Assembly: GCF_007993035.1 (NCBI RefSeq)
Contig: NZ_VOOS01000003.1
Span: forward strand, 399,501-463,500
Direction: 5' to 3'
Origin: Vicingus serpentipes
Lineage (GTDB): Bacteria; Bacteroidota; Bacteroidia; Flavobacteriales_E; Vicingaceae
DNA: 64,000 nucleotides
Made by a program: the position numbers and the translations under genes. Numbering within the stretch: position 1 is the stretch's first letter; every line of letters starts with the position of its first letter. The notes under the pieces are model-generated. The model did not search any database, was not told where the DNA came from, and saw only the letters and a list, made by a program, of their open reading frames with translations. Below are positions 1 to 64,000 of this stretch, in pieces.

Positions 1-2300
1 AAGCTTTTAGAAATATCAACTGTTGATACAGGATTATCGAAACGAACAACGTAAGTTCTACCACCTTTAAAATCAATACCATATTGTAAACCTTTAGTTA
101 ATAAAGAACCAAGGCCTATAACTATTATAATTCCTGAAAGGATGTAGAATTTTTTACGGTTAGTTAAAAAGTTAATGTTAGTGTTTTTAAACGCACCATC
201 AGTTAATTTTGTAGAGAAGCTTAAAACTTTGTTTTTATTTAAGTTAAATTCAAATATTAAACGAGTAATAAAAATTGCAGTAAATAATGAGGTACCAATA
301 CCTATTACTAATGTTTTAGCAAAACCTTCAACTGGTCCAGTTCCAAAGAACCATAATACAGCGCCAGTTAACAAAGTAGTAACGTTGGCATCAATAATAG
401 ATGAGTATGCAAACTTATATCCATCAGCAACAGCAAGTCTAGTTCCTTTACCAGCAGCGATTTCCTCTCGGATACGTTCGAAAATAAGAACGTTTGCATC
501 AACAGACATACCAATTGTTAAGATAATACCAGCTATACCAGGTAATGTAAGAGCAATTAATTGTGGCATTGAAGCTAATACACCAAATATGAAGAACATA
601 TTTGCTAATAATGCAATAACAGATGCTATACCAGCTTTAGAGTAGTAAAATACCATATAAGCAAGTACAACTAATAAAGCAACAATGAATGAAAGCATTC
701 CTTTGTTAATTGATTCTTGACCTAAAGTAGGACCAACAACATTTTCTTCTATAATTCTAGCAGGAGCAGGCAACTTACCAGCTTTTAAAATGTTTGCAAT
801 TAATTTTGCTTCCTCAATATCAAAGTTTCCAGTAATGTTTGATTGACCACCAGAGATTTCACCTTGAACAGTTGGGAAAGAGTAAACTAAGTTATCTAAT
901 GCAATTACAACAGATTTCCCGATGTTATCTGCTGTGATATGCTTCCATTTGTTAGCACCTTCACCGTTCATTGCCATATCAATTCTTGGAGAACCAGAAA
1001 ATTGATCGAATTGTTGAGAAGCATCAATAATTACATCACCTTCTAATACAGCTTTACCTTCTCTATTATCAACTTTAATTGCTAATAATTGTAAAAATTT
1101 ACCTTCGTCATCATAAGGTTTAGCAGTCCATAAAAACTTAATTCTTGGAGGGAATAAAGCTCTTACTTCTTTCATTGCCATGTAAGAATTTACTTTAGCA
1201 GTGTCTTTAATTGCTACATAACCTACTATTGGTCCTTGACCAGGGAAGTATTGTCCTTGCTCATCTTGGAAGATAGCTGGACGCATAATTGCAAATAAAG
1301 GATGGTCTTTAGCATAATCTTCAAAAGATTGCTCGGGAGTCGCTACAGCATTTGAATCAGAAGATTCACCTTCAGCACCTTCAATTTTATCTAATAAAGA
1401 AGCTGTTCCTTCTTCAGCAGAATTTACAGTAGAGTCAACTAAAGTTTCTATTGCATCAGCAACTTCTTCAGCAGTTCCTTCTGATAAAACTTCGTCAGTA
1501 ACAGTTGTATCAATAACACTAGCTTTAGCTTTATTTGCAGCACCTAATAATTCGTCAGCCTGAGCTAACATTGGATAAATTTCTTGATTTTCGTAAGTTA
1601 ACCAAAACTCTAATTTAGCAGTACCTTGTAATAATTGACGAACTCTAACTTTATCCTTAACACCAGGTAATTCAACTAAAATACGGTCAGAACCAGTTAA
1701 TTTTTGAATATTAGGTTGAGCTGCACCAAATAAACTAATTCTAGTTCTTAATACATTAAAAGAACGCTCAATAGCATCATCAGCTTCCTCTTTAATAAAA
1801 GCTAAAACTTCTTCGTTAGTTGCATTTGGAGATAATTTATCTTTGTTATCTAGTGTATAGAATATTGAAGATAATTTTCCGTTAGGATTTTTTTCTTGAT
1901 AAACTTGACCAAATAAAGTAACAAAATCAGCATTTGTAGCTTTTTGAGCAGTTTTAGCATCAATAATTGCTTGGTTAAAAGCATTGTCTTTGCTAAAAGA
2001 TGATAAAGCTTTAACAACCTCGCTAATTTGAACTTCTAGAGTTACGTTCATACCACCTTTTAAATCCAAACCTAAGTTTAAAGTCTTTGTTCTTAACTCA
2101 CCATAAGTGTAACCTATTATAGGATAAACCTCTTCAGAAGACATTGAATCTAAATAAGCGTATTCAACATCTGAGTCGCCATTAGCATAATCTTTTGCAT
2201 CGCTTTCTACACCATTTGCTACAAATGTTAATGAAAGAGCATATAATGCTGCTAGAGCAAATAATACTGTAAATGTTGTTAATAGTCCTTTGTTTTGCAT
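1..2300 (-). CDS. secDF: protein translocase SecDF, N-terminal 766 residues (cut by window edge)
   Basis: SecDF helps the SecYEG channel move proteins across the inner membrane using the proton gradient. The frame opens with ATG at 2300 and runs off the left edge. It begins with a membrane anchor (about residues 5-28), then the SecD signature GLDLKGGMN (about 77-85), a long acidic Ala/Glu/Ser-rich linker (about 270-340), and the SecD membrane block with MSVDANVLIFERIREE (about 598-613). The SecF signature GIDFKGG (about 741-747) follows in the same frame, so this is the single-chain SecD-SecF fusion usual in Bacteroidota. The rest of SecF is outside the window. It is divergent from the T9SS cargo gene, and both have their own promoter in the gap. 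The family call is very secure. Confidence 0.96.
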   Translation of the reverse strand, partial: MQNKGLLTTFTVLFALAALYALSLTFVANGVESDAKDYANGDSDVEYAYLDSMSSEEVYPIIGYTYGELRTKTLNLGLDLKGGMNVTLEVQISEVVKALSSFSKDNAFNQAIIDAKTAQKATNADFVTLFGQVYQEKNPNGKLSSIFYTLDNKDKLSPNATNEEVLAFIKEEADDAIERSFNVLRTRISLFGAAQPNIQKLTGSDRILVELPGVKDKVRVRQLLQGTAKLEFWLTYENQEIYPMLAQADELLGAANKAKASVIDTTVTDEVLSEGTAEEVADAIETLVDSTVNSAEEGTASLLDKIEGAEGESSDSNAVATPEQSFEDYAKDHPLFAIMRPAIFQDEQGQYFPGQGPIVGYVAIKDTAKVNSYMAMKEVRALFPPRIKFLWTAKPYDDEGKFLQLLAIKVDNREGKAVLEGDVIIDASQQFDQFSGSPRIDMAMNGEGANKWKHITADNIGKSVVIALDNLVYSFPTVQGEISGGQSNITGNFDIEEAKLIANILKAGKLPAPARIIEENVVGPTLGQESINKGMLSFIVALLVVLAYMVFYYSKAGIASVIALLANMFFIFGVLASMPQLIALTLPGIAGIILTIGMSVDANVLIFERIREEIAAGKGTRLAVADGYKFAYSSIIDANVTTLLTGAVLWFFGTGPVEGFAKTLVIGIGTSLFTAIFITRLIFEFNLNKNKVLSFSTKLTDGAFKNTNINFLTNRKKFYILSGIIIVIGLGSLLTKGLQYGIDFKGGRTYVVRFDNPVSTVDISKS

Positions 2301-2346
2301 TTTTCTATTCTAAATCTATATTAATATTCCTTAAATTATAAGCCTG

Positions 2347-2378
2347 CAAATATAGAATTTCAAAACCTATTACACAAT
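2347..2378 (-). promoter_or_regulatory. promoter of secDF (TTG-N21-TAnnTTTG)
   Basis: Read on the minus strand, TTG (2378-2376) is followed 21 bases later by TATATTTG (2354-2347). This matches the Bacteroidota primary-sigma -33/-7 consensus. Transcription would start near 2340, giving a leader of about 40 bases before the secDF ATG. Confidence 0.6.
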
Positions 2379-2406
2379 AGTATTATTGAATTACTTTTTT
2401 ATCTGC

Positions 2407-2434
2407 TTGAACCGTTGTAAAATCAGTATTTTTG
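2407..2434 (+). promoter_or_regulatory. promoter of the FG-GAP/T9SS gene (TTG-N17-TAnnTTTG)
   Basis: TTG at 2407-2409, a 17-base spacer, then TATTTTTG at 2427-2434. This is a full match to the Bacteroidota consensus. The last bases of the -7 box create a false in-frame TTG start at 2432; the real ATG is at 2465, about 24 bases after the expected transcription start. Confidence 0.65.
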
Positions 2435-2464
2435 CAGGTAATAAATCTGTTTTTTTTAGTTAAT

Positions 2465-4726
2465 ATGAAATTAAAATCAATCATAATTACGCTTAGTTTA
2501 ATTTTAGCTTTATTTAATTTAAGCGCTCAAGACAATTATACTAGAGATATTCAACTGGAAGTTTATAAACAAGATAGTTCTTTATATAAACATGCCTTTA
2601 CAGGAGGGTTTAATCATATTCAATTTTCAGAAATAGATTTAAATTTAGATGGTACAAATGACTTGGTAGCTTTTGACCGATCTGGATTTAAAGTATCTAC
2701 ATTTATTAATAATGGTATTTCTGGAGTTGTTGATTATACATATACTCCTAAATATATTGATAGTCTACCTTCTTTTGAAAGTTGGGTTTTATTTAGAGAT
2801 TATAACTGTGACGGAAAGCAAGATATCCTAACTTATTTTTCGGGCGGAGTAAAAGTTTATAAAAATACTTCAACTACATCTTTAAGTTTTGAACTAGTTA
2901 CTAATGCAATACAAACAGATTACTTGCCAGATGATGGAAATGACAATAGAATTAACTTATATATCAGTTCAACTGATATTGCTGCTTTTGATGATATTGA
3001 TAATGACGGAGATTTGGATATTTTAACCTTCGGTGTTAGTGGAACTAATGTAGAATATCATAAAAATTTATCACAAGAATTATATGGAACTTGCGATAGT
3101 TTAAGATTTATGCTGACAAATAAGTGCTGGGGTTATTTTTCAGAGAATTTATCTGATAATAGCGTTACCCTTTTTGATACTTGTAATTTTAACGTGGCTA
3201 ATCCAGAAAGCCAACTTAATGATGAAAATGCAAAGAAACACAGTGGTTCTAGTTTGTTAACGCTGGATGTAGATGCTAATAATAGTAGAGATTTAGTATT
3301 AGGAGATATTACTTTTAATAACATGACTTTACTTTATAATTCTGATAATACTACTAATTTAACAGCAGCTTCAATGACAGTTGAAGATCAAAGTTTTCCT
3401 AGTAATTTAAGTTCGACTGCAGCAGTAGATATTAATATTTTCCCTGCTGGGTTTTATCTAGATGTTAATAATGATAATGTTAAAGATTTACTTGTTTCTA
3501 CAAATTGCAACTCTGGCTGCGAAAACTATGAAAGCTCTTGGTTGTACTTAAACAACGGAGCTACAAATTTGCCCGATTTTAGTTTTAATAAAACAAACTT
3601 TTTGCAAGAAGATATGATTGAATTAGGCGAGGGGGCAAATCCAGTATTTTTTGACTATAATGATGATGGTTTATTGGATTTAGTTATAGGCAATTTTGGT
3701 GAGTTTGATAATTCACTTTCACTATTATATAAGCCATATCTATCATTGTATAAAAATGTTGGTACTGCTGCTAACCCAGCTTTTAAATTGGTTGATAGTG
3801 ATTTTGCTGGTTTATCTACTATGAATTTAGATTTAGGTGGAGGTACTCCAGTTTTGGGATTAACTCCAACTTTTGGTGATTTAGACAATGATGGAGATAA
3901 GGATATGATTTTGGGAGACTATTTAGGGAATATCCATTATTTTACAAATACTGCAGGAGCTGGTAATGATGCAAATTTTGTATTAAATCAGGTGAAATAT
4001 CAAGGAATAGATGTAGGTAGTTTTGCTGCTCCTTTTTTAGTTGATTTAAATAGAAACGGGAAACTAGATTTGGTAATCGGTAAAAACAACGGCTATTTTA
4101 CTTTTTACGAAAATACAGGCACCGTAAGTGCTCCTTTTTATTCAAAAAAAACAGATTCATTAGGTTATGTCTCAACTTTAGAGCCTGGTTTTTTTGTTGG
4201 AAAAAGCACACCATTTATTTATGAAGATGGAGGAGAATACAAAATGCTCGCAGGTTCTTCTAGTGGGTATATTTTTAAGTACGATAATATTGAAGGTAAT
4301 TTAACGGGTTCTTTTAATAAAGTTGATTCAGCTTATTTAAACTTAAAAGAAGGAAAGAACACAAGTATAGCATTAGCTGATATTACAAATGATGGGAGAC
4401 TAGATATGATGATTGGTAATGATGCTGGAGGTATATCTTATTTTAAAGGAACTTTTCCAGTAAGTGTTGGACCAGAATATGAAAAGCTAGAAGGAATTAA
4501 TCTTTATCCAAACCCAACTAAAGAACTATTAACATTAGATTTAGGAACTAATAATTTAAAAAATGCTTCTCTTCAGGTATTAGATTTATTAGGTAAAACA
4601 ATTACATACCAAAAATTAAGTGCTAGTAAAACTACTATTAGCTTAAATGGGTTAAGCCAAGGAGTTTATTTGGTTAAGTTTTCTAACGATTTAAGGAGTA
4701 AGGTATTTAAAGTAGTTAAGGAGTAG
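2465..4726 (+). CDS. secreted FG-GAP/VCBS repeat protein with T9SS sorting signal
   Basis: A 753-residue exported protein of unknown specific role, probably surface-attached or released through type IX secretion. It starts with a signal peptide (MKLKSIIITLSLILALFNLSAQ, split after about residue 20). At least eight FG-GAP-like calcium loops of the form D-x-[DN]-x-[DN]-G-x-x-D follow, for example DIDNDGDLD, DYNDDGLLD, DLDNDGDKD, DLNRNGKLD and DITNDGRLD, which suggests a beta-propeller. The last 80 residues match a type A T9SS C-terminal domain, with INLYPNPTKE near its start and GVYLVKF before the end. ATG 2465 is preferred because the in-frame TTG at 2432 is part of the -7 box. The 3' end overlaps the convergent protease gene by 11 bases. 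The family call is firm; the ligand or substrate cannot be told. Confidence 0.9.
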   Translation: MKLKSIIITLSLILALFNLSAQDNYTRDIQLEVYKQDSSLYKHAFTGGFNHIQFSEIDLNLDGTNDLVAFDRSGFKVSTFINNGISGVVDYTYTPKYIDSLPSFESWVLFRDYNCDGKQDILTYFSGGVKVYKNTSTTSLSFELVTNAIQTDYLPDDGNDNRINLYISSTDIAAFDDIDNDGDLDILTFGVSGTNVEYHKNLSQELYGTCDSLRFMLTNKCWGYFSENLSDNSVTLFDTCNFNVANPESQLNDENAKKHSGSSLLTLDVDANNSRDLVLGDITFNNMTLLYNSDNTTNLTAASMTVEDQSFPSNLSSTAAVDINIFPAGFYLDVNNDNVKDLLVSTNCNSGCENYESSWLYLNNGATNLPDFSFNKTNFLQEDMIELGEGANPVFFDYNDDGLLDLVIGNFGEFDNSLSLLYKPYLSLYKNVGTAANPAFKLVDSDFAGLSTMNLDLGGGTPVLGLTPTFGDLDNDGDKDMILGDYLGNIHYFTNTAGAGNDANFVLNQVKYQGIDVGSFAAPFLVDLNRNGKLDLVIGKNNGYFTFYENTGTVSAPFYSKKTDSLGYVSTLEPGFFVGKSTPFIYEDGGEYKMLAGSSSGYIFKYDNIEGNLTGSFNKVDSAYLNLKEGKNTSIALADITNDGRLDMMIGNDAGGISYFKGTFPVSVGPEYEKLEGINLYPNPTKELLTLDLGTNNLKNASLQVLDLLGKTITYQKLSASKTTISLNGLSQGVYLVKFSNDLRSKVFKVVKE

Positions 4727-5144
4727 ATAAAATTAGTTTCTTTTTCTCATAATCTATCACTGCCTTGTAGTCTGTTAAAATATCGCCTCCTATAATCCCA
4801 TCAATAGGTGCTAAATCTAACTTTTCGTAAGATTGGTTTACGTGTTTTAAATCTAAGATAGTGGCATCGTAATCTACAATTTCTACCTTGCCAAGTTTTA
4901 AGTTAGCTAACAATACTTTTTTGCTGGTCATGGTATTTGTACCTAATCCAGAAGAAAGTCGGTCGTGTTCCTCAAGGCTATCATCACCAATATAAGATTG
5001 TATTCTGGTTTCATCAAAAACACTTCTCGATGCGCCTGTATCAATAATGGCATTTGCAGCAATTCCATTTATAGTAATGATTACTTTTAAATGAAAGCCA
5101 TCATTTTCTATCGGGAATATAGTTATTGGGAGTATTGTTTTCAT
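4716..5144 (-). CDS. retropepsin-like aspartic protease domain protein
   Basis: A 142-residue protein with the aspartyl protease motif I-I-D-T-G-A-S near residues 35-41 and a second conserved block, IDGIIGGDILTDYKAVIDY, near the C-terminus. This pattern is typical of bacterial single-domain retropepsin-like (gag-asp-type) proteins, which are small and presumably act as dimers. No clear signal peptide or membrane segment is visible, so it may be cytoplasmic. There is no reverse transcriptase or integrase nearby, so this is not a retroelement. It lies just downstream of the tRNA-Gly terminator, and I see no convincing promoter. Its substrate is unknown. Confidence 0.72.
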   Translation of the reverse strand: MKTILPITIFPIENDGFHLKVIITINGIAANAIIDTGASRSVFDETRIQSYIGDDSLEEHDRLSSGLGTNTMTSKKVLLANLKLGKVEIVDYDATILDLKHVNQSYEKLDLAPIDGIIGGDILTDYKAVIDYEKKKLILSTP

Positions 5145-5156
5145 TTAGTTAAAGGT

Positions 5157-5188
5157 AAAAAAAATGTCGGAATAAATTCCGACATTTT
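5157..5188 (-). terminator. intrinsic terminator of tRNA-Gly
   Basis: A perfect 12-bp inverted repeat (5161-5172 with 5177-5188, loop TAAA). On the minus strand it is followed by a run of eight T (complement of 5157-5164). It starts five bases after the tRNA 3' end, so it closes the tRNA transcript. Confidence 0.85.
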
Positions 5189-5192
5189 TAAG

Positions 5193-5265
5193 AGCGAGAG
5201 ACGAGGCTCGAACTCGCGACCCTCAGCTTGGAAGGCTGACGCTCTACCAACTGAGCTACTCTCGC
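5193..5265 (-). tRNA. tRNA-Gly (anticodon TCC)
   Basis: A 73-base cloverleaf. The acceptor arm is GCGAGAG (5265-5259) paired with CTCTCGC (complement of 5194-5200), with discriminator T, as usual for glycine tRNA. The D-arm has AGCTCAGTTGGTAGAGC, the anticodon loop is CTTCCAA with anticodon TCC, and the T-loop is GTTCGAG. CCA is not encoded. A -7 box lies 10 bases upstream and a strong terminator directly downstream, so it looks like a stand-alone single-gene unit between mdh and the protease gene. Confidence 0.95.
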
Positions 5266-5275
5266 TTTAGAGTAT

Positions 5276-5283
5276 CAAAAGTA
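5276..5283 (-). promoter_or_regulatory. -7 box of tRNA-Gly
   Basis: TACTTTTG on the minus strand, 10 bases before the mature tRNA 5' end and between the tRNA and the mdh stop codon. No TTG is seen at the right -33 distance, so only the -7 half is supported. Confidence 0.45.
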
Positions 5284-5290
5284 ATATAAA

Positions 5291-6226
5291 TTATGCTAAT
5301 ACGCTATCTAAAAGTGCATTCGTTTTTTTAACACCTTCTGCACTTTCAGTAAGTTTTGCTTTTTCAGCAGCATTTAATTCAATTTCAACAATTTTTTCAA
5401 TTCCGTTAGCTCCTAATACACAAGGAACTCCAATTGATAAACCGTTTAATCCATATTCACCTTCAACTAAAGCTGAACAAGGGAATATTTTTTTAGAATC
5501 TTGAGCAATAGCTCTAACTAATTCAGAAACTGCAGCACCAGGTGCATACCAAGCAGAAGTTCCTAATAAACCAGTTAAAGTAGCACCACCTACTTTAGTA
5601 GCTTCAACTATTTCACTCATTCTTTCAGCTGATAAAAATTCTGAAACAGGAACACTATTTCTTACTGCTTTATCAATTAATGGCACCATTCCAGTATCGC
5701 TGTGACCACCAATTACCATTCCGTCAACATCTGAAGAAGGGCAATCTAAAGCTTCTGCTAATCTGTATTTAAAACGAGCGCTATCTAATGCTCCACCCAT
5801 TCCAATAATTCTGTTTTTAGGAATATTAGTTGCTTTATGAACCAAATAAGCCATTGTATCCATTGGGTTACTAACCACAATTACAATAACATTTGGAGAG
5901 TTTTTTAATAAATTTTCAGTTACTGTTTTAACAATTCCAGCATTAATACCAATTAACTCTTCACGAGTCATACCTGGCTTACGAGGAATACCACTAGTAA
6001 TTACAGCCACATCACTTCCTGCTGTTTTAGTATAATCGTTTGTAACACCAGTAATTTTAGTGTCAAAACCATTTAAAGATGCACATTGCATTAAATCCAT
6101 TGCTTTTCCTTCAGCAAAACCTTCTTTAATGTCAACTAAAACTACTTCTGAAGCAAAATTTTTGATTGCAATATATTCTGCACAACTTGCGCCTACTGCT
6201 CCTGCTCCTACTACTGTTACTTTCAT
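5291..6226 (-). CDS. mdh: malate dehydrogenase
   Basis: NAD-dependent malate dehydrogenase (311 residues) interconverts malate and oxaloacetate in the TCA cycle in the cytoplasm. The Rossmann loop is VVGAGAVGASCAEY at the N-terminus, and the NAD-binding aspartate follows the second strand (VLVDIKEG). The mobile substrate loop is RKPGMTREEL, with the Arg pair that in this family selects a dicarboxylate rather than lactate. VVSNPMDTM and the catalytic-histidine segment GGHSDTGMVPL follow. Length and motifs fit the LDH-like MDH (type 3) group. It is upstream of tRNA-Gly, which seems to have its own promoter. No perfect -7 box was found for mdh itself. Confidence 0.96.
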   Translation of the reverse strand: MKVTVVGAGAVGASCAEYIAIKNFASEVVLVDIKEGFAEGKAMDLMQCASLNGFDTKITGVTNDYTKTAGSDVAVITSGIPRKPGMTREELIGINAGIVKTVTENLLKNSPNVIVIVVSNPMDTMAYLVHKATNIPKNRIIGMGGALDSARFKYRLAEALDCPSSDVDGMVIGGHSDTGMVPLIDKAVRNSVPVSEFLSAERMSEIVEATKVGGATLTGLLGTSAWYAPGAAVSELVRAIAQDSKKIFPCSALVEGEYGLNGLSIGVPCVLGANGIEKIVEIELNAAEKAKLTESAEGVKKTNALLDSVLA

Positions 6227-6379
6227 AATTGTATTTATTTAAATGTAAGAAATAAGTGATTAATTAGGAGCGCTAAATTAAGGAAACAAAATGCTATTTA
6301 CAAGATTAAAATGAAGTCTGATGTTTTAATTTTCAAGTTTTTATTTTATTGAATATTTAGCATAAATAAATCATTTATT

Positions 6380-6387
6380 TACTTTTG
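6380..6387 (+). promoter_or_regulatory. -7 box of the Glu/Leu dehydrogenase gene
   Basis: TACTTTTG, with an expected transcription start near 6394 and a leader of about 34 bases. The nearest upstream TTG (6349-6351) is 28 bases away, too far for the usual spacer, so this is a half-supported promoter. Confidence 0.4.
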
Positions 6388-6427
6388 CTCACTTACAATA
6401 TTTTAAGGTGTTTAAAATCAATATACA

Positions 6428-7657
6428 ATGAAAGATTTATTAGATAAGTTTGAAAATAAAACTCCAGAAATCGTTTTTGAATGGAATGATGCTGAAACTG
6501 AAGCTCAAGGATGGGTAGTTATAAACTCGTTAAGAGGAGGAGCTGCAGGAGGTGGAACTCGTATGAGAGTTGGATTAGATAAAAGAGAAGTTGAATCGTT
6601 AGCAAAAACGATGGAAGTGAAGTTTACAGTTGCTGGTCCAGCTATAGGTGGTGCAAAGTCTGGAATTAATTTTGATCCAAATGATCCAAGAAAAGAAGGC
6701 GTTTTAAGAAGATGGTATGCAGCGGTTACTCCATTATTAAAACATTATTATGGAACTGGTGGAGATTTAAATGTTGATGAGATTCATGAAGTAATTCCTA
6801 TGACTGAAGATTGTGGTGTTTGGCATCCACAAGAAGGTGTTTTTAATGGGCATTTTCAGCCTCGTGAAGCTCAAAAAATACATCGTATTGGTCAATTAAG
6901 ACAAGGAGTTTTAAAAGTAATTGAAGACAGTAATTATAGTCCAGAAGTAGCTAATAAGTATGTTGTCGCTGACATGATTACTGGTTATGGAGTAGCTGAA
7001 TCTGTTAAACATTATTATGATGTTTATGGTGGTTCAGTAAAAGGAAAAAGAGTAATCGTTCAAGGTTGGGGTAATGTAGGTTCTGCAGGAGCTTATTATT
7101 TAGCTCAAGATGGAGCAATAATAGTTGGTATTATTGATAGAGTAGGAGGTTTGATTAAAGAAGAAGGGTTTACTTTAGAAGAAATAAGGAAATTATTTGT
7201 TGATAAAGATGGAAATAAGTTACATGCAAACAACATGATGTCGTTTGAAGATGTAAATGCAAAAATTTGGGATATTAAAGCAGAAGTTTTCATTCCATGT
7301 GCTGCTTCAAGATTAATTACAAAAGACCAAGTTGATAGAATGATAAATGCAGGAGTTGAAGTAATTGCAGCAGGTGCAAATGTTCCTTTTGCTGATAAAG
7401 AAATTTTCTTTGGACCTATTGCGGAGTATGCGGATGATAAAATTAGTATTATACCAGATTTTATTTCTAACTGTGGAATGGCGAGGGTTTTTGCTTATTT
7501 GATGAGTAATGATTTAGGTGTTTTAGAGGATGAAGCAATTTTTAAAGATGCTTCTGAAACCATTAAAAATGCATTAAAAGCATCTCATGCAAAAAATAAT
7601 AGTAAATACCATATTGCAAAAACTGCATTTGAAATTGCATTGAATCAATTAGTATAA
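6428..7657 (+). CDS. Glu/Leu/Phe/Val dehydrogenase family protein
   Basis: A 409-residue amino-acid dehydrogenase that would deaminate glutamate or a branched-chain amino acid to its 2-oxo acid using NAD(P). The substrate half carries the glycine-rich segment GGAAGGGTRM and the catalytic-lysine block GPAIGGAKSGINFDP. GTGGDLNVDEI follows, then the nucleotide-binding domain with VQGWGNVGSAGAYYL (GxGxxG type). Near the end is PDFISNCGMARVFAY. Length is normal for the superfamily. The sequence alone does not settle whether glutamate, leucine or another substrate is preferred, so no gene symbol is given. The nhaD gene follows after 34 bases and may be co-transcribed. Confidence 0.88.
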   Translation: MKDLLDKFENKTPEIVFEWNDAETEAQGWVVINSLRGGAAGGGTRMRVGLDKREVESLAKTMEVKFTVAGPAIGGAKSGINFDPNDPRKEGVLRRWYAAVTPLLKHYYGTGGDLNVDEIHEVIPMTEDCGVWHPQEGVFNGHFQPREAQKIHRIGQLRQGVLKVIEDSNYSPEVANKYVVADMITGYGVAESVKHYYDVYGGSVKGKRVIVQGWGNVGSAGAYYLAQDGAIIVGIIDRVGGLIKEEGFTLEEIRKLFVDKDGNKLHANNMMSFEDVNAKIWDIKAEVFIPCAASRLITKDQVDRMINAGVEVIAAGANVPFADKEIFFGPIAEYADDKISIIPDFISNCGMARVFAYLMSNDLGVLEDEAIFKDASETIKNALKASHAKNNSKYHIAKTAFEIALNQLV

Positions 7658-7691
7658 TTAGTTTTACGTTTTATAAATTACAAAATTTAAG

Positions 7692-9062
7692 ATGGAAATT
7701 ATAATCGTATTAGTATTTGTTTTAGGTTATTTAGCTATAACACTTGAACATAATTTAAAAATTGATAAACTAGTTCCAGCTGTAGCTATGATGGCAATTT
7801 GTTGGGCATTAATTGCTTTTGGTTTAGATGGTTTTCAATATTGGTTTGATTCTGCAAATCATGCTTTAATTGATGCTTTTTCTTCATTTGGCCATGAAGA
7901 AAAATTGCACTTAATGGAAGAAACACTCTTGCACCATTTAGGTAAAACTGCAGAGATTTTATTCTTCTTATTAGGAGCAATGACAATTGTGGAAATCATT
8001 GATTATTTTGATGGTTTCTCAACTTTTAAGACCTATATTAAAACAAAAAGTAAAACCAAACTTCTTTGGATATTCTCATTTTTAGCATTTATCTTATCTG
8101 CTATTATTGATAACTTAACTGCTACAATAGTTTTAATTACAATACTTCAAAAAATAATTAGCGACAAAGAAACTCGTATGTGGTTTGCTGGTTTAATTAT
8201 TATTGCAGCAAATGCTGGTGGAGCATGGTCTCCAATTGGTGATGTTACAACTACAATGCTTTGGATTGGTAACAAAGTTTCTACGGATATGTTAATTCAA
8301 TATTTAATTCTTCCTTCTTTATTATGTATGGCAGTTCCTTCGTTAATAGCTTCATTTATGAAGCCTTTTAAAGGTGATTTAACTGAATCTATTCAAGATA
8401 GTCCAGAAGAAGCCCATGATACTAAATATAGTCCAATAATGTTATATCTTGGTTTAGGTATGATATTATTTGTACCGGTATTCAAAACAATCACACATTT
8501 ACCTCCTTATGTAGGTATGATGTTATCTTTAGGTGTTGTATGTACCTTTGCTGAAATTTTTAGTACTAGACATTTTTCACTTACTTCTTTAAGTGATCAT
8601 TCTTCAGATGTTGGACATCATAGTCCTGTTCATAAATCATTATCTAAAATTGAAATGCCGAGTGTATTATTTTTCTTTGGAATTTTAATGGCTGTTGCAG
8701 CACTTGAAAGTTTAGGAATGCTATTCAATTTTGCAGAAAGTTTAAATACTACAATACCAAATTCTGACATAGTAGTTCTATTATTAGGAGTTGGTTCAGC
8801 TGTAATTGATAACGTTCCTTTGGTAGCAGCAAGTTTAGGTATGTTTCAAAATGAATTAAATGATCCACTTTGGCACTTTATCGCTTTCTCTGCTGGTACA
8901 GGGGGTAGTATGTTAATTATTGGTTCAGCTGCAGGTGTTGTAGCAATGGGAATGGAGAAAATATCATTCTTTTGGTATTTCAAAAAAATCTCTTGGTTAG
9001 CATTTATAGGTTTTGCAGTTGGTTCTGTTTCATTTATGATAATTAGAGGTTTTGTTGGTTAA
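7692..9062 (+). CDS. nhaD: Na+/H+ antiporter NhaD
   Basis: A 456-residue inner-membrane protein with about 12 hydrophobic segments, of the NhaD/ArsB ion-transporter superfamily. It should exchange external protons for internal Na+ or Li+, relevant in salt water. Visible family features are FSFLAFILSAIIDNLTATIVLITIL, in which the SAIIDNLTA core is the NhaD signature, the AANAGGAWSPIGDVTTTMLW block, and a second inverted-repeat half with GSAVIDNVPLVAASLGM and FSAGTGGSMLIIGSAAG. Charged His-rich loops (near residues 305-315) separate the halves. A strong terminator follows, so this gene ends its transcription unit. Confidence 0.92.
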   Translation: MEIIIVLVFVLGYLAITLEHNLKIDKLVPAVAMMAICWALIAFGLDGFQYWFDSANHALIDAFSSFGHEEKLHLMEETLLHHLGKTAEILFFLLGAMTIVEIIDYFDGFSTFKTYIKTKSKTKLLWIFSFLAFILSAIIDNLTATIVLITILQKIISDKETRMWFAGLIIIAANAGGAWSPIGDVTTTMLWIGNKVSTDMLIQYLILPSLLCMAVPSLIASFMKPFKGDLTESIQDSPEEAHDTKYSPIMLYLGLGMILFVPVFKTITHLPPYVGMMLSLGVVCTFAEIFSTRHFSLTSLSDHSSDVGHHSPVHKSLSKIEMPSVLFFFGILMAVAALESLGMLFNFAESLNTTIPNSDIVVLLLGVGSAVIDNVPLVAASLGMFQNELNDPLWHFIAFSAGTGGSMLIIGSAAGVVAMGMEKISFFWYFKKISWLAFIGFAVGSVSFMIIRGFVG

Positions 9063-9087
9063 CCTTAAAATTAAAAGTATATATATT

Positions 9088-9119
9088 AAAACCCTCATTT
9101 AAAAAAATGAGGGTTTTTT
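9088..9119 (+). terminator. intrinsic terminator after nhaD
   Basis: An inverted repeat AAAACCCTCATT (9088-9099) with its complement at 9106-9117, followed by T residues to 9119. It separates nhaD from the acyltransferase island. The A/T flanks could let it work in both directions. Confidence 0.85.
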
Positions 9120-9160
9120 GTATTTTGTAATTTTTAGAAAATGAAAAAGCAAATCAATAA

Positions 9161-10642
9161 ATGTTTTTTAACTCTTTACATTATCTAGTTTTTTTCCCTG
9201 TAGTAGTATTACTATATTTTTTCACGCCATCTAAATATAGATGGCTTTTACTATTGGTTGCCAGTTACTATTTCTATATGGTGTGGAAGCCAATTTATAT
9301 TTTATTAATTATTCTTTCAACGCTTATAGATTATTACTGTAGTGTTCAGATGGGTAAGATAGATTTAAAACCCAAAAGACGGCCTTATATCGCGGTTAGT
9401 ATTTTTTCGAATTTATTAATATTAGTTGCTTTTAAATACTTCAATTTTTTTAATACAGCTGCTTATGATTTAGCTGATTTATTAAACATGGAATACGCAG
9501 TTCCAATGTTTAATGTCATTTTGCCAATGGGAATTTCTTTTTACACCTTTCAAACCATGAGTTACTCAATTGATGTTTATCGAGGTGATATTAAACCTGA
9601 AACTCATTTTGGAAAGTTTGCACTTTATGTTACTTTTTTTCCTCAGTTAGTTGCAGGGCCAATAGAAAGAGCAAAGGACTTGTTATCTCAATTTCATTTT
9701 AAATATGAATATAATCATGATAGAGCAGTTTCAGGATTAAGGTTGATATTATGGGGATTGTTTAAAAAAATTGTTATAGCTGACCAATTAAGCGGAATGG
9801 TTTCTTATGTTTTTGATAATCCTGAAAATGCAAATGGATTTTCTGTAATATTTGCTTTAATTCTTTTTACCCAACAAATTTATTGTGATTTTTCTGGTTA
9901 TTCAGATATCGCCCAAGGTTCAGCTAGAGTTTTAGGGATAAGTCTTATGGATAACTTTAAATTTCCACTTTATGCTAAATCAATTGATGATTTATGGCGT
10001 AGATGGCATATTTCATTAGTAAAATGGTTTACAGATTATTTATACATTCCTTTAGGAGGAAGTAGAAAAGGAGTAAAAAGAAAATACTTGAATTTATTTA
10101 TCATTTTTGCGATATCAGGTTTATGGCATGGTTCAAATTGGACCTTTATTCTTTGGGGATTGTTTAATGGTATTTTTGTTATCTATTCTAGGTTATCAGC
10201 TCCTTTTAGAGAGAAGATAATTATTAACTTTAAAATAAATAAACTTCCTAAAATTAGATATTCACTTCAAATGATAAGCTCTATTAGTTTGTTTGCATCA
10301 ACTTGGATCTTTTTCTTAGCAGATAGTCTAAAAGAGTCTTTACTCTTAATTGAGAAGGTTGTATTTGACTGGGATAATGTTTTAAATAAAATTATCTATA
10401 ACATTGATGGTGCTAGACAATCTACTTTGTATTTAGGAAAAGAGTTTGAGTCTTTTCTGCTAATTATAATTTTTATAATTCTGTTTGAAATGATACAATG
10501 GAAGATGAGTAAAACTTCATTAGATAATTTTTTTATTAAAAAAGTCAGATGGCAAACTTGGAGTATTTATTTATTCATACTTTTTTCAATTATGTTTATG
10601 TCTAATATAGAAGAAGCGCCATTTATTTATTTTCAATTTTAA
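9161..10642 (+). CDS. MBOAT family O-acyltransferase, copy A
   Basis: A 493-residue polytopic inner-membrane protein of the MBOAT family (AlgI, PatA and DltB relatives), which moves acyl groups across the membrane to polysaccharide hydroxyls. Family signatures are LPMGISFYTFQTMSYSIDVY (about 121-140), FFPQLVAGPIERAKDL (159-173), YCDFSGYSDIAQG (241-253), WRRWHISLVKWFTDYLYIPLGGSRKG (279-304) and the presumed catalytic histidine in SGLWHGSNWTF (H323). The C-terminus is PFIYFQF, shared in form with the three other MBOATs nearby. The stop codon overlaps the next start (TAATG), which points to translational coupling with its SGNH partner. No matching promoter was found upstream. The donor and acceptor are unknown. 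Confidence 0.9.
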   Translation: MFFNSLHYLVFFPVVVLLYFFTPSKYRWLLLLVASYYFYMVWKPIYILLIILSTLIDYYCSVQMGKIDLKPKRRPYIAVSIFSNLLILVAFKYFNFFNTAAYDLADLLNMEYAVPMFNVILPMGISFYTFQTMSYSIDVYRGDIKPETHFGKFALYVTFFPQLVAGPIERAKDLLSQFHFKYEYNHDRAVSGLRLILWGLFKKIVIADQLSGMVSYVFDNPENANGFSVIFALILFTQQIYCDFSGYSDIAQGSARVLGISLMDNFKFPLYAKSIDDLWRRWHISLVKWFTDYLYIPLGGSRKGVKRKYLNLFIIFAISGLWHGSNWTFILWGLFNGIFVIYSRLSAPFREKIIINFKINKLPKIRYSLQMISSISLFASTWIFFLADSLKESLLLIEKVVFDWDNVLNKIIYNIDGARQSTLYLGKEFESFLLIIIFIILFEMIQWKMSKTSLDNFFIKKVRWQTWSIYLFILFSIMFMSNIEEAPFIYFQF

Positions 10643-11568
10643 TGAGAAAACATCAATTATATAAAGTATTATTTTTTCTATTAATAATTGTATTAATTGA
10701 TAGATCTTTAGGATTAATGGTTTCTAAATTGGCATTAAAATATAAGTTTGATAGAAGAATAGAACTATTAATTAATAATCAAATTGATAAAGACATACTA
10801 GTTTTGGGCTCTTCAAAAGCATTAAATGGTATAGATCCCCAAATTATTGAAAATAAAACAGGAAAATCGTGTTATAATTTAAGTTATAGCGGCTCAAATA
10901 TTGAATTTCATGAGACAATTCTAGACTTAATAATTCTCTCCAAAAATCATCCATCTACTTTAATTTATTGCATAGATGACCCAGGTTCATTAATTAAGTT
11001 TGATGGTATTGTAGTTTATAGAAAAGAAGAATTGTATCCATTTGTATATAATAATGAAATTAATAATATTGTTTCTCAAAAGCTTGATAAGTCAATTTTA
11101 GCATCGAAAATTTCATCTGTTTATCATCAAAATGTAAATCTCGTTACAGCTATAAAATATTTGTTGAGAGGAAAAGAAGTTCCTGATTATGAAATAAATA
11201 ATGTTGATAATTATGGTGCTAATATTATGATAGGCCACCAAGCAAAACATGAAAATATGAAGTTTGTGAATAGAAAATTTGTTTATGATACAAAATATGA
11301 GAATGATGAATATCGGAATGCATTTACTCGAATATTAGCAAAGTGTAAAGGGAATAATATTAACGTTAAACTGATTATAACACCATCTTTTGTTTCCTCC
11401 ACTATTGGCTTTAGAGATAGAATTAGTGAACTTTCGAAAGATACTTTACTTGTTTATGATTATTCCAATCAATTTACAAATAATGAATTGTTTTATAATT
11501 ATGAGCATCTTAATAAAAATGGAGCAACTAAATTTACAAGCTTAATAGCTGATGAATTAAATCTATAA
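10642..11568 (+). CDS. SGNH-like acyltransferase partner, copy A
   Basis: A 308-residue protein with an N-terminal membrane anchor (about 8-28) and a periplasmic SGNH-hydrolase-like domain. The nucleophile block is VLGSSKALNG (candidate Ser57), then a Gly-rich strand with SYSGSNIEFHETILDL, and the C-terminal block NYEHLNKNGA with candidate catalytic His289. The usual block V Asp three residues before His is Asn here (N286), as in the paralogue at 13924. Such proteins typically receive the acyl group from the paired MBOAT and place it on a glycan. The start overlaps the MBOAT stop by one base. I infer acyl transfer from the pairing; this protein alone would be recognised only as a DUF1574-like/SGNH protein. 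Confidence 0.75.
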   Translation: MRKHQLYKVLFFLLIIVLIDRSLGLMVSKLALKYKFDRRIELLINNQIDKDILVLGSSKALNGIDPQIIENKTGKSCYNLSYSGSNIEFHETILDLIILSKNHPSTLIYCIDDPGSLIKFDGIVVYRKEELYPFVYNNEINNIVSQKLDKSILASKISSVYHQNVNLVTAIKYLLRGKEVPDYEINNVDNYGANIMIGHQAKHENMKFVNRKFVYDTKYENDEYRNAFTRILAKCKGNNINVKLIITPSFVSSTIGFRDRISELSKDTLLVYDYSNQFTNNELFYNYEHLNKNGATKFTSLIADELNL

Positions 11569-11641
11569 AAGGACTTTGCATAGCAAGAAAAAATAACCGT
11601 TCTTTGAGTACTTTATCAAAAAAAATAGCTGATTTTAGAAA

Positions 11642-12427
11642 ATGGAATTATTAAATAAGAATATTGTTTTTATGCACATTCCTAAGAATGGAGGAACAAC
11701 ACTTGACTCTATTTTAGATAAAAATTTTTCAGTTAATAATACATTTAATGTTAAAGTTATTGGTAATAGTGAGTTAAATATTTCTGATTTACTTAATTTA
11801 AACGAAGAAGAATTAAATAATATAAAACTATTAAAAGGTCATGTGCCTTTTGGTATTCATCAAAAACTTAGAAATCAATTTAATTACATAACACTTTTAA
11901 GAAACCCTGTTGATAGAATTGTATCTTACTATTATTACGTGCTAAGTTTACCTTCTCATAGACTATATGAACGAGTGATGAAAGAAAAAATGTCTTTATA
12001 TGATTTCGCTACAAAAATAAATCAAGGAGACGTTAATAATGCTCAAATTAGAGTGATTAGTGGAATAGAAGATACTCCTGAAAATATGTTGTCAAAAGCT
12101 ATAGATAACATAGACAATAATTTTTCATTTGTAGGATTGGTTGAAAAGTATGATGAGTCACTTCTTCTTCTTCAAGAACTTTATAAATTTAAAATTCCAT
12201 ATTATCGATCATTAAATAAAACTCCTAAAAGATCTAAGTTAGATGAAATTGATAAAAATACTTTAGTAGCAATAAAAGATTTAAATCAAGGAGATATTGA
12301 TTTATATTCAATAATGGAGAAAAAGTTCAATAAAGAATTAGAAGAAGTTGATTTGTTAAACTTTAAATTAAAAAAGTTAAGAAGTGTAAATAAGTTATAT
12401 AATTTTTACGCAGGGTTTAAGTCCTAA
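11642..12427 (+). CDS. sulfotransferase (PAPS-dependent, Sulfotransfer_2-like)
   Basis: A 261-residue soluble protein with the 5'-phosphosulfate loop MHIPKNGGTTLDSIL (about 11-25, including Lys15) and the 3'-phosphate motif LLRNPVDRIVSYYYY (85-99, including Arg87 and Ser95). This pattern is that of the carbohydrate sulfotransferases related to heparan sulfate 2-O-sulfotransferase. It would move sulfate from PAPS to a sugar hydroxyl or lipid-linked glycan in the cytoplasm. It sits exactly between the two copies of a duplicated MBOAT-SGNH unit, on the same strand, with 73 bases before it and 24 after. No PAPS synthesis gene is in the window. The family is well supported; the glycan acceptor is inferred from context only. 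Confidence 0.82.
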   Translation: MELLNKNIVFMHIPKNGGTTLDSILDKNFSVNNTFNVKVIGNSELNISDLLNLNEEELNNIKLLKGHVPFGIHQKLRNQFNYITLLRNPVDRIVSYYYYVLSLPSHRLYERVMKEKMSLYDFATKINQGDVNNAQIRVISGIEDTPENMLSKAIDNIDNNFSFVGLVEKYDESLLLLQELYKFKIPYYRSLNKTPKRSKLDEIDKNTLVAIKDLNQGDIDLYSIMEKKFNKELEEVDLLNFKLKKLRSVNKLYNFYAGFKS

Positions 12428-12451
12428 CTTTCATTTCAGGAGTAAAAGATA

Positions 12452-13924
12452 ATGTTTTTTAATTCGATACATTTTTTATTTTTTTTACCAATAGTAGTAT
12501 TTCTATACTATTCATTTAAGCCAAAATATAGGTGGATAATATTGCTAATAGCAAGTTATTACTTCTATATGGTATGGAAGCCAATCTACATTTTACTAAT
12601 AATTCTTTCAACTCTTATAGATTATTATTGTAGTTTAAAGATGGGGAATTATGAAGAAAAAAAACTCCGTAAGCCATACGTAATTATTAGTATCGTCAGT
12701 AATTTACTTATACTTATTACTTTTAAATACTTTAATTTTTTTAATATCGCTGCCCATGATTTAGCTAGCTTACTTGGTATAGAGTACGCTGTTTCTTACC
12801 TAAATGTGCTTTTGCCAATGGGAATTTCTTTTTATACATTTCAAACAATGAGTTATTCTCTTGATGTTTATAAAGGGAATATAAAACCAGAAAAACATCT
12901 AGGGAAATTTGCATTATATGTAACATTTTTTCCTCAGCTTGTTGCTGGACCTATTGAAAGAGCTAAAAATTTATTGTCTCAGTTTCATTTTGATTTTAAA
13001 TACAACCATGAACAAACTGTTTCAGGTGTTCGATTAATAATGTGGGGGTTGTTTAAAAAAATTGTAATTGCTGATCAATTGAGTAGTATGGTTAATCATG
13101 TATATGGTAATCCAGAGGCTAGCCAAGGGTTTTCAATTTATTTTGCATCTTTATTGTTTGCTCAACAAATCTATTGTGATTTTTCAGGTTACTCAGACAT
13201 AGCTCAAGGATCTGCACGAATTATGGGGGTTAAGCTAATGGATAATTTTAATTTCCCTTTTTATGCTACTTCATACAATAATTTTTGGGGTAGATGGCAT
13301 ACTTCTTTAATGCAATGGTTTAGAGATTATATAATGTTCCCATTAGTTCGAAAAAAATGGAAATGGCAATCAGTATTTATGACTGTTTTTTTAATAAGTG
13401 GTTTATGGCATGGTGCTGATTGGACATTTATAATATGGGGAATAATAAATGGATTTTTTGTAATCTATTCAAAAGCATCTTCAGATTTTAGAGCTAGAAT
13501 GATTGTAAAGTTAGGTATAGATAAATATCCTAAAACCAGACATTTTCTTCAAATACTAGCTGTTGTAAATATTTTTTCAATATTTGGTTTGTTTTTCCCT
13601 GCTAGAAGTATGGCTGATGCTAAAATATTAATTGCAAATTATTTTAAAGGTTGGTCAGATTTAGTAGGGAATTTAATAGCTAATGAAAACGGGTTTAGGC
13701 AAGAGGTATTGTACTTAGGTAAAGATGTTGATACTTTTACCATAATAATTTTATTTTTTATACTTTTTGAAATAATACAATGGAAAATGAGTAAAAGTTC
13801 GGTAGATAATTTTTTCATTAATAAACCAAGATGGCAAGCATGGTCTATCTATTTATTCTTTATATTTTCAATAATAATAATGTCTAATATCGAGGAAACA
13901 CCATTTATTTATTTTCAATTTTAA
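12452..13924 (+). CDS. MBOAT family O-acyltransferase, copy B
   Basis: A 490-residue paralogue of the protein at 9161. Residues 1-270 match almost block for block (LPMGISFYTFQTMSYSLDVY, PQLVAGPIERAKNL, YCDFSGYSDIAQGSAR). The catalytic part diverges: FWGRWHTSLMQWFRDYIMFPL is followed by VRKKWKWQ where copy A has LGGSRKGVKRKY, and it is three residues shorter. The presumed catalytic His320 in SGLWHGADWTF is kept, as is the C-terminus PFIYFQF. The difference may change the acyl donor or acceptor. This start has one of the few clear Shine-Dalgarno sites in the window (AGGAG at 12438-12442, nine bases before ATG). The stop overlaps the next start as TAATG. Confidence 0.9.
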   Translation: MFFNSIHFLFFLPIVVFLYYSFKPKYRWIILLIASYYFYMVWKPIYILLIILSTLIDYYCSLKMGNYEEKKLRKPYVIISIVSNLLILITFKYFNFFNIAAHDLASLLGIEYAVSYLNVLLPMGISFYTFQTMSYSLDVYKGNIKPEKHLGKFALYVTFFPQLVAGPIERAKNLLSQFHFDFKYNHEQTVSGVRLIMWGLFKKIVIADQLSSMVNHVYGNPEASQGFSIYFASLLFAQQIYCDFSGYSDIAQGSARIMGVKLMDNFNFPFYATSYNNFWGRWHTSLMQWFRDYIMFPLVRKKWKWQSVFMTVFLISGLWHGADWTFIIWGIINGFFVIYSKASSDFRARMIVKLGIDKYPKTRHFLQILAVVNIFSIFGLFFPARSMADAKILIANYFKGWSDLVGNLIANENGFRQEVLYLGKDVDTFTIIILFFILFEIIQWKMSKSSVDNFFINKPRWQAWSIYLFFIFSIIIMSNIEETPFIYFQF

Positions 13925-14850
13925 TGACTAAGAGGAATATATATCGTTTATTATTATTTATAATTCTAATTATAATTATTGATCGTTCTTTAGGTTTCCT
14001 AATTTCAAATTATTCTTTAAAGTATAGGTTCGATAATCGTATAGGTTTACTTCTTAAAGATAGTCTGAATAAAGATGTTTTTATTATTGGATCATCAAGA
14101 GCTTTAAATGGGTATTCTCCTAAAGTTATAGAAGAAGAAACAAATTTTACATGTTACAATTTAGCTGTAAGTGGTTCAAATGTTGAGTTTCATGAAACTG
14201 TTTTGGATTTAATATTAAGTTCAAAGCACAAACCAAAAACCATCATATATAATTTGGATGATTGTGCTACATTAATGCAATTTAAAGGTCAAATTATTTA
14301 TCCTTTTGAACAACTATACCCTTATGTAGAAAATGATAAAATAAATAAAATTGTAGCAGAAAAAATGGATAAGAATTTATGGACAACTAAGTTTTCTTTA
14401 ACTTATAAGCATAATGTTAATTTTATTTCAGCAGTTAAGTATTTAAGAGGAGGAAAAGAAAAACCTTCGTTTGAAATAAACAATATTGATAAGTATGGTT
14501 CTAATTTAATGGAAGGAAAAGCTAAAGGTTTTGAAGATATGGTCTTCCAAAATAACAATCCGTATAAATTTGAGAAATCTTATAAACCATATCAGCAGTC
14601 TTTAGAAAACATCATTAATAAATGTAAATCAAATAATGTTAAATTAATTTTAGTAAATCCTCCAATCTTTTTTACTAAAAATAAAGGCTTTTTGGAAGAG
14701 GTATCTAAAATTTGTAATAACGATGCTGAAATAATAGATTATGCGGAGTTATTTGCATCCAATGATTATTTTTACAATCATGGCCATTTAAATAAAAAAG
14801 GAGCTATTGAGTTTTCTAAACAATTATCAAAAGCGTTAAATAAGAATTAA
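13924..14850 (+). CDS. SGNH-like acyltransferase partner, copy B
   Basis: A 308-residue paralogue of the protein at 10642 with identical length and layout. It has an N-terminal anchor (about 8-28) ending in IDRSLGFLIS, nucleophile block IIGSSRALNG (Ser57), the strand AVSGSNVEFHETVLDLIL, and the C-terminal block YNHGHLNKKGA with candidate His288. Asn replaces Asp three residues before that His, as in copy A. It probably faces the periplasm and completes acyl transfer started by MBOAT copy B. Translation is probably coupled to the MBOAT by the one-base overlap. The next MBOAT starts only four bases after this stop, so all are likely on one mRNA. Confidence 0.75.
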   Translation: MTKRNIYRLLLFIILIIIIDRSLGFLISNYSLKYRFDNRIGLLLKDSLNKDVFIIGSSRALNGYSPKVIEEETNFTCYNLAVSGSNVEFHETVLDLILSSKHKPKTIIYNLDDCATLMQFKGQIIYPFEQLYPYVENDKINKIVAEKMDKNLWTTKFSLTYKHNVNFISAVKYLRGGKEKPSFEINNIDKYGSNLMEGKAKGFEDMVFQNNNPYKFEKSYKPYQQSLENIINKCKSNNVKLILVNPPIFFTKNKGFLEEVSKICNNDAEIIDYAELFASNDYFYNHGHLNKKGAIEFSKQLSKALNKN

Positions 14851-14853
14851 GAA

Positions 14854-16269
14854 ATGGTATTTACTGCACCTTCATTTTTATTCTTTTTTTTACCGATAAC
14901 GCTCATCTTAAATTTTCTATTTCAGAAGTTTAAAATAAGAAATACCATTCTTTTAATTCTGAGTTTATTCTTCTACATTTTTGGTGAAGGAGAATTGGTT
15001 TTGCTAATGATAGGTTCGATTGCACTTAACTTTTATTTAGGTAAATGGATTGAAAAAAAACATTCCAAATTATCGATATCAGTTGGAGTTGCTATTAATT
15101 TAATATTATTAATAGTAAACAAGTATACCGGATTTATTATTGATAATCTCAATGTGTTTTTTGAAATTTTTGATTTCCCTTTAATTTCAAATATAGAAAT
15201 TAAACTTCCGGTAGGTATTTCATTTTATACATTTCAGAGTATTTCCTATTTAATAGATGTATATCGAAAAAATAATAAAGCTCAAAAAAGTTTTGTAGAC
15301 TTAGCACTTTATGTATCCTTATTTCCGCAGTTAATTGCAGGTCCAATTGTACGATATAAAGATGTTGCATATCAGTTACAAAAAAGAATTCTTCATATAA
15401 AAAAGTTTAATGTTGGAGTTGAAAGATTTATAATTGGGTTAGCTAAAAAAGTAATCATTTCAAACTCATTAGCTTTAGTAGCTGATTATATTATGGATGC
15501 CGATATGAATAAGCTGGATGCATCAACAGCTTGGTTGGGTATAATATTATATTCATTACAAATTTATTTTGACTTCTCGGGTTATTCAGATATGGCTATA
15601 GGTTTGGGTAAAATGTTAGGCTTTGATTTTTTAGAGAACTTTAATTTCCCTTATGCATCAAAATCTATAAGAGAATTTTGGAGACGTTGGCATATTTCGT
15701 TAAGTAACTGGTTTAGAGATTACCTCTATATTTCATTAGGAGGTAATCGTAATGGTAACTTTAAAACCTATTTAAATTTATTTATAGTATTTTTTTTAAC
15801 GGGCTTATGGCATGGGGCTAGTTGGAATTTTGTTTTATGGGGAATGATACATGGAGTATTTATTGTAATTGAGCGTTTAGGATTTGATAAAATTATTGAT
15901 CGATTAAAAATTTTAAGAAATATTTACACCCTTTTTGTTGTAATGATAGCTTGGATATTTTTTAGAATAGAGACATTTTCAGATGCTATTAATTACATTT
16001 CAATAATGTTTAGCGGAACAACGAACCCTAATCATTATACCTTTAATATGTTTTTATCTACTGAAATTATCTTTGTATTAATAGTAGGAATAATACTATC
16101 TTTTAATGGATTAACCCTTTTTTATAATAAATTTTTAATCACAGATAATCAGTTACTTAACTTTACATATAAATCAATTAAAACAATAAGCCTTCTTTTC
16201 ATATTTGTTTATTGTATTATGAATGTTGCTTCAGGTAGTTATAATCCTTTTATCTATTTTAGATTTTAA
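14854..16269 (+). CDS. MBOAT family O-acyltransferase, copy C (AlgI-like)
   Basis: A 471-residue polytopic membrane acyltransferase, not a recent copy of A or B; it is closer to the AlgI-type pattern. Motifs are LPVGISFYTFQSISYLIDVYR (118-138), LFPQLIAGPIVRYKDV (156-171), IYFDFSGYSDMAIGLGKMLGF (237-257), EFWRRWHISLSNWFRDYLY (274-292) followed by ISLGGNRNG, and TGLWHGASWNFVLWG with presumed catalytic His320. It ends NPFIYFRF. Its partner is the AlgX-like protein that starts on the last base of this stop codon. It should carry an acyl group, most often acetyl in this family, across the inner membrane for attachment to a glycan. Confidence 0.92.
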   Translation: MVFTAPSFLFFFLPITLILNFLFQKFKIRNTILLILSLFFYIFGEGELVLLMIGSIALNFYLGKWIEKKHSKLSISVGVAINLILLIVNKYTGFIIDNLNVFFEIFDFPLISNIEIKLPVGISFYTFQSISYLIDVYRKNNKAQKSFVDLALYVSLFPQLIAGPIVRYKDVAYQLQKRILHIKKFNVGVERFIIGLAKKVIISNSLALVADYIMDADMNKLDASTAWLGIILYSLQIYFDFSGYSDMAIGLGKMLGFDFLENFNFPYASKSIREFWRRWHISLSNWFRDYLYISLGGNRNGNFKTYLNLFIVFFLTGLWHGASWNFVLWGMIHGVFIVIERLGFDKIIDRLKILRNIYTLFVVMIAWIFFRIETFSDAINYISIMFSGTTNPNHYTFNMFLSTEIIFVLIVGIILSFNGLTLFYNKFLITDNQLLNFTYKSIKTISLLFIFVYCIMNVASGSYNPFIYFRF

Positions 16270-17567
16270 TGAGTAAAATAATTAAATATATAATTATAGG
16301 AATTTGTATTACTTCTGTACTCTTTTTTTTCTTAAAAAGGTTTTTTGCAACTGATATTACTCTTTTTATAGCTTTAACTATAGCAGTTGCTGTTTCGATA
16401 ATATTATATAAAAAGAAACAATTAAACTTTACGTTTAATCAAACACTTTTGGTTTTTAGTTTTGTGTCAATTTTATTTATTCCTTTTTTTGGAGAAAAAC
16501 AAAATGAAAGTTTAGAAAATAGAAGTCTTGAACAATTTCCTGAATGGCGTTGGTCTAATGTTTGGAAGTTTTTTAGAGATTATCAAAATTACTTTAATGA
16601 CAGATTTACTTTAAAAAATGAGCTGGTAGCTTTTTATGGAGAATTAAAATATGATCGCCTTAAACTAAACAATCTTACATCTCAGGTTGTTTTTGGAAAA
16701 GAAGGATGGATGTTTTTTAATGAAAAAAAAGCATTAGATAATATATCTATTGAATTTACTTTGCAAGAGCTAAAGCGTATTAATTATAATTTAACGCTTA
16801 TTACCATTTGGTTTGAAGAGCATGGAATTAAATATTACTTAACATTTCCTCCATCAAAGCCAAGAGTTCACAATGAAAAAGCCCCTGATTTTCTTAACGA
16901 AAGATTAACCTATTCTTCTTCAGACCAGCTATTTGAATATCTTAAATTAAATTCTAGATATAATTTTATTAATTACGTTGATGAATTAAGAAAAGCTAAA
17001 AAAGATAATCCTGTTTACCTAAAATATGATACTCACTGGAATGAAAGAGGGGCTTATTTTGGTTATAAAAAAATATTAGATGTCCTTAATAAGGATTTCC
17101 CCAAATTACATCCTTATGAGTTGAGTGATTTTAATATTAAGAAACAAACTATGCAAACAGGTGATTTACTTCATTTATTAGGGTATAAAACTCAGTATGC
17201 TTATTTAGAGGATGCTTTTACTCCTAAAGATGGAAACCTACCCCAATTAACCTATACAACAAGATTTCCTGATAACCCCGATAATGTATTTCAAGTTTTT
17301 GAAATGCAAAACGATACTTTAGATATCGATATTTATGTAATTAGAGATAGTTATTCTGAAAATTTAAAAAAATTCTTGTCACTTAATTTTAATAAATCGG
17401 TTTATGATTGGACACCTAGAATTTCAATTCCACGAATTTTAGAGTATAAACCCAACATAATTGTACACGAAATTTTAGAAAGATTTAATTATGAATACTT
17501 TAATCTTCCTCCTGAAATTGAAAATGATACAGCTTTTGTTAATCGTTTTAATTTTGAAGATTTTTAA
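16269..17567 (+). CDS. AlgX/AlgJ-like SGNH O-acetyltransferase
   Basis: A 432-residue membrane-anchored protein. Two or three N-terminal hydrophobic segments (about 5-25, 28-47 and 57-75) precede a periplasmic AlgX-type SGNH domain. It has the family opener LENRSLEQFPEW with DRFTLKNELV, then VVFGKEGWMFF (140-150), the catalytic Asp/His pair in KYDTHWNERGAYFGY (D254, H256), and the nucleophile block VIRDSYSENL (S361). All three presumed catalytic residues are present. It is the partner of MBOAT copy C through a TAATG overlap and should place the acyl group on the polysaccharide. It overlaps the convergent MBOAT gene D by four bases. The target glycan is unknown. Confidence 0.87.
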   Translation: MSKIIKYIIIGICITSVLFFFLKRFFATDITLFIALTIAVAVSIILYKKKQLNFTFNQTLLVFSFVSILFIPFFGEKQNESLENRSLEQFPEWRWSNVWKFFRDYQNYFNDRFTLKNELVAFYGELKYDRLKLNNLTSQVVFGKEGWMFFNEKKALDNISIEFTLQELKRINYNLTLITIWFEEHGIKYYLTFPPSKPRVHNEKAPDFLNERLTYSSSDQLFEYLKLNSRYNFINYVDELRKAKKDNPVYLKYDTHWNERGAYFGYKKILDVLNKDFPKLHPYELSDFNIKKQTMQTGDLLHLLGYKTQYAYLEDAFTPKDGNLPQLTYTTRFPDNPDNVFQVFEMQNDTLDIDIYVIRDSYSENLKKFLSLNFNKSVYDWTPRISIPRILEYKPNIIVHEILERFNYEYFNLPPEIENDTAFVNRFNFEDF

Positions 17568-18967
17568 AATTTAAAGTAAATAAAAGGATTAAATCCAGAA
17601 GCAAATAATTCGCCTAAAGAAAGTAAAAACAAACACATTATAGAAACGAAAGAACCGACTATTTTTATTTTGTTTGAAGGCATTGATGAAAGGTGATTAT
17701 TTAATTGAACTTCAAAAAAAGCACCAATAAAGGACAATAGAGCAGCTGTAAAAAGTGTGAAATAAAATTTATTTGTAAATAATTCTGACCAATTATTCAT
17801 TTGTAAATCTGTATTATTTATGGCTTGAATATAATTTAAAGCTTGAGAAAGGTTGTCAACTCTAAATAATAACCATCCTAAAGACACAATTACAAACGTT
17901 GATAATATTGTAATAAAAGAAGGTAGTTTAGAGGTTAGTTTTGAGAGAAATAATCGTTCTAAAACTAAAAAGATTCCATGATAAGCTCCCCAAACTATAA
18001 AGTTCCAACTTGCTCCATGCCAAAATCCTGAAATTAAAAAAACTAATATAAGGTTGAAATAAGTTCTAACTTCACTTTTTTGATTTCCACCTAAAGGGAT
18101 ATATAAATAATCTCTCATCCAATTACTTAGTGTAATGTGCCATCTTTTCCAGAACTCGGTAATATTTTTAGCTATGTATGGAAAATTGAAATTTTCAGGA
18201 AATGTAAATCCCATCATTTTACCTAACCCAATAGCCATATCTGAATAGCCAGAGAAGTCAAAGTAAATCTGAAAGGAATAAGCTGTAAGACCTAAAAGAA
18301 CTGCAAAAGTTGATAGTTCGGTAATAGGTAAAATAAAAATAGCATCTACAGTTTCTCCTAAAACATTAGCGATTAATATTTTCTTACCTAAACCAATTAT
18401 AAATCGTCGTAATCCTAAATATACTGTGTTATAATTTATTGTTTTAAAGCGATCAGTAATTTGATTGCTTATTTCTTTAAATCGAACAATAGGCCCAGCA
18501 ATAAGTTGAGGAAATAAGACAACATAGAGAAGATATTTGCTAAAATTTACTTGAAGCTCGCCATTACTTCTTTTTAAATCAACTAGGTAGCTTATTTTTT
18601 GGAAAGTAAGAAATGAAATACCAATGGGTAAGGCAACTCTTAAAAAGGTTTCGTTACTGCTTGTGTAAGTTAAAAAGTTTTCGATAAAAAAATTATAGTA
18701 CTTAAAATATAGAAGTAAACCTACATTACTTAATATTCCTATATAATAAATAAACTTAAGATTGTATTTTAAATAGAATAATGCACATATGTAATCTAAA
18801 ACACAACTTAATATTAAAATAAAAATAAAAGAAGGAGCTCCCCACCAATAGAACAATAAACTAGAAAATATTATCCAAGAGTTTTTTAACTTTTGAGGAA
18901 TAAGATAATATACCAAAAAGAAAATTGGAGCGAAGTATAATAAAAATATAATGCTACTAAAAACCAT
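17564..18967 (-). CDS. MBOAT family O-acyltransferase, copy D (AlgI-like)
   Basis: A 467-residue polytopic membrane acyltransferase on the opposite strand from copies A-C. Motifs are LPIGISFLTFQKISYLVDLKR (113-133), LFPQLIAGPIVRFKEI (151-166), IYFDFSGYSDMAIGLGKMMGF (234-254), EFWKRWHITLSNWMRDYLYIPLGGNQ (271-296) and SGFWHGASWNFIVWG with presumed catalytic His317. It ends NPFIYFKF. It is the last gene of a three-gene minus-strand operon behind an AlgX-like protein and a GT-C-like protein; its start overlaps the previous stop by one base. Similarity to copy C is clear, so C and D look like one subfamily and A and B another. Confidence 0.92.
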   Translation of the reverse strand: MVFSSIIFLLYFAPIFFLVYYLIPQKLKNSWIIFSSLLFYWWGAPSFIFILILSCVLDYICALFYLKYNLKFIYYIGILSNVGLLLYFKYYNFFIENFLTYTSSNETFLRVALPIGISFLTFQKISYLVDLKRSNGELQVNFSKYLLYVVLFPQLIAGPIVRFKEISNQITDRFKTINYNTVYLGLRRFIIGLGKKILIANVLGETVDAIFILPITELSTFAVLLGLTAYSFQIYFDFSGYSDMAIGLGKMMGFTFPENFNFPYIAKNITEFWKRWHITLSNWMRDYLYIPLGGNQKSEVRTYFNLILVFLISGFWHGASWNFIVWGAYHGIFLVLERLFLSKLTSKLPSFITILSTFVIVSLGWLLFRVDNLSQALNYIQAINNTDLQMNNWSELFTNKFYFTLFTAALLSFIGAFFEVQLNNHLSSMPSNKIKIVGSFVSIMCLFLLSLGELFASGFNPFIYFKF

Positions 18968-20481
18968 TATTTTAAAATTAATAAAAGTCCCAAATTTTCA
19001 CTTTTTTTGAGCTCAAACATAATATTGTTGTTGGTTAATGTTTCTTCAATTTCTTTAAATGGTAATGATATATCATTAACTAAGATAACTTGAGATAAGT
19101 TATTTTCCTTTAAAAAATTCATAGCTGTTACTCTTGCTCTTCTTGTTGCATATTTAAATTTAAAACCATTGTTGTTACATAAATACTCAGCGGTTCCACA
19201 TAACGATTCGCCCCAAACAATATCGAAATCACATAGCTCAGAATAATAATCATTAGCATCATTATAGTTTAAATGCTCTTTGTTTATGTATCTATTAATA
19301 CCATCAACACACATTGTTATTGCAAGAGCAAAAGGAAGAAGATAAAGGTGTTTAGAATAAGAAAACAATTTTGCATTTCTAAAGGTATAGATGCATATTC
19401 CAATTAAAATCATTCCTGAAGCGAAAGGGTAGTAGTCCATTTGTATTTTATGAAATATAAAAAATGAGTAATTTAATAAAGGAAATAATAATATTATTAT
19501 GAATTGAAAAATCGATAACAACCTATATCGCAATTGAATTGCTAATACTAATAGCGATACTAAATGAACAACAAACCAAGGTTGGTTAAGATTTAAATAA
19601 AATTTTACATTATCCATTACTTCAAATAAGCCATGTGAAGCAATATCATGGCTTGGGTAAGTTGGAACAAAAGGATTCCCTAAGAGTAAATAGGCATATA
19701 TAAAATAAGGAGTGATTCCAATTATAGAATAGCTAAAGCATTTTAAAAGAAAATTTCTTAATTCTTTAAATTCTTGTTTTTTTATTTTTTTAATTACTTC
19801 AGGAAATATAATAGCAACAAAAGGAATTAACATTAATAAGTTGACTAGCCTAAAATTTGCAGATAGAAATATAAGTAATAAAGAAATGTGAGGTTTTTTA
19901 AAAGCTATTAATCCAGCAGTAATAAATAAACAAAAAGTAAAAGCCAAAGAATTTATTCTTGCTAATTCACTTAAAAATGGTGTAGAAATGCTGAATAAAA
20001 TGATAATAAAAGAGAGGGGTATTAGTATGTTATTTTTATTAGTTGATGGGTAAGCATTTTTAAAAAATAAAAATGGGATTAAAAAAGAGAAAAATATTAC
20101 TAAAAAGGGAAAGCTCTTTTTTCTATATTCTATAGGAATCCAGCTAATTAAAAATGAAGTTCCAGGAGGGTATTGGTTTATAATTTTGTAATTCGTTTTT
20201 TCAGAAAAATGATAGGCATAAGGCATTATCATCCATCTATATTCTAATTCAGGAATATTATTCTTTTTTAATTCAGTTACTAAATTCTTAAGGTAAGGTC
20301 TGGGAGAGTGATCATTAAATGTATTATTGTTTGAAAAAGCCTTAGCTAAATTTAGATATCCAAATTCATCACAATCAGCAGGAAGTTTTTCATGGTTATC
20401 ACTAAATCTAAGTGTTGCAGCTATAGAAAAAAGTAAGCTTAGAATAAATACATGAAATATATAGTTTTTTTTACTGTTCAT
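18967..20481 (-). CDS. multi-spanning membrane glycosyltransferase-like protein (GT-C fold)
   Basis: A 504-residue protein with about 10 hydrophobic segments. The first lumen-facing loop after the N-terminal helix carries LPADCDEFGYLNLAKAF, where the acidic pair resembles the GT-C catalytic motif of ArnT/PMT-type enzymes that use polyprenyl-phosphate sugars. A later loop has INQYPPGTSFLISW, also typical of that superfamily. The C-terminal 100 residues are soluble and face the periplasm. ATG 20481 is preferred over 20517 because it gives an 11-base instead of 47-base overlap with the upstream gene and a sensible N-terminus (MNSKKNYIFHVF). It lies between an AlgX-like protein and an MBOAT, so it may add a sugar that is then acylated. 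The exact family is uncertain. Confidence 0.6.
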   Translation of the reverse strand: MNSKKNYIFHVFILSLLFSIAATLRFSDNHEKLPADCDEFGYLNLAKAFSNNNTFNDHSPRPYLKNLVTELKKNNIPELEYRWMIMPYAYHFSEKTNYKIINQYPPGTSFLISWIPIEYRKKSFPFLVIFFSFLIPFLFFKNAYPSTNKNNILIPLSFIIILFSISTPFLSELARINSLAFTFCLFITAGLIAFKKPHISLLLIFLSANFRLVNLLMLIPFVAIIFPEVIKKIKKQEFKELRNFLLKCFSYSIIGITPYFIYAYLLLGNPFVPTYPSHDIASHGLFEVMDNVKFYLNLNQPWFVVHLVSLLVLAIQLRYRLLSIFQFIIILLFPLLNYSFFIFHKIQMDYYPFASGMILIGICIYTFRNAKLFSYSKHLYLLPFALAITMCVDGINRYINKEHLNYNDANDYYSELCDFDIVWGESLCGTAEYLCNNNGFKFKYATRRARVTAMNFLKENNLSQVILVNDISLPFKEIEETLTNNNIMFELKKSENLGLLLILK

Positions 20482-21595
20482 GCATTTGTTCAATTTGTTC
20501 AAAAAAACCAAACCCAAAATCTATCAATGATGGAGCTGATGAAAGAATTATAATGAGATCTCTATTAACAATATCTTTAGATTGAATTATATTTGAAGTT
20601 GGACCTATTTTATTTTTATCTATATCAAATTTAGTTTTGTTGTAATACCACAACTCTGAATTTTGAGTAAAAGAATTTTTTGGAATATCAAGGTCATAAA
20701 AGCTCCAGCAGAAACTATCAGAAATGAAAAGAACATTAAGTTTATTTTGAACATTAAAATTAAAAATAGGGTAAGCCATTTTTGGAGATTCTAATTTCTC
20801 TAGTAAATTTAAAGAAGGTAAATAATCATCATCACTAAATTTTATGTTAGCTGTCAAATAAATAGAATCTAATATCAATGAAGACGTTTCTTTTTTGGTT
20901 ATTGTGTTTAACTTGTTAAATAAAATATTAGCTGAATTGTATGCCCCAAAAGTACTCCAATGAGCTCCATATTTTGGTATTAAAGGGTATTTAGAAGTTG
21001 TCTTTAATTCATTAAAAATAGAGTCAAAATCAATAATATTTATTCTACCTTCTAGTAGATTTTTTTTATAATAATTGTGATTGGTAGCTTCAACTTCAAT
21101 TGGTTTTGGAATTAATTTTTCGGAATAATAATTTGCTTTGTTCGGTGCGAAGCATATTAGCAAGGGAATATTGAGTGAATCTAATTTCGTTTTAGTTTTT
21201 AAAATCGAGGTTATTTTGCTGGTTAAAACTTCATCATTTAAATAATCTTCACCTCTAATTGCTTTTATATAAGTAGGGTCAAAAATGTAATTGTCTTTAC
21301 CTAAAGTTAAAATCGTATTTATTTTTTTATGAATAGTATAATCAATTTGATTTCGAACTTTAATTAGTTCAGCTCTAAAAGGTGTTTGATGTTTTAAATA
21401 AATTGCAGTGCAGTCTTGATAGTTTTGATTTAGAAAACTAGAGGTTGTTAATTTAGGCATTGTGCTTAATAGGTATGCACCCTGAAGGCCTCCTAGTTTA
21501 AATGGGCTAAAACTAAATTGAAGCATTGGTAGAAAAACAATAACTAAAAATAAGTAAAGAAATACCTTGATTATTTTAGTTTGTTTTTTATTCAT
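20471..21595 (-). CDS. AlgX/AlgJ-like SGNH acyltransferase partner of MBOAT D
   Basis: A 374-residue protein with one N-terminal membrane anchor (about 8-30) and a periplasmic AlgX-type domain. Matching blocks are ILTLGKDNYIFDPTYI (95-110), FAPNKANYYSEKLIP (149-163), KYGAHWSTFGAYNSAN (208-223) and the nucleophile block LFISDSFCWSF (S294). The His of the catalytic pair is kept (H212), but the Asp two residues before it, present at D254 in the protein at 16269, is Gly210 here. It is first in a minus-strand operon with the GT-C-like protein and MBOAT D. The family is well supported. Activity is less sure because of the Gly, although other residues could fill the role. Confidence 0.78.
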   Translation of the reverse strand: MNKKQTKIIKVFLYLFLVIVFLPMLQFSFSPFKLGGLQGAYLLSTMPKLTTSSFLNQNYQDCTAIYLKHQTPFRAELIKVRNQIDYTIHKKINTILTLGKDNYIFDPTYIKAIRGEDYLNDEVLTSKITSILKTKTKLDSLNIPLLICFAPNKANYYSEKLIPKPIEVEATNHNYYKKNLLEGRINIIDFDSIFNELKTTSKYPLIPKYGAHWSTFGAYNSANILFNKLNTITKKETSSLILDSIYLTANIKFSDDDYLPSLNLLEKLESPKMAYPIFNFNVQNKLNVLFISDSFCWSFYDLDIPKNSFTQNSELWYYNKTKFDIDKNKIGPTSNIIQSKDIVNRDLIIILSSAPSLIDFGFGFFEQIEQMHEQ

Positions 21596-21665
21596 ACTTC
21601 AAATATCTAATATTTTCGATAAACTAATTGTTTATACTCTCATTTTTAAGTGATAAATATTTAAA

Positions 21666-21673
21666 TATCTTTG
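21666..21673 (+). promoter_or_regulatory. -7 box before the GT2 gene at 21710
   Basis: TATCTTTG, with the expected transcription start near 21680 and a leader of about 30 bases. The nearest upstream TTG is 35 bases away, so no proper -33 box is seen. The 114-base gap is divergent and should also hold the promoter for the minus-strand operon starting at 21595. Confidence 0.4.
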
Positions 21674-21709
21674 TGACTTAACTTTTTGATATAGATAAAT
21701 AACTAATAG

Positions 21710-22450
21710 ATGATTAACAATAAAAAAATAGTTGTTGTTTTACCAGCATATAATGCTGCTTTAACTCTTGAGAAAACTTATAATGAAATACCATTTGATA
21801 TTGTTGATGATGTAGTTTTAGTAGATGATAAAAGCAAGGATGATACTATTAAAAAAGGTAAAGAAATAGGTATTAAACATATCGTTTCACATGACGTGAA
21901 TAAAGGATATGGAGGGAATCAAAAATCTTGTTACAATAAAGCACTAGAGTTAAATGCAGATATTGTTATCATGCTTCATCCAGATTACCAATATACGCCA
22001 AAGCTTATACATTCAATGTCTTATTTAATCGCTAATGACTTGTATCATGTTGTTTTAGGATCAAGAATTTTAGGTAAAGGAGCTTTAAAAGGAGGGATGC
22101 CAATATATAAATATATAGCTAACAGAATTTTAACTCTCACACAAAATATATTAATCAACCAAAAATTATCAGAATACCATACTGGGTATAGAGCTTTTTC
22201 TAAAGAAGTTTTAGAAAAAATTAAATATGAAAGAAACTCTGATGATTTTGTGTTTGATAATCAAATGCTTTCACAAATTGTATACGCAGGATATGAAATA
22301 GCTGAAGTTACTTGTCCTACTAAATATTTTGACGAAGCATCGTCAATAAATTTAAAGCGAAGTTCAATTTATGGACTAGGAGTATTGTGGGTTTCTTTAA
22401 CGCACTTTTTTAATAAAATGGGGTTTGGTAAATCTAAACTCTATCACTAA
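21710..22450 (+). CDS. glycosyltransferase family 2 (polyprenyl-phosphate sugar synthase-like)
   Basis: A 246-residue GT-A enzyme with VVVLPAYNAALTLEKTYNEIP at the N-terminus, the metal/nucleotide acidic motif VLVDDKSKDDT (about 36-46), the DPM1-type segment NKGYGGNQKSCYNKAL, and MLHPDYQYTP in place of the common DxD block. Later comes YHTGYRAFS. The length and these blocks resemble dolichol-phosphate mannose synthase-like enzymes that make a polyprenyl-phosphate sugar in the cytoplasm. This fits its one-base overlap with the following GT-C-like membrane protein, which could use such a donor on the far side of the membrane. The sugar is unknown. Confidence 0.82.
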   Translation: MINNKKIVVVLPAYNAALTLEKTYNEIPFDIVDDVVLVDDKSKDDTIKKGKEIGIKHIVSHDVNKGYGGNQKSCYNKALELNADIVIMLHPDYQYTPKLIHSMSYLIANDLYHVVLGSRILGKGALKGGMPIYKYIANRILTLTQNILINQKLSEYHTGYRAFSKEVLEKIKYERNSDDFVFDNQMLSQIVYAGYEIAEVTCPTKYFDEASSINLKRSSIYGLGVLWVSLTHFFNKMGFGKSKLYH

Positions 22451-23646
22451 TGTATTTTTCATCCTTAATTAATTCTTTAACAAAAAGGAAGGTAATTCTT
22501 ATTTCAGTATTACTTATAAGTTCTTTTGTTTTATTAAGGGTATCATTTGGAGGCTTTAATTTTTCTCATTTCGTAGTTGCAGGTTCTGATTTTGTTGTTA
22601 AAGATAGTTTACATCCTAATTTAATTATTAATGAAGGACAAGGGTATGATGGCCAATTTTTTTACAGATATGCTCATAGTCCTCTAGATACATCAAGATT
22701 TGCTTATGGAGTAACGGTAGATCATATTGAATATAGAATACAACGAATTTTATATCCAACTACAGTTTGGTTATTTTCCTTAGGAGGTAAATACTATCTG
22801 CCTTTTTGGCTTGTTATTTCTAATCTTCTAGCTTTTATAGGAATAATCTATCTTTTTATTAAAATAGGTAGAATTTACAAACTAAATTCACATTTCGCTT
22901 TATTTCCATTATTTGCTTTTGGGGCATATATGTCTTTAGCTCGAGATACATCTGAACTGTTTGAAGCCTTTTTCTTTGTTCTAGCAATATATTATTTTAT
23001 AAGAAATAGCATATTGCTATACACTATAGCTATACTTCTTGCAATCTTTTCAAGAGAAACTTCTTTAATAGCTATTGGACCATTGACATTATTGGTTGGT
23101 TTAAAGCTTTTGAAGGACAATAAATTTGATCTTAAATTAATTGCTAAAGGGCTTTTACTAGCAATTCCTCTTTTATTGATTTTACTTTGGAAATTTTACT
23201 TAAAAACAACGATTAACTCTGATAGATTAGTAGATGGTTCACATAATTTATCTTATCCTGTTTACGGAATTATCTATGGAGCAAAGCAAAATTTTAATTT
23301 GTCTGATTTCAAATTAATTTTTGAAACTATTTTTTGGTTCTTATTCTTAATATGGAATATTTGGTTTGTATCTATTGTTATAAAAAGTATTGAATTTAAA
23401 CAAATTAAAACTCTAACGGTAAATTCAATACTTTCTATTGTATTTTTATTTTGGACTTTATTTTCATTAATTCTTGGTCCAGCTATTTATGTAGATGATT
23501 GGGGTTTTGTAAGAATATTTACGCTATGGAATCTTCTTGGGTTTATAATATTAATGCTAAATAAAAAGAGCATAAACAAGTTATTTATGCTCTTTTCAAT
23601 TGGTCTATTATTCCTCCTACTAGTTCGTTTAATAATTAGAGTTTAA
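22450..23646 (+). CDS. polytopic membrane protein, probable GT-C-type glycosyltransferase
   Basis: A 398-residue protein with about 10 hydrophobic segments. The first large loop holds INEGQGYDGQFFYRYAHSP (about 56-74), a motif shared with uncharacterised Bacteroidota and other membrane proteins thought to be GT39/GT87-like. SLARDTSELFEAFFF lies in a later helix pair. It starts on the last base of the upstream GT2 stop codon, so the two probably form a donor-making and donor-using pair. The last 85 bases contain a perfect hairpin (23564-23596) that looks like the terminator of the convergent polysaccharide operon. The 3' end overlaps the convergent glycosyltransferase by 11 bases. The enzyme class is inferred. 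Confidence 0.6.
   Translation: MYFSSLINSLTKRKVILISVLLISSFVLLRVSFGGFNFSHFVVAGSDFVVKDSLHPNLIINEGQGYDGQFFYRYAHSPLDTSRFAYGVTVDHIEYRIQRILYPTTVWLFSLGGKYYLPFWLVISNLLAFIGIIYLFIKIGRIYKLNSHFALFPLFAFGAYMSLARDTSELFEAFFFVLAIYYFIRNSILLYTIAILLAIFSRETSLIAIGPLTLLVGLKLLKDNKFDLKLIAKGLLLAIPLLLILLWKFYLKTTINSDRLVDGSHNLSYPVYGIIYGAKQNFNLSDFKLIFETIFWFLFLIWNIWFVSIVIKSIEFKQIKTLTVNSILSIVFLFWTLFSLILGPAIYVDDWGFVRIFTLWNLLGFIILMLNKKSINKLFMLFSIGLLFLLLVRLIIRV
23559..23596 (-). terminator. intrinsic terminator of the polysaccharide operon, inside the convergent CDS
   Basis: A perfect 13-bp inverted repeat (23564-23576 with 23584-23596, 7-base loop). Read on the minus strand it ends in a T-rich tract (complement of 23559-23567). 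It lies 40 bases after the stop codon of the last polysaccharide gene (23636) and entirely within the 3' coding part of the plus-strand gene 22450-23646. On the plus strand the T-run is weak, so it should act mainly on minus-strand mRNA. Confidence 0.65.
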
Positions 23647-25522
23647 CTCTAAAGTCATCATATTCTAATGAAAGATGTTTATTATAGCAAGGATCATGGT
23701 CAATGTACTTTTGCCATCTATCTTTAAATAGTTTATTTTCTTTCAAATGTTTTTCATATGATTCTTTAGTTTTATGAGGGTGTCCTCTTGAAATAGATTC
23801 ATAATGATAGAGGGTTATCTCAGGAGTGAAGATATTGTTATAACCTTTCTCTTTTAATTTTAAACAGAAATCTACATCGTTAAATTCTATTGCCAAATCT
23901 TCACTAAACCCGTTAACTTCATCAAAACATCTTTTTCTTACCATTAAACATGCTGCAGTTACAGCTGAGAAATTATTTACACTCTTAAGGTAATTAAAAT
24001 AACCAGGTTCATTTTTATCAGCGCCCACAAAAGGATGTCCTGCAATACCTCTTAAACCAATTATTACTCCTGCATGTTGAATGGTCTCGTTTTTATAAAG
24101 TAATCTAACTCCAACAGCACCAATAGATTCTCTTTGCGCTTGCTCAACTAATAATGAAATCCAATCTGGTTGTGTAACTTCAGTGTCATTGTTAAGGAGT
24201 AATAAGTAATCTCCTTTGGCTTCTTTTGCTGCATTGTTAATCAATCTAGAAAAATTAAAATCTCCATTATCAGTTATACATTTAAATCTATTTGGTTCTT
24301 TTTGTTCCCATTTTTTTACCATTTCAAAAAATGTATTTTCATCACTATTGTTGTTAATTAGAATTACTTCAAAATCGGGATACTTAGTTAAGTTAAAAAT
24401 AGATTTAATGCAAGTATTAGTTAATTCAGCCATATTTTTTGACGGAATTATTATACTAACCTTCTTATAAGTTTCTATGTCATATTTAATTTTATAGAAG
24501 CCTGGTAATTCATCAATAGATTCAACCTTACCTTTAATATTTCTTCTTGTAAGTGTATCTTCTAAAGCTTTTACAGCTGCTAATGTAGCGTAAGGCTTTG
24601 TATCCATATTTAATGCTGTAGATTCACTATGAATTCTCCAGTGGTAAAGCATTTTTGGAATGTGATGTATTTTTTTACATTTTTCAATAGCTCTTAAAAA
24701 AATATCATAATCTTGACTTCCTTCCAATCCTATTCTAAATCCTCCAATTTCTTTTATAATACTAGTTCTAATAACTGAAAAATGGCAAATGTAGTTTCTG
24801 CTTAAAAAATTATCGGGACAAAAGTCAGGTTTAAAATGCCCATCTAAAAACTGTCCTTTTTCATTTATTTTATCTTCATCCGAATATAAAAAGTCAATTT
24901 CTCTATCATTGTTTAAAGCCAATACATTTTCATATAGGGCATCAGGGGTTATTAAATCATCATGGTCTAGTAAAGCTAAATATTCTCCAGTAGCGATTTC
25001 TATTGCTGAATTTGAAGCTGCAGAAATATGACCATTTTCAGTTCTAAATACATATTTTATTCGTTTATCTTTTTCAGCATAAGATTTTATGATTTTCCTT
25101 ATGTTTTCATTTGGAGATACATCATCTGCAATACAAAGTTCCCAATTTGTATAAATTTGATTGATAACTGATTCTATACATTCGATAAAGAAATTTTCAG
25201 GCGGGTCATAAACAGGTAAAACTATACTGATTAATGGTCTATAAGAAAGTTCTTTTTGTTTTTCTTTTAAAATCAATAATTGCTTTTTTGTAATAAAATT
25301 TTGTTTTGCCCATTTTTTATAATGAAGATTACGAACATTAATTCCGGTTATTTTTCTTATTAGAAAAATAAATATTTTCACAAAAAGCGACCATAATCTT
25401 TTTTGTCCTCTAATTGAAAAAATAAATTTGAATATTCTATAAAAACTTCGGTTATCTTTAGTCCAAGAATTAGAAGAAACTCCTAAATACTTGTAAAATT
25501 TCATTTTAAATTTTTTAATCAT
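23636..25522 (-). CDS. two-domain glycosyltransferase (tandem GT2)
   Basis: A 628-residue protein with two GT-A domains. The first starts near residue 90 with LISIVLPVYDPPENFFIECI and has CIADDVSPNEN, ALLDHDDLI and FLYSDEDKIN. The second starts near residue 355 with VSIIIPSKNMAELTNTCI and has LINNNSDENTF, LLLLNNDTEV and HAGVIIGLRGIAGHPF, a pattern seen in rhamnosyl- and O-antigen glycosyltransferases. An internal amphipathic N-terminus precedes them. ATG 25522 gives an 8-base overlap with the upstream gene; ATG 25504 is a fair alternative, and the longer start at 25555 is unlikely. It is the last gene of the minus-strand polysaccharide operon. The two domains could add two different sugars in sequence. 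Confidence 0.85.
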   Translation of the reverse strand: MIKKFKMKFYKYLGVSSNSWTKDNRSFYRIFKFIFSIRGQKRLWSLFVKIFIFLIRKITGINVRNLHYKKWAKQNFITKKQLLILKEKQKELSYRPLISIVLPVYDPPENFFIECIESVINQIYTNWELCIADDVSPNENIRKIIKSYAEKDKRIKYVFRTENGHISAASNSAIEIATGEYLALLDHDDLITPDALYENVLALNNDREIDFLYSDEDKINEKGQFLDGHFKPDFCPDNFLSRNYICHFSVIRTSIIKEIGGFRIGLEGSQDYDIFLRAIEKCKKIHHIPKMLYHWRIHSESTALNMDTKPYATLAAVKALEDTLTRRNIKGKVESIDELPGFYKIKYDIETYKKVSIIIPSKNMAELTNTCIKSIFNLTKYPDFEVILINNNSDENTFFEMVKKWEQKEPNRFKCITDNGDFNFSRLINNAAKEAKGDYLLLLNNDTEVTQPDWISLLVEQAQRESIGAVGVRLLYKNETIQHAGVIIGLRGIAGHPFVGADKNEPGYFNYLKSVNNFSAVTAACLMVRKRCFDEVNGFSEDLAIEFNDVDFCLKLKEKGYNNIFTPEITLYHYESISRGHPHKTKESYEKHLKENKLFKDRWQKYIDHDPCYNKHLSLEYDDFRVKL

Positions 25523-26378
25523 TCTTATTTGTATAGTGATTTTTAAAAGTATCATTTACTAACTCACCATTTTCATTGGTAAGCCATGAGCTAGAGCTAT
25601 TTGCAGTTTTTATATAAAAAAGTTGTTCTTCGGTTAAAGCTTTTGGATTAATGTACCATCCCCCATGTCTAGCAGTGTATGGTTTATTAGTTCTGATGCC
25701 ACTTAAAAAGTTATGATTATTTCTTTTATAATTTGGTCTGTACATCGCAAAAGTTGTATCTATAGATGATAGATAATGCTTGTTAATTTTATTTTGCCAA
25801 AATTGATTTTCCCAATTGATTATATTTTTTTTATTTGGATTATAATCAGGAATATCATCTAAATAAAGACTAAAACCGACTTTAGTAATATCTTTATTAG
25901 TATTCAAAAGTTTAAGAAAAACAGATAAGTAGTTGCTTGGCGTTTTTTCATGAGGAACGATATCTGCATCTGTAACTATGTGGTATCCTTTTGAATATTT
26001 TTCAAACAATTCTTTGTTTTTCCAAAATACAAGATGACCAAAATTTTCTCTCAATTTATGTATAGTTACGTTGTTGTTTTTTTCTATTTCATCAAAATAA
26101 GTAAGTAGGGGTATATAGGTAGAGTTATTATCGATTATAACAATATCTTGGTGTTTGTTTAATAATAAAAAATCTACTAATTGCTTCAAATGGAATAATT
26201 GGTTATAACTAATAATGATAACAGGAATGTTTTTAGGATTCCTTATTTGATTTCTTAGATTAGAGTCAAAAATATTGTTAAACCAAATTTTTATTTTCCA
26301 TTTTAATAAATTAGAATCTTCATTAAGCTTATTTCTATGAAAATGATATTTAGCTTTAATTTTAGAAAGTAAACTCAT
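25515..26378 (-). CDS. glycosyltransferase-like protein (GT-A fold)
   Basis: A 287-residue protein. An amphipathic N-terminus (residues 1-45) precedes IPVIIISYNQLFHLKQLVDFLL, then IVIIDNNST, LRENFGHLVFW and YHIVTDADIVPHE, where D-A-D is the likely metal-binding motif. The region GIRTNKPYTARHGGWYINP follows, and the last 30 residues are polar. It resembles GT2-like enzymes but lacks a closer match that I can name. It sits between two GT2 genes in the polysaccharide operon, with a 4-base overlap upstream and an 8-base overlap downstream. Confidence 0.7.
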   Translation of the reverse strand: MSLLSKIKAKYHFHRNKLNEDSNLLKWKIKIWFNNIFDSNLRNQIRNPKNIPVIIISYNQLFHLKQLVDFLLLNKHQDIVIIDNNSTYIPLLTYFDEIEKNNNVTIHKLRENFGHLVFWKNKELFEKYSKGYHIVTDADIVPHEKTPSNYLSVFLKLLNTNKDITKVGFSLYLDDIPDYNPNKKNIINWENQFWQNKINKHYLSSIDTTFAMYRPNYKRNNHNFLSGIRTNKPYTARHGGWYINPKALTEEQLFYIKTANSSSSWLTNENGELVNDTFKNHYTNKND

Positions 26379-27154
26379 ATTTTATCTATAAATTTTAAAA
26401 TACCTAGGTTCCTTAAAAATCTTATAGATTTTGCATTTTTCACAGTAATAGCAAAGTTTTCTAGTTCGTTAAGTCTAACATAATCTGAAAAATTTTCTTC
26501 TATTACTTTTTGTCTTTCCTGTTTAGTCTTCTCATTATTAATTGTGCTAACTCCATCCATATAAAATTTAGACAAAACCTTATTTACATGACGAGTTGAG
26601 CAGTTATGCTTAATAAAAGCTAAGCTAAAAAATTTCCAATCGGCTACAATATTTAAGGTTTCATCATATAATCCAATTTTATGAAATAAGTCTTTTTTAA
26701 TAAATGTTGTCGGATGACCAATAGTTCCCTTCAAGAAAGTATTGTTGTTTATTTCATCTGGAAATCGATGAAGATTAGTTTTATCTTTAAAAACTTGAAG
26801 TAGATCAAAATAAATTAAATCTTCAGAGTGTAATTCGGCAATATTTTCTTCTAATACATTGGTATTATATAATTCATCTCCACTGTTAATAAATAAGAGG
26901 TAATCACCATTTGCATTGTTTATACCTTTATTCATGGCGTTATAAATCCCTTTATCAGGCTCACTTACACATAAATCAATTCTATCTTTATAATCTTCTA
27001 TAACTTCTTTGCTGCCATCACTACTATTACCATCAATTACAATATATTCAAAGTTTTTGTTGGTTTGATTGACAATGCTTTTTATTGTACGTTCAAGTCC
27101 AACTTTATCATTGTAATTTATTGTAATTATTGATATTAATATTGAATTGCTCAT
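26375..27154 (-). CDS. glycosyltransferase family 2 (WcaA/WcaE-like)
   Basis: A 259-residue cytoplasmic GT-A enzyme with ISIITINYNDKVGLERTI at the N-terminus, IVIDGNSSDGSKEVI and VSEPDKGIYNAMNKGINNANGDYLLFINSGDE, the last with S-G-D in place of DxD. GTIGHPTTFIKKDLF and NIVADWKFF follow. This set is typical of the short GT2 enzymes in exopolysaccharide and O-antigen clusters. It starts one base inside the end of the aminotransferase gene upstream, so translation is probably coupled. The transferred sugar cannot be told; the amino sugar made by the two genes upstream is one candidate. Confidence 0.86.
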   Translation of the reverse strand: MSNSILISIITINYNDKVGLERTIKSIVNQTNKNFEYIVIDGNSSDGSKEVIEDYKDRIDLCVSEPDKGIYNAMNKGINNANGDYLLFINSGDELYNTNVLEENIAELHSEDLIYFDLLQVFKDKTNLHRFPDEINNNTFLKGTIGHPTTFIKKDLFHKIGLYDETLNIVADWKFFSLAFIKHNCSTRHVNKVLSKFYMDGVSTINNEKTKQERQKVIEENFSDYVRLNELENFAITVKNAKSIRFLRNLGILKFIDKI

Positions 27155-28239
27155 TAAAATTTGTTCATTATTTCTATCACCTTTAAAATATCTTCTTCTG
27201 TATGAAAAAATGAAATAGGTAAGCTTAATGTTGTATCATGAATTTCATCTGCAATTGGAGTCTTAATTTTATCCAAAATTCCAATCATAGCTTTTTGTTT
27301 AACTGGTGTTATAGGGTAATGAATCTCTGTTTTAACTTCATTTTTTAATAAATATTCTTTAAGCTCATCTCTTTTAGGATGTCGAATATTATAAATATGA
27401 AAAACATCATAATAATCAGTATCTATTGCTGGTTTTATATAATCAGTTTTTAAGTTGTTTTGATAAATATTTGCAAGAAATCTTTTATGCTCATTAATTT
27501 CATTTAAACGTTTAAGTTTAATAGATAAAAATGCTGCTTGTATTTCATCTAATCGAGAATTAAAGCCAACTATTTCATTATGGTATTTAATTTTAGAACC
27601 ATAATTTCTAAGTGTTCTTATTGAATCAGCATTTTCAATAATACTAGTTGTAATTGCACCTCCATCAGCAATAGCTCCTAGGTTTTTTGTAGGATAAAAA
27701 CTGAAAGCTCCAATGTCACCCCAATTACCGGCCTTTATTTTTTTTAGTGATGCCCCATGGGCTTGAGCACAATCTTCGATAACTTTTAAATTATTTTTTT
27801 TTGCTAAAAAATTAATACTTTCCATGTTGCACATTTTACCATAAAGATGAACAACCATTATTGCAACAGTTTTTGAAGTTATTTTTTCTTCTATTTTAGT
27901 GGGATCAATATTATAGGTGTTAATGTCTGGTTCAACTAATACTGGCTTCAAACCATTATGAATAATAGAAAGTATTGTTGCAATATATGTATTAGAAGGT
28001 ACAATAACCTCTGAACCCTCTTTAAAATTAAAAGACTTGAGTGATAGAGTTAAAGCATCTAAACCATTTGCTACTCCAACACAATATTTAGCCTCACAAT
28101 AGTTGCTAAAATCGTTTTCAAACGATTTTACTTTATCTCCTAAAATATACCAACCTGAATTTAAAGTATCTTCAAAAGCTTTTTTATAAGCATCAAAAAA
28201 AGGAAGATTCAGTTTGCCTAAATTTTCATAATCTATCAT
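27154..28239 (-). CDS. DegT/DnrJ/EryC1 sugar aminotransferase (FdtB/QdtB-like)
   Basis: A 361-residue PLP-dependent aminotransferase that would turn a dTDP-3-keto-6-deoxy-hexose into the 3-amino sugar. Visible blocks are [30 protein letters not shown] (phosphate cradle), [25 protein letters not shown] (cofactor Asp) and [18 protein letters not shown] with the Schiff-base Lys185. [26 protein letters not shown] follows. Its start overlaps the 3,4-ketoisomerase gene by four bases, a pairing that is characteristic of dTDP-Fuc3N or dTDP-Qui3N synthesis. Which epimer forms depends on the ketoisomerase and is not clear from sequence reading alone. Confidence 0.88.
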
Positions 28240-28604
28240 TTATCGTAAGGTTTGTAAATATAATCTTCGGCTTCAAAAAACTCGGAAGCAAAAACCATAA
28301 GTATTGCATCTTTAGAAAAATTATACATCGTATGCCAATCTTGAGGCTCTATAACTAAACATTTATTCGGTTGATTTAATTCAAATTTAGTCTCTGTTTT
28401 ACTATCGTTATTATAAATAGTACAAGAACCTTGAATACAAATTGCCGCTTGAATTGTTTTATGATGTCGATGTCCGCCTCGAATAGAGTCGTCAACTCCG
28501 TAAATATAAAATACCCTTTTAATTTCAAAAGGAATCACTTTTTCAATTACGGTTAAGTTTCCTCTTTTATCTGTAAATGTTTTTAAATCTAATGTATATG
28601 CCAT
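28236..28604 (-). CDS. dTDP-6-deoxy-hexose 3,4-ketoisomerase (FdtA/QdtA family)
   Basis: A 122-residue single cupin-fold enzyme that moves the keto group from C4 to C3 of dTDP-4-keto-6-deoxyglucose. It shows [14 protein letters not shown] at the N-terminus, [20 protein letters not shown] with the conserved histidines (H45, H47, H48), the [10 protein letters not shown] strand, and [10 protein letters not shown]. The length is standard for stand-alone FdtA/QdtA. Its product feeds the aminotransferase encoded next. A candidate -7 box 27 bases upstream may give this gene and those after it some independent transcription. The rmlA and rmlB genes that make its substrate are not in the window. Confidence 0.88.
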
Positions 28605-28630
28605 AATTTTTTATTTGGCTAGTGTAAATC

Positions 28631-28638
28631 CAAATTTA
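28631..28638 (-). promoter_or_regulatory. possible internal -7 box before the ketoisomerase gene
   Basis: TAAATTTG on the minus strand in the only gap over 40 bases inside the polysaccharide operon. No -33 TTG at the right distance. It may be chance in this A/T-rich sequence. Confidence 0.3.
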
Positions 28639-28646
28639 AGGTTTTT

Positions 28647-29690
28647 TTAAAGTTTTTTACTGAAATAAAAATAATGGTGTTTTAGCTTGTTTTTAATAGA
28701 TTTTCCAAAAATATATTTAGGCGATTTTTTTAACTCTTTTAAATATAAAATAATTAGAGATTTTAAGCAATAGGGGTGAGTAGGAGAATTTTCAGTGCTT
28801 CCATTAGGATCAAAAGATGAATCGGCTAGGTTAATTGATTCTTTAATTTTATTTAATGTTTTGATATAAGGTTGGTAAAATAACTTTTGAACATTTTTTG
28901 ATAGTAGATAGGCTGGATGAGAGAAAGACACGATATCATTATAATAATATTTTACTCCATGATAATGGTAAAATATTGCCTTAAAATTATTTCCAGTAGT
29001 TTTTTCAGTTCCAATTAAATCACCATTTTTTATTTGAAAACTGTACTGTTGAACATTCCAAGGAGCAATCCCTCCCCCAAGATGTTGTAGTTCATGAACA
29101 CCTTCAAACCTTTCTGTCCAATCATCTAAATACTTTTGGTCACCAAATTTCCCATTTTCAGCAATTGCATAACACCATTCTAAGCACCTTTCTCGCCACC
29201 AGTTTAATACTTTCATGCCGTGCTCATTATTTTTAAAGGTGACAAACTGAACACAATAAATTCCACTTTCTTCAGACTGGTCATATTCTTTTGTATAGCG
29301 ATGCTCTGTAATTAAAACAGATTTTTCTCCCATCTCATCAATAAGAACTTTAGGATCAGAGAAGAACATCATATCAGCATCTAAATAAGTGCAGTTCGAT
29401 AAATTATACTTATTGATACTATATAGGATAGTGGAAGAAGTGCATGTCCAGCAATATTCACCGAGTTTTCTATTAGGTTTTACACGTAACAATTCTTCAT
29501 CTTCAAACTCATCTAGAGAAATAACTGTAAGGTTGGGAAGGTTTTCCTTTAAAAAATAATTAAAGGTTATATCATCGAAGGCAAATACGTATAGGTGAAA
29601 GTTTTTATTATGTTTTAATAATGATTGATATAGTGCTATCCCTCTAGATAGATAATTTGAACTAAATAAAGTACAAAAGTTTAATTTCAT
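28647..29690 (-). CDS. glycosyltransferase, GT8-like nucleotide-diphospho-sugar transferase fold
   Basis: A 347-residue protein with NFCTLFSSNYLSRGIALYQSLL at the start (typical of the opening strand and helix of GT-A retaining transferases), LYVFAFDDITF, VKPNRKLGEYCWTCTSST and the metal motif NCTYLDADMMFFSDP (D-A-D near residues 98-100). HLGGGIAPWNVQQYSF and YHYHGVKYY near the middle give the product-side His/Gly residues. The C-terminal 80 residues are basic. It lies between the TIGR04325-type methyltransferase gene (4-base overlap) and the ketoisomerase gene. The family assignment is moderate; the sugar is unknown. Confidence 0.75.
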   Translation of the reverse strand: MKLNFCTLFSSNYLSRGIALYQSLLKHNKNFHLYVFAFDDITFNYFLKENLPNLTVISLDEFEDEELLRVKPNRKLGEYCWTCTSSTILYSINKYNLSNCTYLDADMMFFSDPKVLIDEMGEKSVLITEHRYTKEYDQSEESGIYCVQFVTFKNNEHGMKVLNWWRERCLEWCYAIAENGKFGDQKYLDDWTERFEGVHELQHLGGGIAPWNVQQYSFQIKNGDLIGTEKTTGNNFKAIFYHYHGVKYYYNDIVSFSHPAYLLSKNVQKLFYQPYIKTLNKIKESINLADSSFDPNGSTENSPTHPYCLKSLIILYLKELKKSPKYIFGKSIKNKLKHHYFYFSKKL

Positions 29691-30511
29691 GGTTTTCTCT
29701 TAAACACAAACCCTTTTCGGTAGGACCAAACACCATCATCTAATTTTTCTCGAGGATCAAATTTACTATCAAATTCTTTTACCAATTCATAATCAGATAA
29801 AAATGCACTAACAAATTTCTGTTCATTAAAAAACCAAGCAGGATACGAAGCTTTGTAAATGAATTCAGGTACAATTTGAACAGTTATTCTATCCTTATCT
29901 GATTCAATAAAAGCTGTTCTATCAATTATAATGTATTCAAATTTATAAGTTAGCATTTTCTTAATAAGTTCAAAAGGATCTTCAAAATAAGGAATAACAC
30001 TTGATAAAAATAAAACATGATTTATATTCTCTTTTAATGCTTCTTCAATGGTATAATAAAATTTTAAGTGATTATCTTCAATATGCTTTTTACCACATTC
30101 AACAAAATGTGGTTGTTCAACCACATTCCAATTTAAATTGTTTAAGGAACTTAGAAATGATCTGTTTTGAAAATATGAGCTACCTAGTGAACCGCCAAAA
30201 TCAACGATATTTAATGAGTTATCATTTTTCTCAACAATTTCTTTAAAAATATCCAATAAAGGTTGTGAATATTGAATTTCATCAAAAATTACCGAATCTC
30301 TTTCGTAAACTGCTTCGCCATTTTTAACTTTTAGAACAGAAGACTTAACTTTTTCTAATATTTCAAAATCATCATATCCAGTACATTTTTTTTTTGCATC
30401 TTCCCATTTTGAATAATTACCAAACCAGCCATGCGATTTGCCATGAGTTGTTATTGCTTTAGTTTTCTTTGAAGCAAAAAATGTAATTAGTTTATTAATT
30501 ATTTTTTTCAA
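29687..30511 (-). CDS. methyltransferase, TIGR04325-like
   Basis: A 274-residue protein. The segment GWFGNYSKWEDAKKKCTGYDD near residues 28-48 and YSQPLLDIFKE are hallmarks of the TIGR04325 family found in polysaccharide clusters. A Rossmann-type SAM site follows with NIVDFGGSLGSSYFQN (about 105-120), then VVEQPHFVECGKKH and VLFLSSVIPYFEDP. The start codon is TTG at 30511, followed by a basic stretch; an in-frame TAG just upstream and no nearby ATG support it. It overlaps the exostosin-like gene by 17 bases. It probably methylates a sugar or glycan intermediate; the exact site is unknown. Confidence 0.75.
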   Translation of the reverse strand: MKKIINKLITFFASKKTKAITTHGKSHGWFGNYSKWEDAKKKCTGYDDFEILEKVKSSVLKVKNGEAVYERDSVIFDEIQYSQPLLDIFKEIVEKNDNSLNIVDFGGSLGSSYFQNRSFLSSLNNLNWNVVEQPHFVECGKKHIEDNHLKFYYTIEEALKENINHVLFLSSVIPYFEDPFELIKKMLTYKFEYIIIDRTAFIESDKDRITVQIVPEFIYKASYPAWFFNEQKFVSAFLSDYELVKEFDSKFDPREKLDDGVWSYRKGFVFKRKP

Positions 30512-31532
30512 AATCTAAGTAATTATTAAGTTTAGAAAAGAACCCAAATGGAGAAATCCATTCTTCGTATAATTTTCTACAGTTTTGTTTTAATTGGTAA
30601 AAATCTTTATCTGATATGTCATTATGAAATTCAATAAGTCTTTGACTTATATTATCTTTTTGATTAATCCAAACTACATATTTTTTCCAATCAATAATAT
30701 GATCATACGGTAATACACAATCAGTATCTATAAATACTGGAATTTTACCACAACTAAGAACTTCATACAATCTGTAAGAGAAATTTCCAGCTCCTCTGAC
30801 AACTAAAGCATAGTCTGAAGAATACATGTTTTGGATATATTCTTCTCTTGCCATTTTTTTATCTAATCCTGCTGCCCAAAATCCGTTTCTAAAAATGAAA
30901 TTAGTTTTTACACCTTTACTTTTAATTAAATTTCTGATAGCTTTTCCTCTTAGTTTTGGACCAATTTCATATATATTATATGTTTTTGATGTTAGTTTAT
31001 CCTTATAATTATTCAAAATATCCTTTAATGAAGGCCGGAGATAATCAATGTACCCACAATAACTAATGGAAGGGTTAACAGGCTTTTTGGTCGTTTCATT
31101 AAACCTAGAGTTATAAAAATCTTTACTCCAGCCAGGTAAAGCAAATTCATTTTTACTTTTAGTTGATTTATAAAATGAAGTTCTAAGGATGATCACATTA
31201 TCTAAAGGAATATTGTAATCATAGTCTGAATTATAAAAAACTAAAATAGGCTTATTTGATTTTTTATAATTATTGACAAACTTCTGAGCTATTTTGATGT
31301 CACTTTCTTCGAATGAAAACTCAAAAGGCAAAACGACAATGTCAGCATCATTCTCATTGTTTACTAGTTTAAAAATCTTACTACTATTATTAATGTAATT
31401 CTCAAACCTTCCATAGTCGGGGTCATTAATATCTTCTTTCGGCGAATCAAAAAAAGGATAAAGCATTATAGTAACGTTTTTACCACTAGGTAAATAATTT
31501 AAATCGGTATATAAATTTAAAATGTTACTCAC
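30495..31532 (-). CDS. exostosin-family glycosyltransferase (GT47-like)
   Basis: A 345-residue protein of the GT-B-type exostosin family. Its best block is YALVVRGAGNFSYRLYEVLSCGKIPVFIDTD (about 236-266), where R-x-x-E-x-x-x-x-G-x-I-P-V is the family nucleotide-sugar site. VLPYDHIIDWKKYVVWI and SQRLIEFHNDISDKDF follow. Upstream blocks are MLYPFFDSP and LPGWSKDFYN, with SYCGYIDYLRP. It starts with GTG at 31532 inside the end of the upstream gene (8-base overlap). Members add sugars in bacterial capsule and O-antigen clusters. The donor is unknown. Confidence 0.8.
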   Translation of the reverse strand: MSNILNLYTDLNYLPSGKNVTIMLYPFFDSPKEDINDPDYGRFENYINNSSKIFKLVNNENDADIVVLPFEFSFEESDIKIAQKFVNNYKKSNKPILVFYNSDYDYNIPLDNVIILRTSFYKSTKSKNEFALPGWSKDFYNSRFNETTKKPVNPSISYCGYIDYLRPSLKDILNNYKDKLTSKTYNIYEIGPKLRGKAIRNLIKSKGVKTNFIFRNGFWAAGLDKKMAREEYIQNMYSSDYALVVRGAGNFSYRLYEVLSCGKIPVFIDTDCVLPYDHIIDWKKYVVWINQKDNISQRLIEFHNDISDKDFYQLKQNCRKLYEEWISPFGFFSKLNNYLDFEKNN

Positions 31533-32445
31533 TTTTAATATAATTCTTAATGTAGTTTAGGATACCATTATTTTTGTTCACCTTTTTAAGTGAGTTAAAG
31601 TATTTAATAAATTGTTTCTTAGCCAATTTATTTTCAATAGCAGGTTGTTTTACAATATTAATTGCAGTTTTCGAAAGGTTTACATCCCATGAGTTTGAAA
31701 TCCCACTATGTGTTCCAGAGCCATCAATACCAATGTTTTGGACTAAAGAAACTCCAGGATAAAGACAATATTTATGCTTTAAGAAAGAGGATGCATACCA
31801 TCTAATCGCCCAAGAATTATTATATCCAAGTACTTGATCTTTTAGCATTTGTGTATATGGGTAGCTACTATCAAAATCAAAATCATTCTGAAGTCCCTGA
31901 GTTTCTATTTTATTTAAAAGGTCTTCCCCATTTTTATTAAAAATGGACCATTTGTTTTTCCAAGTAGCCCAGCCCCAACAGTCAGCACCTTTTATAAAAT
32001 AAGTTTCGGGTAATTTTTTCTTAATAGGATAAACATACCCACTAATACAAACTACTTCAGTATCATCTTGATAAACATTTAAGCTATTATTCATGTAGTT
32101 TAAAAAGTAAGGAGATGTTACAAGGTCATCTTCTAAAATAATTAATCTATCATGCTTGTTAAAGAGGTTAGTTACTCCTTCAATTATTGATTTTGCTAAG
32201 CCATTGTTTGAAGAGTGTTTTATTACCTTAACTTCTTGAAACCTATTTTCTTCATCAGCAATTTTTCTAACCTCATTAATATTTAAAGTGTTTTCTTCAG
32301 TAGAATTTTCTTTAATTCCATCACAAACGATATAAAGTAAGCTATTTCTAGCTTCTTTATTCAAGGATAAAGATTCTAGTACTTTTTTAGTGTGATCAGG
32401 TCTATTATAAACAAATAGAACAATTGGTGCTAATTCATTTTTCAT
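31525..32445 (-). CDS. glycosyltransferase, GT-A fold (GT2-like)
   Basis: A 306-residue protein with APIVLFVYNRPDHTKKVLESL at the start, LYIVCDGIKENSTE, then RLIILEDDLVTSPYFLNYMN with the E-D-D metal motif near residues 97-99. ISGYVYPIKK and GADCWGWATWKNKW follow, and NIGIDGSGTHSG lies near the C-terminus. This layout recurs in a group of sugar transferases in O-antigen clusters that is sometimes placed near GT2 or GT13. It lies after a 9-base gap from the SAM-fold gene and overlaps the GT47-like gene by 8 bases. The sugar is unknown. Confidence 0.78.
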   Translation of the reverse strand: MKNELAPIVLFVYNRPDHTKKVLESLSLNKEARNSLLYIVCDGIKENSTEENTLNINEVRKIADEENRFQEVKVIKHSSNNGLAKSIIEGVTNLFNKHDRLIILEDDLVTSPYFLNYMNNSLNVYQDDTEVVCISGYVYPIKKKLPETYFIKGADCWGWATWKNKWSIFNKNGEDLLNKIETQGLQNDFDFDSSYPYTQMLKDQVLGYNNSWAIRWYASSFLKHKYCLYPGVSLVQNIGIDGSGTHSGISNSWDVNLSKTAINIVKQPAIENKLAKKQFIKYFNSLKKVNKNNGILNYIKNYIKSE

Positions 32446-32454
32446 TTAAAAAAA

Positions 32455-33198
32455 TTAAAATGAAGTTGAGAATTTATATTTATCAGAAGCAATAACTGTA
32501 GATGCCTTATTGCCTGAATAATTAAAAGTATGGTAAATAATTTTATTCTTTTTTAAGATTGAACATATTTCATCACAAGTTTCTTGCTCTCCTCTTCGGT
32601 TGGTGTCATCAAAAAGAATAATAAATTCTTTATTTTTTTCAAAGTTTTTAACTAATGAAATGATATCGTAACGAGAAAAACGGTCAGCACCAAACGGGCC
32701 ATCAACAATATAAAAGTCGAAATCGTTAGTTAACTTTAAGTCAAAATCCTTATAACTATTAACCTCAAATCCGTTTATATTTTTTAATTCTAATTCAAGC
32801 AGTTCTATTTTTGTACGTTCATTAAGTTTAAATTTTTCTTTAAAAGATTCTACCCAATCTGGGTTATGTTCTACAACAATATGATTAGAGTTTGTTAGAA
32901 AATTATCTAAATAGGTAGATATTATTTTGGTTGACTCTCCCAAGCCTAATTCAAGAATGTTTTTTGGTTGATAATCATTTAATATTCTATGTAGTACATA
33001 AAAAAATGAATAATTTCCTGCCCACCTTCCTACATTTAAAGGTAAATTTTCTAACCAAACTTTACCTCTTATACTGTCGTGATAAATGTTAGCCCATTCA
33101 ATTTCATTAGTTTGTTTTTTTGTAACATTTAACTCTTCAATAATTAGGTGTTGATTCTTTTCTAACCTTTTTAAGTAAGATTTTATTTTATCTATCAT
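32455..33198 (-). CDS. class I SAM-dependent methyltransferase-like protein
   Basis: A 247-residue protein. A basic, coiled-coil-like start (residues 1-30) precedes a Rossmann fold with ILELGLGESTKIISTYL (motif I, about 80-96), IVVEHNPDWVESFKEKF and DFDFYIVDGPFGADRFSRYDII. FIILFDDTNRRGEQETCDEI closes the core. It starts on the last base of the wzt stop codon. In ABC-type O-antigen systems a chain-end methyltransferase often works with the Wzt C-terminal domain, so this is a candidate capping enzyme. That role is an inference from position; the fold call is moderate. Confidence 0.7.
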   Translation of the reverse strand: MIDKIKSYLKRLEKNQHLIIEELNVTKKQTNEIEWANIYHDSIRGKVWLENLPLNVGRWAGNYSFFYVLHRILNDYQPKNILELGLGESTKIISTYLDNFLTNSNHIVVEHNPDWVESFKEKFKLNERTKIELLELELKNINGFEVNSYKDFDLKLTNDFDFYIVDGPFGADRFSRYDIISLVKNFEKNKEFIILFDDTNRRGEQETCDEICSILKKNKIIYHTFNYSGNKASTVIASDKYKFSTSF

Positions 33199-34472
33199 TA
33201 CTGCGAAATTTTATAATCTAATAAAATTGAACCTTGATTAGAAGGAACAACTTTTCCTGAATTGTAATAATCTTTTTCTGCAACAGAAAATGGCAGTACT
33301 CCACTTAGCCAGTCAGCAATTTCGTTATTAATTTCACAGAAAATATTGCAAGTATAATCTCCTGGCGCAAGAGGTAATTGTGATATTATAAATGAAATTT
33401 TATTGTTTTTAATATCAAAATCTTCAGGAATAGTATCTGTGGAAATCCATGCAATTCGATCCCCTAAATAATTGTTAATGCCGACATCAATTCTAAAGTT
33501 TAAAACATTTTCTACATTTAAAGTGTAATCGAGCTTAAGTCTAACTTCCTTAAAAGTTTCAATCAGGTTATTGGTTGTATTAACACCTTCAATTAAGCCA
33601 TCTGTAAATCGTAAAGTTGAATTTCCTTGACGAGATTTCACTTCAGAAAGTTTTATTAATTGATGGTTTTGAGTTGAAAGATAATGAGCAATAACATTGT
33701 TTGTGTCTCCAGTCATTATTACTTCACCATTTTGTAATAAAATTGATTTTTTACATAAATTTTCAACAGCAGCCATATTATGGCTAACAAATAAAACAGT
33801 TCTACCATTATCTCCAGTTGAAATGTCTTTCATTTTTCCAATTGCTTTCTTTTGAAACTCAGCATCTCCAACAGCTAAAACTTCATCCACAATTAAAATA
33901 TCAGGTTCTAAAAATGCTGCTACAGCAAAAGCTAAACGAACTGTCATGCCACTACTGTATCTTTTAGTAGGAGTGTCGATATATCTTTCACAACCTGAAA
34001 ACTCTATAATTTCATCTAATTTACTAGCTATTTCTTTTTTAGTCATTCCTAAAATAGCTCCATTAAGATAGATATTTTCTTTTCCTGTTAATTCGGGATG
34101 AAAGCCTGTTCCAACTTCAAGTAAAGAAGCTATTCGTCCATTCGATTTAATAGTTCCGGTAGTTGGACTTGTTACTCTTGATAGAATCTTTAATAAGGTA
34201 GATTTACCCGCTCCATTCTTGCCAATAACTCCAATTACATCACCCTCATAAACATCAAAACTTATGTTTTTTAAAGACCATACATAGTTTGATTCTCCTT
34301 TAGTAGATCTATCATTTGTATCTCCAATTTTTAGGAAAGGATCCTCTTTTCCTCTAACTAAGTGCCACCATCTTTTAAGATCATCCGATAAGGTCCCAGT
34401 CCCAACTAATCCTAAACGATATTGTTTTGAAATGTTTTCAACTTTTAATATTATTTCTTTCTCGTTATTCAT
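33198..34472 (-). CDS. wzt: polysaccharide ABC exporter ATP-binding protein Wzt with C-terminal glycan-binding domain
   Basis: A 424-residue ATPase of the O-antigen/teichoic-acid ABC exporter family. The N-terminal half has Walker A GKNGAGKST (84-92), the ABC signature YSSGMTVRLAFA, Walker B ILIVDEVLAVGD and the switch histidine in LFVSHNMAAVE. Residues from about 280 form an extra beta-rich domain like the Wzt C-terminal domain, which in studied systems binds the modified non-reducing end of the glycan. It overlaps the permease gene by one base. It should power export of a lipid-linked polysaccharide across the inner membrane. The presence of the extra domain suggests that the chain end carries a modification. 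Confidence 0.92.
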   Translation of the reverse strand: MNNEKEIILKVENISKQYRLGLVGTGTLSDDLKRWWHLVRGKEDPFLKIGDTNDRSTKGESNYVWSLKNISFDVYEGDVIGVIGKNGAGKSTLLKILSRVTSPTTGTIKSNGRIASLLEVGTGFHPELTGKENIYLNGAILGMTKKEIASKLDEIIEFSGCERYIDTPTKRYSSGMTVRLAFAVAAFLEPDILIVDEVLAVGDAEFQKKAIGKMKDISTGDNGRTVLFVSHNMAAVENLCKKSILLQNGEVIMTGDTNNVIAHYLSTQNHQLIKLSEVKSRQGNSTLRFTDGLIEGVNTTNNLIETFKEVRLKLDYTLNVENVLNFRIDVGINNYLGDRIAWISTDTIPEDFDIKNNKISFIISQLPLAPGDYTCNIFCEINNEIADWLSGVLPFSVAEKDYYNSGKVVPSNQGSILLDYKISQ

Positions 34473-35338
34473 TAAACGGTATCTATAAAGCGTTTTTCAG
34501 TTTTGTTAAAAATCAGGACACCCAATAAAAATACTACTATGGTAACACTAATTGTATAAAGCATCCATTTTAATGAGAAATCCCCAGAATTTAAAAGTAA
34601 ATATCTTGAAGCTTCAATAATATGAGCCATAGGATTATATTCAACTATCCATGATAGTTGAGGTAATTTTTGTTGAATTAAACTTAATGGATAAGCTACA
34701 AGAGAAAGATACATTAGAAGCTGTACACCAAATTGTAATAAAAACATTAAATCTCGGTATTTGGTAACCATAGATGAAATAATCATACCTAATCCAAGGC
34801 TAAGAATGCCCATTATAACAACAAGGAATGGATATAGAATAATTAAATCGTTAGGAGATATATCTACACCTTTATATAGCGTGTAATATAAATAACTCAT
34901 TATAAACACTAAAATTTGAATGCTAAACTTTATTAAATTAGAAACAACAATTGATAATGGAAGTATAATTCTAGGAAAATATACTTTTCCGAAAATATGC
35001 TGGTTACTTTTAAATGTATCAGATGTCGCAATTAAACAATCTCTAAAATAGTTCCATGTCGTAATTCCTGCTAAATTGAATAGAAAAGGAGGTATTCCAT
35101 TCGTATCTATATTAGCAACATTATTAAATATTATTGTAAATATTACTGATGTAAATATTGGTTGAATAAGATACCAAAGTGGACCTAAAATGGTTTGTTT
35201 GTAGATAGTAATAATATCTCTTTTAACAAACAAAACAAGCAAATCACGATACTTCCATATTTCTTTGAAATTAAGCTCTAAGAGATTGCCTTTTGGAGAT
35301 ATTTCAAACTTCCAATCTATGTTAGTGTTATCTGTCAT
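34472..35338 (-). CDS. wzm: polysaccharide ABC exporter permease Wzm
   Basis: A 288-residue ABC-2 type permease with six membrane segments. A cytoplasmic start (FKEIWKYRDLLVLFVKRDIITIYKQT) precedes the interfacial LGPLWYLIQPIFTSVIFTIIF region; NYFRDCLIATSDTFKSN and the reentrant P-E type segments follow. YNPMAHIIEASRYLLLN near the end is a hallmark of this family. Together with Wzt it forms the channel for a lipid-linked O-antigen-type glycan. It starts four bases after the sugar-phosphate transferase gene and ends overlapping wzt. Confidence 0.93.
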   Translation of the reverse strand: MTDNTNIDWKFEISPKGNLLELNFKEIWKYRDLLVLFVKRDIITIYKQTILGPLWYLIQPIFTSVIFTIIFNNVANIDTNGIPPFLFNLAGITTWNYFRDCLIATSDTFKSNQHIFGKVYFPRIILPLSIVVSNLIKFSIQILVFIMSYLYYTLYKGVDISPNDLIILYPFLVVIMGILSLGLGMIISSMVTKYRDLMFLLQFGVQLLMYLSLVAYPLSLIQQKLPQLSWIVEYNPMAHIIEASRYLLLNSGDFSLKWMLYTISVTIVVFLLGVLIFNKTEKRFIDTV

Positions 35339-35342
35339 TAAT

Positions 35343-36695
35343 CTAATCGTTATGCCCTCTAAATATATCTAAAACAGTGTTTACAATAATAGCCAAATCA
35401 AACGGGAATGACCAGTTTTTAATGTAAAATAAATCCATTTTCACCCTATTTTTTCTTTTTTCAAAATCATCGGTTTCTCCCCTATAACCTTTTGTTTGTG
35501 CAAGACCAGTTATACCTGGTTTAATTTTATGTCTTACCATAAAAGTTTCAAGTTCCTCTGCAAAATCTTGTGTATGCTTTAGCATATGAGGTCGAGGACC
35601 TACAACTGACATTTCACCAATCAGTACATTGAAAAATTGAGGTAATTCATCTAGGCTTGTATTTCTTAAAAAGTTACCAATTTTTGTAATTCTTTTATCA
35701 TTTTTTGTGGCTTGTACAGTATCTGATTCATCATTTACATGCATCGTTCTTAACTTGTAGCACCAAAATGCTTTGTTATCTCTTCCGGTTCTTTTTTGTT
35801 TGAAAAAAATTGGTCCTTTTGAATCTATTTTAATTAAAATAAATAAAATTGGAAATAACCAAGTAAGAATAAAAAGTATCACGAATAATGAGAATATAAA
35901 ATCAAAAATTCTTTTTATAATTTGGTTATGCCAAGCATCTAAAGGAGTAGAAACTACTTTTAAAATAGGTATTAAATCAAAATGTTCTAATTCAAGAGTT
36001 CTAAACATAATGCTTTTAAAATCAGCAATAAGTCTCATTTTAATGAATTTTTCTTCAGTAAAATTCATTAAATCTACAAGTGAATTATGATGAATTGATG
36101 ACATGGTATAAAAGATTTCATGTACTTGATTGTTGTTACAATAATCTTTTATTTCTTCATGAAATTCTGTTCCGTTATAGTTCTTCGGTTCAAATATTTT
36201 TTTAACTCTATATCCGTCTTCAGGGTGAGCATCTATGTATGTTTGAATTTGCGTTGGATTATCAGAATTTGAAACTAAAATTATGTTTCGATAGTTGTAT
36301 CCTTTTTTTCTCAGCCATCTTAAAAATAAGATAAATGCAATTTTCCAGATAAAAAATGAGATAAATAAAATGCTGTACATAATAAGTAAAAGCTCCCTAG
36401 AGTATCGCTGAGATTGCTCAAATACGTAGTAGGCAAAGACTAATAATACATGAAAAATTAATACGGTATATGAAGCTCTTAAAACTTGATGCAGTTTTGA
36501 TGTCCTAGCTAATTTATATGGTTTAGTTATTGAAGAAACAAGCCACCAAACAATATTAATATATAAAAGCATGGATAAAAATGGAGGGTGAAACTCACCA
36601 AACTTATAGTAGAAAGCAATGATATAAGCACTATTGAGTAATAACACATCACCAGCAATGTTGAAAAACTTTATATATTGAGAATATCTTGTCAA
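35343..36695 (-). CDS. polyprenyl-phosphate sugar-1-phosphate transferase (WbaP/WcaJ family)
   Basis: A 450-residue initiating enzyme that places a sugar-1-phosphate on undecaprenyl phosphate. It has four or five N-terminal membrane segments, a central soluble Rossmann-like part (about 135-230), a reentrant helix near 265-300 (IIKRIFDFIFSLFVILFILT), and the catalytic domain with KIDSKGPIFFKQKRTGRDNK, CYKLRTMHVN, LRNTSLDELPQFFNVLIGEMSVVGPRP and KPGITGLAQTKGYRGE. The start is TTG at 36695, since an in-frame TAA lies just upstream and no ATG fits. It is the first gene of the 13-gene operon, behind a full promoter. The first sugar (glucose, galactose or other) cannot be told. Confidence 0.92.
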   Translation of the reverse strand: MTRYSQYIKFFNIAGDVLLLNSAYIIAFYYKFGEFHPPFLSMLLYINIVWWLVSSITKPYKLARTSKLHQVLRASYTVLIFHVLLVFAYYVFEQSQRYSRELLLIMYSILFISFFIWKIAFILFLRWLRKKGYNYRNIILVSNSDNPTQIQTYIDAHPEDGYRVKKIFEPKNYNGTEFHEEIKDYCNNNQVHEIFYTMSSIHHNSLVDLMNFTEEKFIKMRLIADFKSIMFRTLELEHFDLIPILKVVSTPLDAWHNQIIKRIFDFIFSLFVILFILTWLFPILFILIKIDSKGPIFFKQKRTGRDNKAFWCYKLRTMHVNDESDTVQATKNDKRITKIGNFLRNTSLDELPQFFNVLIGEMSVVGPRPHMLKHTQDFAEELETFMVRHKIKPGITGLAQTKGYRGETDDFEKRKNRVKMDLFYIKNWSFPFDLAIIVNTVLDIFRGHND

Positions 36696-36717
36696 AAACT
36701 TAGGTTAAAATAACAAA

Positions 36718-36748
36718 CAAAGATAAAATTAAAGACAACCAAACACAA
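36718..36748 (-). promoter_or_regulatory. promoter of the polysaccharide operon (TTG-N20-TAnnTTTG)
   Basis: On the minus strand, TTG (36748-36746), 20 bases, then TATCTTTG (36725-36718). Both boxes fit the Bacteroidota consensus. The leader before the TTG start codon at 36695 would be about 16 bases. It should drive the genes from 36695 down to 23636. Confidence 0.6.
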
Positions 36749-36765
36749 AGAATTGTTGACTTGAT

Positions 36766-38043
36766 TTATTTTACTGATTTTGTTCGGTATTCTGTAAAGT
36801 AAAAAAGGTTTAAAAAGAAGGCTACAACCACTACTCCCTGTTGCCTTACCAAAATATTTTCAGTCATGAAACAGAGACTGAAAAACAAACAGACTATTAA
36901 AGGTAATAGGTTGTGATTTTTTAATCCAACATAAGAAGTTGAAAACAAGATGAAGATTAATGTTAAAATGCCTAAGACTCCCATTCCAACCCAATAGCTT
37001 AAAAATTGATTGTGAGTATTGTAATGTTCATCTTTATAGATTTCAGGAGCTATATCCATATAACATTTATCTAGTAATTTTTGTGTTTGACCTGGACCAA
37101 CACCAGTTAACCAATTGTTACTAATCAATTCAATTGTACAATGTAAAATTCCAGTTCTAACATTAAAAGAATCACCATCACCTTCTTCAGAAGGTAAAGC
37201 TGTATTGGTTAAAGAAATTTCAGAAAATCTAGCAGAAAAAGAAGGAACAGTAAAAAATAAGGCAGTGGCGATTAAAATAGCAGCTATAATTGCAAAAAAA
37301 GCATAAATCTTTCTTTTTAATTTAATGAAAAGCAATAAAATAGAAACTAAAATTGTAGCAATAAAAGGTGTTCTTGATGCGAGAATTGCAATTAAAATTA
37401 AAATTAAGAGTAAAGAAAAGCTCCCTAAAATCTTTCTGTTTAATGAAATTTCTGAAAAATGATTGATTAACAGATTGAGTATAAATATAAATGATAAGCC
37501 TAAATACATTGAGGCATATGTTGGATGGAAATCAGAAAAATTTTCGAAAGAAGATCTAAAATGATGATGAAAATTATGAGCGCTTAACAAATCGTTTAAA
37601 GTTGGATACCAATCAGGGTTTCCAATTTTTTGAATTAGAGTAAAGAAAGCGATTATAGATGAAATTAGAATGAAAAAAATAGAAGAACCCGCAAATGATA
37701 TTTTAATAATATTTAATTGTTTGTGATTAAATGTAATTGGATTAAAGTAAAATCCAATTGGAAAAATAAGAAGGCTAAGAGATCTCTCTAAATAAAAATA
37801 AGCGTCTTTACTTTGATCTATAATTAGTGTCCAAATTAATATTATGATGAATAAACTACTTTGAACAAATAATGGTTTTAAAGAATTCCATCCATTTTTA
37901 TTTTGCTCAATAAAACCAAATACAATGTTTGTTAAAAGCCAAGAAGCAATGGCAAGAGGAACCATTTTAGCATTTAATAGCGGGAAAAATGCCAATAGTA
38001 AAAAACTACCAAAGTGTATTTTTTTTAATGTTGGATTATCCAT
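36766..38043 (-). CDS. O-antigen ligase / polymerase family membrane protein
   Basis: A 425-residue protein with about 11 membrane segments of the Wzy/WaaL superfamily. Diagnostic blocks are FHPTYASMYLGLSFIFIL (about 173-190, Wzy_C-type), the large periplasmic loop with NVRTGILHCTIELI, and GVGPGQTQKLLDKC followed by YNTHNQFLSYWVGMGVLG. The His in the last block is the conserved ligase/polymerase His. Since the neighbouring exporter is Wzm/Wzt, which does not need a Wzy polymerase, a ligase role joining the glycan to lipid A-core seems more likely, but a polymerase cannot be ruled out. It overlaps the upstream GT4 gene by eight bases. Confidence 0.82.
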   Translation of the reverse strand: MDNPTLKKIHFGSFLLLAFFPLLNAKMVPLAIASWLLTNIVFGFIEQNKNGWNSLKPLFVQSSLFIIILIWTLIIDQSKDAYFYLERSLSLLIFPIGFYFNPITFNHKQLNIIKISFAGSSIFFILISSIIAFFTLIQKIGNPDWYPTLNDLLSAHNFHHHFRSSFENFSDFHPTYASMYLGLSFIFILNLLINHFSEISLNRKILGSFSLLLILILIAILASRTPFIATILVSILLLFIKLKRKIYAFFAIIAAILIATALFFTVPSFSARFSEISLTNTALPSEEGDGDSFNVRTGILHCTIELISNNWLTGVGPGQTQKLLDKCYMDIAPEIYKDEHYNTHNQFLSYWVGMGVLGILTLIFILFSTSYVGLKNHNLLPLIVCLFFSLCFMTENILVRQQGVVVVAFFLNLFYFTEYRTKSVK

Positions 38044-39130
38044 GCTTTTTTACAAATGATTTAAATTCCTTTTTAAATCTTTCAATTGAAAATCGTGTTA
38101 CATTTTCAATAAAATCTTCTTTGGCAAAATTAGTTTTTTTGTTTTCAAATAAGTCTATTGTATCAATTATTGATTCAGCTGTTTGTTCGTCAAAAAATAC
38201 ACCTGTTTTATTTTCAATAACGGTTTCTAAATAACCACCTTTTTTTAGTGCAATTATAGGTGTACCGCACGATTGTGCTTCTATGCTTGTAATGCCAAAA
38301 TCTTCTTCGGCAGCGAGAATAAATGCTTTAGCTCTTTGGGTGTAGTCAATCAGAGATGATTTACTTACAAACCCAATAAAATCAACATTTTCTGTTGCCA
38401 TTCTTTTTAAATTTTCTAATTCAGGACCATCACCAGAAACAATTAATTTTAAGTTAGGTAGCTGAGCAAAAGCTTTAACGATGAGGTCTATTTTTTTATA
38501 GGGAACCATTCTCGCTGAGGTAAAATAATAATTTTCTTTTTGCTCAACATATGAAAAGCTAGTTGTATCGATTGGTGGATATATTACGGTTGCTTCTCTT
38601 TTGTAAATCCTTTTAATCCTTTCGGCAACAAAATGAGAATTTGTTATATAATGGTCAGGGCGATTAGCCGTTTTTAAATCCCACTTTCTAATGTAAGCTA
38701 AAAATATTCGAGCTAACACTCTCTTTAGTCCATTTACATGAGATAGATACTCTTCTTGCAAGTCCCATGCATAACGAATAGGAGAGTGGCAATAGCAAAT
38801 ATGTGTTTGATTTTTAGTTGCTTTTTTTAATCCTTTTGCCACGGAGTAAGAAGAAGAAACAATTAAATCATAACCAGTAAAATCTAAACTTTCTATAGCA
38901 CATGGAAATAATGGAAAATAATTTCGATAAGATTTTTTCCCAAAAGGTAATTTTTGAATAAATGAGGTTGTTGTAGATTTTCCTTTAATTATTTCGGTCC
39001 TGTCTTTGTCAGATAAATCATCAACTAAACAAAAAACATCAACATCATCAAAGCAATTGATAATTTCTTTTGCTACTTTCTCAGCACCACCATCAACTGT
39101 TAACCAATCTTGAACAAAAGCTACTTTCAT
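38036..39130 (-). CDS. glycosyltransferase family 4 (WbaZ-like)
   Basis: A 364-residue GT-B enzyme with KVAFVQDWLTVDGGAEKVAKEI at the start, the block YDLIVSSSYSVAKGLKKATKN, THICYCHSPIRYAWDLQEEYL, and HYITNSHFVAERIKRIY. The donor half has YYFTSARMVPYKKIDLIVKAF, LIVSGDGPELENLKRMA, and AAEEDFGITSIEAQSCGTPIIAL with the E-x7-E motif of GT4. ATG 39130 is preferred over the in-frame TTG one codon earlier; it overlaps the upstream TGA as TGATG. It probably adds mannose or a similar sugar to a polyprenyl-linked glycan. Confidence 0.9.
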   Translation of the reverse strand: MKVAFVQDWLTVDGGAEKVAKEIINCFDDVDVFCLVDDLSDKDRTEIIKGKSTTTSFIQKLPFGKKSYRNYFPLFPCAIESLDFTGYDLIVSSSYSVAKGLKKATKNQTHICYCHSPIRYAWDLQEEYLSHVNGLKRVLARIFLAYIRKWDLKTANRPDHYITNSHFVAERIKRIYKREATVIYPPIDTTSFSYVEQKENYYFTSARMVPYKKIDLIVKAFAQLPNLKLIVSGDGPELENLKRMATENVDFIGFVSKSSLIDYTQRAKAFILAAEEDFGITSIEAQSCGTPIIALKKGGYLETVIENKTGVFFDEQTAESIIDTIDLFENKKTNFAKEDFIENVTRFSIERFKKEFKSFVKKHG

Positions 39131-40146
39131 CAATTTAATAGATTTTTAAGTTGATTAATTCTATTTTGATTCTGGAAAAAATCCAAGTTGCTATTCTCTT
39201 TATTATAAGAAGAGATTGAATTAAGTTTTTCTATAAAATCAACTTCATTACCTAATTCAAAATAGTCTGCATAGTTAGCGCACACTTCTTTAAAAACAGG
39301 AATATTTGAGCAAAGAATAGGCGTTTTAAAATACATTGCTTCAATATTTGGAATGCCAAATCCTTCATAAAAAGAAGGATTAATTACTGCTAATGTATTT
39401 TTATATAACCAAGTCAGTTCATTTTCGGTGACATTTTTTAAACGAATTATTTTTTTACTATTAATACTTTCACTAGAGTTAAAACTAGAATGATCAGCAC
39501 CTACTATAATTAGGTTTTTATTTGCTAATTGCTTAGTGAAAATTTTTTCTACAAATGCAAAATTCTTTCTTGGGTTGTTTGATCCAACCATTAAATAGAA
39601 TTCTTGAACTTCAAATAGAATAGAAGGTTTTTTTGGTTCTGAATTAATCAGTTTGGTATTTAATTTATTGTAAATAACTGAAACTTTAGTTTCTTCAATT
39701 TTAAAATAATTTACAAGCTCATTTTTGATTGTTTCAGATACAGTTATAATGGCTTTATTTTTTTTAACTATTCTAGGAATGATAAAATTATAAACCTTTT
39801 GAAAAGGTAAACTAAACCAATTTTTATTTTCTATAAAAGCTAAATCATGAATAGTAATGATTTGATTACTTATAGATATTGGAGCCAGGTTGCAGAGGTT
39901 TATTAAGATGCAATTAGGCTCTTTTTTAATAAAATTAGGTAAATTTATTTGTTCCCATAAATAACCTTTAAAACTCCCAATTTTTTTTATTTTATGATTG
40001 AATGAATTATTGATTAATGCCTGGTTTTTAGGGACTAGAATTTCAAAATCAATATCGTTTTCTATCTCTTTACAAATTTCTTGAGCAAAAAATTGTACTC
40101 CAGTAGGTTGTTGAGTTAGAAATCTTCCATTGATATAAATTTTCAT
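39130..40146 (-). CDS. glycosyltransferase family 4
   Basis: A 338-residue GT-B enzyme. The N-terminal half starts KIYINGRFLTQQPTGVQFFAQEIC and has LINLCNLAPISISNQIITIHDLAF; the middle has AIITVSETIKNELVNYF. The donor half has FYLMVGSNNPRKNFAFVEKIF, LIIVGADHSSF and VINPSFYEGFGIPNIEAMYFKTPILCS with the E-x7-E motif. It is somewhat shorter than most GT4 enzymes but has both domains. It lies 15 bases after the Cys-rich membrane protein gene and abuts the second GT4 gene. Confidence 0.88.
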   Translation of the reverse strand: MKIYINGRFLTQQPTGVQFFAQEICKEIENDIDFEILVPKNQALINNSFNHKIKKIGSFKGYLWEQINLPNFIKKEPNCILINLCNLAPISISNQIITIHDLAFIENKNWFSLPFQKVYNFIIPRIVKKNKAIITVSETIKNELVNYFKIEETKVSVIYNKLNTKLINSEPKKPSILFEVQEFYLMVGSNNPRKNFAFVEKIFTKQLANKNLIIVGADHSSFNSSESINSKKIIRLKNVTENELTWLYKNTLAVINPSFYEGFGIPNIEAMYFKTPILCSNIPVFKEVCANYADYFELGNEVDFIEKLNSISSYNKENSNLDFFQNQNRINQLKNLLN

Positions 40147-40161
40147 AGACTTAAATCAAGC

Positions 40162-40596
40162 TTATTCGCAATTGCAGTTTTCTATACCATCTATTTCTAT
40201 GCTTCTTAAAAAAGCAGTTCTTTCATTTTCACAATCTATACAAGTCTCACAATTTTCTATGTATAAGGCAATTTCTCTTCCGTCAGCTAATTTCGATTTT
40301 ATGTAGTGCTCTGGACATGGTTTGCGCTTTACGGCACTTTTCTTAAAATCTACTTTAGCATTTTCCCAAAAAGTTTTATCAAAAAGTTTAGCATCTATTT
40401 TAAGACAATCTAATTGGCATTGGGCTTTTGATGTTATTTCTAGATCTACTTCTTCTAAAAAGTCTAAAATTCTACCTTCAGGTAGCCATGAAGCCCTGTC
40501 TCTATCTTTTAGTAATGTAGCCCATACTAAGATTAATCCTAACCCAAACCCTAATCCGTAATATTTTAATCTTCTCGTTAGTCCTTTAGTATTCAT
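40162..40596 (-). CDS. small membrane-anchored Cys-rich protein, unknown function
   Basis: A 144-residue protein with one N-terminal membrane segment (YYGLGFGLGLILVWATLL, about 12-29) and a soluble domain with seven cysteines arranged as C-x3-C, C, C-x2-C-x2-C and C-x-C. The second half has DGREIALYIENCETCIDC. Part of it resembles DUF4258-type proteins found next to alanine dehydrogenase in other Flavobacteriia, as far as I can recall, but I am not sure. The cysteines could bind a metal. It starts on the last base of the ald stop codon, so the two genes are coupled. Confidence 0.55.
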   Translation of the reverse strand: MNTKGLTRRLKYYGLGFGLGLILVWATLLKDRDRASWLPEGRILDFLEEVDLEITSKAQCQLDCLKIDAKLFDKTFWENAKVDFKKSAVKRKPCPEHYIKSKLADGREIALYIENCETCIDCENERTAFLRSIEIDGIENCNCE

Positions 40597-41810
40597 TACA
40601 TTGCCATTAATAGAAGATTGATATCTTTATAAGGTAAACTAAAAGTTTCAGCCAAATATTTATTTGTTAAAACACCTTTGTAGATGTATACTCCATTTTG
40701 TATACCTGAATATGATTTAATCATTGATTCTAAGCCACCATATTCTCCTGTATCGATAAGAGTAGGAGCTATTACATTACTTAATGCATTTGAAGCTGTT
40801 CTCGAAACTCTAGAAGCAATATTAGGTACACAATAATGGATTACTCCATATTTTATGAATGTTGGTTTTTTATGGTTGGTAACTTCAGAGGTTTCAATAC
40901 AACCACCTTTGTCTATACTTACATCAACAATTACAGAACCTTCTTTCATGCTTCCAACCATTTCATCGCTAACAATTATAGGTGCTCGTCCAATTTTATT
41001 GCTAATAGCACCAATTACTACGTCGGCTGTTTTTAATGCGTTTAATAAAACATTAGGTTGTATTACTGAAGTATAAATTCTTTGTCCAACACTATCTTGT
41101 AATCTTCTTAATTTATGAGTGTTGTTATCAAACACTTTTACTGTTGCTCCCATTCCTAAAGCTGATTTTGCTGCATACTCGCCAACAGTTCCAGCTCCTA
41201 AAATAACTACATCCGTGGGTGATACACCTGAAATGCCACCAAATAATTGCCCGCGACCATTGGTTGAATTACTTAAATATTCAGCAGCAATTAAGATTGA
41301 AGCATTACCTGCAATTTCACTCATCGCATTTACAATTGGTAAAATTCCTTCAGGGTCTTTTATAAAATCAAAAGCAATTGCAGTAACTTTTTTATGAATT
41401 AACTTTTTAAGAAAATCTTTTGGTTGGATTGGTAATTGTAAAGCAGAAATTAAAATTTGCCCTGATTTCATCATATCGATTTCTTCTAGGGTAGGTGGTT
41501 CTACTTTTAATATTAAATTGGCTTGATAAACTTCAGGTGTACCATAAACGATTTGCGCTCCAACTTCACTGTAGTCTCTATCGCTAAAACTTGCGCCTTC
41601 ACCTGCACCAGATTCAATAATTACTTCATGTCCATTATTTACCAAAACTGCAACTGCATCAGGAACCAATGGAATTCTTTTTTCTTGTAAAGAAACTTCT
41701 TTAGGAATACCTATTTGTAAACTGCTTTTTTTCTTTGCAATTTCTAGCATTTCTTCTTGAGGCATAAAGCCTTGAGCTAAAGATTTTAATAAATCATCTG
41801 ATGTAGCCAT
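40596..41810 (-). CDS. ald: alanine dehydrogenase
   Basis: A 404-residue enzyme of the alanine dehydrogenase / transhydrogenase-alpha family that interconverts alanine with pyruvate and ammonia using NAD. Blocks are IGIPKEVSLQEKRIPLVPDAV (substrate Arg/Lys), VIIESGAGEGASFSDRDY, ISALQLPIQPKDFLKKL, VVILGAGTVGEYAAKSALGMGATVKVFDNN (NAD site), and VPNIASRVSRTASNALSNVI. The first 28 residues are an extension usual in Bacteroidota versions. It has its own full promoter overlapping the end of tsaE. Two or more membrane or glycan genes may be read from the same mRNA. Confidence 0.92.
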   Translation of the reverse strand: MATSDDLLKSLAQGFMPQEEMLEIAKKKSSLQIGIPKEVSLQEKRIPLVPDAVAVLVNNGHEVIIESGAGEGASFSDRDYSEVGAQIVYGTPEVYQANLILKVEPPTLEEIDMMKSGQILISALQLPIQPKDFLKKLIHKKVTAIAFDFIKDPEGILPIVNAMSEIAGNASILIAAEYLSNSTNGRGQLFGGISGVSPTDVVILGAGTVGEYAAKSALGMGATVKVFDNNTHKLRRLQDSVGQRIYTSVIQPNVLLNALKTADVVIGAISNKIGRAPIIVSDEMVGSMKEGSVIVDVSIDKGGCIETSEVTNHKKPTFIKYGVIHYCVPNIASRVSRTASNALSNVIAPTLIDTGEYGGLESMIKSYSGIQNGVYIYKGVLTNKYLAETFSLPYKDINLLLMAM

Positions 41811-41836
41811 ACAATTTTATAAAATATACGTTTCTA

Positions 41837-41866
41837 CAAAGTTAAAAAATAGTGGCTAGGATGCAA
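41837..41866 (-). promoter_or_regulatory. promoter of ald (TTG-N19-TAnnTTTG)
   Basis: On the minus strand, TTG (41866-41864), 19 bases, then TAACTTTG (41844-41837). The -33 box overlaps the last codons of tsaE. The leader to the ald ATG at 41810 would be about 20 bases. Confidence 0.6.
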
Positions 41867-42272
41867 TAGAAATAATTCTATTGTTAGAATTGTCTATTTT
41901 AATGCTGACAACTTGATGATTTTCAGGTATTAGATTTGGAATTTTCTCTGACCATTCAATGAAACAAAATGAATTACTATAAAAGTAATCTTCATAGCCA
42001 AAATCCATTGCTTCTTGTTCGTTTTCTAATCTATAAAAATCGAAATGGTAAATGGATTCGTGATTATCGGTTTGGTATTCATTAACAATTGAAAAAGTAG
42101 GACTTGATGTATTCTCGGAAACACCTAAATTTTTACAAATTTCCTTAATGAGGGTAGTTTTTCCTGCTCCCATCTCACCATTAAATAAGATTACTCTAAT
42201 AGTACCAAAATGTTCAATTAATTGTTTGCTAATTTGGTTTAGATCGTTTATTGATTTCGCAATAAATTCCAT
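41856..42272 (-). CDS. tsaE: tRNA threonylcarbamoyladenosine biosynthesis ATPase TsaE
   Basis: A 138-residue P-loop ATPase that works with TsaB/TsaD to make the t6A base on tRNAs. It shows VILFNGEMGAGKTTLIKEIC (Walker A, about 28-47), SSPTFSIVNEYQ (switch region), IYHFDFYRLENEQEAMDFGYEDYF and FCFIEWSEKI, all in normal order and length. It lies six bases after porX on the same strand and probably shares its transcript. Confidence 0.94.
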   Translation of the reverse strand: MEFIAKSINDLNQISKQLIEHFGTIRVILFNGEMGAGKTTLIKEICKNLGVSENTSSPTFSIVNEYQTDNHESIYHFDFYRLENEQEAMDFGYEDYFYSNSFCFIEWSEKIPNLIPENHQVVSIKIDNSNNRIISIAS

Positions 42273-42278
42273 TGTAAT

Positions 42279-43835
42279 TTATTTTTTTGGACTTAACATC
42301 ACAACTGGAATTAACATTTCTTCGAGAGAAATTCCTCCATGTTGGAAAGTGTCTTTGTAATATTTAACGTAATGGTTATAATTATTTGGATAGGCAAAAA
42401 AGTAATCATCTTTTGCAAAAACAAAACTTTGGCTAACATTTACTTTTGGTAAGTGTGCATCTTCTGGGTTTTTAATTGCCAAAACATTTTTTTCAACGTA
42501 GCTTAATGTTTTTCCTTGCTTGTATCTTAAGTTTGTATTTACTTCTTTGTCGCCAACAATTTTGCTTGCTTCTTTAACTCTAATCGAACCATGGTCAGTA
42601 GTAATAATTAATTTACCTCCACGAGCAGCAATTTCTTTTATAATCTCATACAATGTAGAATGCTCAAACCATGATTTCACAACCGAACGGTAAGCCGCTT
42701 CATCACTAGCTAATTCTTTAACAATTTGGGTATCTGTTCTAGCATGTGAAAGCATGTCAACAAAATTATAAACGATAACGTTTAAGGGATTATTAAACAT
42801 TCCTGGGATTTCATTTAACACCTTATTTCCATAACTTACATTTAAAACTTTATTGTAAGAAAACTTAATGTTAAGGTTGTTTCGTTTTAATTGTTCCTCT
42901 ATAAAAAATTCTTCATGTAAATTTTTTCCACCATCATCTTCATCGTTCGACCATTTGTCTGGATATCTTTTAGCAATTTCTCCAGGCATCATTCCTGCAA
43001 AAATTGAATTTCTAGAATACTGAGTAGTTGTAGGTAAAATGCTGTAAAAAACATCTTCTTTATCTATCCAGTAATCTTGACTAATAATTGGGGCAAGCGT
43101 TTTCCATTGGTCGTATCTTAAATTATCGATTACAATAAAAAACACTGAATTGTCTTTCTTTTTTAATTCAGGTATTACGTAATTTTTAAATAAACTTTGC
43201 GACATTACTGGAGCATCCTCAGGGTGAGATAACCAATAGGTGTAGTTGTTTTCTACAAATTTGCAAAACTGACTGTTGGCTTCGTTTTTTTGCATGTGCA
43301 AAATTTCATCCATTCCAGTTTCTTTCGATTTATCTAATTCTAATTCCCAATAGACTAATTTTTTGTAAACATCAGCCCATTCTTCATGGTCTAATCTATC
43401 TCCTAAAGTCATTCCAATTTGACGAAACTCTTGTTGGTATTTAGAAGTTGATTTTTCACTGACTAATCTAGAAGTATCTAAGTTCTTTTTTAATGAAAGT
43501 AGAATTTGCTTTGGATTTACGGGCTTAATTAAATAATCTGAAATTTTAGAGCCAATGGCTTCTTCCATAATAAACTCTTCTTCGCTTTTGGTTATCATTA
43601 TTACAGGAAGCGATGGATATTTAGATTTTATGATTTCTAATGTTTCTAAACCTGACAATCCAGGCATATTTTCATCTAACAGCACAATGTCAACTCTGTT
43701 TTCTTCTAAAATATCTAAAGCATCATCTCCACTTGGAGTGGGTAAAACTTGGTATCCTTTTTCTTCTAAAAATAAAATATGTGGTTTCAATAAATCAATT
43801 TCATCATCTGCCCAAAGTATTGTAATTGCATCCAT
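42279..43835 (-). CDS. porX: PorX-type response regulator with PglZ domain (T9SS regulator)
   Basis: A 518-residue protein. The N-terminal receiver domain has the acidic pocket D10/D11, phospho-acceptor Asp54 in VLLDENMPG, T82 and K104 (DYLIKP). A linker leads to a PglZ / alkaline-phosphatase-fold domain with FFIVIDNLRYDQWKTLAP (metal Asp), PTTTQYSRNSIFAGMMPGEI (presumed nucleophile Thr), NVIVYNFVDMLSHARTD and LIITTDHGSIRV (metal Asp/His). This matches PorX, which with PorY controls type IX secretion genes and has reported phosphodiesterase activity. The porY kinase is not in the window. The start is ATG 43835, about 33 bases behind the inferred transcription start. It is divergent from the HD gene. 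Confidence 0.94.
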   Translation of the reverse strand: MDAITILWADDEIDLLKPHILFLEEKGYQVLPTPSGDDALDILEENRVDIVLLDENMPGLSGLETLEIIKSKYPSLPVIMITKSEEEFIMEEAIGSKISDYLIKPVNPKQILLSLKKNLDTSRLVSEKSTSKYQQEFRQIGMTLGDRLDHEEWADVYKKLVYWELELDKSKETGMDEILHMQKNEANSQFCKFVENNYTYWLSHPEDAPVMSQSLFKNYVIPELKKKDNSVFFIVIDNLRYDQWKTLAPIISQDYWIDKEDVFYSILPTTTQYSRNSIFAGMMPGEIAKRYPDKWSNDEDDGGKNLHEEFFIEEQLKRNNLNIKFSYNKVLNVSYGNKVLNEIPGMFNNPLNVIVYNFVDMLSHARTDTQIVKELASDEAAYRSVVKSWFEHSTLYEIIKEIAARGGKLIITTDHGSIRVKEASKIVGDKEVNTNLRYKQGKTLSYVEKNVLAIKNPEDAHLPKVNVSQSFVFAKDDYFFAYPNNYNHYVKYYKDTFQHGGISLEEMLIPVVMLSPKK

Positions 43836-43875
43836 ATTTTAATTAAAGTTTTAAAATGTATAATAATAACCTGTT

Positions 43876-43892
43876 CAAAAGTACTACTTTTG
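43876..43892. promoter_or_regulatory. palindromic pair of divergent -7 boxes (porX and HD gene)
   Basis: CAAAAGTA-C-TACTTTTG is a perfect inverted repeat around one base. Read left, TACTTTTG (43883-43876) is the -7 box for porX; read right, TACTTTTG (43885-43892) is the -7 box for the HD gene. Neither has a clear -33 TTG. The last bases of the right-hand box create a false TTG start for the HD gene at 43890. The two polymerases could not bind both boxes at once. Confidence 0.5.
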
Positions 43893-43916
43893 AATCGCAA
43901 AAGCTTCTTTAAATTT

Positions 43917-45146
43917 ATGAGTAAACCCAACAAAAAGAAAATATTTAACGACCCAATCTATGGTTTTATTACGATTCCACACGATATTATTTTCGATTTA
44001 ATAGAACACCCTTATTTTCAACGTTTAAGAAGAGTAAAACAATTGGGGTTAACGCATTTGGTTTATCCAGGAGCATTACATACTCGTTTTCATCATGCAA
44101 TGGGTGCAATGCACTTAATGTTTAATGCTGTTGAGGTTTTACGTTCTAAGGGTGTTGAAATTACAGATGAAGAAGCGCAAGGGGTATTAATTGCAATTTT
44201 GTTGCACGATATTGGACATGGTCCTTTTTCTCATGCTTTAGAACATAGTATAGTTAACGGAATTTCTCACGAAGAAATTTCTACTTTGTTTATGGATAAG
44301 CTGAATAAAGAATTTAAAGGTAAGTTAGATTTAGCATTACAAATTTTCAGAAACGAGTATCGCAAAAAATTTCTATATCAGTTGGTCTCTAGTCAGTTAG
44401 ATATGGATAGATTAGATTATTTAAAGCGCGATAGTTTTTATTCTGGGGTTTCGGAAGGTGTGATTAGCACGGATAGAATTATTAAAATGCTAACGGTTAA
44501 AAATGATGAATTAGCTATTGAGGAAAAAGGAATTTATTCGATAGAGAAATTTATTATTGCACGTAGGTTAATGTACTGGCAAGTGTATTTGCATAAAACA
44601 GTATTAGCTGCCGAAAACTTGTTGGTAAAGATTTTAAAACGCGCTAAATACTTAGCTTCTGAAAACGAAGAATTATTTTGTACTCCAGCTTTACATGAGT
44701 TTTTATACAATAATCATAATTTAAGTTCATTTAAATTGAACCCTAATTTGTTAGACACCTTCTCTGATTTAGATGATATGGATATTATGGCTTCTGTTAA
44801 GGTTTGGCAAAACCATAATGACAAAGTATTATCTGTTTTGTGTAAGATGATGGTAAACCGAAACTTGTATAAAATTGTGCTGCAAAATAAAAAGTTTGAA
44901 AAGGTTGAGGTAGAAGAAATGAAAGCAAAAGTTCAGAAAAAATTAAAACTGACTGATGAAGAAGTGGAGTATTTTGTTTTTCAAAGTAGTATTGTAAACA
45001 ATGCTTATAATGCGAAAAAGGATAAGATTAACATTTTATTAAAAAACAATACCATTTCTGACATTGCCGAAGCTGCTGATACATTGAGTATTACTGCTAT
45101 TTCTAAGCCAGTTAAAAAATGGTTTTTGTGTTTTCCAAAGGGGTAA
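43917..45146 (+). CDS. HD-domain phosphohydrolase (SAMHD1/dGTPase-like)
   Basis: A 409-residue metal-dependent phosphohydrolase with IFNDPIYGFITIPHDIIFDLIEHPYFQRLRRVKQLG at the start, GALHTRFHHAMGAMHLM (first metal His), AILLHDIGHGPFSHALEH (HD motif) and QLVSSQLDMDRLDYLKRD (distal Asp). These match SAMHD1-type dNTP triphosphohydrolases, though the true substrate is unknown. ATG 43917 is preferred; the in-frame TTG at 43890 lies in the -7 box. The 3' end overlaps a convergent gene by 35 bases. It stands next to porX and core lpx genes rather than in a defence context, so a housekeeping role in nucleotide balance is likely. Confidence 0.85.
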   Translation: MSKPNKKKIFNDPIYGFITIPHDIIFDLIEHPYFQRLRRVKQLGLTHLVYPGALHTRFHHAMGAMHLMFNAVEVLRSKGVEITDEEAQGVLIAILLHDIGHGPFSHALEHSIVNGISHEEISTLFMDKLNKEFKGKLDLALQIFRNEYRKKFLYQLVSSQLDMDRLDYLKRDSFYSGVSEGVISTDRIIKMLTVKNDELAIEEKGIYSIEKFIIARRLMYWQVYLHKTVLAAENLLVKILKRAKYLASENEELFCTPALHEFLYNNHNLSSFKLNPNLLDTFSDLDDMDIMASVKVWQNHNDKVLSVLCKMMVNRNLYKIVLQNKKFEKVEVEEMKAKVQKKLKLTDEEVEYFVFQSSIVNNAYNAKKDKINILLKNNTISDIAEAADTLSITAISKPVKKWFLCFPKG

Positions 45147-45627
45147 TTATTTTCTCTAAATAATCTATTTCTTTTTTGTAATCCTTTAGAGCTGTTTTCT
45201 TTCTCTTTGAATTAAATTTTTTCAATTGCTTTGAATTAAGTTTTGGAGAAGGGGGACGATAATTATTATTTTTAGAAGGTTTTTTTCTAGAGCGTGTCAG
45301 ACCACAAGAATTTATATTGATTTTATTTTCTTTTTCAATGTTTGCGTAAATCAACCATTCGCCTTTTTCGTTAATCAATTTGGAGTAAGAATCAAATATA
45401 TATCCTTCAATTATTTGATTTGTAATTAGAGTTCCTTTATAAATAGATTTAACTTTTAAATGAAATGATTTACCATCGTTAGAAATATAGTCTGCAGTAA
45501 AAATCAAATCAGAATTGTCGATTTCATCTTTTAATAATTCATTGCGAGTCTCATATTCTTTGCAATCACAAGATAATATTTCTAAACTAAAAGCACTTAA
45601 GAAGAGGAGAAAGATTAATTTTTTCAT
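45112..45627 (-). CDS. secreted protein, TIMP/NTR-like N-terminus
   Basis: A 171-residue protein with a signal peptide (MKKLIFLLFLSAFSLEILS) followed at once by C-D-C, as in TIMP/netrin-type domains that start with C-x-C. Then come DLIFTADYISNDGKSFHLKVKSIYKG, WLIYANIEKENK and INSCGLTRSRKK, a pattern often seen in small bacterial NTR-like proteins. The C-terminal 50 residues are Lys/Ser/Pro-rich. It shares a 4-base overlap with the upstream sulfatase-fold gene, and its 3' end overlaps the HD gene by 35 bases. The function is unknown; the domain match is by eye. Confidence 0.55.
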   Translation of the reverse strand: MKKLIFLLFLSAFSLEILSCDCKEYETRNELLKDEIDNSDLIFTADYISNDGKSFHLKVKSIYKGTLITNQIIEGYIFDSYSKLINEKGEWLIYANIEKENKININSCGLTRSRKKPSKNNNYRPPSPKLNSKQLKKFNSKRKKTALKDYKKEIDYLEKIITPLENTKTIF

Positions 45628-47585
45628 TTTATTTTTCCAATTAATGTTTGTGCAGTTTGCATATTGCTAAACGCATAAGTTTTCATGCTGTCAGCAATAG
45701 CTGGATAATCGTTTATGTAATCGGTTACATCAGTTTTATATTTGTATAACGAAGGTTTTTCTTTTCCTCTGTAAACGTATAAGAATTCATCATCAATGAC
45801 ACCTAGCTTTTCATCATGGCAAAAGTAAGAGTAAGGTCGTTTTTCGGTAAATAAATTAACCCCTAAAGTATTGTTGGTGTATGGTAAAGCAACTAAATTC
45901 ATTAAGGTTGGGAAAACATCAATTTGTCCACCATAATTGGTGTTTATAGTTGGCTTAGTTATCAATTTTGGTGCATAAATTATAAAAGGTATATGATTAT
46001 AGCTTAATGGTACATCAAATTTAGTTTCCATTAAAGCACCATGGTCGGCAACAAAAGCAAAAATGGTGTTTTCAAACCAAGGTTGTTGCTTCGCTAAATC
46101 AATAAATTTTCGAATTGACCAATCGGCATATTCTACAATTTGTTTCTTAATGTCGTTGGGTTGTTTTGGAGTAAAATAATCTGGGATATGATAAGGACCG
46201 TGGTCGCTAGCTGTCATCATTACAGATAAAAATGGTTTGTTTTTTTTGTACATTTTATTTAGTCTATCTATCGAGAACTCAAACATATAATCATCAGATA
46301 CACCAAGCGTATTGGCTACTTTGTCCGAAGGGTAATCTTGTTGTGATATTATTGTTTCAAAGTCATTTCCTCTTAAAAATCCACCAACATTATCAAACTG
46401 GTCATCGTGTGTAGTAAAATAAGTTGTAGAGTAACCGTTGTTTTTTAAAACAGAACCAATACCATTATATATTGGAATGGTGACTCCTTTCATAGGGTGT
46501 TTAGTAAATAATGCTGGGAAAGAAAATATAGTACTGTAGATACCATTAAAAGTATGTGTTCCTGCGCTGTAAACATTATCAAAACTTAATCCGTGATTGG
46601 CAATACTATCTAAAAAAGGAGTAAGATTATCAGAATTTCCAAATCTGCTCATTTTATTTGCACTCATACTTTCCATTAAAACCAAAATTATGTTTGGAGG
46701 ATTTTGATTAATGCTGTCAGGAGTTATTTGTCTTGCAATAGGAGAAATGCTATCAATTCCGATTGTGTTTAAGTATTGTTGAGTGTTATTGAGTGCTATT
46801 TTATCATCAATTAGGCTAATAGTTTGTTCTTTATTTTTTTGAGCATCTAGGTAGCTTCTTAAATAAGTAAACGTTGGGTTTAGCCCTAGCTGATTTATAA
46901 AAGCATAATTACTAAAATAAGCTGTTCCAACTCTTATTGGCGATTTAGATTCGAATCGACCACGAATTCCAATAAAAACTAACCCTAAAAATAAAATAGA
47001 AACTAAAATTGACGATAATCTTGGAGATGATTCTAATTGATAATTTGTTGATTTATTCCATTTTTTGGTGATTTTGTTTATCGCTTTTATAAAAATGAAA
47101 ATAGAGATGATTATTGGGAAAATTACCCACCAAAAATCAAATTCTTGAATAATCATTTTAAACATAAAAGCTGGCGAATCAGTCCATTGTAAACCTGCAA
47201 CAGAAAACCTTGAGAAAAAGTGGTGGAAATAAGTTAAATCAATACCTGAGATTAAAAAAGCAATAGAAAAAAGAAGAATGAAGTAATATTTTATTGCGTT
47301 ACTAAATAGTTTAGTTTTTAAACTAATTTGATGAGCTACAAAAATTGTAAAAGTGGGTAGTAACAAAATGTAATTACAAATTACGGTGTCGAACCGAAAT
47401 CCCATTAAAAAAGCTTGAAAAACAATCCAAATTTTATCTTCAGAAGGAATATTACTAGTATGATTAATTTCTAAAATAAATAGTAACAATCTGAAAATAA
47501 AGAAAATAGATAGACCTAATAGATAAATGCTAAAAATGAATTTTAACGACGAATAGAATGATTTATTAACTTGAAATTTTAACAA
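45624..47585 (-). CDS. LTA synthase-like sulfatase-fold membrane protein
   Basis: A 653-residue inner-membrane enzyme of the LTA synthase / MdoB / YejM superfamily. There are five N-terminal membrane segments (to about residue 215), then a periplasmic alkaline-phosphatase-fold domain with NIILVLMESMSANKMSRFG (metal Glu), the presumed nucleophile in AGTHTFNGIYST (near 342), TYFTTHDDQFDNVGGFL, LSVMMTASDHGPY and TIFAFVADHGALMETKF (metal Asp/His). As this is a Gram-negative cell, phosphoglycerol or phosphoethanolamine transfer to a lipid or glycan is more likely than teichoic acid synthesis. The start is TTG at 47585; an in-frame TAG is upstream and no ATG fits. Confidence 0.83.
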   Translation of the reverse strand: MLKFQVNKSFYSSLKFIFSIYLLGLSIFFIFRLLLFILEINHTSNIPSEDKIWIVFQAFLMGFRFDTVICNYILLLPTFTIFVAHQISLKTKLFSNAIKYYFILLFSIAFLISGIDLTYFHHFFSRFSVAGLQWTDSPAFMFKMIIQEFDFWWVIFPIIISIFIFIKAINKITKKWNKSTNYQLESSPRLSSILVSILFLGLVFIGIRGRFESKSPIRVGTAYFSNYAFINQLGLNPTFTYLRSYLDAQKNKEQTISLIDDKIALNNTQQYLNTIGIDSISPIARQITPDSINQNPPNIILVLMESMSANKMSRFGNSDNLTPFLDSIANHGLSFDNVYSAGTHTFNGIYSTIFSFPALFTKHPMKGVTIPIYNGIGSVLKNNGYSTTYFTTHDDQFDNVGGFLRGNDFETIISQQDYPSDKVANTLGVSDDYMFEFSIDRLNKMYKKNKPFLSVMMTASDHGPYHIPDYFTPKQPNDIKKQIVEYADWSIRKFIDLAKQQPWFENTIFAFVADHGALMETKFDVPLSYNHIPFIIYAPKLITKPTINTNYGGQIDVFPTLMNLVALPYTNNTLGVNLFTEKRPYSYFCHDEKLGVIDDEFLYVYRGKEKPSLYKYKTDVTDYINDYPAIADSMKTYAFSNMQTAQTLIGKIK

Positions 47586-47606
47586 CGACTTGATTTTTAA
47601 GTGCTA

Positions 47607-47614
47607 CAAATATA
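47607..47614 (-). promoter_or_regulatory. -7 box of the sulfatase-fold gene
   Basis: TATATTTG on the minus strand, 21 bases before the TTG start codon at 47585. The closest -33-like TTG leaves only a 14-base spacer. It lies in the divergent gap shared with lpxD. Confidence 0.4.
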
Positions 47615-47687
47615 AAAATTGATTTCTCCAAACACTAATAAGTTAATAACTTCGGTTCAAAAATTAGCTAATTTATTTACAAACTAT

Positions 47688-47695
47688 TATTTTTG
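47688..47695 (+). promoter_or_regulatory. -7 box of lpxD, only 7 bases from the start codon
   Basis: TATTTTTG, followed by seven bases and then the lpxD ATG at 47703. If transcription starts 5-7 bases after the box, the mRNA would have almost no leader. No -33 TTG fits. Confidence 0.4.
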
Positions 47696-47702
47696 ACTTC
47701 TT

Positions 47703-48746
47703 ATGGAATTTTTGGCAAGTCAAATAGCAGAATTACTAAACGGTACAGTTGAAGGAGATTCTGAAATTACAGTAAACAAACTCTCAAAAATTGAAGAGGG
47801 TGAGTTAAATTCTATTTCCTTTTTAGCAAATCCAGCTTATCAAGAGTTTTTGTATGATACAGATGCTTCTATTGTTATTGTGAATAATGATTTAGAGTTG
47901 GAACGTCCTGTAAAAGATACTTGTACTCTAATTAGAGTTGAAAATGCTTACGAATGTTTTGCTAAAGTTTTAGAAGCATATAGCCAAGCTAAAACTGTCG
48001 TTAAAAATGGAATTGAACCAAATTCATACATAGCAAAAACAGCTGTATTAGGAGATGATGTTTATGTTGGTGCTTTCGCTTACATTGGTGAAAATGTTAA
48101 AATTGGAAATAATGTAAAGATTTATCCAAATAGTTTTGTTGGAGACAATACAACTATTGGAGATAACACTATTGTTAATGCTGGAGTTAAAATTTACCAC
48201 GAATGTGAGATTGGATCAAATTGTACTTTCCATTCTGGAGTAGTAATAGGAGGGGATGGATTTGGTTTTGCTCCAAATAAAGAGAATGATTACACTAAAA
48301 TACCTCAATTAGGAAATGTGATTATTGAAGATCATGTTGAAATTGGAGCTAATACTTGTGTTGATAGAGCTACAATGGGTTCTACAATAATAAAAAAAGG
48401 AGCTAAGTTGGATAACTTAATTCAAATAGGACATAATGTAGTTGTTGGTGACAATACTGTAATAGTATCTCAAACAGGAATTGCTGGTTCAACTAAAATT
48501 GGTAAAAACTGTTTAATTGGAGGTCAAGTTGGAATTGTAGGTCACTTAACAATTGCTGATGGAGTTAAAATTGCAGCTCAATCAGGTGTTGGTTATAGTA
48601 TTACTGAAGAAGGAAAAGTTGTGCAAGGTTCTCCTGCGTATGCTATGGGAGAGTATAAAAGATCTTATGTAGGATTTAGAAAGTTACCTGAAATACTTGA
48701 GCGATTAGCGGAATTAGAAAAACAAATTAAAGTAAAAGATATATAG
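47703..48746 (+). CDS. lpxD: UDP-3-O-acylglucosamine N-acyltransferase LpxD
   Basis: A 347-residue enzyme for the third step of lipid A synthesis, adding the second acyl chain to UDP-3-O-acyl-glucosamine from acyl-ACP. A uridine-binding start domain (about 1-100, with NSISFLANPAYQEFLYDTDASIVIV) leads to a left-handed beta-helix of hexapeptide repeats. GGDGFGFAPNKENDYTKIPQLG and LDNLIQIGHNVVVGDNTVI (catalytic His) are both present. It ends in a coiled helix. It starts the operon lpxD-lpxC/fabZ-lpxA-efp, with five bases to the next start. Confidence 0.97.
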   Translation: MEFLASQIAELLNGTVEGDSEITVNKLSKIEEGELNSISFLANPAYQEFLYDTDASIVIVNNDLELERPVKDTCTLIRVENAYECFAKVLEAYSQAKTVVKNGIEPNSYIAKTAVLGDDVYVGAFAYIGENVKIGNNVKIYPNSFVGDNTTIGDNTIVNAGVKIYHECEIGSNCTFHSGVVIGGDGFGFAPNKENDYTKIPQLGNVIIEDHVEIGANTCVDRATMGSTIIKKGAKLDNLIQIGHNVVVGDNTVIVSQTGIAGSTKIGKNCLIGGQVGIVGHLTIADGVKIAAQSGVGYSITEEGKVVQGSPAYAMGEYKRSYVGFRKLPEILERLAELEKQIKVKDI

Positions 48747-48751
48747 ATATT

Positions 48752-50164
48752 ATGGCAAAACAAAAAACCATAAAAAGCGAATTCTCAATTGTTGGTGTTG
48801 GATTGCATACAGGAGAGAAGGTTACACTTACAGTTAAACCAGCAGCAGATAATCACGGTTTTAAATTTAAAAGAGTTGATATTGAGGGCCAACCTATTAT
48901 TAATGCAGATGCCGATTTAGTTGTAGATACTTCTAGAGGAACAACTTTAGAAAAAAATGGAGTAAGAGTTTATACTACTGAACACGTTTTAGCTGCTTTA
49001 GCAGGTTTAGAAATTGATAATGCATTAATGGAGCTTGATGGTCCTGAAATGCCAATAATGGATGGAAGTGCATACCCTTTTGTACAACTTATACTTGAAG
49101 TAGGTATTGAAGAACAAGAAGCTGATAAAGATTATTTTGTTGTTACTGAAAACTTAACCTATGAAGATTTAGAAAGACATACAGAAATGTTAGCTGTGCC
49201 TCAGGATGAATTTAGATTAACTGTGATGGTTGATTACAATTCACCTCTTTTAGGAACTCAACATGCTCATATGTATCATGTTGGAGAATTTGTTGAGGAA
49301 ATTTCAAAGTGTAGAACTTTTGTATTTTTAAGAGAGATAGAGTTTTTAGCTAAAAATGGATTAATTAAAGGTGGAGATTTAGATAATGCGATTATTATAG
49401 CAGATCAAATTTTACCTCAAGAAAAATTAGATGAAATTGCTGATTTATTAGGTAAACCACACATTAAAGTTGAAGCGGCAGGTATTTTAAACAACTTGAC
49501 GTTGCACTTTCAAAATGAACCAGCTAGACATAAATTATTAGACATTGTTGGTGATTTAGCTTTAGTTGGAAAGCCTATTAAAGGCCATATTTTAGCTGCT
49601 AGACCTGGACACAAAGGAAACGTTGATTTCGCAAGACTAATCAAGCAAGAAATTAAAAAACAACAAAAGCAAGGGCCTCAATTTGATTTGACTAAAGACC
49701 CTATTTATGATATTAATGATATTGAAAAATTACTTCCTCATCGTTATCCATTTTTATTAATAGATAAGATAATAGAAGTTGATGAAACTTCTATTGTTGG
49801 AGTAAAAAATATCACTTTTAATGAGCCTCAATTTACTGGACATTTCCCAGGTAATCCTGTAATGCCTGGAGTTTTACAAATTGAAGCAATGGCTCAAGTA
49901 GGAGGTATTTTTGCATTAAGTACTGTTCCTGATCCTGAAAATTATATGACTTACTTCATGAAAATTGATGGAGTTAAATTTAAAAGGAAAGTAATACCTG
50001 GAGATACATTAGTATTTCAATTAGAATTATTGACTCCGATAAGAAGAGGAATTGTACATATGCAAGGTAAAGGATATGTAAATGGTCAACTTGCAGTTGA
50101 AGCTGAATTAATGGCTCAAATTGTTAAAGAGAAAAAAGAAGAGTTAACAGAGGCAGAAGCTTAA
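48752..50164 (+). CDS. lpxC-fabZ: bifunctional LpxC deacetylase / FabZ dehydratase
   Basis: A 470-residue fusion usual in Bacteroidota. The LpxC part (about 1-305), which removes acetate from UDP-3-O-acyl-GlcNAc, has VGVGLHTGEKVTLTV, TTEHVLAALAGLEIDNA (zinc His), GPEMPIMDGSAYPFV and NEPARHKLLDIVGDLAL (zinc His/Asp). The FabZ part (about 325-465), which dehydrates 3-hydroxyacyl-ACP, has IEKLLPHRYPFLLIDKI and TGHFPGNPVMPGVLQIEAMAQ (His and Glu). One enzyme draws hydroxyacyl chains to lipid A and the other to fatty acid synthesis, so the fusion places both at one branch point. lpxA follows after nine bases. Confidence 0.97.
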   Translation: MAKQKTIKSEFSIVGVGLHTGEKVTLTVKPAADNHGFKFKRVDIEGQPIINADADLVVDTSRGTTLEKNGVRVYTTEHVLAALAGLEIDNALMELDGPEMPIMDGSAYPFVQLILEVGIEEQEADKDYFVVTENLTYEDLERHTEMLAVPQDEFRLTVMVDYNSPLLGTQHAHMYHVGEFVEEISKCRTFVFLREIEFLAKNGLIKGGDLDNAIIIADQILPQEKLDEIADLLGKPHIKVEAAGILNNLTLHFQNEPARHKLLDIVGDLALVGKPIKGHILAARPGHKGNVDFARLIKQEIKKQQKQGPQFDLTKDPIYDINDIEKLLPHRYPFLLIDKIIEVDETSIVGVKNITFNEPQFTGHFPGNPVMPGVLQIEAMAQVGGIFALSTVPDPENYMTYFMKIDGVKFKRKVIPGDTLVFQLELLTPIRRGIVHMQGKGYVNGQLAVEAELMAQIVKEKKEELTEAEA

Positions 50165-50173
50165 TTTATTGAT

Positions 50174-50956
50174 ATGGAAAAGCAAATACTGACTAACATT
50201 CATCCCAATGCAAAAATTGGTAAAAATGTAACAATAGAGTCATTTACCACAATTTATGATAATGTTGAGATTGGAGATGGAACTTGGATAGGCCCAAATG
50301 TTACTATTTTTGAAGGAGCTAGAATTGGAAAAAATTGTAAAATTTTTCCAGGTGCAGTTATTTCAGCAATTCCACAAGATTTAAAATTTCAAGGAGAAGA
50401 AACTACAACCGAAATTGGAGATAATACTACAATTCGTGAATTTGTAACGATTAATAGAGGAACAATTGACAGATTGAAAACTGTTGTTGGTAGTAATTGT
50501 TTATTAATGGCTTATGTTCACATTGGCCATGATTGTATTATAGGAAACAACTGTATCTTAGCTAACTGTGTCAATGTAGCAGGACATGTTGAATTAGAAG
50601 ATTTTGTTGTTATAGAAGGAGTTGTAGGGTTACAACAATTTGTAAAGGTTGGAAGACATGCTTTTATTGCCGCAGGTTCTAATGTTAGAAAAAATGTACC
50701 TCCATTTGTTAAGGCAGCAAGAGAACCTCTTAGCTATGTTGGTGTAAACTCAGTTGGATTAAGAAGAAGAGGGTTTTCATCAGACTCAGTGATGCTGATT
50801 GAAGATATTTATCGTTCAATTTATGTGAGAGGGTTAAATTTATCTAATGCAGTTAGAGTAATAGAACAAGAAGCTCCACAATCAGAAGAAAAAGAAATTA
50901 TTTTAAAATTTATAGCAGAATCAACTAAAGGAATGATTAGAGGTCCTTTAAATTAA
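50174..50956 (+). CDS. lpxA: UDP-N-acetylglucosamine O-acyltransferase LpxA
   Basis: A 260-residue enzyme for the first step of lipid A synthesis. It is built from hexapeptide repeats (IGKNVTIESF, IGDGTWIGPN, IGKNCKIFPGAVIS and more) with YVHIGHDCIIGNNCILANCV (catalytic His), VEGVVGLQQFVKVGR-like turns, and a C-terminal helical part starting NSVGLRRRGFSSDSVMLIEDIYR. Length and order are normal. It is third in the lpx operon. Confidence 0.97.
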   Translation: MEKQILTNIHPNAKIGKNVTIESFTTIYDNVEIGDGTWIGPNVTIFEGARIGKNCKIFPGAVISAIPQDLKFQGEETTTEIGDNTTIREFVTINRGTIDRLKTVVGSNCLLMAYVHIGHDCIIGNNCILANCVNVAGHVELEDFVVIEGVVGLQQFVKVGRHAFIAAGSNVRKNVPPFVKAAREPLSYVGVNSVGLRRRGFSSDSVMLIEDIYRSIYVRGLNLSNAVRVIEQEAPQSEEKEIILKFIAESTKGMIRGPLN

Positions 50957-50965
50957 AATTACATT

Positions 50966-51532
50966 ATGGCAACTACTTCAGATATTAAGAATGGGTTATG
51001 TTTAAGATATAACAACGGAATATATACAATTACAGAATTTCAACATGTTAAACCGGGAAAAGGACCAGCTTTTGTAAGAACGAAATTAAAAAATGTTGAA
51101 ACAGGAAAAGTGATTGATAATACTTTTACTGCAGGTCATAAAATTGATGTAGTAAGAGTTGAAAGAAGAAAATATCAATTTTTATTTAAAGATGAGTCAG
51201 GGTATCATTTTATGAATGATGAAACCTATGAACAAACATTTATTAAAGAATCAATAATTAATGCTCCTCAATTTTTAAAAGAAGGAGATTATGCTGAAAT
51301 CGTTTTTGATGCGGAAGAGGAAATTCCATTAGTGTGTGAGTTGCCAGCTTCTATTGTATTAGAAATTACTTATACAGAGCCTGGTGAAAAAGGAAATACA
51401 GCAACTAATGCTTTTAAACCAGCAACAGTTGAAACTGGTGCAGAAGTAAGAGTTCCATTATTCATAAATACAGGAGACTTTATTAAGATAAGTACAGTTT
51501 CAGGTGATTATTCTGAAAGAGTAAAAGTTTAA
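50966..51532 (+). CDS. efp: elongation factor P
   Basis: A 188-residue translation factor that rescues ribosomes stalled at proline runs. The start is TTSDIKNGLCLRYNNGIYTI, then FQHVKPGKGPAFVRTKLKNVETGKV with the loop Lys in PGKGPA, which fits the domain I tip. FLFKDESGYHFMNDETYEQ and the end block FINTGDFIKISTVSGDYSERV are typical. It lies nine bases after lpxA, as the last gene of the operon. No strong terminator follows, only a 16-base palindrome before the next gene. Confidence 0.96.
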   Translation: MATTSDIKNGLCLRYNNGIYTITEFQHVKPGKGPAFVRTKLKNVETGKVIDNTFTAGHKIDVVRVERRKYQFLFKDESGYHFMNDETYEQTFIKESIINAPQFLKEGDYAEIVFDAEEEIPLVCELPASIVLEITYTEPGEKGNTATNAFKPATVETGAEVRVPLFINTGDFIKISTVSGDYSERVKV

Positions 51533-51566
51533 CAAAACATTGTTAATTAGTTGTCTAATAGTAGTT

Positions 51567-51582
51567 TTTAGTAGCTACTAAA
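51567..51582. promoter_or_regulatory. 16-bp perfect palindrome before the OMP gene
   Basis: TTTAGTAGCTACTAAA is a perfect inverted repeat in the 90-base gap between efp and the outer membrane protein gene. With no T-run next to it, an operator or mRNA structure is as likely as a terminator. No -7 box for the gene was seen nearby. Confidence 0.35.
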
Positions 51583-51622
51583 TATTTCATATATTTAACA
51601 TATATTAATTAAAACAAAAAAA

Positions 51623-52153
51623 ATGAAAAAAATTTTAAAAGTAGTTGGAGTAGCCTTATGCTTAGTAGCATTTACTCAAAATTCTAATGCACAAGTTAAA
51701 TTCTCTGCTGGTATAGAGTTAGCTATGCCAATTGGTGATTTTGCTAAAACAGCAAATCTAGGATATGGTGTTTCTGGATCTGCTGAAAAAGCAATAGGAG
51801 AAAATATGGGAGTTACTGGAACTCTTGGTTATTTAATAATGCCTTTTAATAAAGATGAAAGTGGGATTGATGGTAACTTTTCTATGATGCCAATTCAAGC
51901 AGGTTTTAAATATTATTTCACAGATAACACAGGTGGTGCTTATGCTAAAGCTGATTTAGGTTTTCATAGAACAGTTATGAAAATTGATTTTGGTGGAGGA
52001 TCAGTAACAAATAGTAGTACAGATTTAAGTTATGCTATTGGTGGTGGATACTTAATCAATGAAAAAATTGATTTAGGTTTAAGATATCAAATGGTTGCTA
52101 CCGATGGTAGTTCTTCTGCGTATTTAGGTGTTAGAGCTGCTTACCAGTTTTAA
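51623..52153 (+). CDS. outer membrane beta-barrel protein
   Basis: A 176-residue protein with a signal peptide (MKKILKVVGVALCLVAFTQNSNAQ) and about eight alternating strands, as in small OmpW/OmpX-like or porin-family barrels: KFSAGIELAMPIG, GYGVSGSAEKAIG, MGVTGTLGYLIMPF, MMPIQAGFKYYF, GAYAKADLGFHRT, LSYAIGGGYLI, IDLGLRYQMVA, and the closing LGVRAAYQF, which ends in Phe as outer membrane barrels often do. The specific role is unknown. A strong terminator follows. Confidence 0.8.
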   Translation: MKKILKVVGVALCLVAFTQNSNAQVKFSAGIELAMPIGDFAKTANLGYGVSGSAEKAIGENMGVTGTLGYLIMPFNKDESGIDGNFSMMPIQAGFKYYFTDNTGGAYAKADLGFHRTVMKIDFGGGSVTNSSTDLSYAIGGGYLINEKIDLGLRYQMVATDGSSSAYLGVRAAYQF

Positions 52154-52172
52154 TAGAATAAAAAATAAATAA

Positions 52173-52205
52173 AAAAACCGCTACAAATTTTGTAGCGGTT
52201 TTTTT
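52173..52205 (+). terminator. intrinsic terminator after the OMP gene
   Basis: A long inverted repeat, CCGCTACAAA (52178-52187) with TTTGTAGCGG (52189-52198), with A-tract before and T-tract after (to 52205). The flanking A and T runs could let it work on both strands. Confidence 0.85.
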
Positions 52206-52237
52206 ATGCTTTAATGTTTCTAATCAATAGCATTGTA

Positions 52238-52245
52238 TATCTTTG
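52238..52245 (+). promoter_or_regulatory. -7 box of the TatA-like gene, 7 bases from ATG
   Basis: TATCTTTG, then seven bases, then the ATG at 52253. The spacing is the same as at lpxD, implying an mRNA with little or no leader. No -33 TTG at the right distance. Confidence 0.4.
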
Positions 52246-52252
52246 TAGAGTT

Positions 52253-52621
52253 ATGTTACACAATATTTTGTTATTTTTTAATATAGGAGGTGCCGAACTG
52301 TTTTTTATAGTATTGGTAATTGTTATGTTTTTTGGTTCCAAAAAGATACCTGAATTAGCACGTAGTTTGGGTAAAGGAATGAAGGAACTGAAAAATGCGA
52401 CTAACGATATTCAGCAAGAAATAAAAGATAGCACTAAAGATATTTCTAGAATAAAAGATTCTGTTAATGTTGAAAAGCAAGTTAAAGACTTGATTACTGA
52501 ATCTAAATCAGAGACTAAAGAAGTAATTCAAGAAAAAGAAGAAGAGACTCAACCTTCTTTGCCTAATACTGTTTCTAGAACTAGTCCTTATTCAAATCCT
52601 TCACCTACAAAAGAAAACTAA
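52253..52621 (+). CDS. tatA: TatA/TatB-like twin-arginine translocase subunit
   Basis: A 122-residue protein with a short start, one membrane segment (LLFFNIGGAELFFIVLVIVMFFGSKKIPELARSLG, with the Gly-Pro-type hinge near FFGSKKIP) and an amphipathic helix GKGMKELKNATNDIQQEIKD, then a long charged tail ending in a Pro/Ser/Thr-rich piece. This is the TatA/B fold, which helps export folded proteins. Start 52253 is preferred over the in-frame ATG at 52214, which would lie upstream of the -7 box. The tail is longer than in most TatA proteins, so TatB-like function is possible. No tatC is in the window. Confidence 0.83.
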   Translation: MLHNILLFFNIGGAELFFIVLVIVMFFGSKKIPELARSLGKGMKELKNATNDIQQEIKDSTKDISRIKDSVNVEKQVKDLITESKSETKEVIQEKEEETQPSLPNTVSRTSPYSNPSPTKEN

Positions 52622-52626
52622 TTTGC

Positions 52627-53556
52627 ATGGAATATTTGTGGTTAGTTTTAGGATTAATTGTATTGATTGTTGCAGGTGAGTTTTTAGTAAAAGGGGCAGT
52701 TGGTGTAGCTCTTAAATTTAATATTTCTACACTAGTTATAGGTATGACTATTGTTGCTTTTGGCACTTCAGCTCCAGAACTTTTGGTAAGTGTAAAAGCA
52801 GCAATAGAAGGTCATCCTGAAATTTCAATTGGAAATGTTTTAGGTTCAAATATTGCAAACCTTGCATTAGTGCTTGGATTAACCACAATTGTATTACCTA
52901 TAAATGTTCAGCGTTCAACTATTCGGTTAGACTGGCCAATTATGATGTTGGCAACCATTGCTTTTTCATTATTTATTATGAATGGAATTATTGATTGGTG
53001 GGAAGGTGTTTTATACATAATCGCTCTTATTGCATTTAATTTTTTTATGATTAAAAATTCAGCTAATAGTATTGAAGTTAATGACGAGGTAGAACAAGAA
53101 AAAAGCAATAAAAACTTTCTTAAAAATATTCTTTTTGTAGTAATTGGTGTTGTTGGTTTGGCTTTTGGCGCTAATTGGTTGTTAGATGGAGCTGTTCAAA
53201 TAGCCTTAAATTTTGGTGTTAGTGAGTATGTTATTGGTGCTACTATTGTCGCTTTTGGAACAAGTGTTCCTGAATTAGTTACTTCTTTAGTTGCTGCTTT
53301 TAAAAAGCAGACAGATATTTCTATAGGAAATTTAATAGGCTCTAATATATTTAATTTATTAGCTGTACTCGGTGTAACTTCAGTAGTTAAAGAAATTCCG
53401 GTTAGTTCACAAGTTCAAGGCCTAGATGTTTATTGGTTGCTTGGAATATCTTTTTTAATTTTTCCTTTAATGATTTTTAATAATCGTATTAATAGAATAA
53501 GTGGGTTAATTCTTGTAGTAAGTTATATTGCTTATATTTATTTTGCTCTTAAATAG
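52627..53556 (+). CDS. calcium/sodium antiporter (CaCA family, YrbG-like)
   Basis: A 309-residue, 10-segment inner-membrane exchanger made of two inverted halves. Each half has the alpha-repeat: FGTSAPELLVSVKAAIEG followed by ISIGNVLGSNIANLALVLG, and FGTSVPELVTSLVAAFKK followed by ISIGNLIGSNIFNLLAVLG. The Glu in each PEL and the SN pair form the ion site. It starts six bases after the TatA-like gene and likely shares its mRNA. It should export calcium in exchange for Na+ or protons. Confidence 0.94.
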   Translation: MEYLWLVLGLIVLIVAGEFLVKGAVGVALKFNISTLVIGMTIVAFGTSAPELLVSVKAAIEGHPEISIGNVLGSNIANLALVLGLTTIVLPINVQRSTIRLDWPIMMLATIAFSLFIMNGIIDWWEGVLYIIALIAFNFFMIKNSANSIEVNDEVEQEKSNKNFLKNILFVVIGVVGLAFGANWLLDGAVQIALNFGVSEYVIGATIVAFGTSVPELVTSLVAAFKKQTDISIGNLIGSNIFNLLAVLGVTSVVKEIPVSSQVQGLDVYWLLGISFLIFPLMIFNNRINRISGLILVVSYIAYIYFALK

Positions 53557-53621
53557 AATTAAGTTAACTTGTATTTTCTTGGTTTAATAGTTAAATTCGG
53601 AACTAATAAAATTTACTTTTT

Positions 53622-56003
53622 TTGAAACATTTTCTTTTCATATTATTTTCTTTTATAATGTTTGGTTTGTTAGCTCAACAGCCTTCAGATAATATTAATC
53701 TAAAGAAAATAAAAAAGGACTATCTAGAGGGATTAATCAATAAAAAAGTAAATGATATTAGGGTTTCTAAATCTTTAAAACCCTTAAAAAATGACGAAAT
53801 TCTTAAATTAACAGCAGCTGACCAATCTGATTATATTTTAAAATCGGGGAAAATAGCTCATGACCAGCCAAATAAAAAGAAAGCTACACCTTTTGATAGA
53901 GTACTTTTTTATGAAGGTATGCATAGTGAAGTTGGTGAAAATTGTATGCAAACAATGCTTGGAGCAAAAGTTAAAGTTGCAGGACAAAGTAAGCGAGTAA
54001 CTCTTAAATCTTATGATAATGTAGCTGAAGCAATTGTGTCTGCATGGATAGCTGCTAAAGAGAGCCCAGAGGTAATTTTTAATCAAAACTACTACAATGT
54101 AGGTACTTCAATAAGTGTAGATGTTAAAACTAAAAAAATAATTGCAACTCAAGTTTATGGTTCTGAACCTTTTATTTTGCCAGCAGATGAAAAAGCAGTA
54201 AAAGATGATTATAAAATTCAACCATACAACCGTGAAAAATGTGCTGATTTGGATAAAAATTTTCCTTATCTACCTGAGTTAATGTCTGATAATATATACT
54301 TTAAAAATGGTGAAATTTATTTTTATTTCCATGATTTAGAATTGTTTAAAGCAATTATGAAATCTTCTAATGATGCAATTGCCTTAGATGTAATTTCTCG
54401 TGACCAATATAAATGTGAAACTGGTAATCGATATTATCCATCTAAAATTCATAAAGGTGTTTTATTACCTCCAATATCTAAAGGACAATTATTAAGCAAA
54501 AATGAATTGAAAGATGAAGGGGAAGTTGAGGTTTCTCTAGGACCTATACCTGCATTTGTAGACACGAATAATGTTGAGTTTACACTTTTAATTATACAAG
54601 CTAATTGCCTTTGTCAAACAATTGTATATAATAGTTTAGGAGGTGAAAATTTACGTTCGCTTGATTTAGGGTTTTTAGTTGATACACTTTCTGTAAGTAA
54701 TCAAGCAGACTCTATTCTTAATCAATTAACCTTTACCGTTCCTTTTGAACGAAATAAATCTGAATACAAAAATGAAGATATAAAGCCATTCCTAGATTCA
54801 ATTAGTTTAAATCGTTATGATTTAAAAAAGATAGAAATTGTAGCTTATTCATCTATTGAAGGGAGTGAAAAAGAGAATAAGATTTTACAAAATAAACGAG
54901 CAAATAGTATCCTTAAAGCAATTAAAAATTATAAGATACAAGATGTAGAAACAAAAATTACAACTCAAGAAAATTGGGAAGGATTCTATAATTCCTTAAA
55001 AGGCTCACCTTACGAAGAAGAATTGTTGAAATTAAGTAAAGAAGAGATTAAAAAAATAGTAAACTCTGATACGCTGACTTATAATTTAGAGCCTTATTTA
55101 GAAGATCAACGTAAAGCTAAAATTTACCTCACAGTGGAAAAGATATTTATGGATTCGGCTTTGTATAACGTCTTAATTCCACGGTTTCAAAAATCTATAA
55201 AGACTAAAGATTTTGCTAAAGCAAGGGTTTATCAATCATTATTGTTTAATGGTGTTAAAAAAGGTAAAGTAAATATTGAAGATGTTCTTAAAATTAAAAT
55301 TCCTCATATTAAAGAAAATGTTGTTTTAAACAATAATCAAATTGCCTTTAGATGGTATTACACTAAAGTAGAAAATAGGGATAGTTTAAATAAATACTTG
55401 TTAAGAGATATAGAAACTCAATTGATTGTTGATCCTTCTAATACTTTTTTGAAGTATAATAAAACACTTTTAAAATTATTGTTATGGTCAGAAAAGTATG
55501 GCAGAGTTTCAGACCCAAAATATTTATTAAAAGATATCAAATCACTTTACAATACTGATATAGAGTCTTATAAGGTTCATCAATTACTATTGAATTTCCA
55601 TATTATTTCTGCTGACTTTTACTATGAAACCAAAAAATTTAAAGAAAGGGATAAAGCGCTAACAGAAGTAAAAAAGATATTATTACAGTCTCAATTAAAT
55701 CGAGATCAAGTGCTTAAAATAGTTAATTATTTTACTTTCCAAATGAGAATTGATTGGGCCATAGAGTTAATGAAACCTTGGGCAGAACGTGCAAAAATTG
55801 ATGAAGATTTTTTATTTACATTTTTAACGGTTGCTATTTATAATAAAGAGCTGGTTACGGTTGAGGAATACGAAAATTTTATGCTACGAGCTAAAGACAT
55901 GAATCAAAAACGTTTTTGTGAATTGTTTGGCTACCCAAATATGAGTTTTCAGATGTTGAATGATTTATCTGTTAAAAAAATATATTGCAACACATGTAAT
56001 TAA
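53622..56003 (+). CDS. CAP-domain protein with C-terminal OmpA-like domain
   Basis: A 793-residue exported protein. A signal peptide (KHFLFILFSFIMFGLLAQQ) leads to a CAP/SCP domain (about 35-190), with NKKVNDIRVSKSLKPL, AHDQPNKKKATPFDRV and NYYNVGTSISVDV. A middle part of unknown fold (about 200-365) follows, then an OmpA-like domain (about 368-505) with FTVPFERNKSEYKNEDI and ENKILQNKRANSILKAI, then a helical tail. In the OmpA-like part the usual peptidoglycan-binding Asp is not evident, so cell-wall binding is doubtful. The start is TTG at 53622; without it the signal peptide would be lost, and in-frame TAA lies upstream. The next gene overlaps its stop by one base. Confidence 0.8.
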   Translation: MKHFLFILFSFIMFGLLAQQPSDNINLKKIKKDYLEGLINKKVNDIRVSKSLKPLKNDEILKLTAADQSDYILKSGKIAHDQPNKKKATPFDRVLFYEGMHSEVGENCMQTMLGAKVKVAGQSKRVTLKSYDNVAEAIVSAWIAAKESPEVIFNQNYYNVGTSISVDVKTKKIIATQVYGSEPFILPADEKAVKDDYKIQPYNREKCADLDKNFPYLPELMSDNIYFKNGEIYFYFHDLELFKAIMKSSNDAIALDVISRDQYKCETGNRYYPSKIHKGVLLPPISKGQLLSKNELKDEGEVEVSLGPIPAFVDTNNVEFTLLIIQANCLCQTIVYNSLGGENLRSLDLGFLVDTLSVSNQADSILNQLTFTVPFERNKSEYKNEDIKPFLDSISLNRYDLKKIEIVAYSSIEGSEKENKILQNKRANSILKAIKNYKIQDVETKITTQENWEGFYNSLKGSPYEEELLKLSKEEIKKIVNSDTLTYNLEPYLEDQRKAKIYLTVEKIFMDSALYNVLIPRFQKSIKTKDFAKARVYQSLLFNGVKKGKVNIEDVLKIKIPHIKENVVLNNNQIAFRWYYTKVENRDSLNKYLLRDIETQLIVDPSNTFLKYNKTLLKLLLWSEKYGRVSDPKYLLKDIKSLYNTDIESYKVHQLLLNFHIISADFYYETKKFKERDKALTEVKKILLQSQLNRDQVLKIVNYFTFQMRIDWAIELMKPWAERAKIDEDFLFTFLTVAIYNKELVTVEEYENFMLRAKDMNQKRFCELFGYPNMSFQMLNDLSVKKIYCNTCN

Positions 56004-57274
56004 TGAAATTCGTAAAAAACGATAAAAAAGTAATTAATGCTTGGACTTTTTACGATTGGGCTAACTCAGTATATCCATTAGTTATAACCTCTGCGATATT
56101 CCCAATTTTTTATGAGAATGTAGTTTCTGAACAGGTTAGTTTTTTTGGATATAACCTAGTTAATACCGAGTTGTATTCATATGTAGTTTCACTTTCATTT
56201 ATAATTGTAGCATTAATTTCACCAATTTTATCAGGTATTGCTGATTATTCAGGGAAGAAAAAAGCCTTTTTGAAATTCTTTTGTTACTTGGGTGCTTCAT
56301 CATGCATGAGTCTATATTTTTTCAATGCTGATTATATTGAATTAAGTATGGTTTCTGTTTTATTGGCTAGTGTTGGCTTTTGGGGGAGTTTAGTTTTTTA
56401 TAATGCTTATTTACCTGAAATTGCAACCCCTGATTTACATGATAAGATTAGCGCTAAAGGATTTTCAAGAGGTTATATTGGGAGTTCTATCTTATTAATT
56501 ATTTGTTTGGTTTTAATACAAGTATTAGATGTTAATGCTAAGTATTCATTTGTTTTAACTGGATTATGGTGGATAGGTTTTAGTCAGATAACCTATGCGA
56601 GATTACCTAATAACATATATGGTCATAAACCTAGAGGTAATATATTATTTAAGGGCTATCGAGAACTTATAGTAGTTTGGATACAATTGAAAGATAATAT
56701 TAGTTTAACGAGATACTTATCGGCATTTTTCATTTACAGTATGGGGGTTCAAACTGTAATGATTATGGCTATATTTTTTGGTACAAAAGAAATTGCATGG
56801 GATGATGAAGCATCAAAAACAACAGGCCTCATTATAAGTGTTTTAATTATTCAATTTATTGCTATTCCTGGAGCTTATTTAATGGCTTATTTATCTGGTA
56901 AAATTGGAAACATAAAGGTAATAGCAATAAATATTTTTATTTGGATTGGTATCTGTATTGCTGCTTATAGTTTTGTATCTCAACCTATTCATTTTTATTT
57001 TATCGCAGCTGTAGTTGGTTTTGTCATGGGAGGTATTCAATCATTATCTCGTTCAACTTATTCTAAATTATTACCTAAAACTGAAGATCATACTTCTTTT
57101 TTTAGTTTTTACGATGTGTCTGAAAAAATTGCAATCGTTTTAGGAACTTTTGCATATGGATTTATTGAAGGTCTAACAGGAGATATGAGACAATCTATTT
57201 TAGCTATAGTATTGTTTTTTATTGTTGGTTTTTTAATGTTACTTAGAATTCCTAAAAGCAAAGCTTTAAACTAA
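56003..57274 (+). CDS. MFS transporter, UMF1 / Atg22-like
   Basis: A 423-residue, 12-segment membrane protein with INAWTFYDWANSVYPLVITS at the start (the UMF1-family signature), ISPILSGIADYSGKKKAFLKFF, FYNAYLPEIATPDLHDKISAKGFSRGYIGS and GFVMGGIQSLSRSTYSKLLPKTEDHTSFFSFYDVSEK. This is the group related to the yeast vacuolar effluxer Atg22, and the substrate in bacteria is unknown. It starts on the last base of the CAP-protein stop codon, so the two are translationally coupled. Confidence 0.88.
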   Translation: MKFVKNDKKVINAWTFYDWANSVYPLVITSAIFPIFYENVVSEQVSFFGYNLVNTELYSYVVSLSFIIVALISPILSGIADYSGKKKAFLKFFCYLGASSCMSLYFFNADYIELSMVSVLLASVGFWGSLVFYNAYLPEIATPDLHDKISAKGFSRGYIGSSILLIICLVLIQVLDVNAKYSFVLTGLWWIGFSQITYARLPNNIYGHKPRGNILFKGYRELIVVWIQLKDNISLTRYLSAFFIYSMGVQTVMIMAIFFGTKEIAWDDEASKTTGLIISVLIIQFIAIPGAYLMAYLSGKIGNIKVIAINIFIWIGICIAAYSFVSQPIHFYFIAAVVGFVMGGIQSLSRSTYSKLLPKTEDHTSFFSFYDVSEKIAIVLGTFAYGFIEGLTGDMRQSILAIVLFFIVGFLMLLRIPKSKALN

Positions 57275-57305
57275 ATAATTTTTAACTTCGCTAAAAAAAA
57301 ACGAT

Positions 57306-58532
57306 TTGGAAAATAATAATAATATTTACGACATTACTATTGTTGGAGGAGGTATAGTAGGAGCCGCAACAGCTTATAAGCTTCAAATTAAATATCCTAA
57401 TCTCAAAATAATCTTAATAGAGAAGGAGCCACATTTAGCTGAGCATCAGACTGGAAATAATTCTGGGGTAATTCATTCAGGGTTGTATTATAAACCTGGC
57501 TCAGCAAAAGCTAAAACATGTGTAGACGGACGTAAACAACTTGTAAAATTTGCACAAGAATATAATATTAAGCATGAAGTCTGTGGTAAAGTTGTAGCAG
57601 CTGTAGATGAATCTGAAACGGAATTTTTAAATAAAATATTTGAAAATGGTATAGCAAACAATACCGAAGGAATTGAAAAAATTAATGCTGATCAATTAAA
57701 AGAAATTGAGCCTTATGTGAAAAGTATTGGAGGAATTTGGGTTCCTTGTACAGGGATCATAGATTTTAGAGGTACTACAGAAAAATTTGCTGAATTATTA
57801 TTAGCTAAACAATCAAATAGTAAAGTTGTTCTTGGCGAAGAAGTTTTAGACTATGTTAACAAAGGAGAATTTACAGAAGTAATTACTTCAAAAAATAAAT
57901 ATCAAACAAAATACATGATTTTTTGTGGTGGATTACAAGCTGATCGACTTGCCAAAAAAGATGGTGTAAAATTAAAGGAAAAAGTAGTTGGCTTTAGAGG
58001 CGATTATTATGATTTAACCGATCAAGCAAAGCATAAAGTAAAGAATTTGATTTATCCTGTTCCTAATCCAGCTTTTCCATTCTTAGGAGTTCATTTTACT
58101 AGAATGGTAAATGGAGATATTGAATGTGGGCCAAATGCTGTGTTTACTTTTAAAAGAGAGGGTTATGGTAAAACAGATTTTGATTTAAAAGATACAATAG
58201 ATGCTTTATCTTACAAAGGTACTTGGAATCTTCTCTTAAATAATTTTGGATTTGCTTATAACGAATATAGAAGAGCTTTTTCTAAGAAGTTATTTTTACA
58301 AACCTTGCAACGCTTAATCCCTTCGCTTACAATGGATGATATTAAACCTGGAAGAGCTGGTGTTAGAGCAATGTTATTGAATGAACAAGGAGATACAAAA
58401 GATGATTTTAGAATTGAATACAAGGATAAAAGTATTCATGTTTTAAATGCACCATCACCTGCAGCAACAGCTTGTATGGCTATTGGAGATCAAATTGCTG
58501 AAATGGCAAAAACACATTTCCACTTAAATTAG
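57306..58532 (+). CDS. lhgO: L-2-hydroxyglutarate oxidase / dehydrogenase
   Basis: A 408-residue FAD enzyme that oxidises L-2-hydroxyglutarate to 2-oxoglutarate and passes electrons on, probably at the membrane. It has YDITIVGGGIVGAATAYKL (FAD loop), LIEKEPHLAEHQTGNNSGVIHSGLYYKPGSAKAKTC, VVGFRGDYYDL, NLIYPVPNPAFPFLGVHFTRM and GRAGVRAMLLNE, in the order of LhgO. It begins with TTG at 57306, five codons before the FAD loop; an in-frame TAA is upstream and there is no ATG. It may remove the product of malate or lactate dehydrogenase side reactions. Confidence 0.9.
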   Translation: MENNNNIYDITIVGGGIVGAATAYKLQIKYPNLKIILIEKEPHLAEHQTGNNSGVIHSGLYYKPGSAKAKTCVDGRKQLVKFAQEYNIKHEVCGKVVAAVDESETEFLNKIFENGIANNTEGIEKINADQLKEIEPYVKSIGGIWVPCTGIIDFRGTTEKFAELLLAKQSNSKVVLGEEVLDYVNKGEFTEVITSKNKYQTKYMIFCGGLQADRLAKKDGVKLKEKVVGFRGDYYDLTDQAKHKVKNLIYPVPNPAFPFLGVHFTRMVNGDIECGPNAVFTFKREGYGKTDFDLKDTIDALSYKGTWNLLLNNFGFAYNEYRRAFSKKLFLQTLQRLIPSLTMDDIKPGRAGVRAMLLNEQGDTKDDFRIEYKDKSIHVLNAPSPAATACMAIGDQIAEMAKTHFHLN

Positions 58533-58536
58533 ATTT

Positions 58537-58773
58537 ATGGATTATTTTTCAACTACTGAAATAATAGGTTACTTAGCATCGTTACTAGTACTTGTTTCTT
58601 TTTTAATGCGAAATGTAAATAAGCTTAGAATATTAAACACGATAGGGTGTATGGTGTTTATAGTTTATGGAATTCTTTTAGGATGGTCAATTCCGATTAT
58701 TATAACCAATGCAGCCATTGTTTTAATAAACGGATACTATTTACTTAAAAGAAATAAAGTTATTATTGAGTAA
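58537..58773 (+). CDS. small three-helix membrane protein (YgjV/SWEET-like), unknown role
   Basis: A 78-residue protein with three predicted helices: IIGYLASLLVLVSFLM, LRILNTIGCMVFIVYGILLG and PIIITNAAIVLINGYYLL. The pattern of a helix pair with IGCMVFIVYG and N-x-x-I-V-L-I-N is like the small proteins related to YgjV or half-SWEET transporters. It starts four bases after lhgO, so it may be in the same operon. It overlaps the next convergent gene by 11 bases. Confidence 0.65.
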   Translation: MDYFSTTEIIGYLASLLVLVSFLMRNVNKLRILNTIGCMVFIVYGILLGWSIPIIITNAAIVLINGYYLLKRNKVIIE

Positions 58774-59305
58774 CTTGGTATTTATCTTTAAATCCTGTCC
58801 AATTCCAAATAAAACAATCAATTGCATCATCTAATCGTTTTAAAAACATAGGATTTGGACTTTTCATGTTTTTAAAATATTCATCTTGAAATTGGTTCAA
58901 TTCATATTTTCCAAAAATAGCTTTTGAAATACCATAAACTGTATTTTTAGATGGTAGGTTAACTTTAGCAATATAATTTTGATAATCTTTAATCAATCCT
59001 TCTAATCTTTCTTTTTCTACGCCAAATACTTTGGCTAATTGTGAATAAATTAAATCTAACATTCTGTCATCCTGGCAATTATTAAATTGTTCTGGGATAA
59101 ATTGAAGATTAGCAGCTATTATTATTAATAAGAATTTTTCAGAATTATTTTCAGAAATATTTGGACAAGCAACAAATTCAGGGGAATCATTAATTATTCC
59201 AGCAATTTCTGGAAATCCTTTTTCAATCGTATCTAAAAGGTTATTTATGAAAATATTTGAAGCAGTTTCTTCTTTAATTTTTTTCTTACCAAAGATTGTA
59301 AACAT
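58763..59305 (-). CDS. unrecognised 180-residue cytoplasmic protein
   Basis: I do not recognise this protein. There is no signal peptide or membrane helix. It begins basic (FGKKKIKEE) and then is mostly helical and acidic, with LLDTIEKGFPEIAGIINDSPEF, KFLLIIIAANLQFIPEQF and AIDCFIWNWTGFKDKY at the end. A -7 box lies 26 bases upstream, which supports it as a real gene. The stop codon overlaps the convergent small membrane gene by 11 bases. Confidence 0.6.
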   Translation of the reverse strand: MFTIFGKKKIKEETASNIFINNLLDTIEKGFPEIAGIINDSPEFVACPNISENNSEKFLLIIIAANLQFIPEQFNNCQDDRMLDLIYSQLAKVFGVEKERLEGLIKDYQNYIAKVNLPSKNTVYGISKAIFGKYELNQFQDEYFKNMKSPNPMFLKRLDDAIDCFIWNWTGFKDKYQVTQ

Positions 59306-59330
59306 AAGCTACTTAATTTAACAGTTAATA

Positions 59331-59338
59331 CAAATTTA
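59331..59338 (-). promoter_or_regulatory. -7 box of the gene at 59305
   Basis: TAAATTTG on the minus strand, 25 bases before the ATG at 59305. No fitting -33 TTG. Confidence 0.35.
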
Positions 59339-59372
59339 AAATATAGAGGATGTTATATTAACCTAACTAAAT

Positions 59373-59447
59373 ATGCTTTTCAACAAAGTTATTAACCATT
59401 TTGTCGATTTTGTTAATAAACTGAATAAAGAAGATAAATTAGTGTAA
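59373..59447 (+). other. possible 24-codon small ORF, doubtful
   Basis: The 193-base gap 59306-59498 holds an ATG-started frame of 24 codons (MLFNKVINHFVDFVNKLNKEDKLV, an amphipathic pattern) that ends right at the strong terminator. No promoter or ribosome site is clear. It could be chance in A/T-rich DNA. Confidence 0.2.
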
Positions 59448-59484
59448 AAAAATAAAAGCTCCATTTAGGAGCTTTTATTTTTTT
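59446..59484. terminator. bidirectional intrinsic terminator
   Basis: A perfect inverted repeat, AATAAAAGCTCC (59451-59462) with GGAGCTTTTATT (59468-59479), 5-base loop, flanked by an A-run on the left and a T-run on the right. It closes the minus-strand gene 59499-59945 and would stop plus-strand transcripts too. Confidence 0.85.
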
Positions 59485-59498
59485 TAATAGTTAGTTTT

Positions 59499-59945
59499 TT
59501 ATTTTTTGAAAATATACCTAGTAATAAAAATACCTTGACCATCTCCTTTTCCAGCATCACTTTCAACACCACTAACAACGGTAAATAATTCCCATCCTTC
59601 TTTAGCTAAAGAATTAAGCATAGAAGTTGCTAGAGCGTCATTTGAAGCTACATTTTGGAAGTTAATTCCGGCCATACTAAAAAAGTTTAACATTTTTGTT
59701 TCGGAAAACTTATCAACTTTTGCGTCACCACGTTTTACATCTCCTTGTTCACTTTTTTTACCATCTGTTCTTTCTGTAGTAAATTGTTCATAATCTATTT
59801 CTGTTCCATTTTCAATAATTCTAGAACGTCCTATCCCACCAGGAACAATAGATTCAATAGTTGTAATAATTTTAAATTGTGCCTGAGCATTTACTTCACA
59901 AATTACACTACCTAAAAGGAAAGCTGCAATAATTAATTTTTTCAT
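59499..59945 (-). CDS. secreted protein with DUF4177-like end
   Basis: A 148-residue protein with a signal peptide (MKKLIIAAFLLGSVICEVNAQ) and a soluble part of FKIITTIESIVPGG, a charged middle (RTDGKKSEQGDVKRGDAKVD), and LNSLAKEGWELFTVVSG with FITRYIFKK at the end. The last two blocks resemble DUF4177-type proteins. The function is unknown. No perfect -7 box was found, though TATTTTG occurs upstream. A strong terminator follows. Confidence 0.65.
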   Translation of the reverse strand: MKKLIIAAFLLGSVICEVNAQAQFKIITTIESIVPGGIGRSRIIENGTEIDYEQFTTERTDGKKSEQGDVKRGDAKVDKFSETKMLNFFSMAGINFQNVASNDALATSMLNSLAKEGWELFTVVSGVESDAGKGDGQGIFITRYIFKK

Positions 59946-59997
59946 TTGGTTTGGTTTTAATTAATAATCACAACAAAATACAAATATTATACCGTAA

Positions 59998-61215
59998 TTA
60001 AACTAAAACTTTGTTTTTTATAGTAGATCCTTCGTAAACGTTTAGGGCATGTCTTAAACATTCTATTGCCTTTTTTAAAGAGTCAACATTTAAAACATAT
60101 GCAAGTCTAACTTCTTTTTCCCCTAAACCTTTTGTGGCATAAAAACCTGCAGCAGGAGCCAACATTACAGTTTGGTTGTTGTATTCAAATTCTTCTAATA
60201 ACCATTGGCAGAATTTCTCAGCATTATCTACTGGTAATTCAGCTACAGCATAGAATGCACCACCAGGATTCGGACATTTCACACCTTCAATTGAATTTAA
60301 TCCTTCAATTAAGACATCTCTTCTGTTTACATATTCGTTGATAACATTGTCAAAATAACTTTGAGGTGTATTTAATGCAGCTTCACCAGCAATTTGCCCC
60401 ATAGTTGGGGGGCTTAATCTTGCTTGAGCATATTTTAGAGCAACAGCAAGTAATTCTTTATTCTTAGTAAGAAATGCACCAATTCTAGCTCCACACATAC
60501 TGTAGCGCTTAGAAACTGAATCAATAACTATTGAATTATTTTCAATTCCAGTTAAATTAAAAACTGAATGATGAGTTTTACCATCGTAACAAAATTCTCT
60601 ATAAACTTCATCTGATATTAAATAAAGATCATGTTTTTTAACAATATCTCTGAGTGTTTCTAGTTCTTCTTTTGAGTACAAGTAGCCAGTAGGGTTTCCA
60701 GGGTTACAAATTAAAATTGCTTTTGTTTTAGGTGTTATTAATTTTTCAAAATCAGCAATAGGAGGTAAAGCAAATCCATTATCAATGTTAGATGTTACAG
60801 GCACAACTTTAACTCCAGCAGTTTTTGAAAAACCATTGTAATTTGCATAAAAAGGTTCAGGAATGATAACTTCATCCCCTTCATTCATACAAGAATAAAA
60901 AGCAAATAATAACGCTTCTGATCCACCAGTAGTAACTAATATATTATCTGTAGTAACGTTAAAATTTAACTTATTGTAATATTCAGCTAAACCAGTTCTG
61001 TAACCAATACCACCTGCAGAATGACTATATTCTATTACTTTTCTATCTATAATACGTAAAGCATCTATAGCAACTTGAGGTGTTTCAATATCTGGTTGGC
61101 CAATATTTAAATGGTAAACAACTCTTCCTTTGTTGTTAGCAATTTCTGCATATGGTACCAATTTACGTATTGGTGATTCAGGCATTTCATTGCCTCTATT
61201 AGATGTATGTGGCAT
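59998..61215 (-). CDS. aspartate-type aminotransferase (class I/II, PLP)
   Basis: A 405-residue PLP enzyme with RKLVPYAEIANNKGRVVYHLNIGQPDIETP, VTTGGSEALLFAFYSCMNEGDEVI, ILICNPGNPTGYLYSKEEL, SDEVYREFCYDGK and VIDSVSKRYSMCGARIGAF (Schiff-base Lys), and an Arg near the end (KEVRLAYVL) that binds the substrate carboxylate. It probably moves the amino group between aspartate or another amino acid and 2-oxoglutarate. The start ATG 61215 gives the N-terminus usual in Bacteroidota (MPHTSNRGNEMPESPIRKL). A candidate -7 box is 24 bases upstream. Confidence 0.9.
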   Translation of the reverse strand: MPHTSNRGNEMPESPIRKLVPYAEIANNKGRVVYHLNIGQPDIETPQVAIDALRIIDRKVIEYSHSAGGIGYRTGLAEYYNKLNFNVTTDNILVTTGGSEALLFAFYSCMNEGDEVIIPEPFYANYNGFSKTAGVKVVPVTSNIDNGFALPPIADFEKLITPKTKAILICNPGNPTGYLYSKEELETLRDIVKKHDLYLISDEVYREFCYDGKTHHSVFNLTGIENNSIVIDSVSKRYSMCGARIGAFLTKNKELLAVALKYAQARLSPPTMGQIAGEAALNTPQSYFDNVINEYVNRRDVLIEGLNSIEGVKCPNPGGAFYAVAELPVDNAEKFCQWLLEEFEYNNQTVMLAPAAGFYATKGLGEKEVRLAYVLNVDSLKKAIECLRHALNVYEGSTIKNKVLV

Positions 61216-61238
61216 ATTTTTAATTGAAAAATTCTCGC

Positions 61239-61246
61239 CAAAATTA
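61239..61246 (-). promoter_or_regulatory. -7 box of the aminotransferase gene
   Basis: TAATTTTG on the minus strand, 23 bases before ATG 61215, in the divergent 123-base gap with the gene at 61339. No fitting -33 TTG. Confidence 0.4.
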
Positions 61247-61338
61247 CTAAGAACTTTTCTAAATAAGAGTTAGTTGTTATGATGAATGATGAATGAATGG
61301 AAAAATAGTTTAAATTTAGAATACCTAATAGATTAAAT

Positions 61339-61866
61339 ATGTCATTCAATAGCCATAATTCTGATAATATCGAAATTAAACCTCGCTTTAAATTAATCTC
61401 TAGTTTTTCTGAAAAAGATATTTTGGATAAAATAAAATTGGCTATTCCTGAACAGGATAAAATAGAGGGAATAGCCAAAGGAAATCATGTTTTTTTAAAT
61501 ATTCCAGCTCATAATCAACATTACTGGTCTCCATCTATGGAAGTAATAGTGGAAGAATATGATGATGATATAAATAAAACAAGTATAAGGTGTCTTTTAG
61601 GGCCTCGACAAACCGTATGGATGATGTTGATGTTTTTTTATATTGCGGTTGGTGTACTTGGTTTTTTTGGAGGGATTTATGGTTTGGCAAAATGGAACTT
61701 AGGTAAAGAAACTATGCTCTTGTGGACAATGCCTTTAGCTTTGATTTTATTTGCTTTAATCTATTTTACTGCTAAATATGGTCAGCGAAAAGGAAGGGAT
61801 CAAATGTTGTATTTGGTTAGTTTTCTTTATCATTCAATTGATGACAAAGAAATAATAAGGCTTTAG
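61339..61866 (+). CDS. unrecognised membrane protein with two helices
   Basis: A 175-residue protein. The first 95 residues are soluble (KPRFKLISSFSEKDILDKIKLAIPEQDKIEGIAKGNHVFLNI, then HYWSPSMEVIVEEYDDD) and end in SIRCLLGPRQTVW, a block seen in similar Flavobacteriia proteins. Two membrane helices follow (MMLMFFYIAVGVLGFFGGIYGL and LWTMPLALILFALIYFTA), then a short charged end. I cannot name the family. It overlaps the convergent DUF1573 gene by four bases. Confidence 0.65.
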   Translation: MSFNSHNSDNIEIKPRFKLISSFSEKDILDKIKLAIPEQDKIEGIAKGNHVFLNIPAHNQHYWSPSMEVIVEEYDDDINKTSIRCLLGPRQTVWMMLMFFYIAVGVLGFFGGIYGLAKWNLGKETMLLWTMPLALILFALIYFTAKYGQRKGRDQMLYLVSFLYHSIDDKEIIRL

Positions 61867-62297
61867 TTTGAATTATATTTTGCTTTAGTTTCTTTTGATG
61901 CTTTAACTGTTCCTTTAAAAATAATCGTTTTGTTTATTTTTAAGTTGTTATTTTCTTTTGAAAGGAAAGTTAAATGAATAGGTCTTTCTTGAAAACCAAT
62001 TTTATCTTTAGTATCGAAATGAACAATTATTTTGTAGGGCTTATTTGGAGTGATGTTTTCTTTAGGAATTTCTACTGAAGTACAATCGCAATCAACTTTT
62101 GGAGAGATTAATTGTAATGGAATTTTTCCGTTATAAGTAAAATTATAGGTTAATGTAATTTGATGTCCTTCATCAACCTTCATAAATTTTTGAGTAGGTT
62201 TTTCAAAAATAATATTATCAGAAGTTTGAGAAAAAGAAAAGCCTGCTACTAAAAGTAGTAGCAGGCTTAAACTAAACTTAATAAAGTTACATAACAT
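61863..62297 (-). CDS. secreted DUF1573 protein, short version
   Basis: A 144-residue exported protein with a signal peptide (FIKFSLSLLLLLVAGFSFSQ) and one Ig-like DUF1573 domain: EGHQITLTYNFTYNGKIPLQLI, then VDCDCTSVEIPKENITPNKPYKIIVHFDTKDKIG. The C-x-C pair is the family Cys motif. It lies 16 bases after a second, longer DUF1573 gene on the same strand. Its first 30 codons contain a perfect hairpin that looks like the terminator of the upstream gene, so expression may depend on read-through. Confidence 0.82.
   Translation of the reverse strand: MLCNFIKFSLSLLLLLVAGFSFSQTSDNIIFEKPTQKFMKVDEGHQITLTYNFTYNGKIPLQLISPKVDCDCTSVEIPKENITPNKPYKIIVHFDTKDKIGFQERPIHLTFLSKENNNLKINKTIIFKGTVKASKETKAKYNSN
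62231..62268 (-). terminator. intrinsic terminator-like hairpin inside the second DUF1573 gene
   Basis: A perfect 12-bp inverted repeat (62239-62250 with 62257-62268, 6-base loop), followed on the minus strand by a T-rich tract (complement of 62231-62240). It lies in codons 10-20 of the gene 62297-61863 and about 46 bases after the stop of the upstream DUF1573 gene. Confidence 0.6.
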
Positions 62298-62313
62298 AAC
62301 CTAACCTAATATC

Positions 62314-62781
62314 TTAATTTGCAACTGGAGCACCAGTAGCGTTCTCTTTTACTGGAGTTGTTTTAGGAGCAATAATATTTCCTTTAATTCTAATTACTTT
62401 AGTTGCTTCAGTAGCATTTGAAGTAATTGTAACTGACTTATTAATAGCACCTAATCTCTTAGTGTCATATTTTACCTTAATTACAGATTTTTCACCAGGT
62501 AAAATTGGTTCTTTTGGCCATGTTGGAACTGTACATCCACAACTTCCTCTAGAGTTTGAAATAATTAATGGTTCTTTACCAGTGTTAGTAAATACAAATT
62601 CTCTAACACCATCAGCACCTTGTTCAATTGTACCGTAGTCAATAACTTCAGTCTCAAATGTCATTACTGGTGCATTTGGGTTGTCAATAGTAGTTGCAGC
62701 AGCATCAACTTTAGTGTCTTGTGCTTGCATACCTATAATGGTACAAACAACTAACCCAAACGATAATAATACTTTTTTCAT
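62314..62781 (-). CDS. secreted DUF1573 protein
   Basis: A 155-residue exported protein with a signal peptide (MKKVLLSFGLVVCTIIGMQAQ), an Ala/Thr-rich spacer, and one DUF1573 domain: MTFETEVIDYGTIEQGADGVREFVFTNTGKEPLIISNSRGSCGCTVPTWP, then EKSVIKVKYDTKRLGAINKSVTI. The Cys pair in GSCGCT is the family motif. The function of the domain is unknown, although it is very common in Bacteroidota. ATG 62781 is preferred over the in-frame TTG at 62814, which is the end of the -7 box. It is abundant-looking, with its own promoter. Confidence 0.86.
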   Translation of the reverse strand: MKKVLLSFGLVVCTIIGMQAQDTKVDAAATTIDNPNAPVMTFETEVIDYGTIEQGADGVREFVFTNTGKEPLIISNSRGSCGCTVPTWPKEPILPGEKSVIKVKYDTKRLGAINKSVTITSNATEATKVIRIKGNIIAPKTTPVKENATGAPVAN

Positions 62782-62811
62782 AGTTTTTAGTTTTAATTGA
62801 TTTTTCGTAAA

Positions 62812-62819
62812 CAAACTTA
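62812..62819 (-). promoter_or_regulatory. -7 box of the DUF1573 gene
   Basis: TAAGTTTG on the minus strand. It overlaps the false TTG start at 62814; the real ATG (62781) lies about 24 bases after the expected transcription start. No fitting -33 TTG. Confidence 0.45.
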
Positions 62820-62935
62820 TGGTTAATCTCTTTTGTAATAAATGTTATTAACACTTCTTTAACAAAATGAATATCAACACAACATCGATACTATCTAATA
62901 TTATGCCAAATAATAATTTTCAGCATTATATTCTA

Positions 62936-62966
62936 TTGAATCTTGCATCGTAAAATGTTACATTTG
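62936..62966 (+). promoter_or_regulatory. promoter of valS (TTG-N20-TAnnTTTG)
   Basis: TTG at 62936-62938, 20 bases, then TACATTTG at 62959-62966. A full match to the Bacteroidota consensus. The leader to ATG 63010 would be about 38 bases. Confidence 0.6.
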
Positions 62967-63009
62967 CTGACTTAAAAATACAATAGATTTTATAATTAAT
63001 ACACAAGTA

Positions 63010-64000
63010 ATGGAGATTGCAAAAAACTATTCACCAAAAGATATAGAAAGTAAATGGTATGAATACTGGATGAAAAATGATTTTTTCAGCTCAGTTCCAG
63101 ATGATAGAGAGCCATATACAATTGTAATTCCACCTCCAAATGTTACGGGTGTTTTACATATGGGGCATATGTTAAATAATACAATTCAAGATGTATTGAT
63201 TAGAAAAGCGCGTATGGAAGGGAAGAATGCATGTTGGGTTCCTGGTACTGATCATGCATCTATTGCTACAGAATCAAAAGTGGTAAATCTTTTAAGAGAA
63301 AAAGGTATAAACAAAAGAGATATAGGAAGAGAAAAGTTTTTAGAACATGCATACGAATGGAAGGATAAGTATGGAGGTATTATACTTGATCAATTAAAAA
63401 GATTAGGAGCAAGTTGCGATTGGAATAGAACTCGTTTTACTATGGAACCTAAACTGAATGAAGCTGTAATTCATTCTTTTGTTGAGTTACATAAAAAAGG
63501 ATACATATATAAAGATTGGAAGATTGTAAATTGGGATCCAACAGCCCAAACAACTTTATCTAATGAAGAAGTAATCCGTAAAGATGTTCAGTCTAAATTG
63601 TATCATGTTAAATATAAATTAGCTGATAGTGATGAATACATTGTAATAGCTACAACTCGTCCTGAAACAATAATGGGAGATAGTGCAGTATGTGTTCACC
63701 CAAAAGATGAACGTTACTTTCATTTACATGGTAAAAAAGTAATTGTTCCAATGGTTGGAAGAGAAGTGCCAATTATTTGTGATGATTATATAGATATTGA
63801 GTTTGGGACAGGAATGTTAAAAGTTACTCCAGCACATGATACAAATGATTATGAAATTGGACAACGTCATAATTTAGAAGTGATAGATACTTTTAATGAT
63901 GATGGAACTATTAGTGAGGTTGCAGGAATATTCGTAGGAGAGGATCGTTTTGTTGTTCGTAAAAAAGTAGCTAAATTATTAGAAGAGAAAGGGCAGTTAG
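63010..64000 (+). CDS. valS: valyl-tRNA synthetase, N-terminal 330 residues (cut by window edge)
   Basis: Class I aminoacyl-tRNA synthetase that charges tRNA-Val. Visible are [20 protein letters not shown], the HIGH block in [57 protein letters not shown], and the start of the editing domain with [19 protein letters not shown] and [20 protein letters not shown] (editing-site residues). The rest of the enzyme, including the KMSKS loop, is outside the window. It is divergent from the DUF1573 pair. Confidence 0.97.

Follow-up and report, generated by a model that had tools for sequence, protein, structure and literature searches.

Most characterised MBOAT-SGNH systems contain one MBOAT, which raises the question of why a single locus of Vicingus serpentipes should carry four of these O-acyltransferase genes, each accompanied by an SGNH or AlgX-type partner, beside the genes for a Wzm/Wzt glycan exporter. 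The window analysed here is a stretch of 64,000 nucleotides (contig NZ_VOOS01000003.1, positions 399,501 to 463,500 of the forward strand), and all coordinates below are positions within it. A preliminary description of the window had proposed that the four pairs form a surface-glycan decoration island. The island does look like a real modular decoration kit, built mostly of familiar parts, because other genera have parts of it too, again beside sugar-export genes of a similar kind.

Four MBOAT genes and their partners

The four MBOAT genes are all present, as first described, and all intact. MB1 (9161–10642), MB2 (12452–13924) and MB3 (14854–16269) lie on the plus strand, and MB4 (17564–18967) alone is on the minus strand. 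Each of the four scores above the Pfam MBOAT cut-off of 27 bits, from 77 bits for MB2 to 107.7 for MB3, 111.4 for MB1 and 112.4 for MB4. The genome holds eight MBOAT genes in total (nine matches, two of which are pieces of one frame), the other four being located at other loci. The clustering in the island is more than chance: with eight genes placed at random, four came to lie within 9.8 kb in 3 of 200,000 simulations. MB1 and MB2 are 64% identical (BLASTP) and are sisters in the MBOAT tree (SH-aLRT 100). Tandem duplication accounts for one of the four MBOATs, pair 1 being a copy that has diverged from pair 2; a sulfotransferase gene separates the two pairs. For both MB3 and MB4, the tree has a clade that unites the protein with its counterparts in two other genomes, G061 and G226 (SH-aLRT 99 in each case). 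Among solved proteins, MB1 is closest to DltB. An MBOAT frame of 810 aa at another locus (L061) was considered as an MBOAT-SGNH fusion and rejected, with zero matches to SGNH profiles.

The WHG block and the closing pattern PFIYF[QRK]F that had been pointed out in all four MBOATs are indeed there in 4/4, the C-terminal tails reading PFIYFQF, PFIYFQF, PFIYFRF and PFIYFKF. As an unusual trait, they fail: among 155 MBOATs gathered by similarity to those of the island, WHG is found in all 155 and a C-terminal FxYxxF in 152. The tail being generic, we rejected the idea that its shared PFIYF marks a special bond among the four proteins. The FxYxxF tail is the acyl-tyrosine shuttle shown for PatA (PMC12148441).

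The partner gene lies directly downstream of the MBOAT gene in pairs 1 to 3, all on the plus strand, but one gene intervenes in pair 4, such that the adjacency claimed for every pair holds for three of them. SG1 (10642–11568) carries an N-terminal membrane anchor and is classed as a DltD-like SGNH protein on the basis of its AlphaFold model (pLDDT 77.8), its fold matches and its NYEH motif. The best PDB matches found by Foldseek are all DltD structures (6o93, 3bma and 7dxm), the first of them scoring highest (E 4.5e-07) but with a TM-score of only 0.45 by query length. SG1 has no Pfam family, SG2 (13924–14850; likewise DltD-like, 44% identical to SG1) matches DUF1574 in Pfam below the cut-off, and neither is assigned to DltD in NCBIfam; together with the G226 partner they form one clade (SH-aLRT 95). 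The partner in pair 3, AX3 (16269–17567), is an AlgX/AlgJ/PatB1-like SGNH protein (Pfam ALGX 70.3 bits, cut-off 26.5) with a canonical DTHW motif and a DS motif, and its closest solved relatives are PatB1 (5v8d) and then AlgJ (4o8v). Each of the four partners carries a hydrophobic segment at the N terminus. The motifs of the Ser-His-Asp triad are complete in AX3 alone, the block-V Asp being absent from SG1, SG2 and the pair 4 partner AX4; in SG1 and SG2 it is an Asn that replaces the Asp of DxxH. The active Ser and His are retained in 83/83 DltD-like partners with scores above 60 and lengths of 280–420 aa. Between pairs 1 and 2 lies the gene for a PAPS-type sulfotransferase (11642–12427, plus strand; Pfam Sulfotransfer_2 39.1 bits, cut-off 22) with the motifs PKNGG and RNPVDRIVSYY.

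Judged from the trees, MBOAT phylogeny predicts partner type. There is one change between DltD-like and AlgX-like partners over 61 labelled rows of 69, the eight left out being rows with no recognised partner, one of which (L013) does have a partner upstream. With those eight rows included and MB4 labelled separately there are 7 changes, versus a shuffled mean of 24.4. The rows of these trees are best search matches and no random sample, and L072, a truncated copy of MB1, was left out. One MBOAT per locus is the usual state, as had been assumed, in 70/80 named loci, but five loci have two and three have three (none was called in 2, and some loci are cut by contig ends). Arrays of three MBOAT pairs occur elsewhere and two MBOATs serve a polysaccharide of Bacillus, so the step from four pairs to a wholly new system is not supported. 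A literature search of titles and abstract openings returned no description of such a multi-pair island.

A triad with an intervening membrane protein

Pair 4 is a triad of minus-strand genes in the order AX4 (20471–21595), a polytopic membrane protein of 516 aa (18967–20517) and MB4. We refer to it as module C, to MB3-AX3 as module B and to MB2-SG2, duplicated as MB1-SG1, as module A. AX4 is a more distant member of the AlgX family, its Pfam ALGX score of 24.9 bits falling just below the cut-off of 26.5, and its counterpart in G226 is above the AlgX (PF16822) cut-off with 35.2. The catalytic Asp of the DxH motif (D174/H176 in AlgX and D190/H192 in AlgJ, as given in passages of PMC4148444) is replaced by Gly in AX4, which reads GAHW, and is missing from 10/10 partners of MB4-clade MBOATs (7 Gly, 3 Ser). 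Among 11 AX4-type proteins the His is kept in all and the Ser in ten, and two other Asp, D255 and D257, are invariant. AlphaFold modelling of AX4 with three sequences gave a pLDDT of 39.

The membrane protein is polytopic by hydropathy and GT-C-like by topology only. It has no Pfam family in any of six members and no PDB relative in a profile search, and a C-D-E-x-G-Y block is invariant in the six. Its gene occupies the corresponding place in G061, flanked by AX4 and MB4, and in G226 two copies are found there. In G011, AX4-like and MB4-like genes are adjacent without it, on a contig other than that of module B. The arrangements in G011, G061 and G226 back the pairing, and we rejected the view that pair 4 is mispaired.

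Recurrence beside Wzm/Wzt operons

The genes beyond module C begin with a GT2 (21710–22450, plus strand; Pfam Glycos_transf_2), a probable polyprenyl-phosphate-sugar synthase whose best NCBIfam relatives, AglJ and PpgS, are far under cut-off. It is followed by a membrane protein of a glycopolymer-formation family and probable GT-C glycosyltransferase (22450–23646, plus strand; NCBIfam NF046093, E 3.4e-41, 141 bits versus a cut-off of 150). On the minus strand are a large two-domain GT2 glycosyltransferase (23636–25555; Pfam and synteny), which converges on MB3-AX3 in other genomes, the exporter ATPase Wzt with its C-terminal domain (33198–34472; Pfam ABC_tran and Wzt_C), the exporter membrane subunit Wzm (34472–35338; Pfam ABC2_membrane), the initiating undecaprenyl-phosphate glucose phosphotransferase WcaJ (35343–36695; NCBIfam TIGR03023 427.2 bits, cut-off 410.75), an O-antigen ligase-like protein (Wzy_C; 36766–38043; Pfam PF04932 80.5 bits) and two GT4 glycosyltransferases (38036–39133 and 39130–40146; Pfam). 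The operon has the full set for an ABC-transporter polysaccharide: Wzm, Wzt with a C-terminal domain, an initiating phosphoglycosyltransferase and glycosyltransferases. G+C falls from 0.31–0.32 in the flanks to 0.24–0.28 in the locus, a drop of the kind that exchangeable surface-glycan loci show. The GT2 at 21710 is 93–94% identical in protein to its counterparts in G035 and G032, versus 78–79% for glutamate dehydrogenase. We rejected this as proof of recent horizontal transfer, because the DNA identity of 82–83% makes strong constraint a possible cause.

A search with AX3 in 46 genomes of the family gave 12 AlgX-type matches. In the six best (the window, G061, G021, G026, G011 and G015:C7), the MBOAT-AlgX pair converges on an operon that encodes Wzm, Wzt and the two-domain GT2, and G226, from another family, has the same arrangement. 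In G061 the contig ends within MB3. Relatives of the GT4 enzymes share loci with module B in G021, G026, G226, G061 and G015. Module B is therefore found beside such an operon in seven genomes from five genera and two families, and its link to the glycan operon is no accident of the window; the genomes sharing modules were found by searches with island proteins and are therefore no random sample. No such operon adjoins the six weaker matches (G031, G015:C12, G068, G028, G036 and G030; the contigs of G068 and G036 measure 4.9 and 12.8 kb) or the MB3/AX3-type loci of G047 and G045. With 7 of the 15 loci read beside an operon, these being the closer relatives, and 0/8 among the more distant ones, the link holds only for closer relatives, a split that was drawn after the fact. 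Except in G061, the exporters share only 25–41% identity with those of the window and have a short Wzt (about 250–270 aa), so what recurs is the same kind of operon and not the same glycan.

Module A accompanies module B in 4/7 of these genomes (the window, G021, G026 and G226) and module C does so in 3/7 (the window, G061 and G226), all three being together in the window and G226. SG1 as the sole query over genome contigs found no relative. At E 1e-3, relatives of SG1 are absent from G061, G032, G035 and G011, and module A is for this reason dispensable. In three congeneric genomes this site is occupied by another glycan operon, and among the matches listed there is no MBOAT at it. The preliminary description had treated absence from relatives, or random scatter among them, as evidence against its proposal. 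Absence is what we find at this site within the genus, but the distribution is not random, since the gene set recurs in other genera. The proposal of a surface-glycan decoration island is supported by the place of module B beside such an operon in seven genomes; unusual motifs, a wholly new system and adjacency of every partner are not supported.

Proposed function, alternatives and known systems

We propose, with a probability of roughly 0.7, that the island provides the periplasmic multi-site O-acylation for a locus whose product is an O-polysaccharide or similar surface glycan exported by the ABC transporter Wzm/Wzt. In this scheme the Tyr in the C-terminal FIYF.F tail of each MBOAT would be loaded with an acyl group, which is most likely acetyl supplied by acetyl-CoA; the group would then pass to the active-site Ser of the MBOAT's own partner and on to the presumed acceptor, the glycan in the periplasm. 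A, B and C are separable modules that would modify different sugars or positions, perhaps with one site per pair, and any sulfation by the sulfotransferase would take place in the cytoplasm, ahead of export. In module C, the membrane protein would probably act as a glycosyltransferase, adding a sugar carried on polyprenyl phosphate, for which the GT2 at 21710 may be the source, and MB4 and AX4 would acylate the sugar so added. A more far-reaching version, which we put forward tentatively and with low confidence, is that the triad may be a periplasmic machine in which glycosylation and acylation are coupled: the membrane protein, as a member of a new GT-C-like family, would add a polyprenyl-phosphate-borne sugar, acylated by an Asp-less AlgX-type transferase via D255/D257 or a Ser-His dyad, and with modules A and B the triad could form a three-layer, exchangeable code of acylation for the glycans that Bacteroidota export by ABC transporters.

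It is unlikely, in our estimate, that the pairs instead serve different envelope polymers or glycoconjugates (O-polysaccharide, side glycan, lipid-linked sugar, glycoprotein) and are co-located only since variable surface loci gather cassettes. Module C is separable from B in G011, four more MBOAT genes lie at other loci of the genome, single pairs are the rule across the named loci and eight more distant MBOAT-AlgX pairs are found away from such operons, all of which would suit that account. Set against this, the combinations A+B, B+C and A+B+C recur beside related operons beyond what loose accumulation would give, albeit in genomes that were not randomly sampled. We think it less probable again that the array is partly non-catalytic, with SG1, SG2 and AX4 as scaffolds or delivery proteins and the glycan acylated by AX3 only. 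Each partner has its own MBOAT, the Ser and His are kept in both DltD-like and AX4-type proteins (with the one Ser exception in the latter), the AX4 type has its two other invariant Asp, and many SGNH enzymes of the CE2 family are reported in passages of PMC9487903 to work via a Ser-His dyad. These points weigh against the replacement of Asp in the three proteins and against the precedent of alginate acetylation, in which, as set out in passages of the same article, a single MBOAT has two SGNH partners and direct modification of the polymer is ascribed to AlgX only. Ordinary redundancy from tandem duplication, without separate specificities, would account for the tandem placement and similarity of MB1-SG1 and MB2-SG2, but MB3 and MB4 fall in clades apart from MB1/MB2, are paired with different partner families and have counterparts of their own in G061 and G226, and divergence is greater between SG1 and SG2 than between MB1 and MB2; we give this explanation little credence.

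MBOAT pairs with two partner folds, found again as modules next to related glycan operons, offer a natural test of what sets partner and site specificity and of how bacteria swap surface-glycan acylation patterns. The Asp-less AlgX subfamily and the neighbouring family-less membrane protein are concrete targets.

The PatA/PatB system, the Gram-negative paradigm for MBOAT-SGNH O-acetylation of peptidoglycan, shares with the island an MBOAT with a catalytic His and a C-terminal hexapeptide bearing an acyl-accepting Tyr, plus an SGNH protein (passages of PMC12148441), but it is one pair acting on peptidoglycan, whereas the island has several pairs and two partner classes beside a Wzm/Wzt operon. 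AlgI with AlgJ/AlgX, which acetylates alginate, resembles the island in that AX3 belongs to the AlgX family and has the DxH motif. It differs in combining one MBOAT with two SGNH proteins (passages of PMC4148444 and PMC9487903), where the island has one MBOAT per partner and an AX4 without the catalytic Asp. The DltB/DltD system, which D-alanylates teichoic acid, resembles the island through MB1, nearest to DltB among solved proteins, and through SG1, which models like DltD. SG1 and SG2 nevertheless have no Pfam or NCBIfam DltD assignment, the Tyr tail is on the MBOAT in the island and on the DltX microprotein in the dlt system, and the gaps of 3 to 114 bases between the island ORFs leave no room for dltA, dltC or dltX. 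Bacillus PatA1/PatA2 with PatB1 likewise involves more than one MBOAT for one surface polysaccharide, in that case a secondary cell-wall polysaccharide (passages of PMC7759979 and PMC9487903). PatB1 is also the nearest solved relative of AX3. We know of no intervening membrane glycosyltransferase-like gene in the Bacillus system, which further differs from the island in having two MBOATs and a Gram-positive wall polymer as its product.

Layout of the island and kinship among its pairs

The window (G000:C3:399501-463500) belongs to a source genome of 2.92 Mb in 34 contigs. Two features, a Por secretion tail domain and a PorX-like protein that combines PglZ with a response regulator, are consistent with the Bacteroidota. 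The island is flanked on one side by gene 7692–9062, which we take to be an NhaD-like antiporter, and on the other by a polysaccharide operon, and it is made up of two convergent gene runs whose ends meet at 17564–17567. The plus-strand run reads MB1-SG1-sulfotransferase-MB2-SG2-MB3-AX3 and the minus-strand run AX4-membrane protein-MB4, where MB1–MB4 are MBOAT genes, SG1 and SG2 their DltD-like SGNH partners, and AX3 and AX4 partners of the AlgX family. All four MBOATs exceed the Pfam cut-off and carry both WHG and the PFIYF[QRK]F tail. Each has a partner, as the preliminary description held, but MB4 and AX4 are not adjacent, gene 18967–20517, which encodes the membrane protein and belongs to no recognised family, lying between them.

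MB1 and MB2 share 64% identity and SG1 and SG2 44%; MB1-SG1 and MB2-SG2 are a tandem duplication whose copies are now separated by the sulfotransferase gene. MB3 and MB4 are 42% identical, and either is 33–38% identical to MB1 and MB2. At the DNA level (9161–13924), identity is higher overall for MB1/MB2 (0.695) than for SG1/SG2 (0.590) and patchy along the MBOATs (0.49 to 0.84 per 100 columns), a pattern that could result if the two MBOAT copies had undergone gene conversion. In a tree of 69 MBOATs, the split between DltD-like and AlgX-like partners requires one change over 61 labelled rows when pair 4 is treated as AlgX-like; with MB4 given its own label and the eight rows lacking a recognised partner included, there are 7 label changes, where shuffling the labels gives a mean of 24.4. 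The phylogenetic comparison proposed earlier thus shows partner type following the MBOAT, so the two evolve as units. We refer below to modules A (MB2-SG2, duplicated as MB1-SG1), B (MB3-AX3) and C (AX4-membrane protein-MB4).

Generic features and the number of pairs elsewhere

The conserved His block and closing tail, previously presented as distinctive, are generic: among 155 MBOATs gathered by similarity, WHG is present in all and an FxYxxF tail in 152, the latter being the published acyl-tyrosine shuttle of PatA (PMC12148441). The expectation of one MBOAT per locus fits 70 of 80 named loci (matches of an MB1/MB2 profile, some cut by contig ends), but five hold two and three hold three, with none called in the remaining two. 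Three consecutive MBOAT-SGNH pairs occur in Flavobacterium proteolyticum (L223) and in a Saprospiraceae MAG (L192), where a contig end cuts the first MBOAT, and PatA1 and PatA2 of Bacillus anthracis are two MBOATs reported for one wall polysaccharide (PMC7759979). The island is thus less singular than was claimed, and its modular recurrence makes a better story than its uniqueness. Among the matches listed from 60 related genomes, counted by eye, no more than two MBOATs per 15 kb were seen outside the window.

Elsewhere in the source genome (L052, G000:C4:254000-270000), 7240–12896 holds a single MBOAT and, after it, two AlgX-like genes of 426 and 448 aa. Between these two lies a gene of 526 aa that belongs to no Pfam family and matches an AlgX-like profile more weakly. 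The window is not alone in having a sulfotransferase close to MBOATs: in G040 (L062, 6286–13099), a single gene separates a distant sulfotransferase (24% identity) from an MBOAT-AlgX-MBOAT run.

Recurrence of the modules beside Wzm/Wzt operons

The gene set is absent from this site in three genomes of the same genus, yet reappears elsewhere. In the former (G001–G003), a different glycan operon occupies the stretch between nhaD and porX (complete in G001 and G003, up to the contig end in G002), the MBOATs among the matches listed are all on other contigs, and AX3, AX4 and the window's Wzt (at E 1e-60) found no match. In another genus (G021, G026), an MBOAT-SGNH-MBOAT-AlgX run converges on a glycan operon in which two GT4s and a ligase-like gene accompany Wzm, Wzt and a two-domain GT2 (23636–25555 in the window). 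In a third (G061), whose contig starts within MB3, MB3-AX3 converges on GT2...Wzt (74%)-Wzm (76%)-WcaJ (75%); farther on lie MB4 (64%)-membrane protein (46%)-AX4 (45%) and a counterpart of membrane-protein gene 22450–23646, and no SG1 relative was found in that genome. A genome of another family (G226) has the set in the order GT4, GT4, ligase-like gene, WcaJ-like gene, Wzm, Wzt, two GT2s, AX3, MB3, SG2, MB2, the 22450-like gene, then AX4, two membrane-protein copies (in tandem at L264, 16561–19537) and MB4. MB3 and MB4 each form a clade with their G061 and G226 counterparts (SH-aLRT 99 each); the G226 partner of MB2 clusters with SG1 and SG2 (SH-aLRT 95), and the tree does not resolve a sister position of its MB2 to MB1/MB2.

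G011 has GT2, Wzt and Wzm beside MB3-AX3, with an MB4-AX4 pair on a separate contig that lacks the membrane protein; in G015:C7, MB3-AX3 converges on Wzt, Wzm and a GT2 of greater length, past which lie two GT4s and a ligase-like gene; and G032 and G035 are represented by fragments carrying AX4 and neighbouring genes. The membrane protein of module C is rare: among 395 genomes of the class, 3 have a match, the source genome being one of them. G061 and G032 carry it but do not figure among those matches, and so presumably fell outside that sample. The window's GT2 at 21710–22450 is 93–94% identical in protein and 82–83% in DNA to the copies in G035 and G032 (another genus), where neighbouring genes are 47–65% identical.

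The genomes with the recurring set were found as matches to island proteins and are a non-random sample. Over all loci read, a Wzm/Wzt operon lies beside module B in 7 of 15. Among 46 genomes of the family, AX3 has 12 matches. Such an operon adjoins every one of the six that reach E 4e-43 or better, and none of the six with E 2e-39 or worse (G031, G015:C12, G068, G028, G036, G030), of which G068 and G036 lie on short contigs; the split was noticed after the fact. Outside the family, the MB3-clade locus of G226 has the operon and those of G047 and G045 do not. Module A accompanies B in four of the seven operon-linked loci (window, G021, G026, G226) and module C is present in three (window, G061, G226). 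Since exporter proteins outside G061 share only 25–41% identity with those of the window, and their Wzt is short, these are operons of one kind rather than of one glycan.

Partner active sites and proposed function

AX3 and its counterparts in G226, G061, G021 and G026 carry DTHW, and that in G011 DSHW; the Asp is present in all six MB3-clade partners with a visible motif (seven loci, one without a readable motif) and missing from MB4-clade partners in 10 of 10 loci read (seven Gly, three Ser). AX4-type proteins of the window, G226, G061 and G032 share PKYGAHWS, and D255 and D257 are invariant across all 11 AX4-type proteins compared. In SG1, SG2 and the G226 partner, Asn replaces the Asp of DxxH, a position occupied among 83 DltD-like partners by Asp in 63, Asn in 10 and other residues in 10, with Ser and His retained throughout. 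AlgX is reported to require D174 in vivo (PMC4148444), and a Ser-His dyad is reported to suffice for many CE2 esterases (PMC9487903). On the basis of the CE2 esterases, loss of the Asp does not prove inactivity, and SG1, SG2 and AX4 are putative transferases.

The locus builds a glycan, probably initiated by WcaJ, and exports it via Wzm/Wzt. The most likely function of the island is periplasmic O-acylation of this glycan along several routes, each specific to a module; we infer acetyl as the acyl group, and likewise the precise acceptor and what the membrane protein does. The proposal of a surface-glycan decoration island stands, its modules recurring beside Wzm/Wzt operons of the same kind. 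By sequence, AX3 is closest to PatB1, with AlgJ second. The likeness to DltB/DltD lies in MB1, which is nearest DltB, and in the predicted SG1 fold (pLDDT 77.8), whose best PDB match is DltD (TM-score 0.45 by query length), and the likeness to the system reported for Bacillus anthracis (PMC7759979) would lie in more than one MBOAT acting on one surface polysaccharide.
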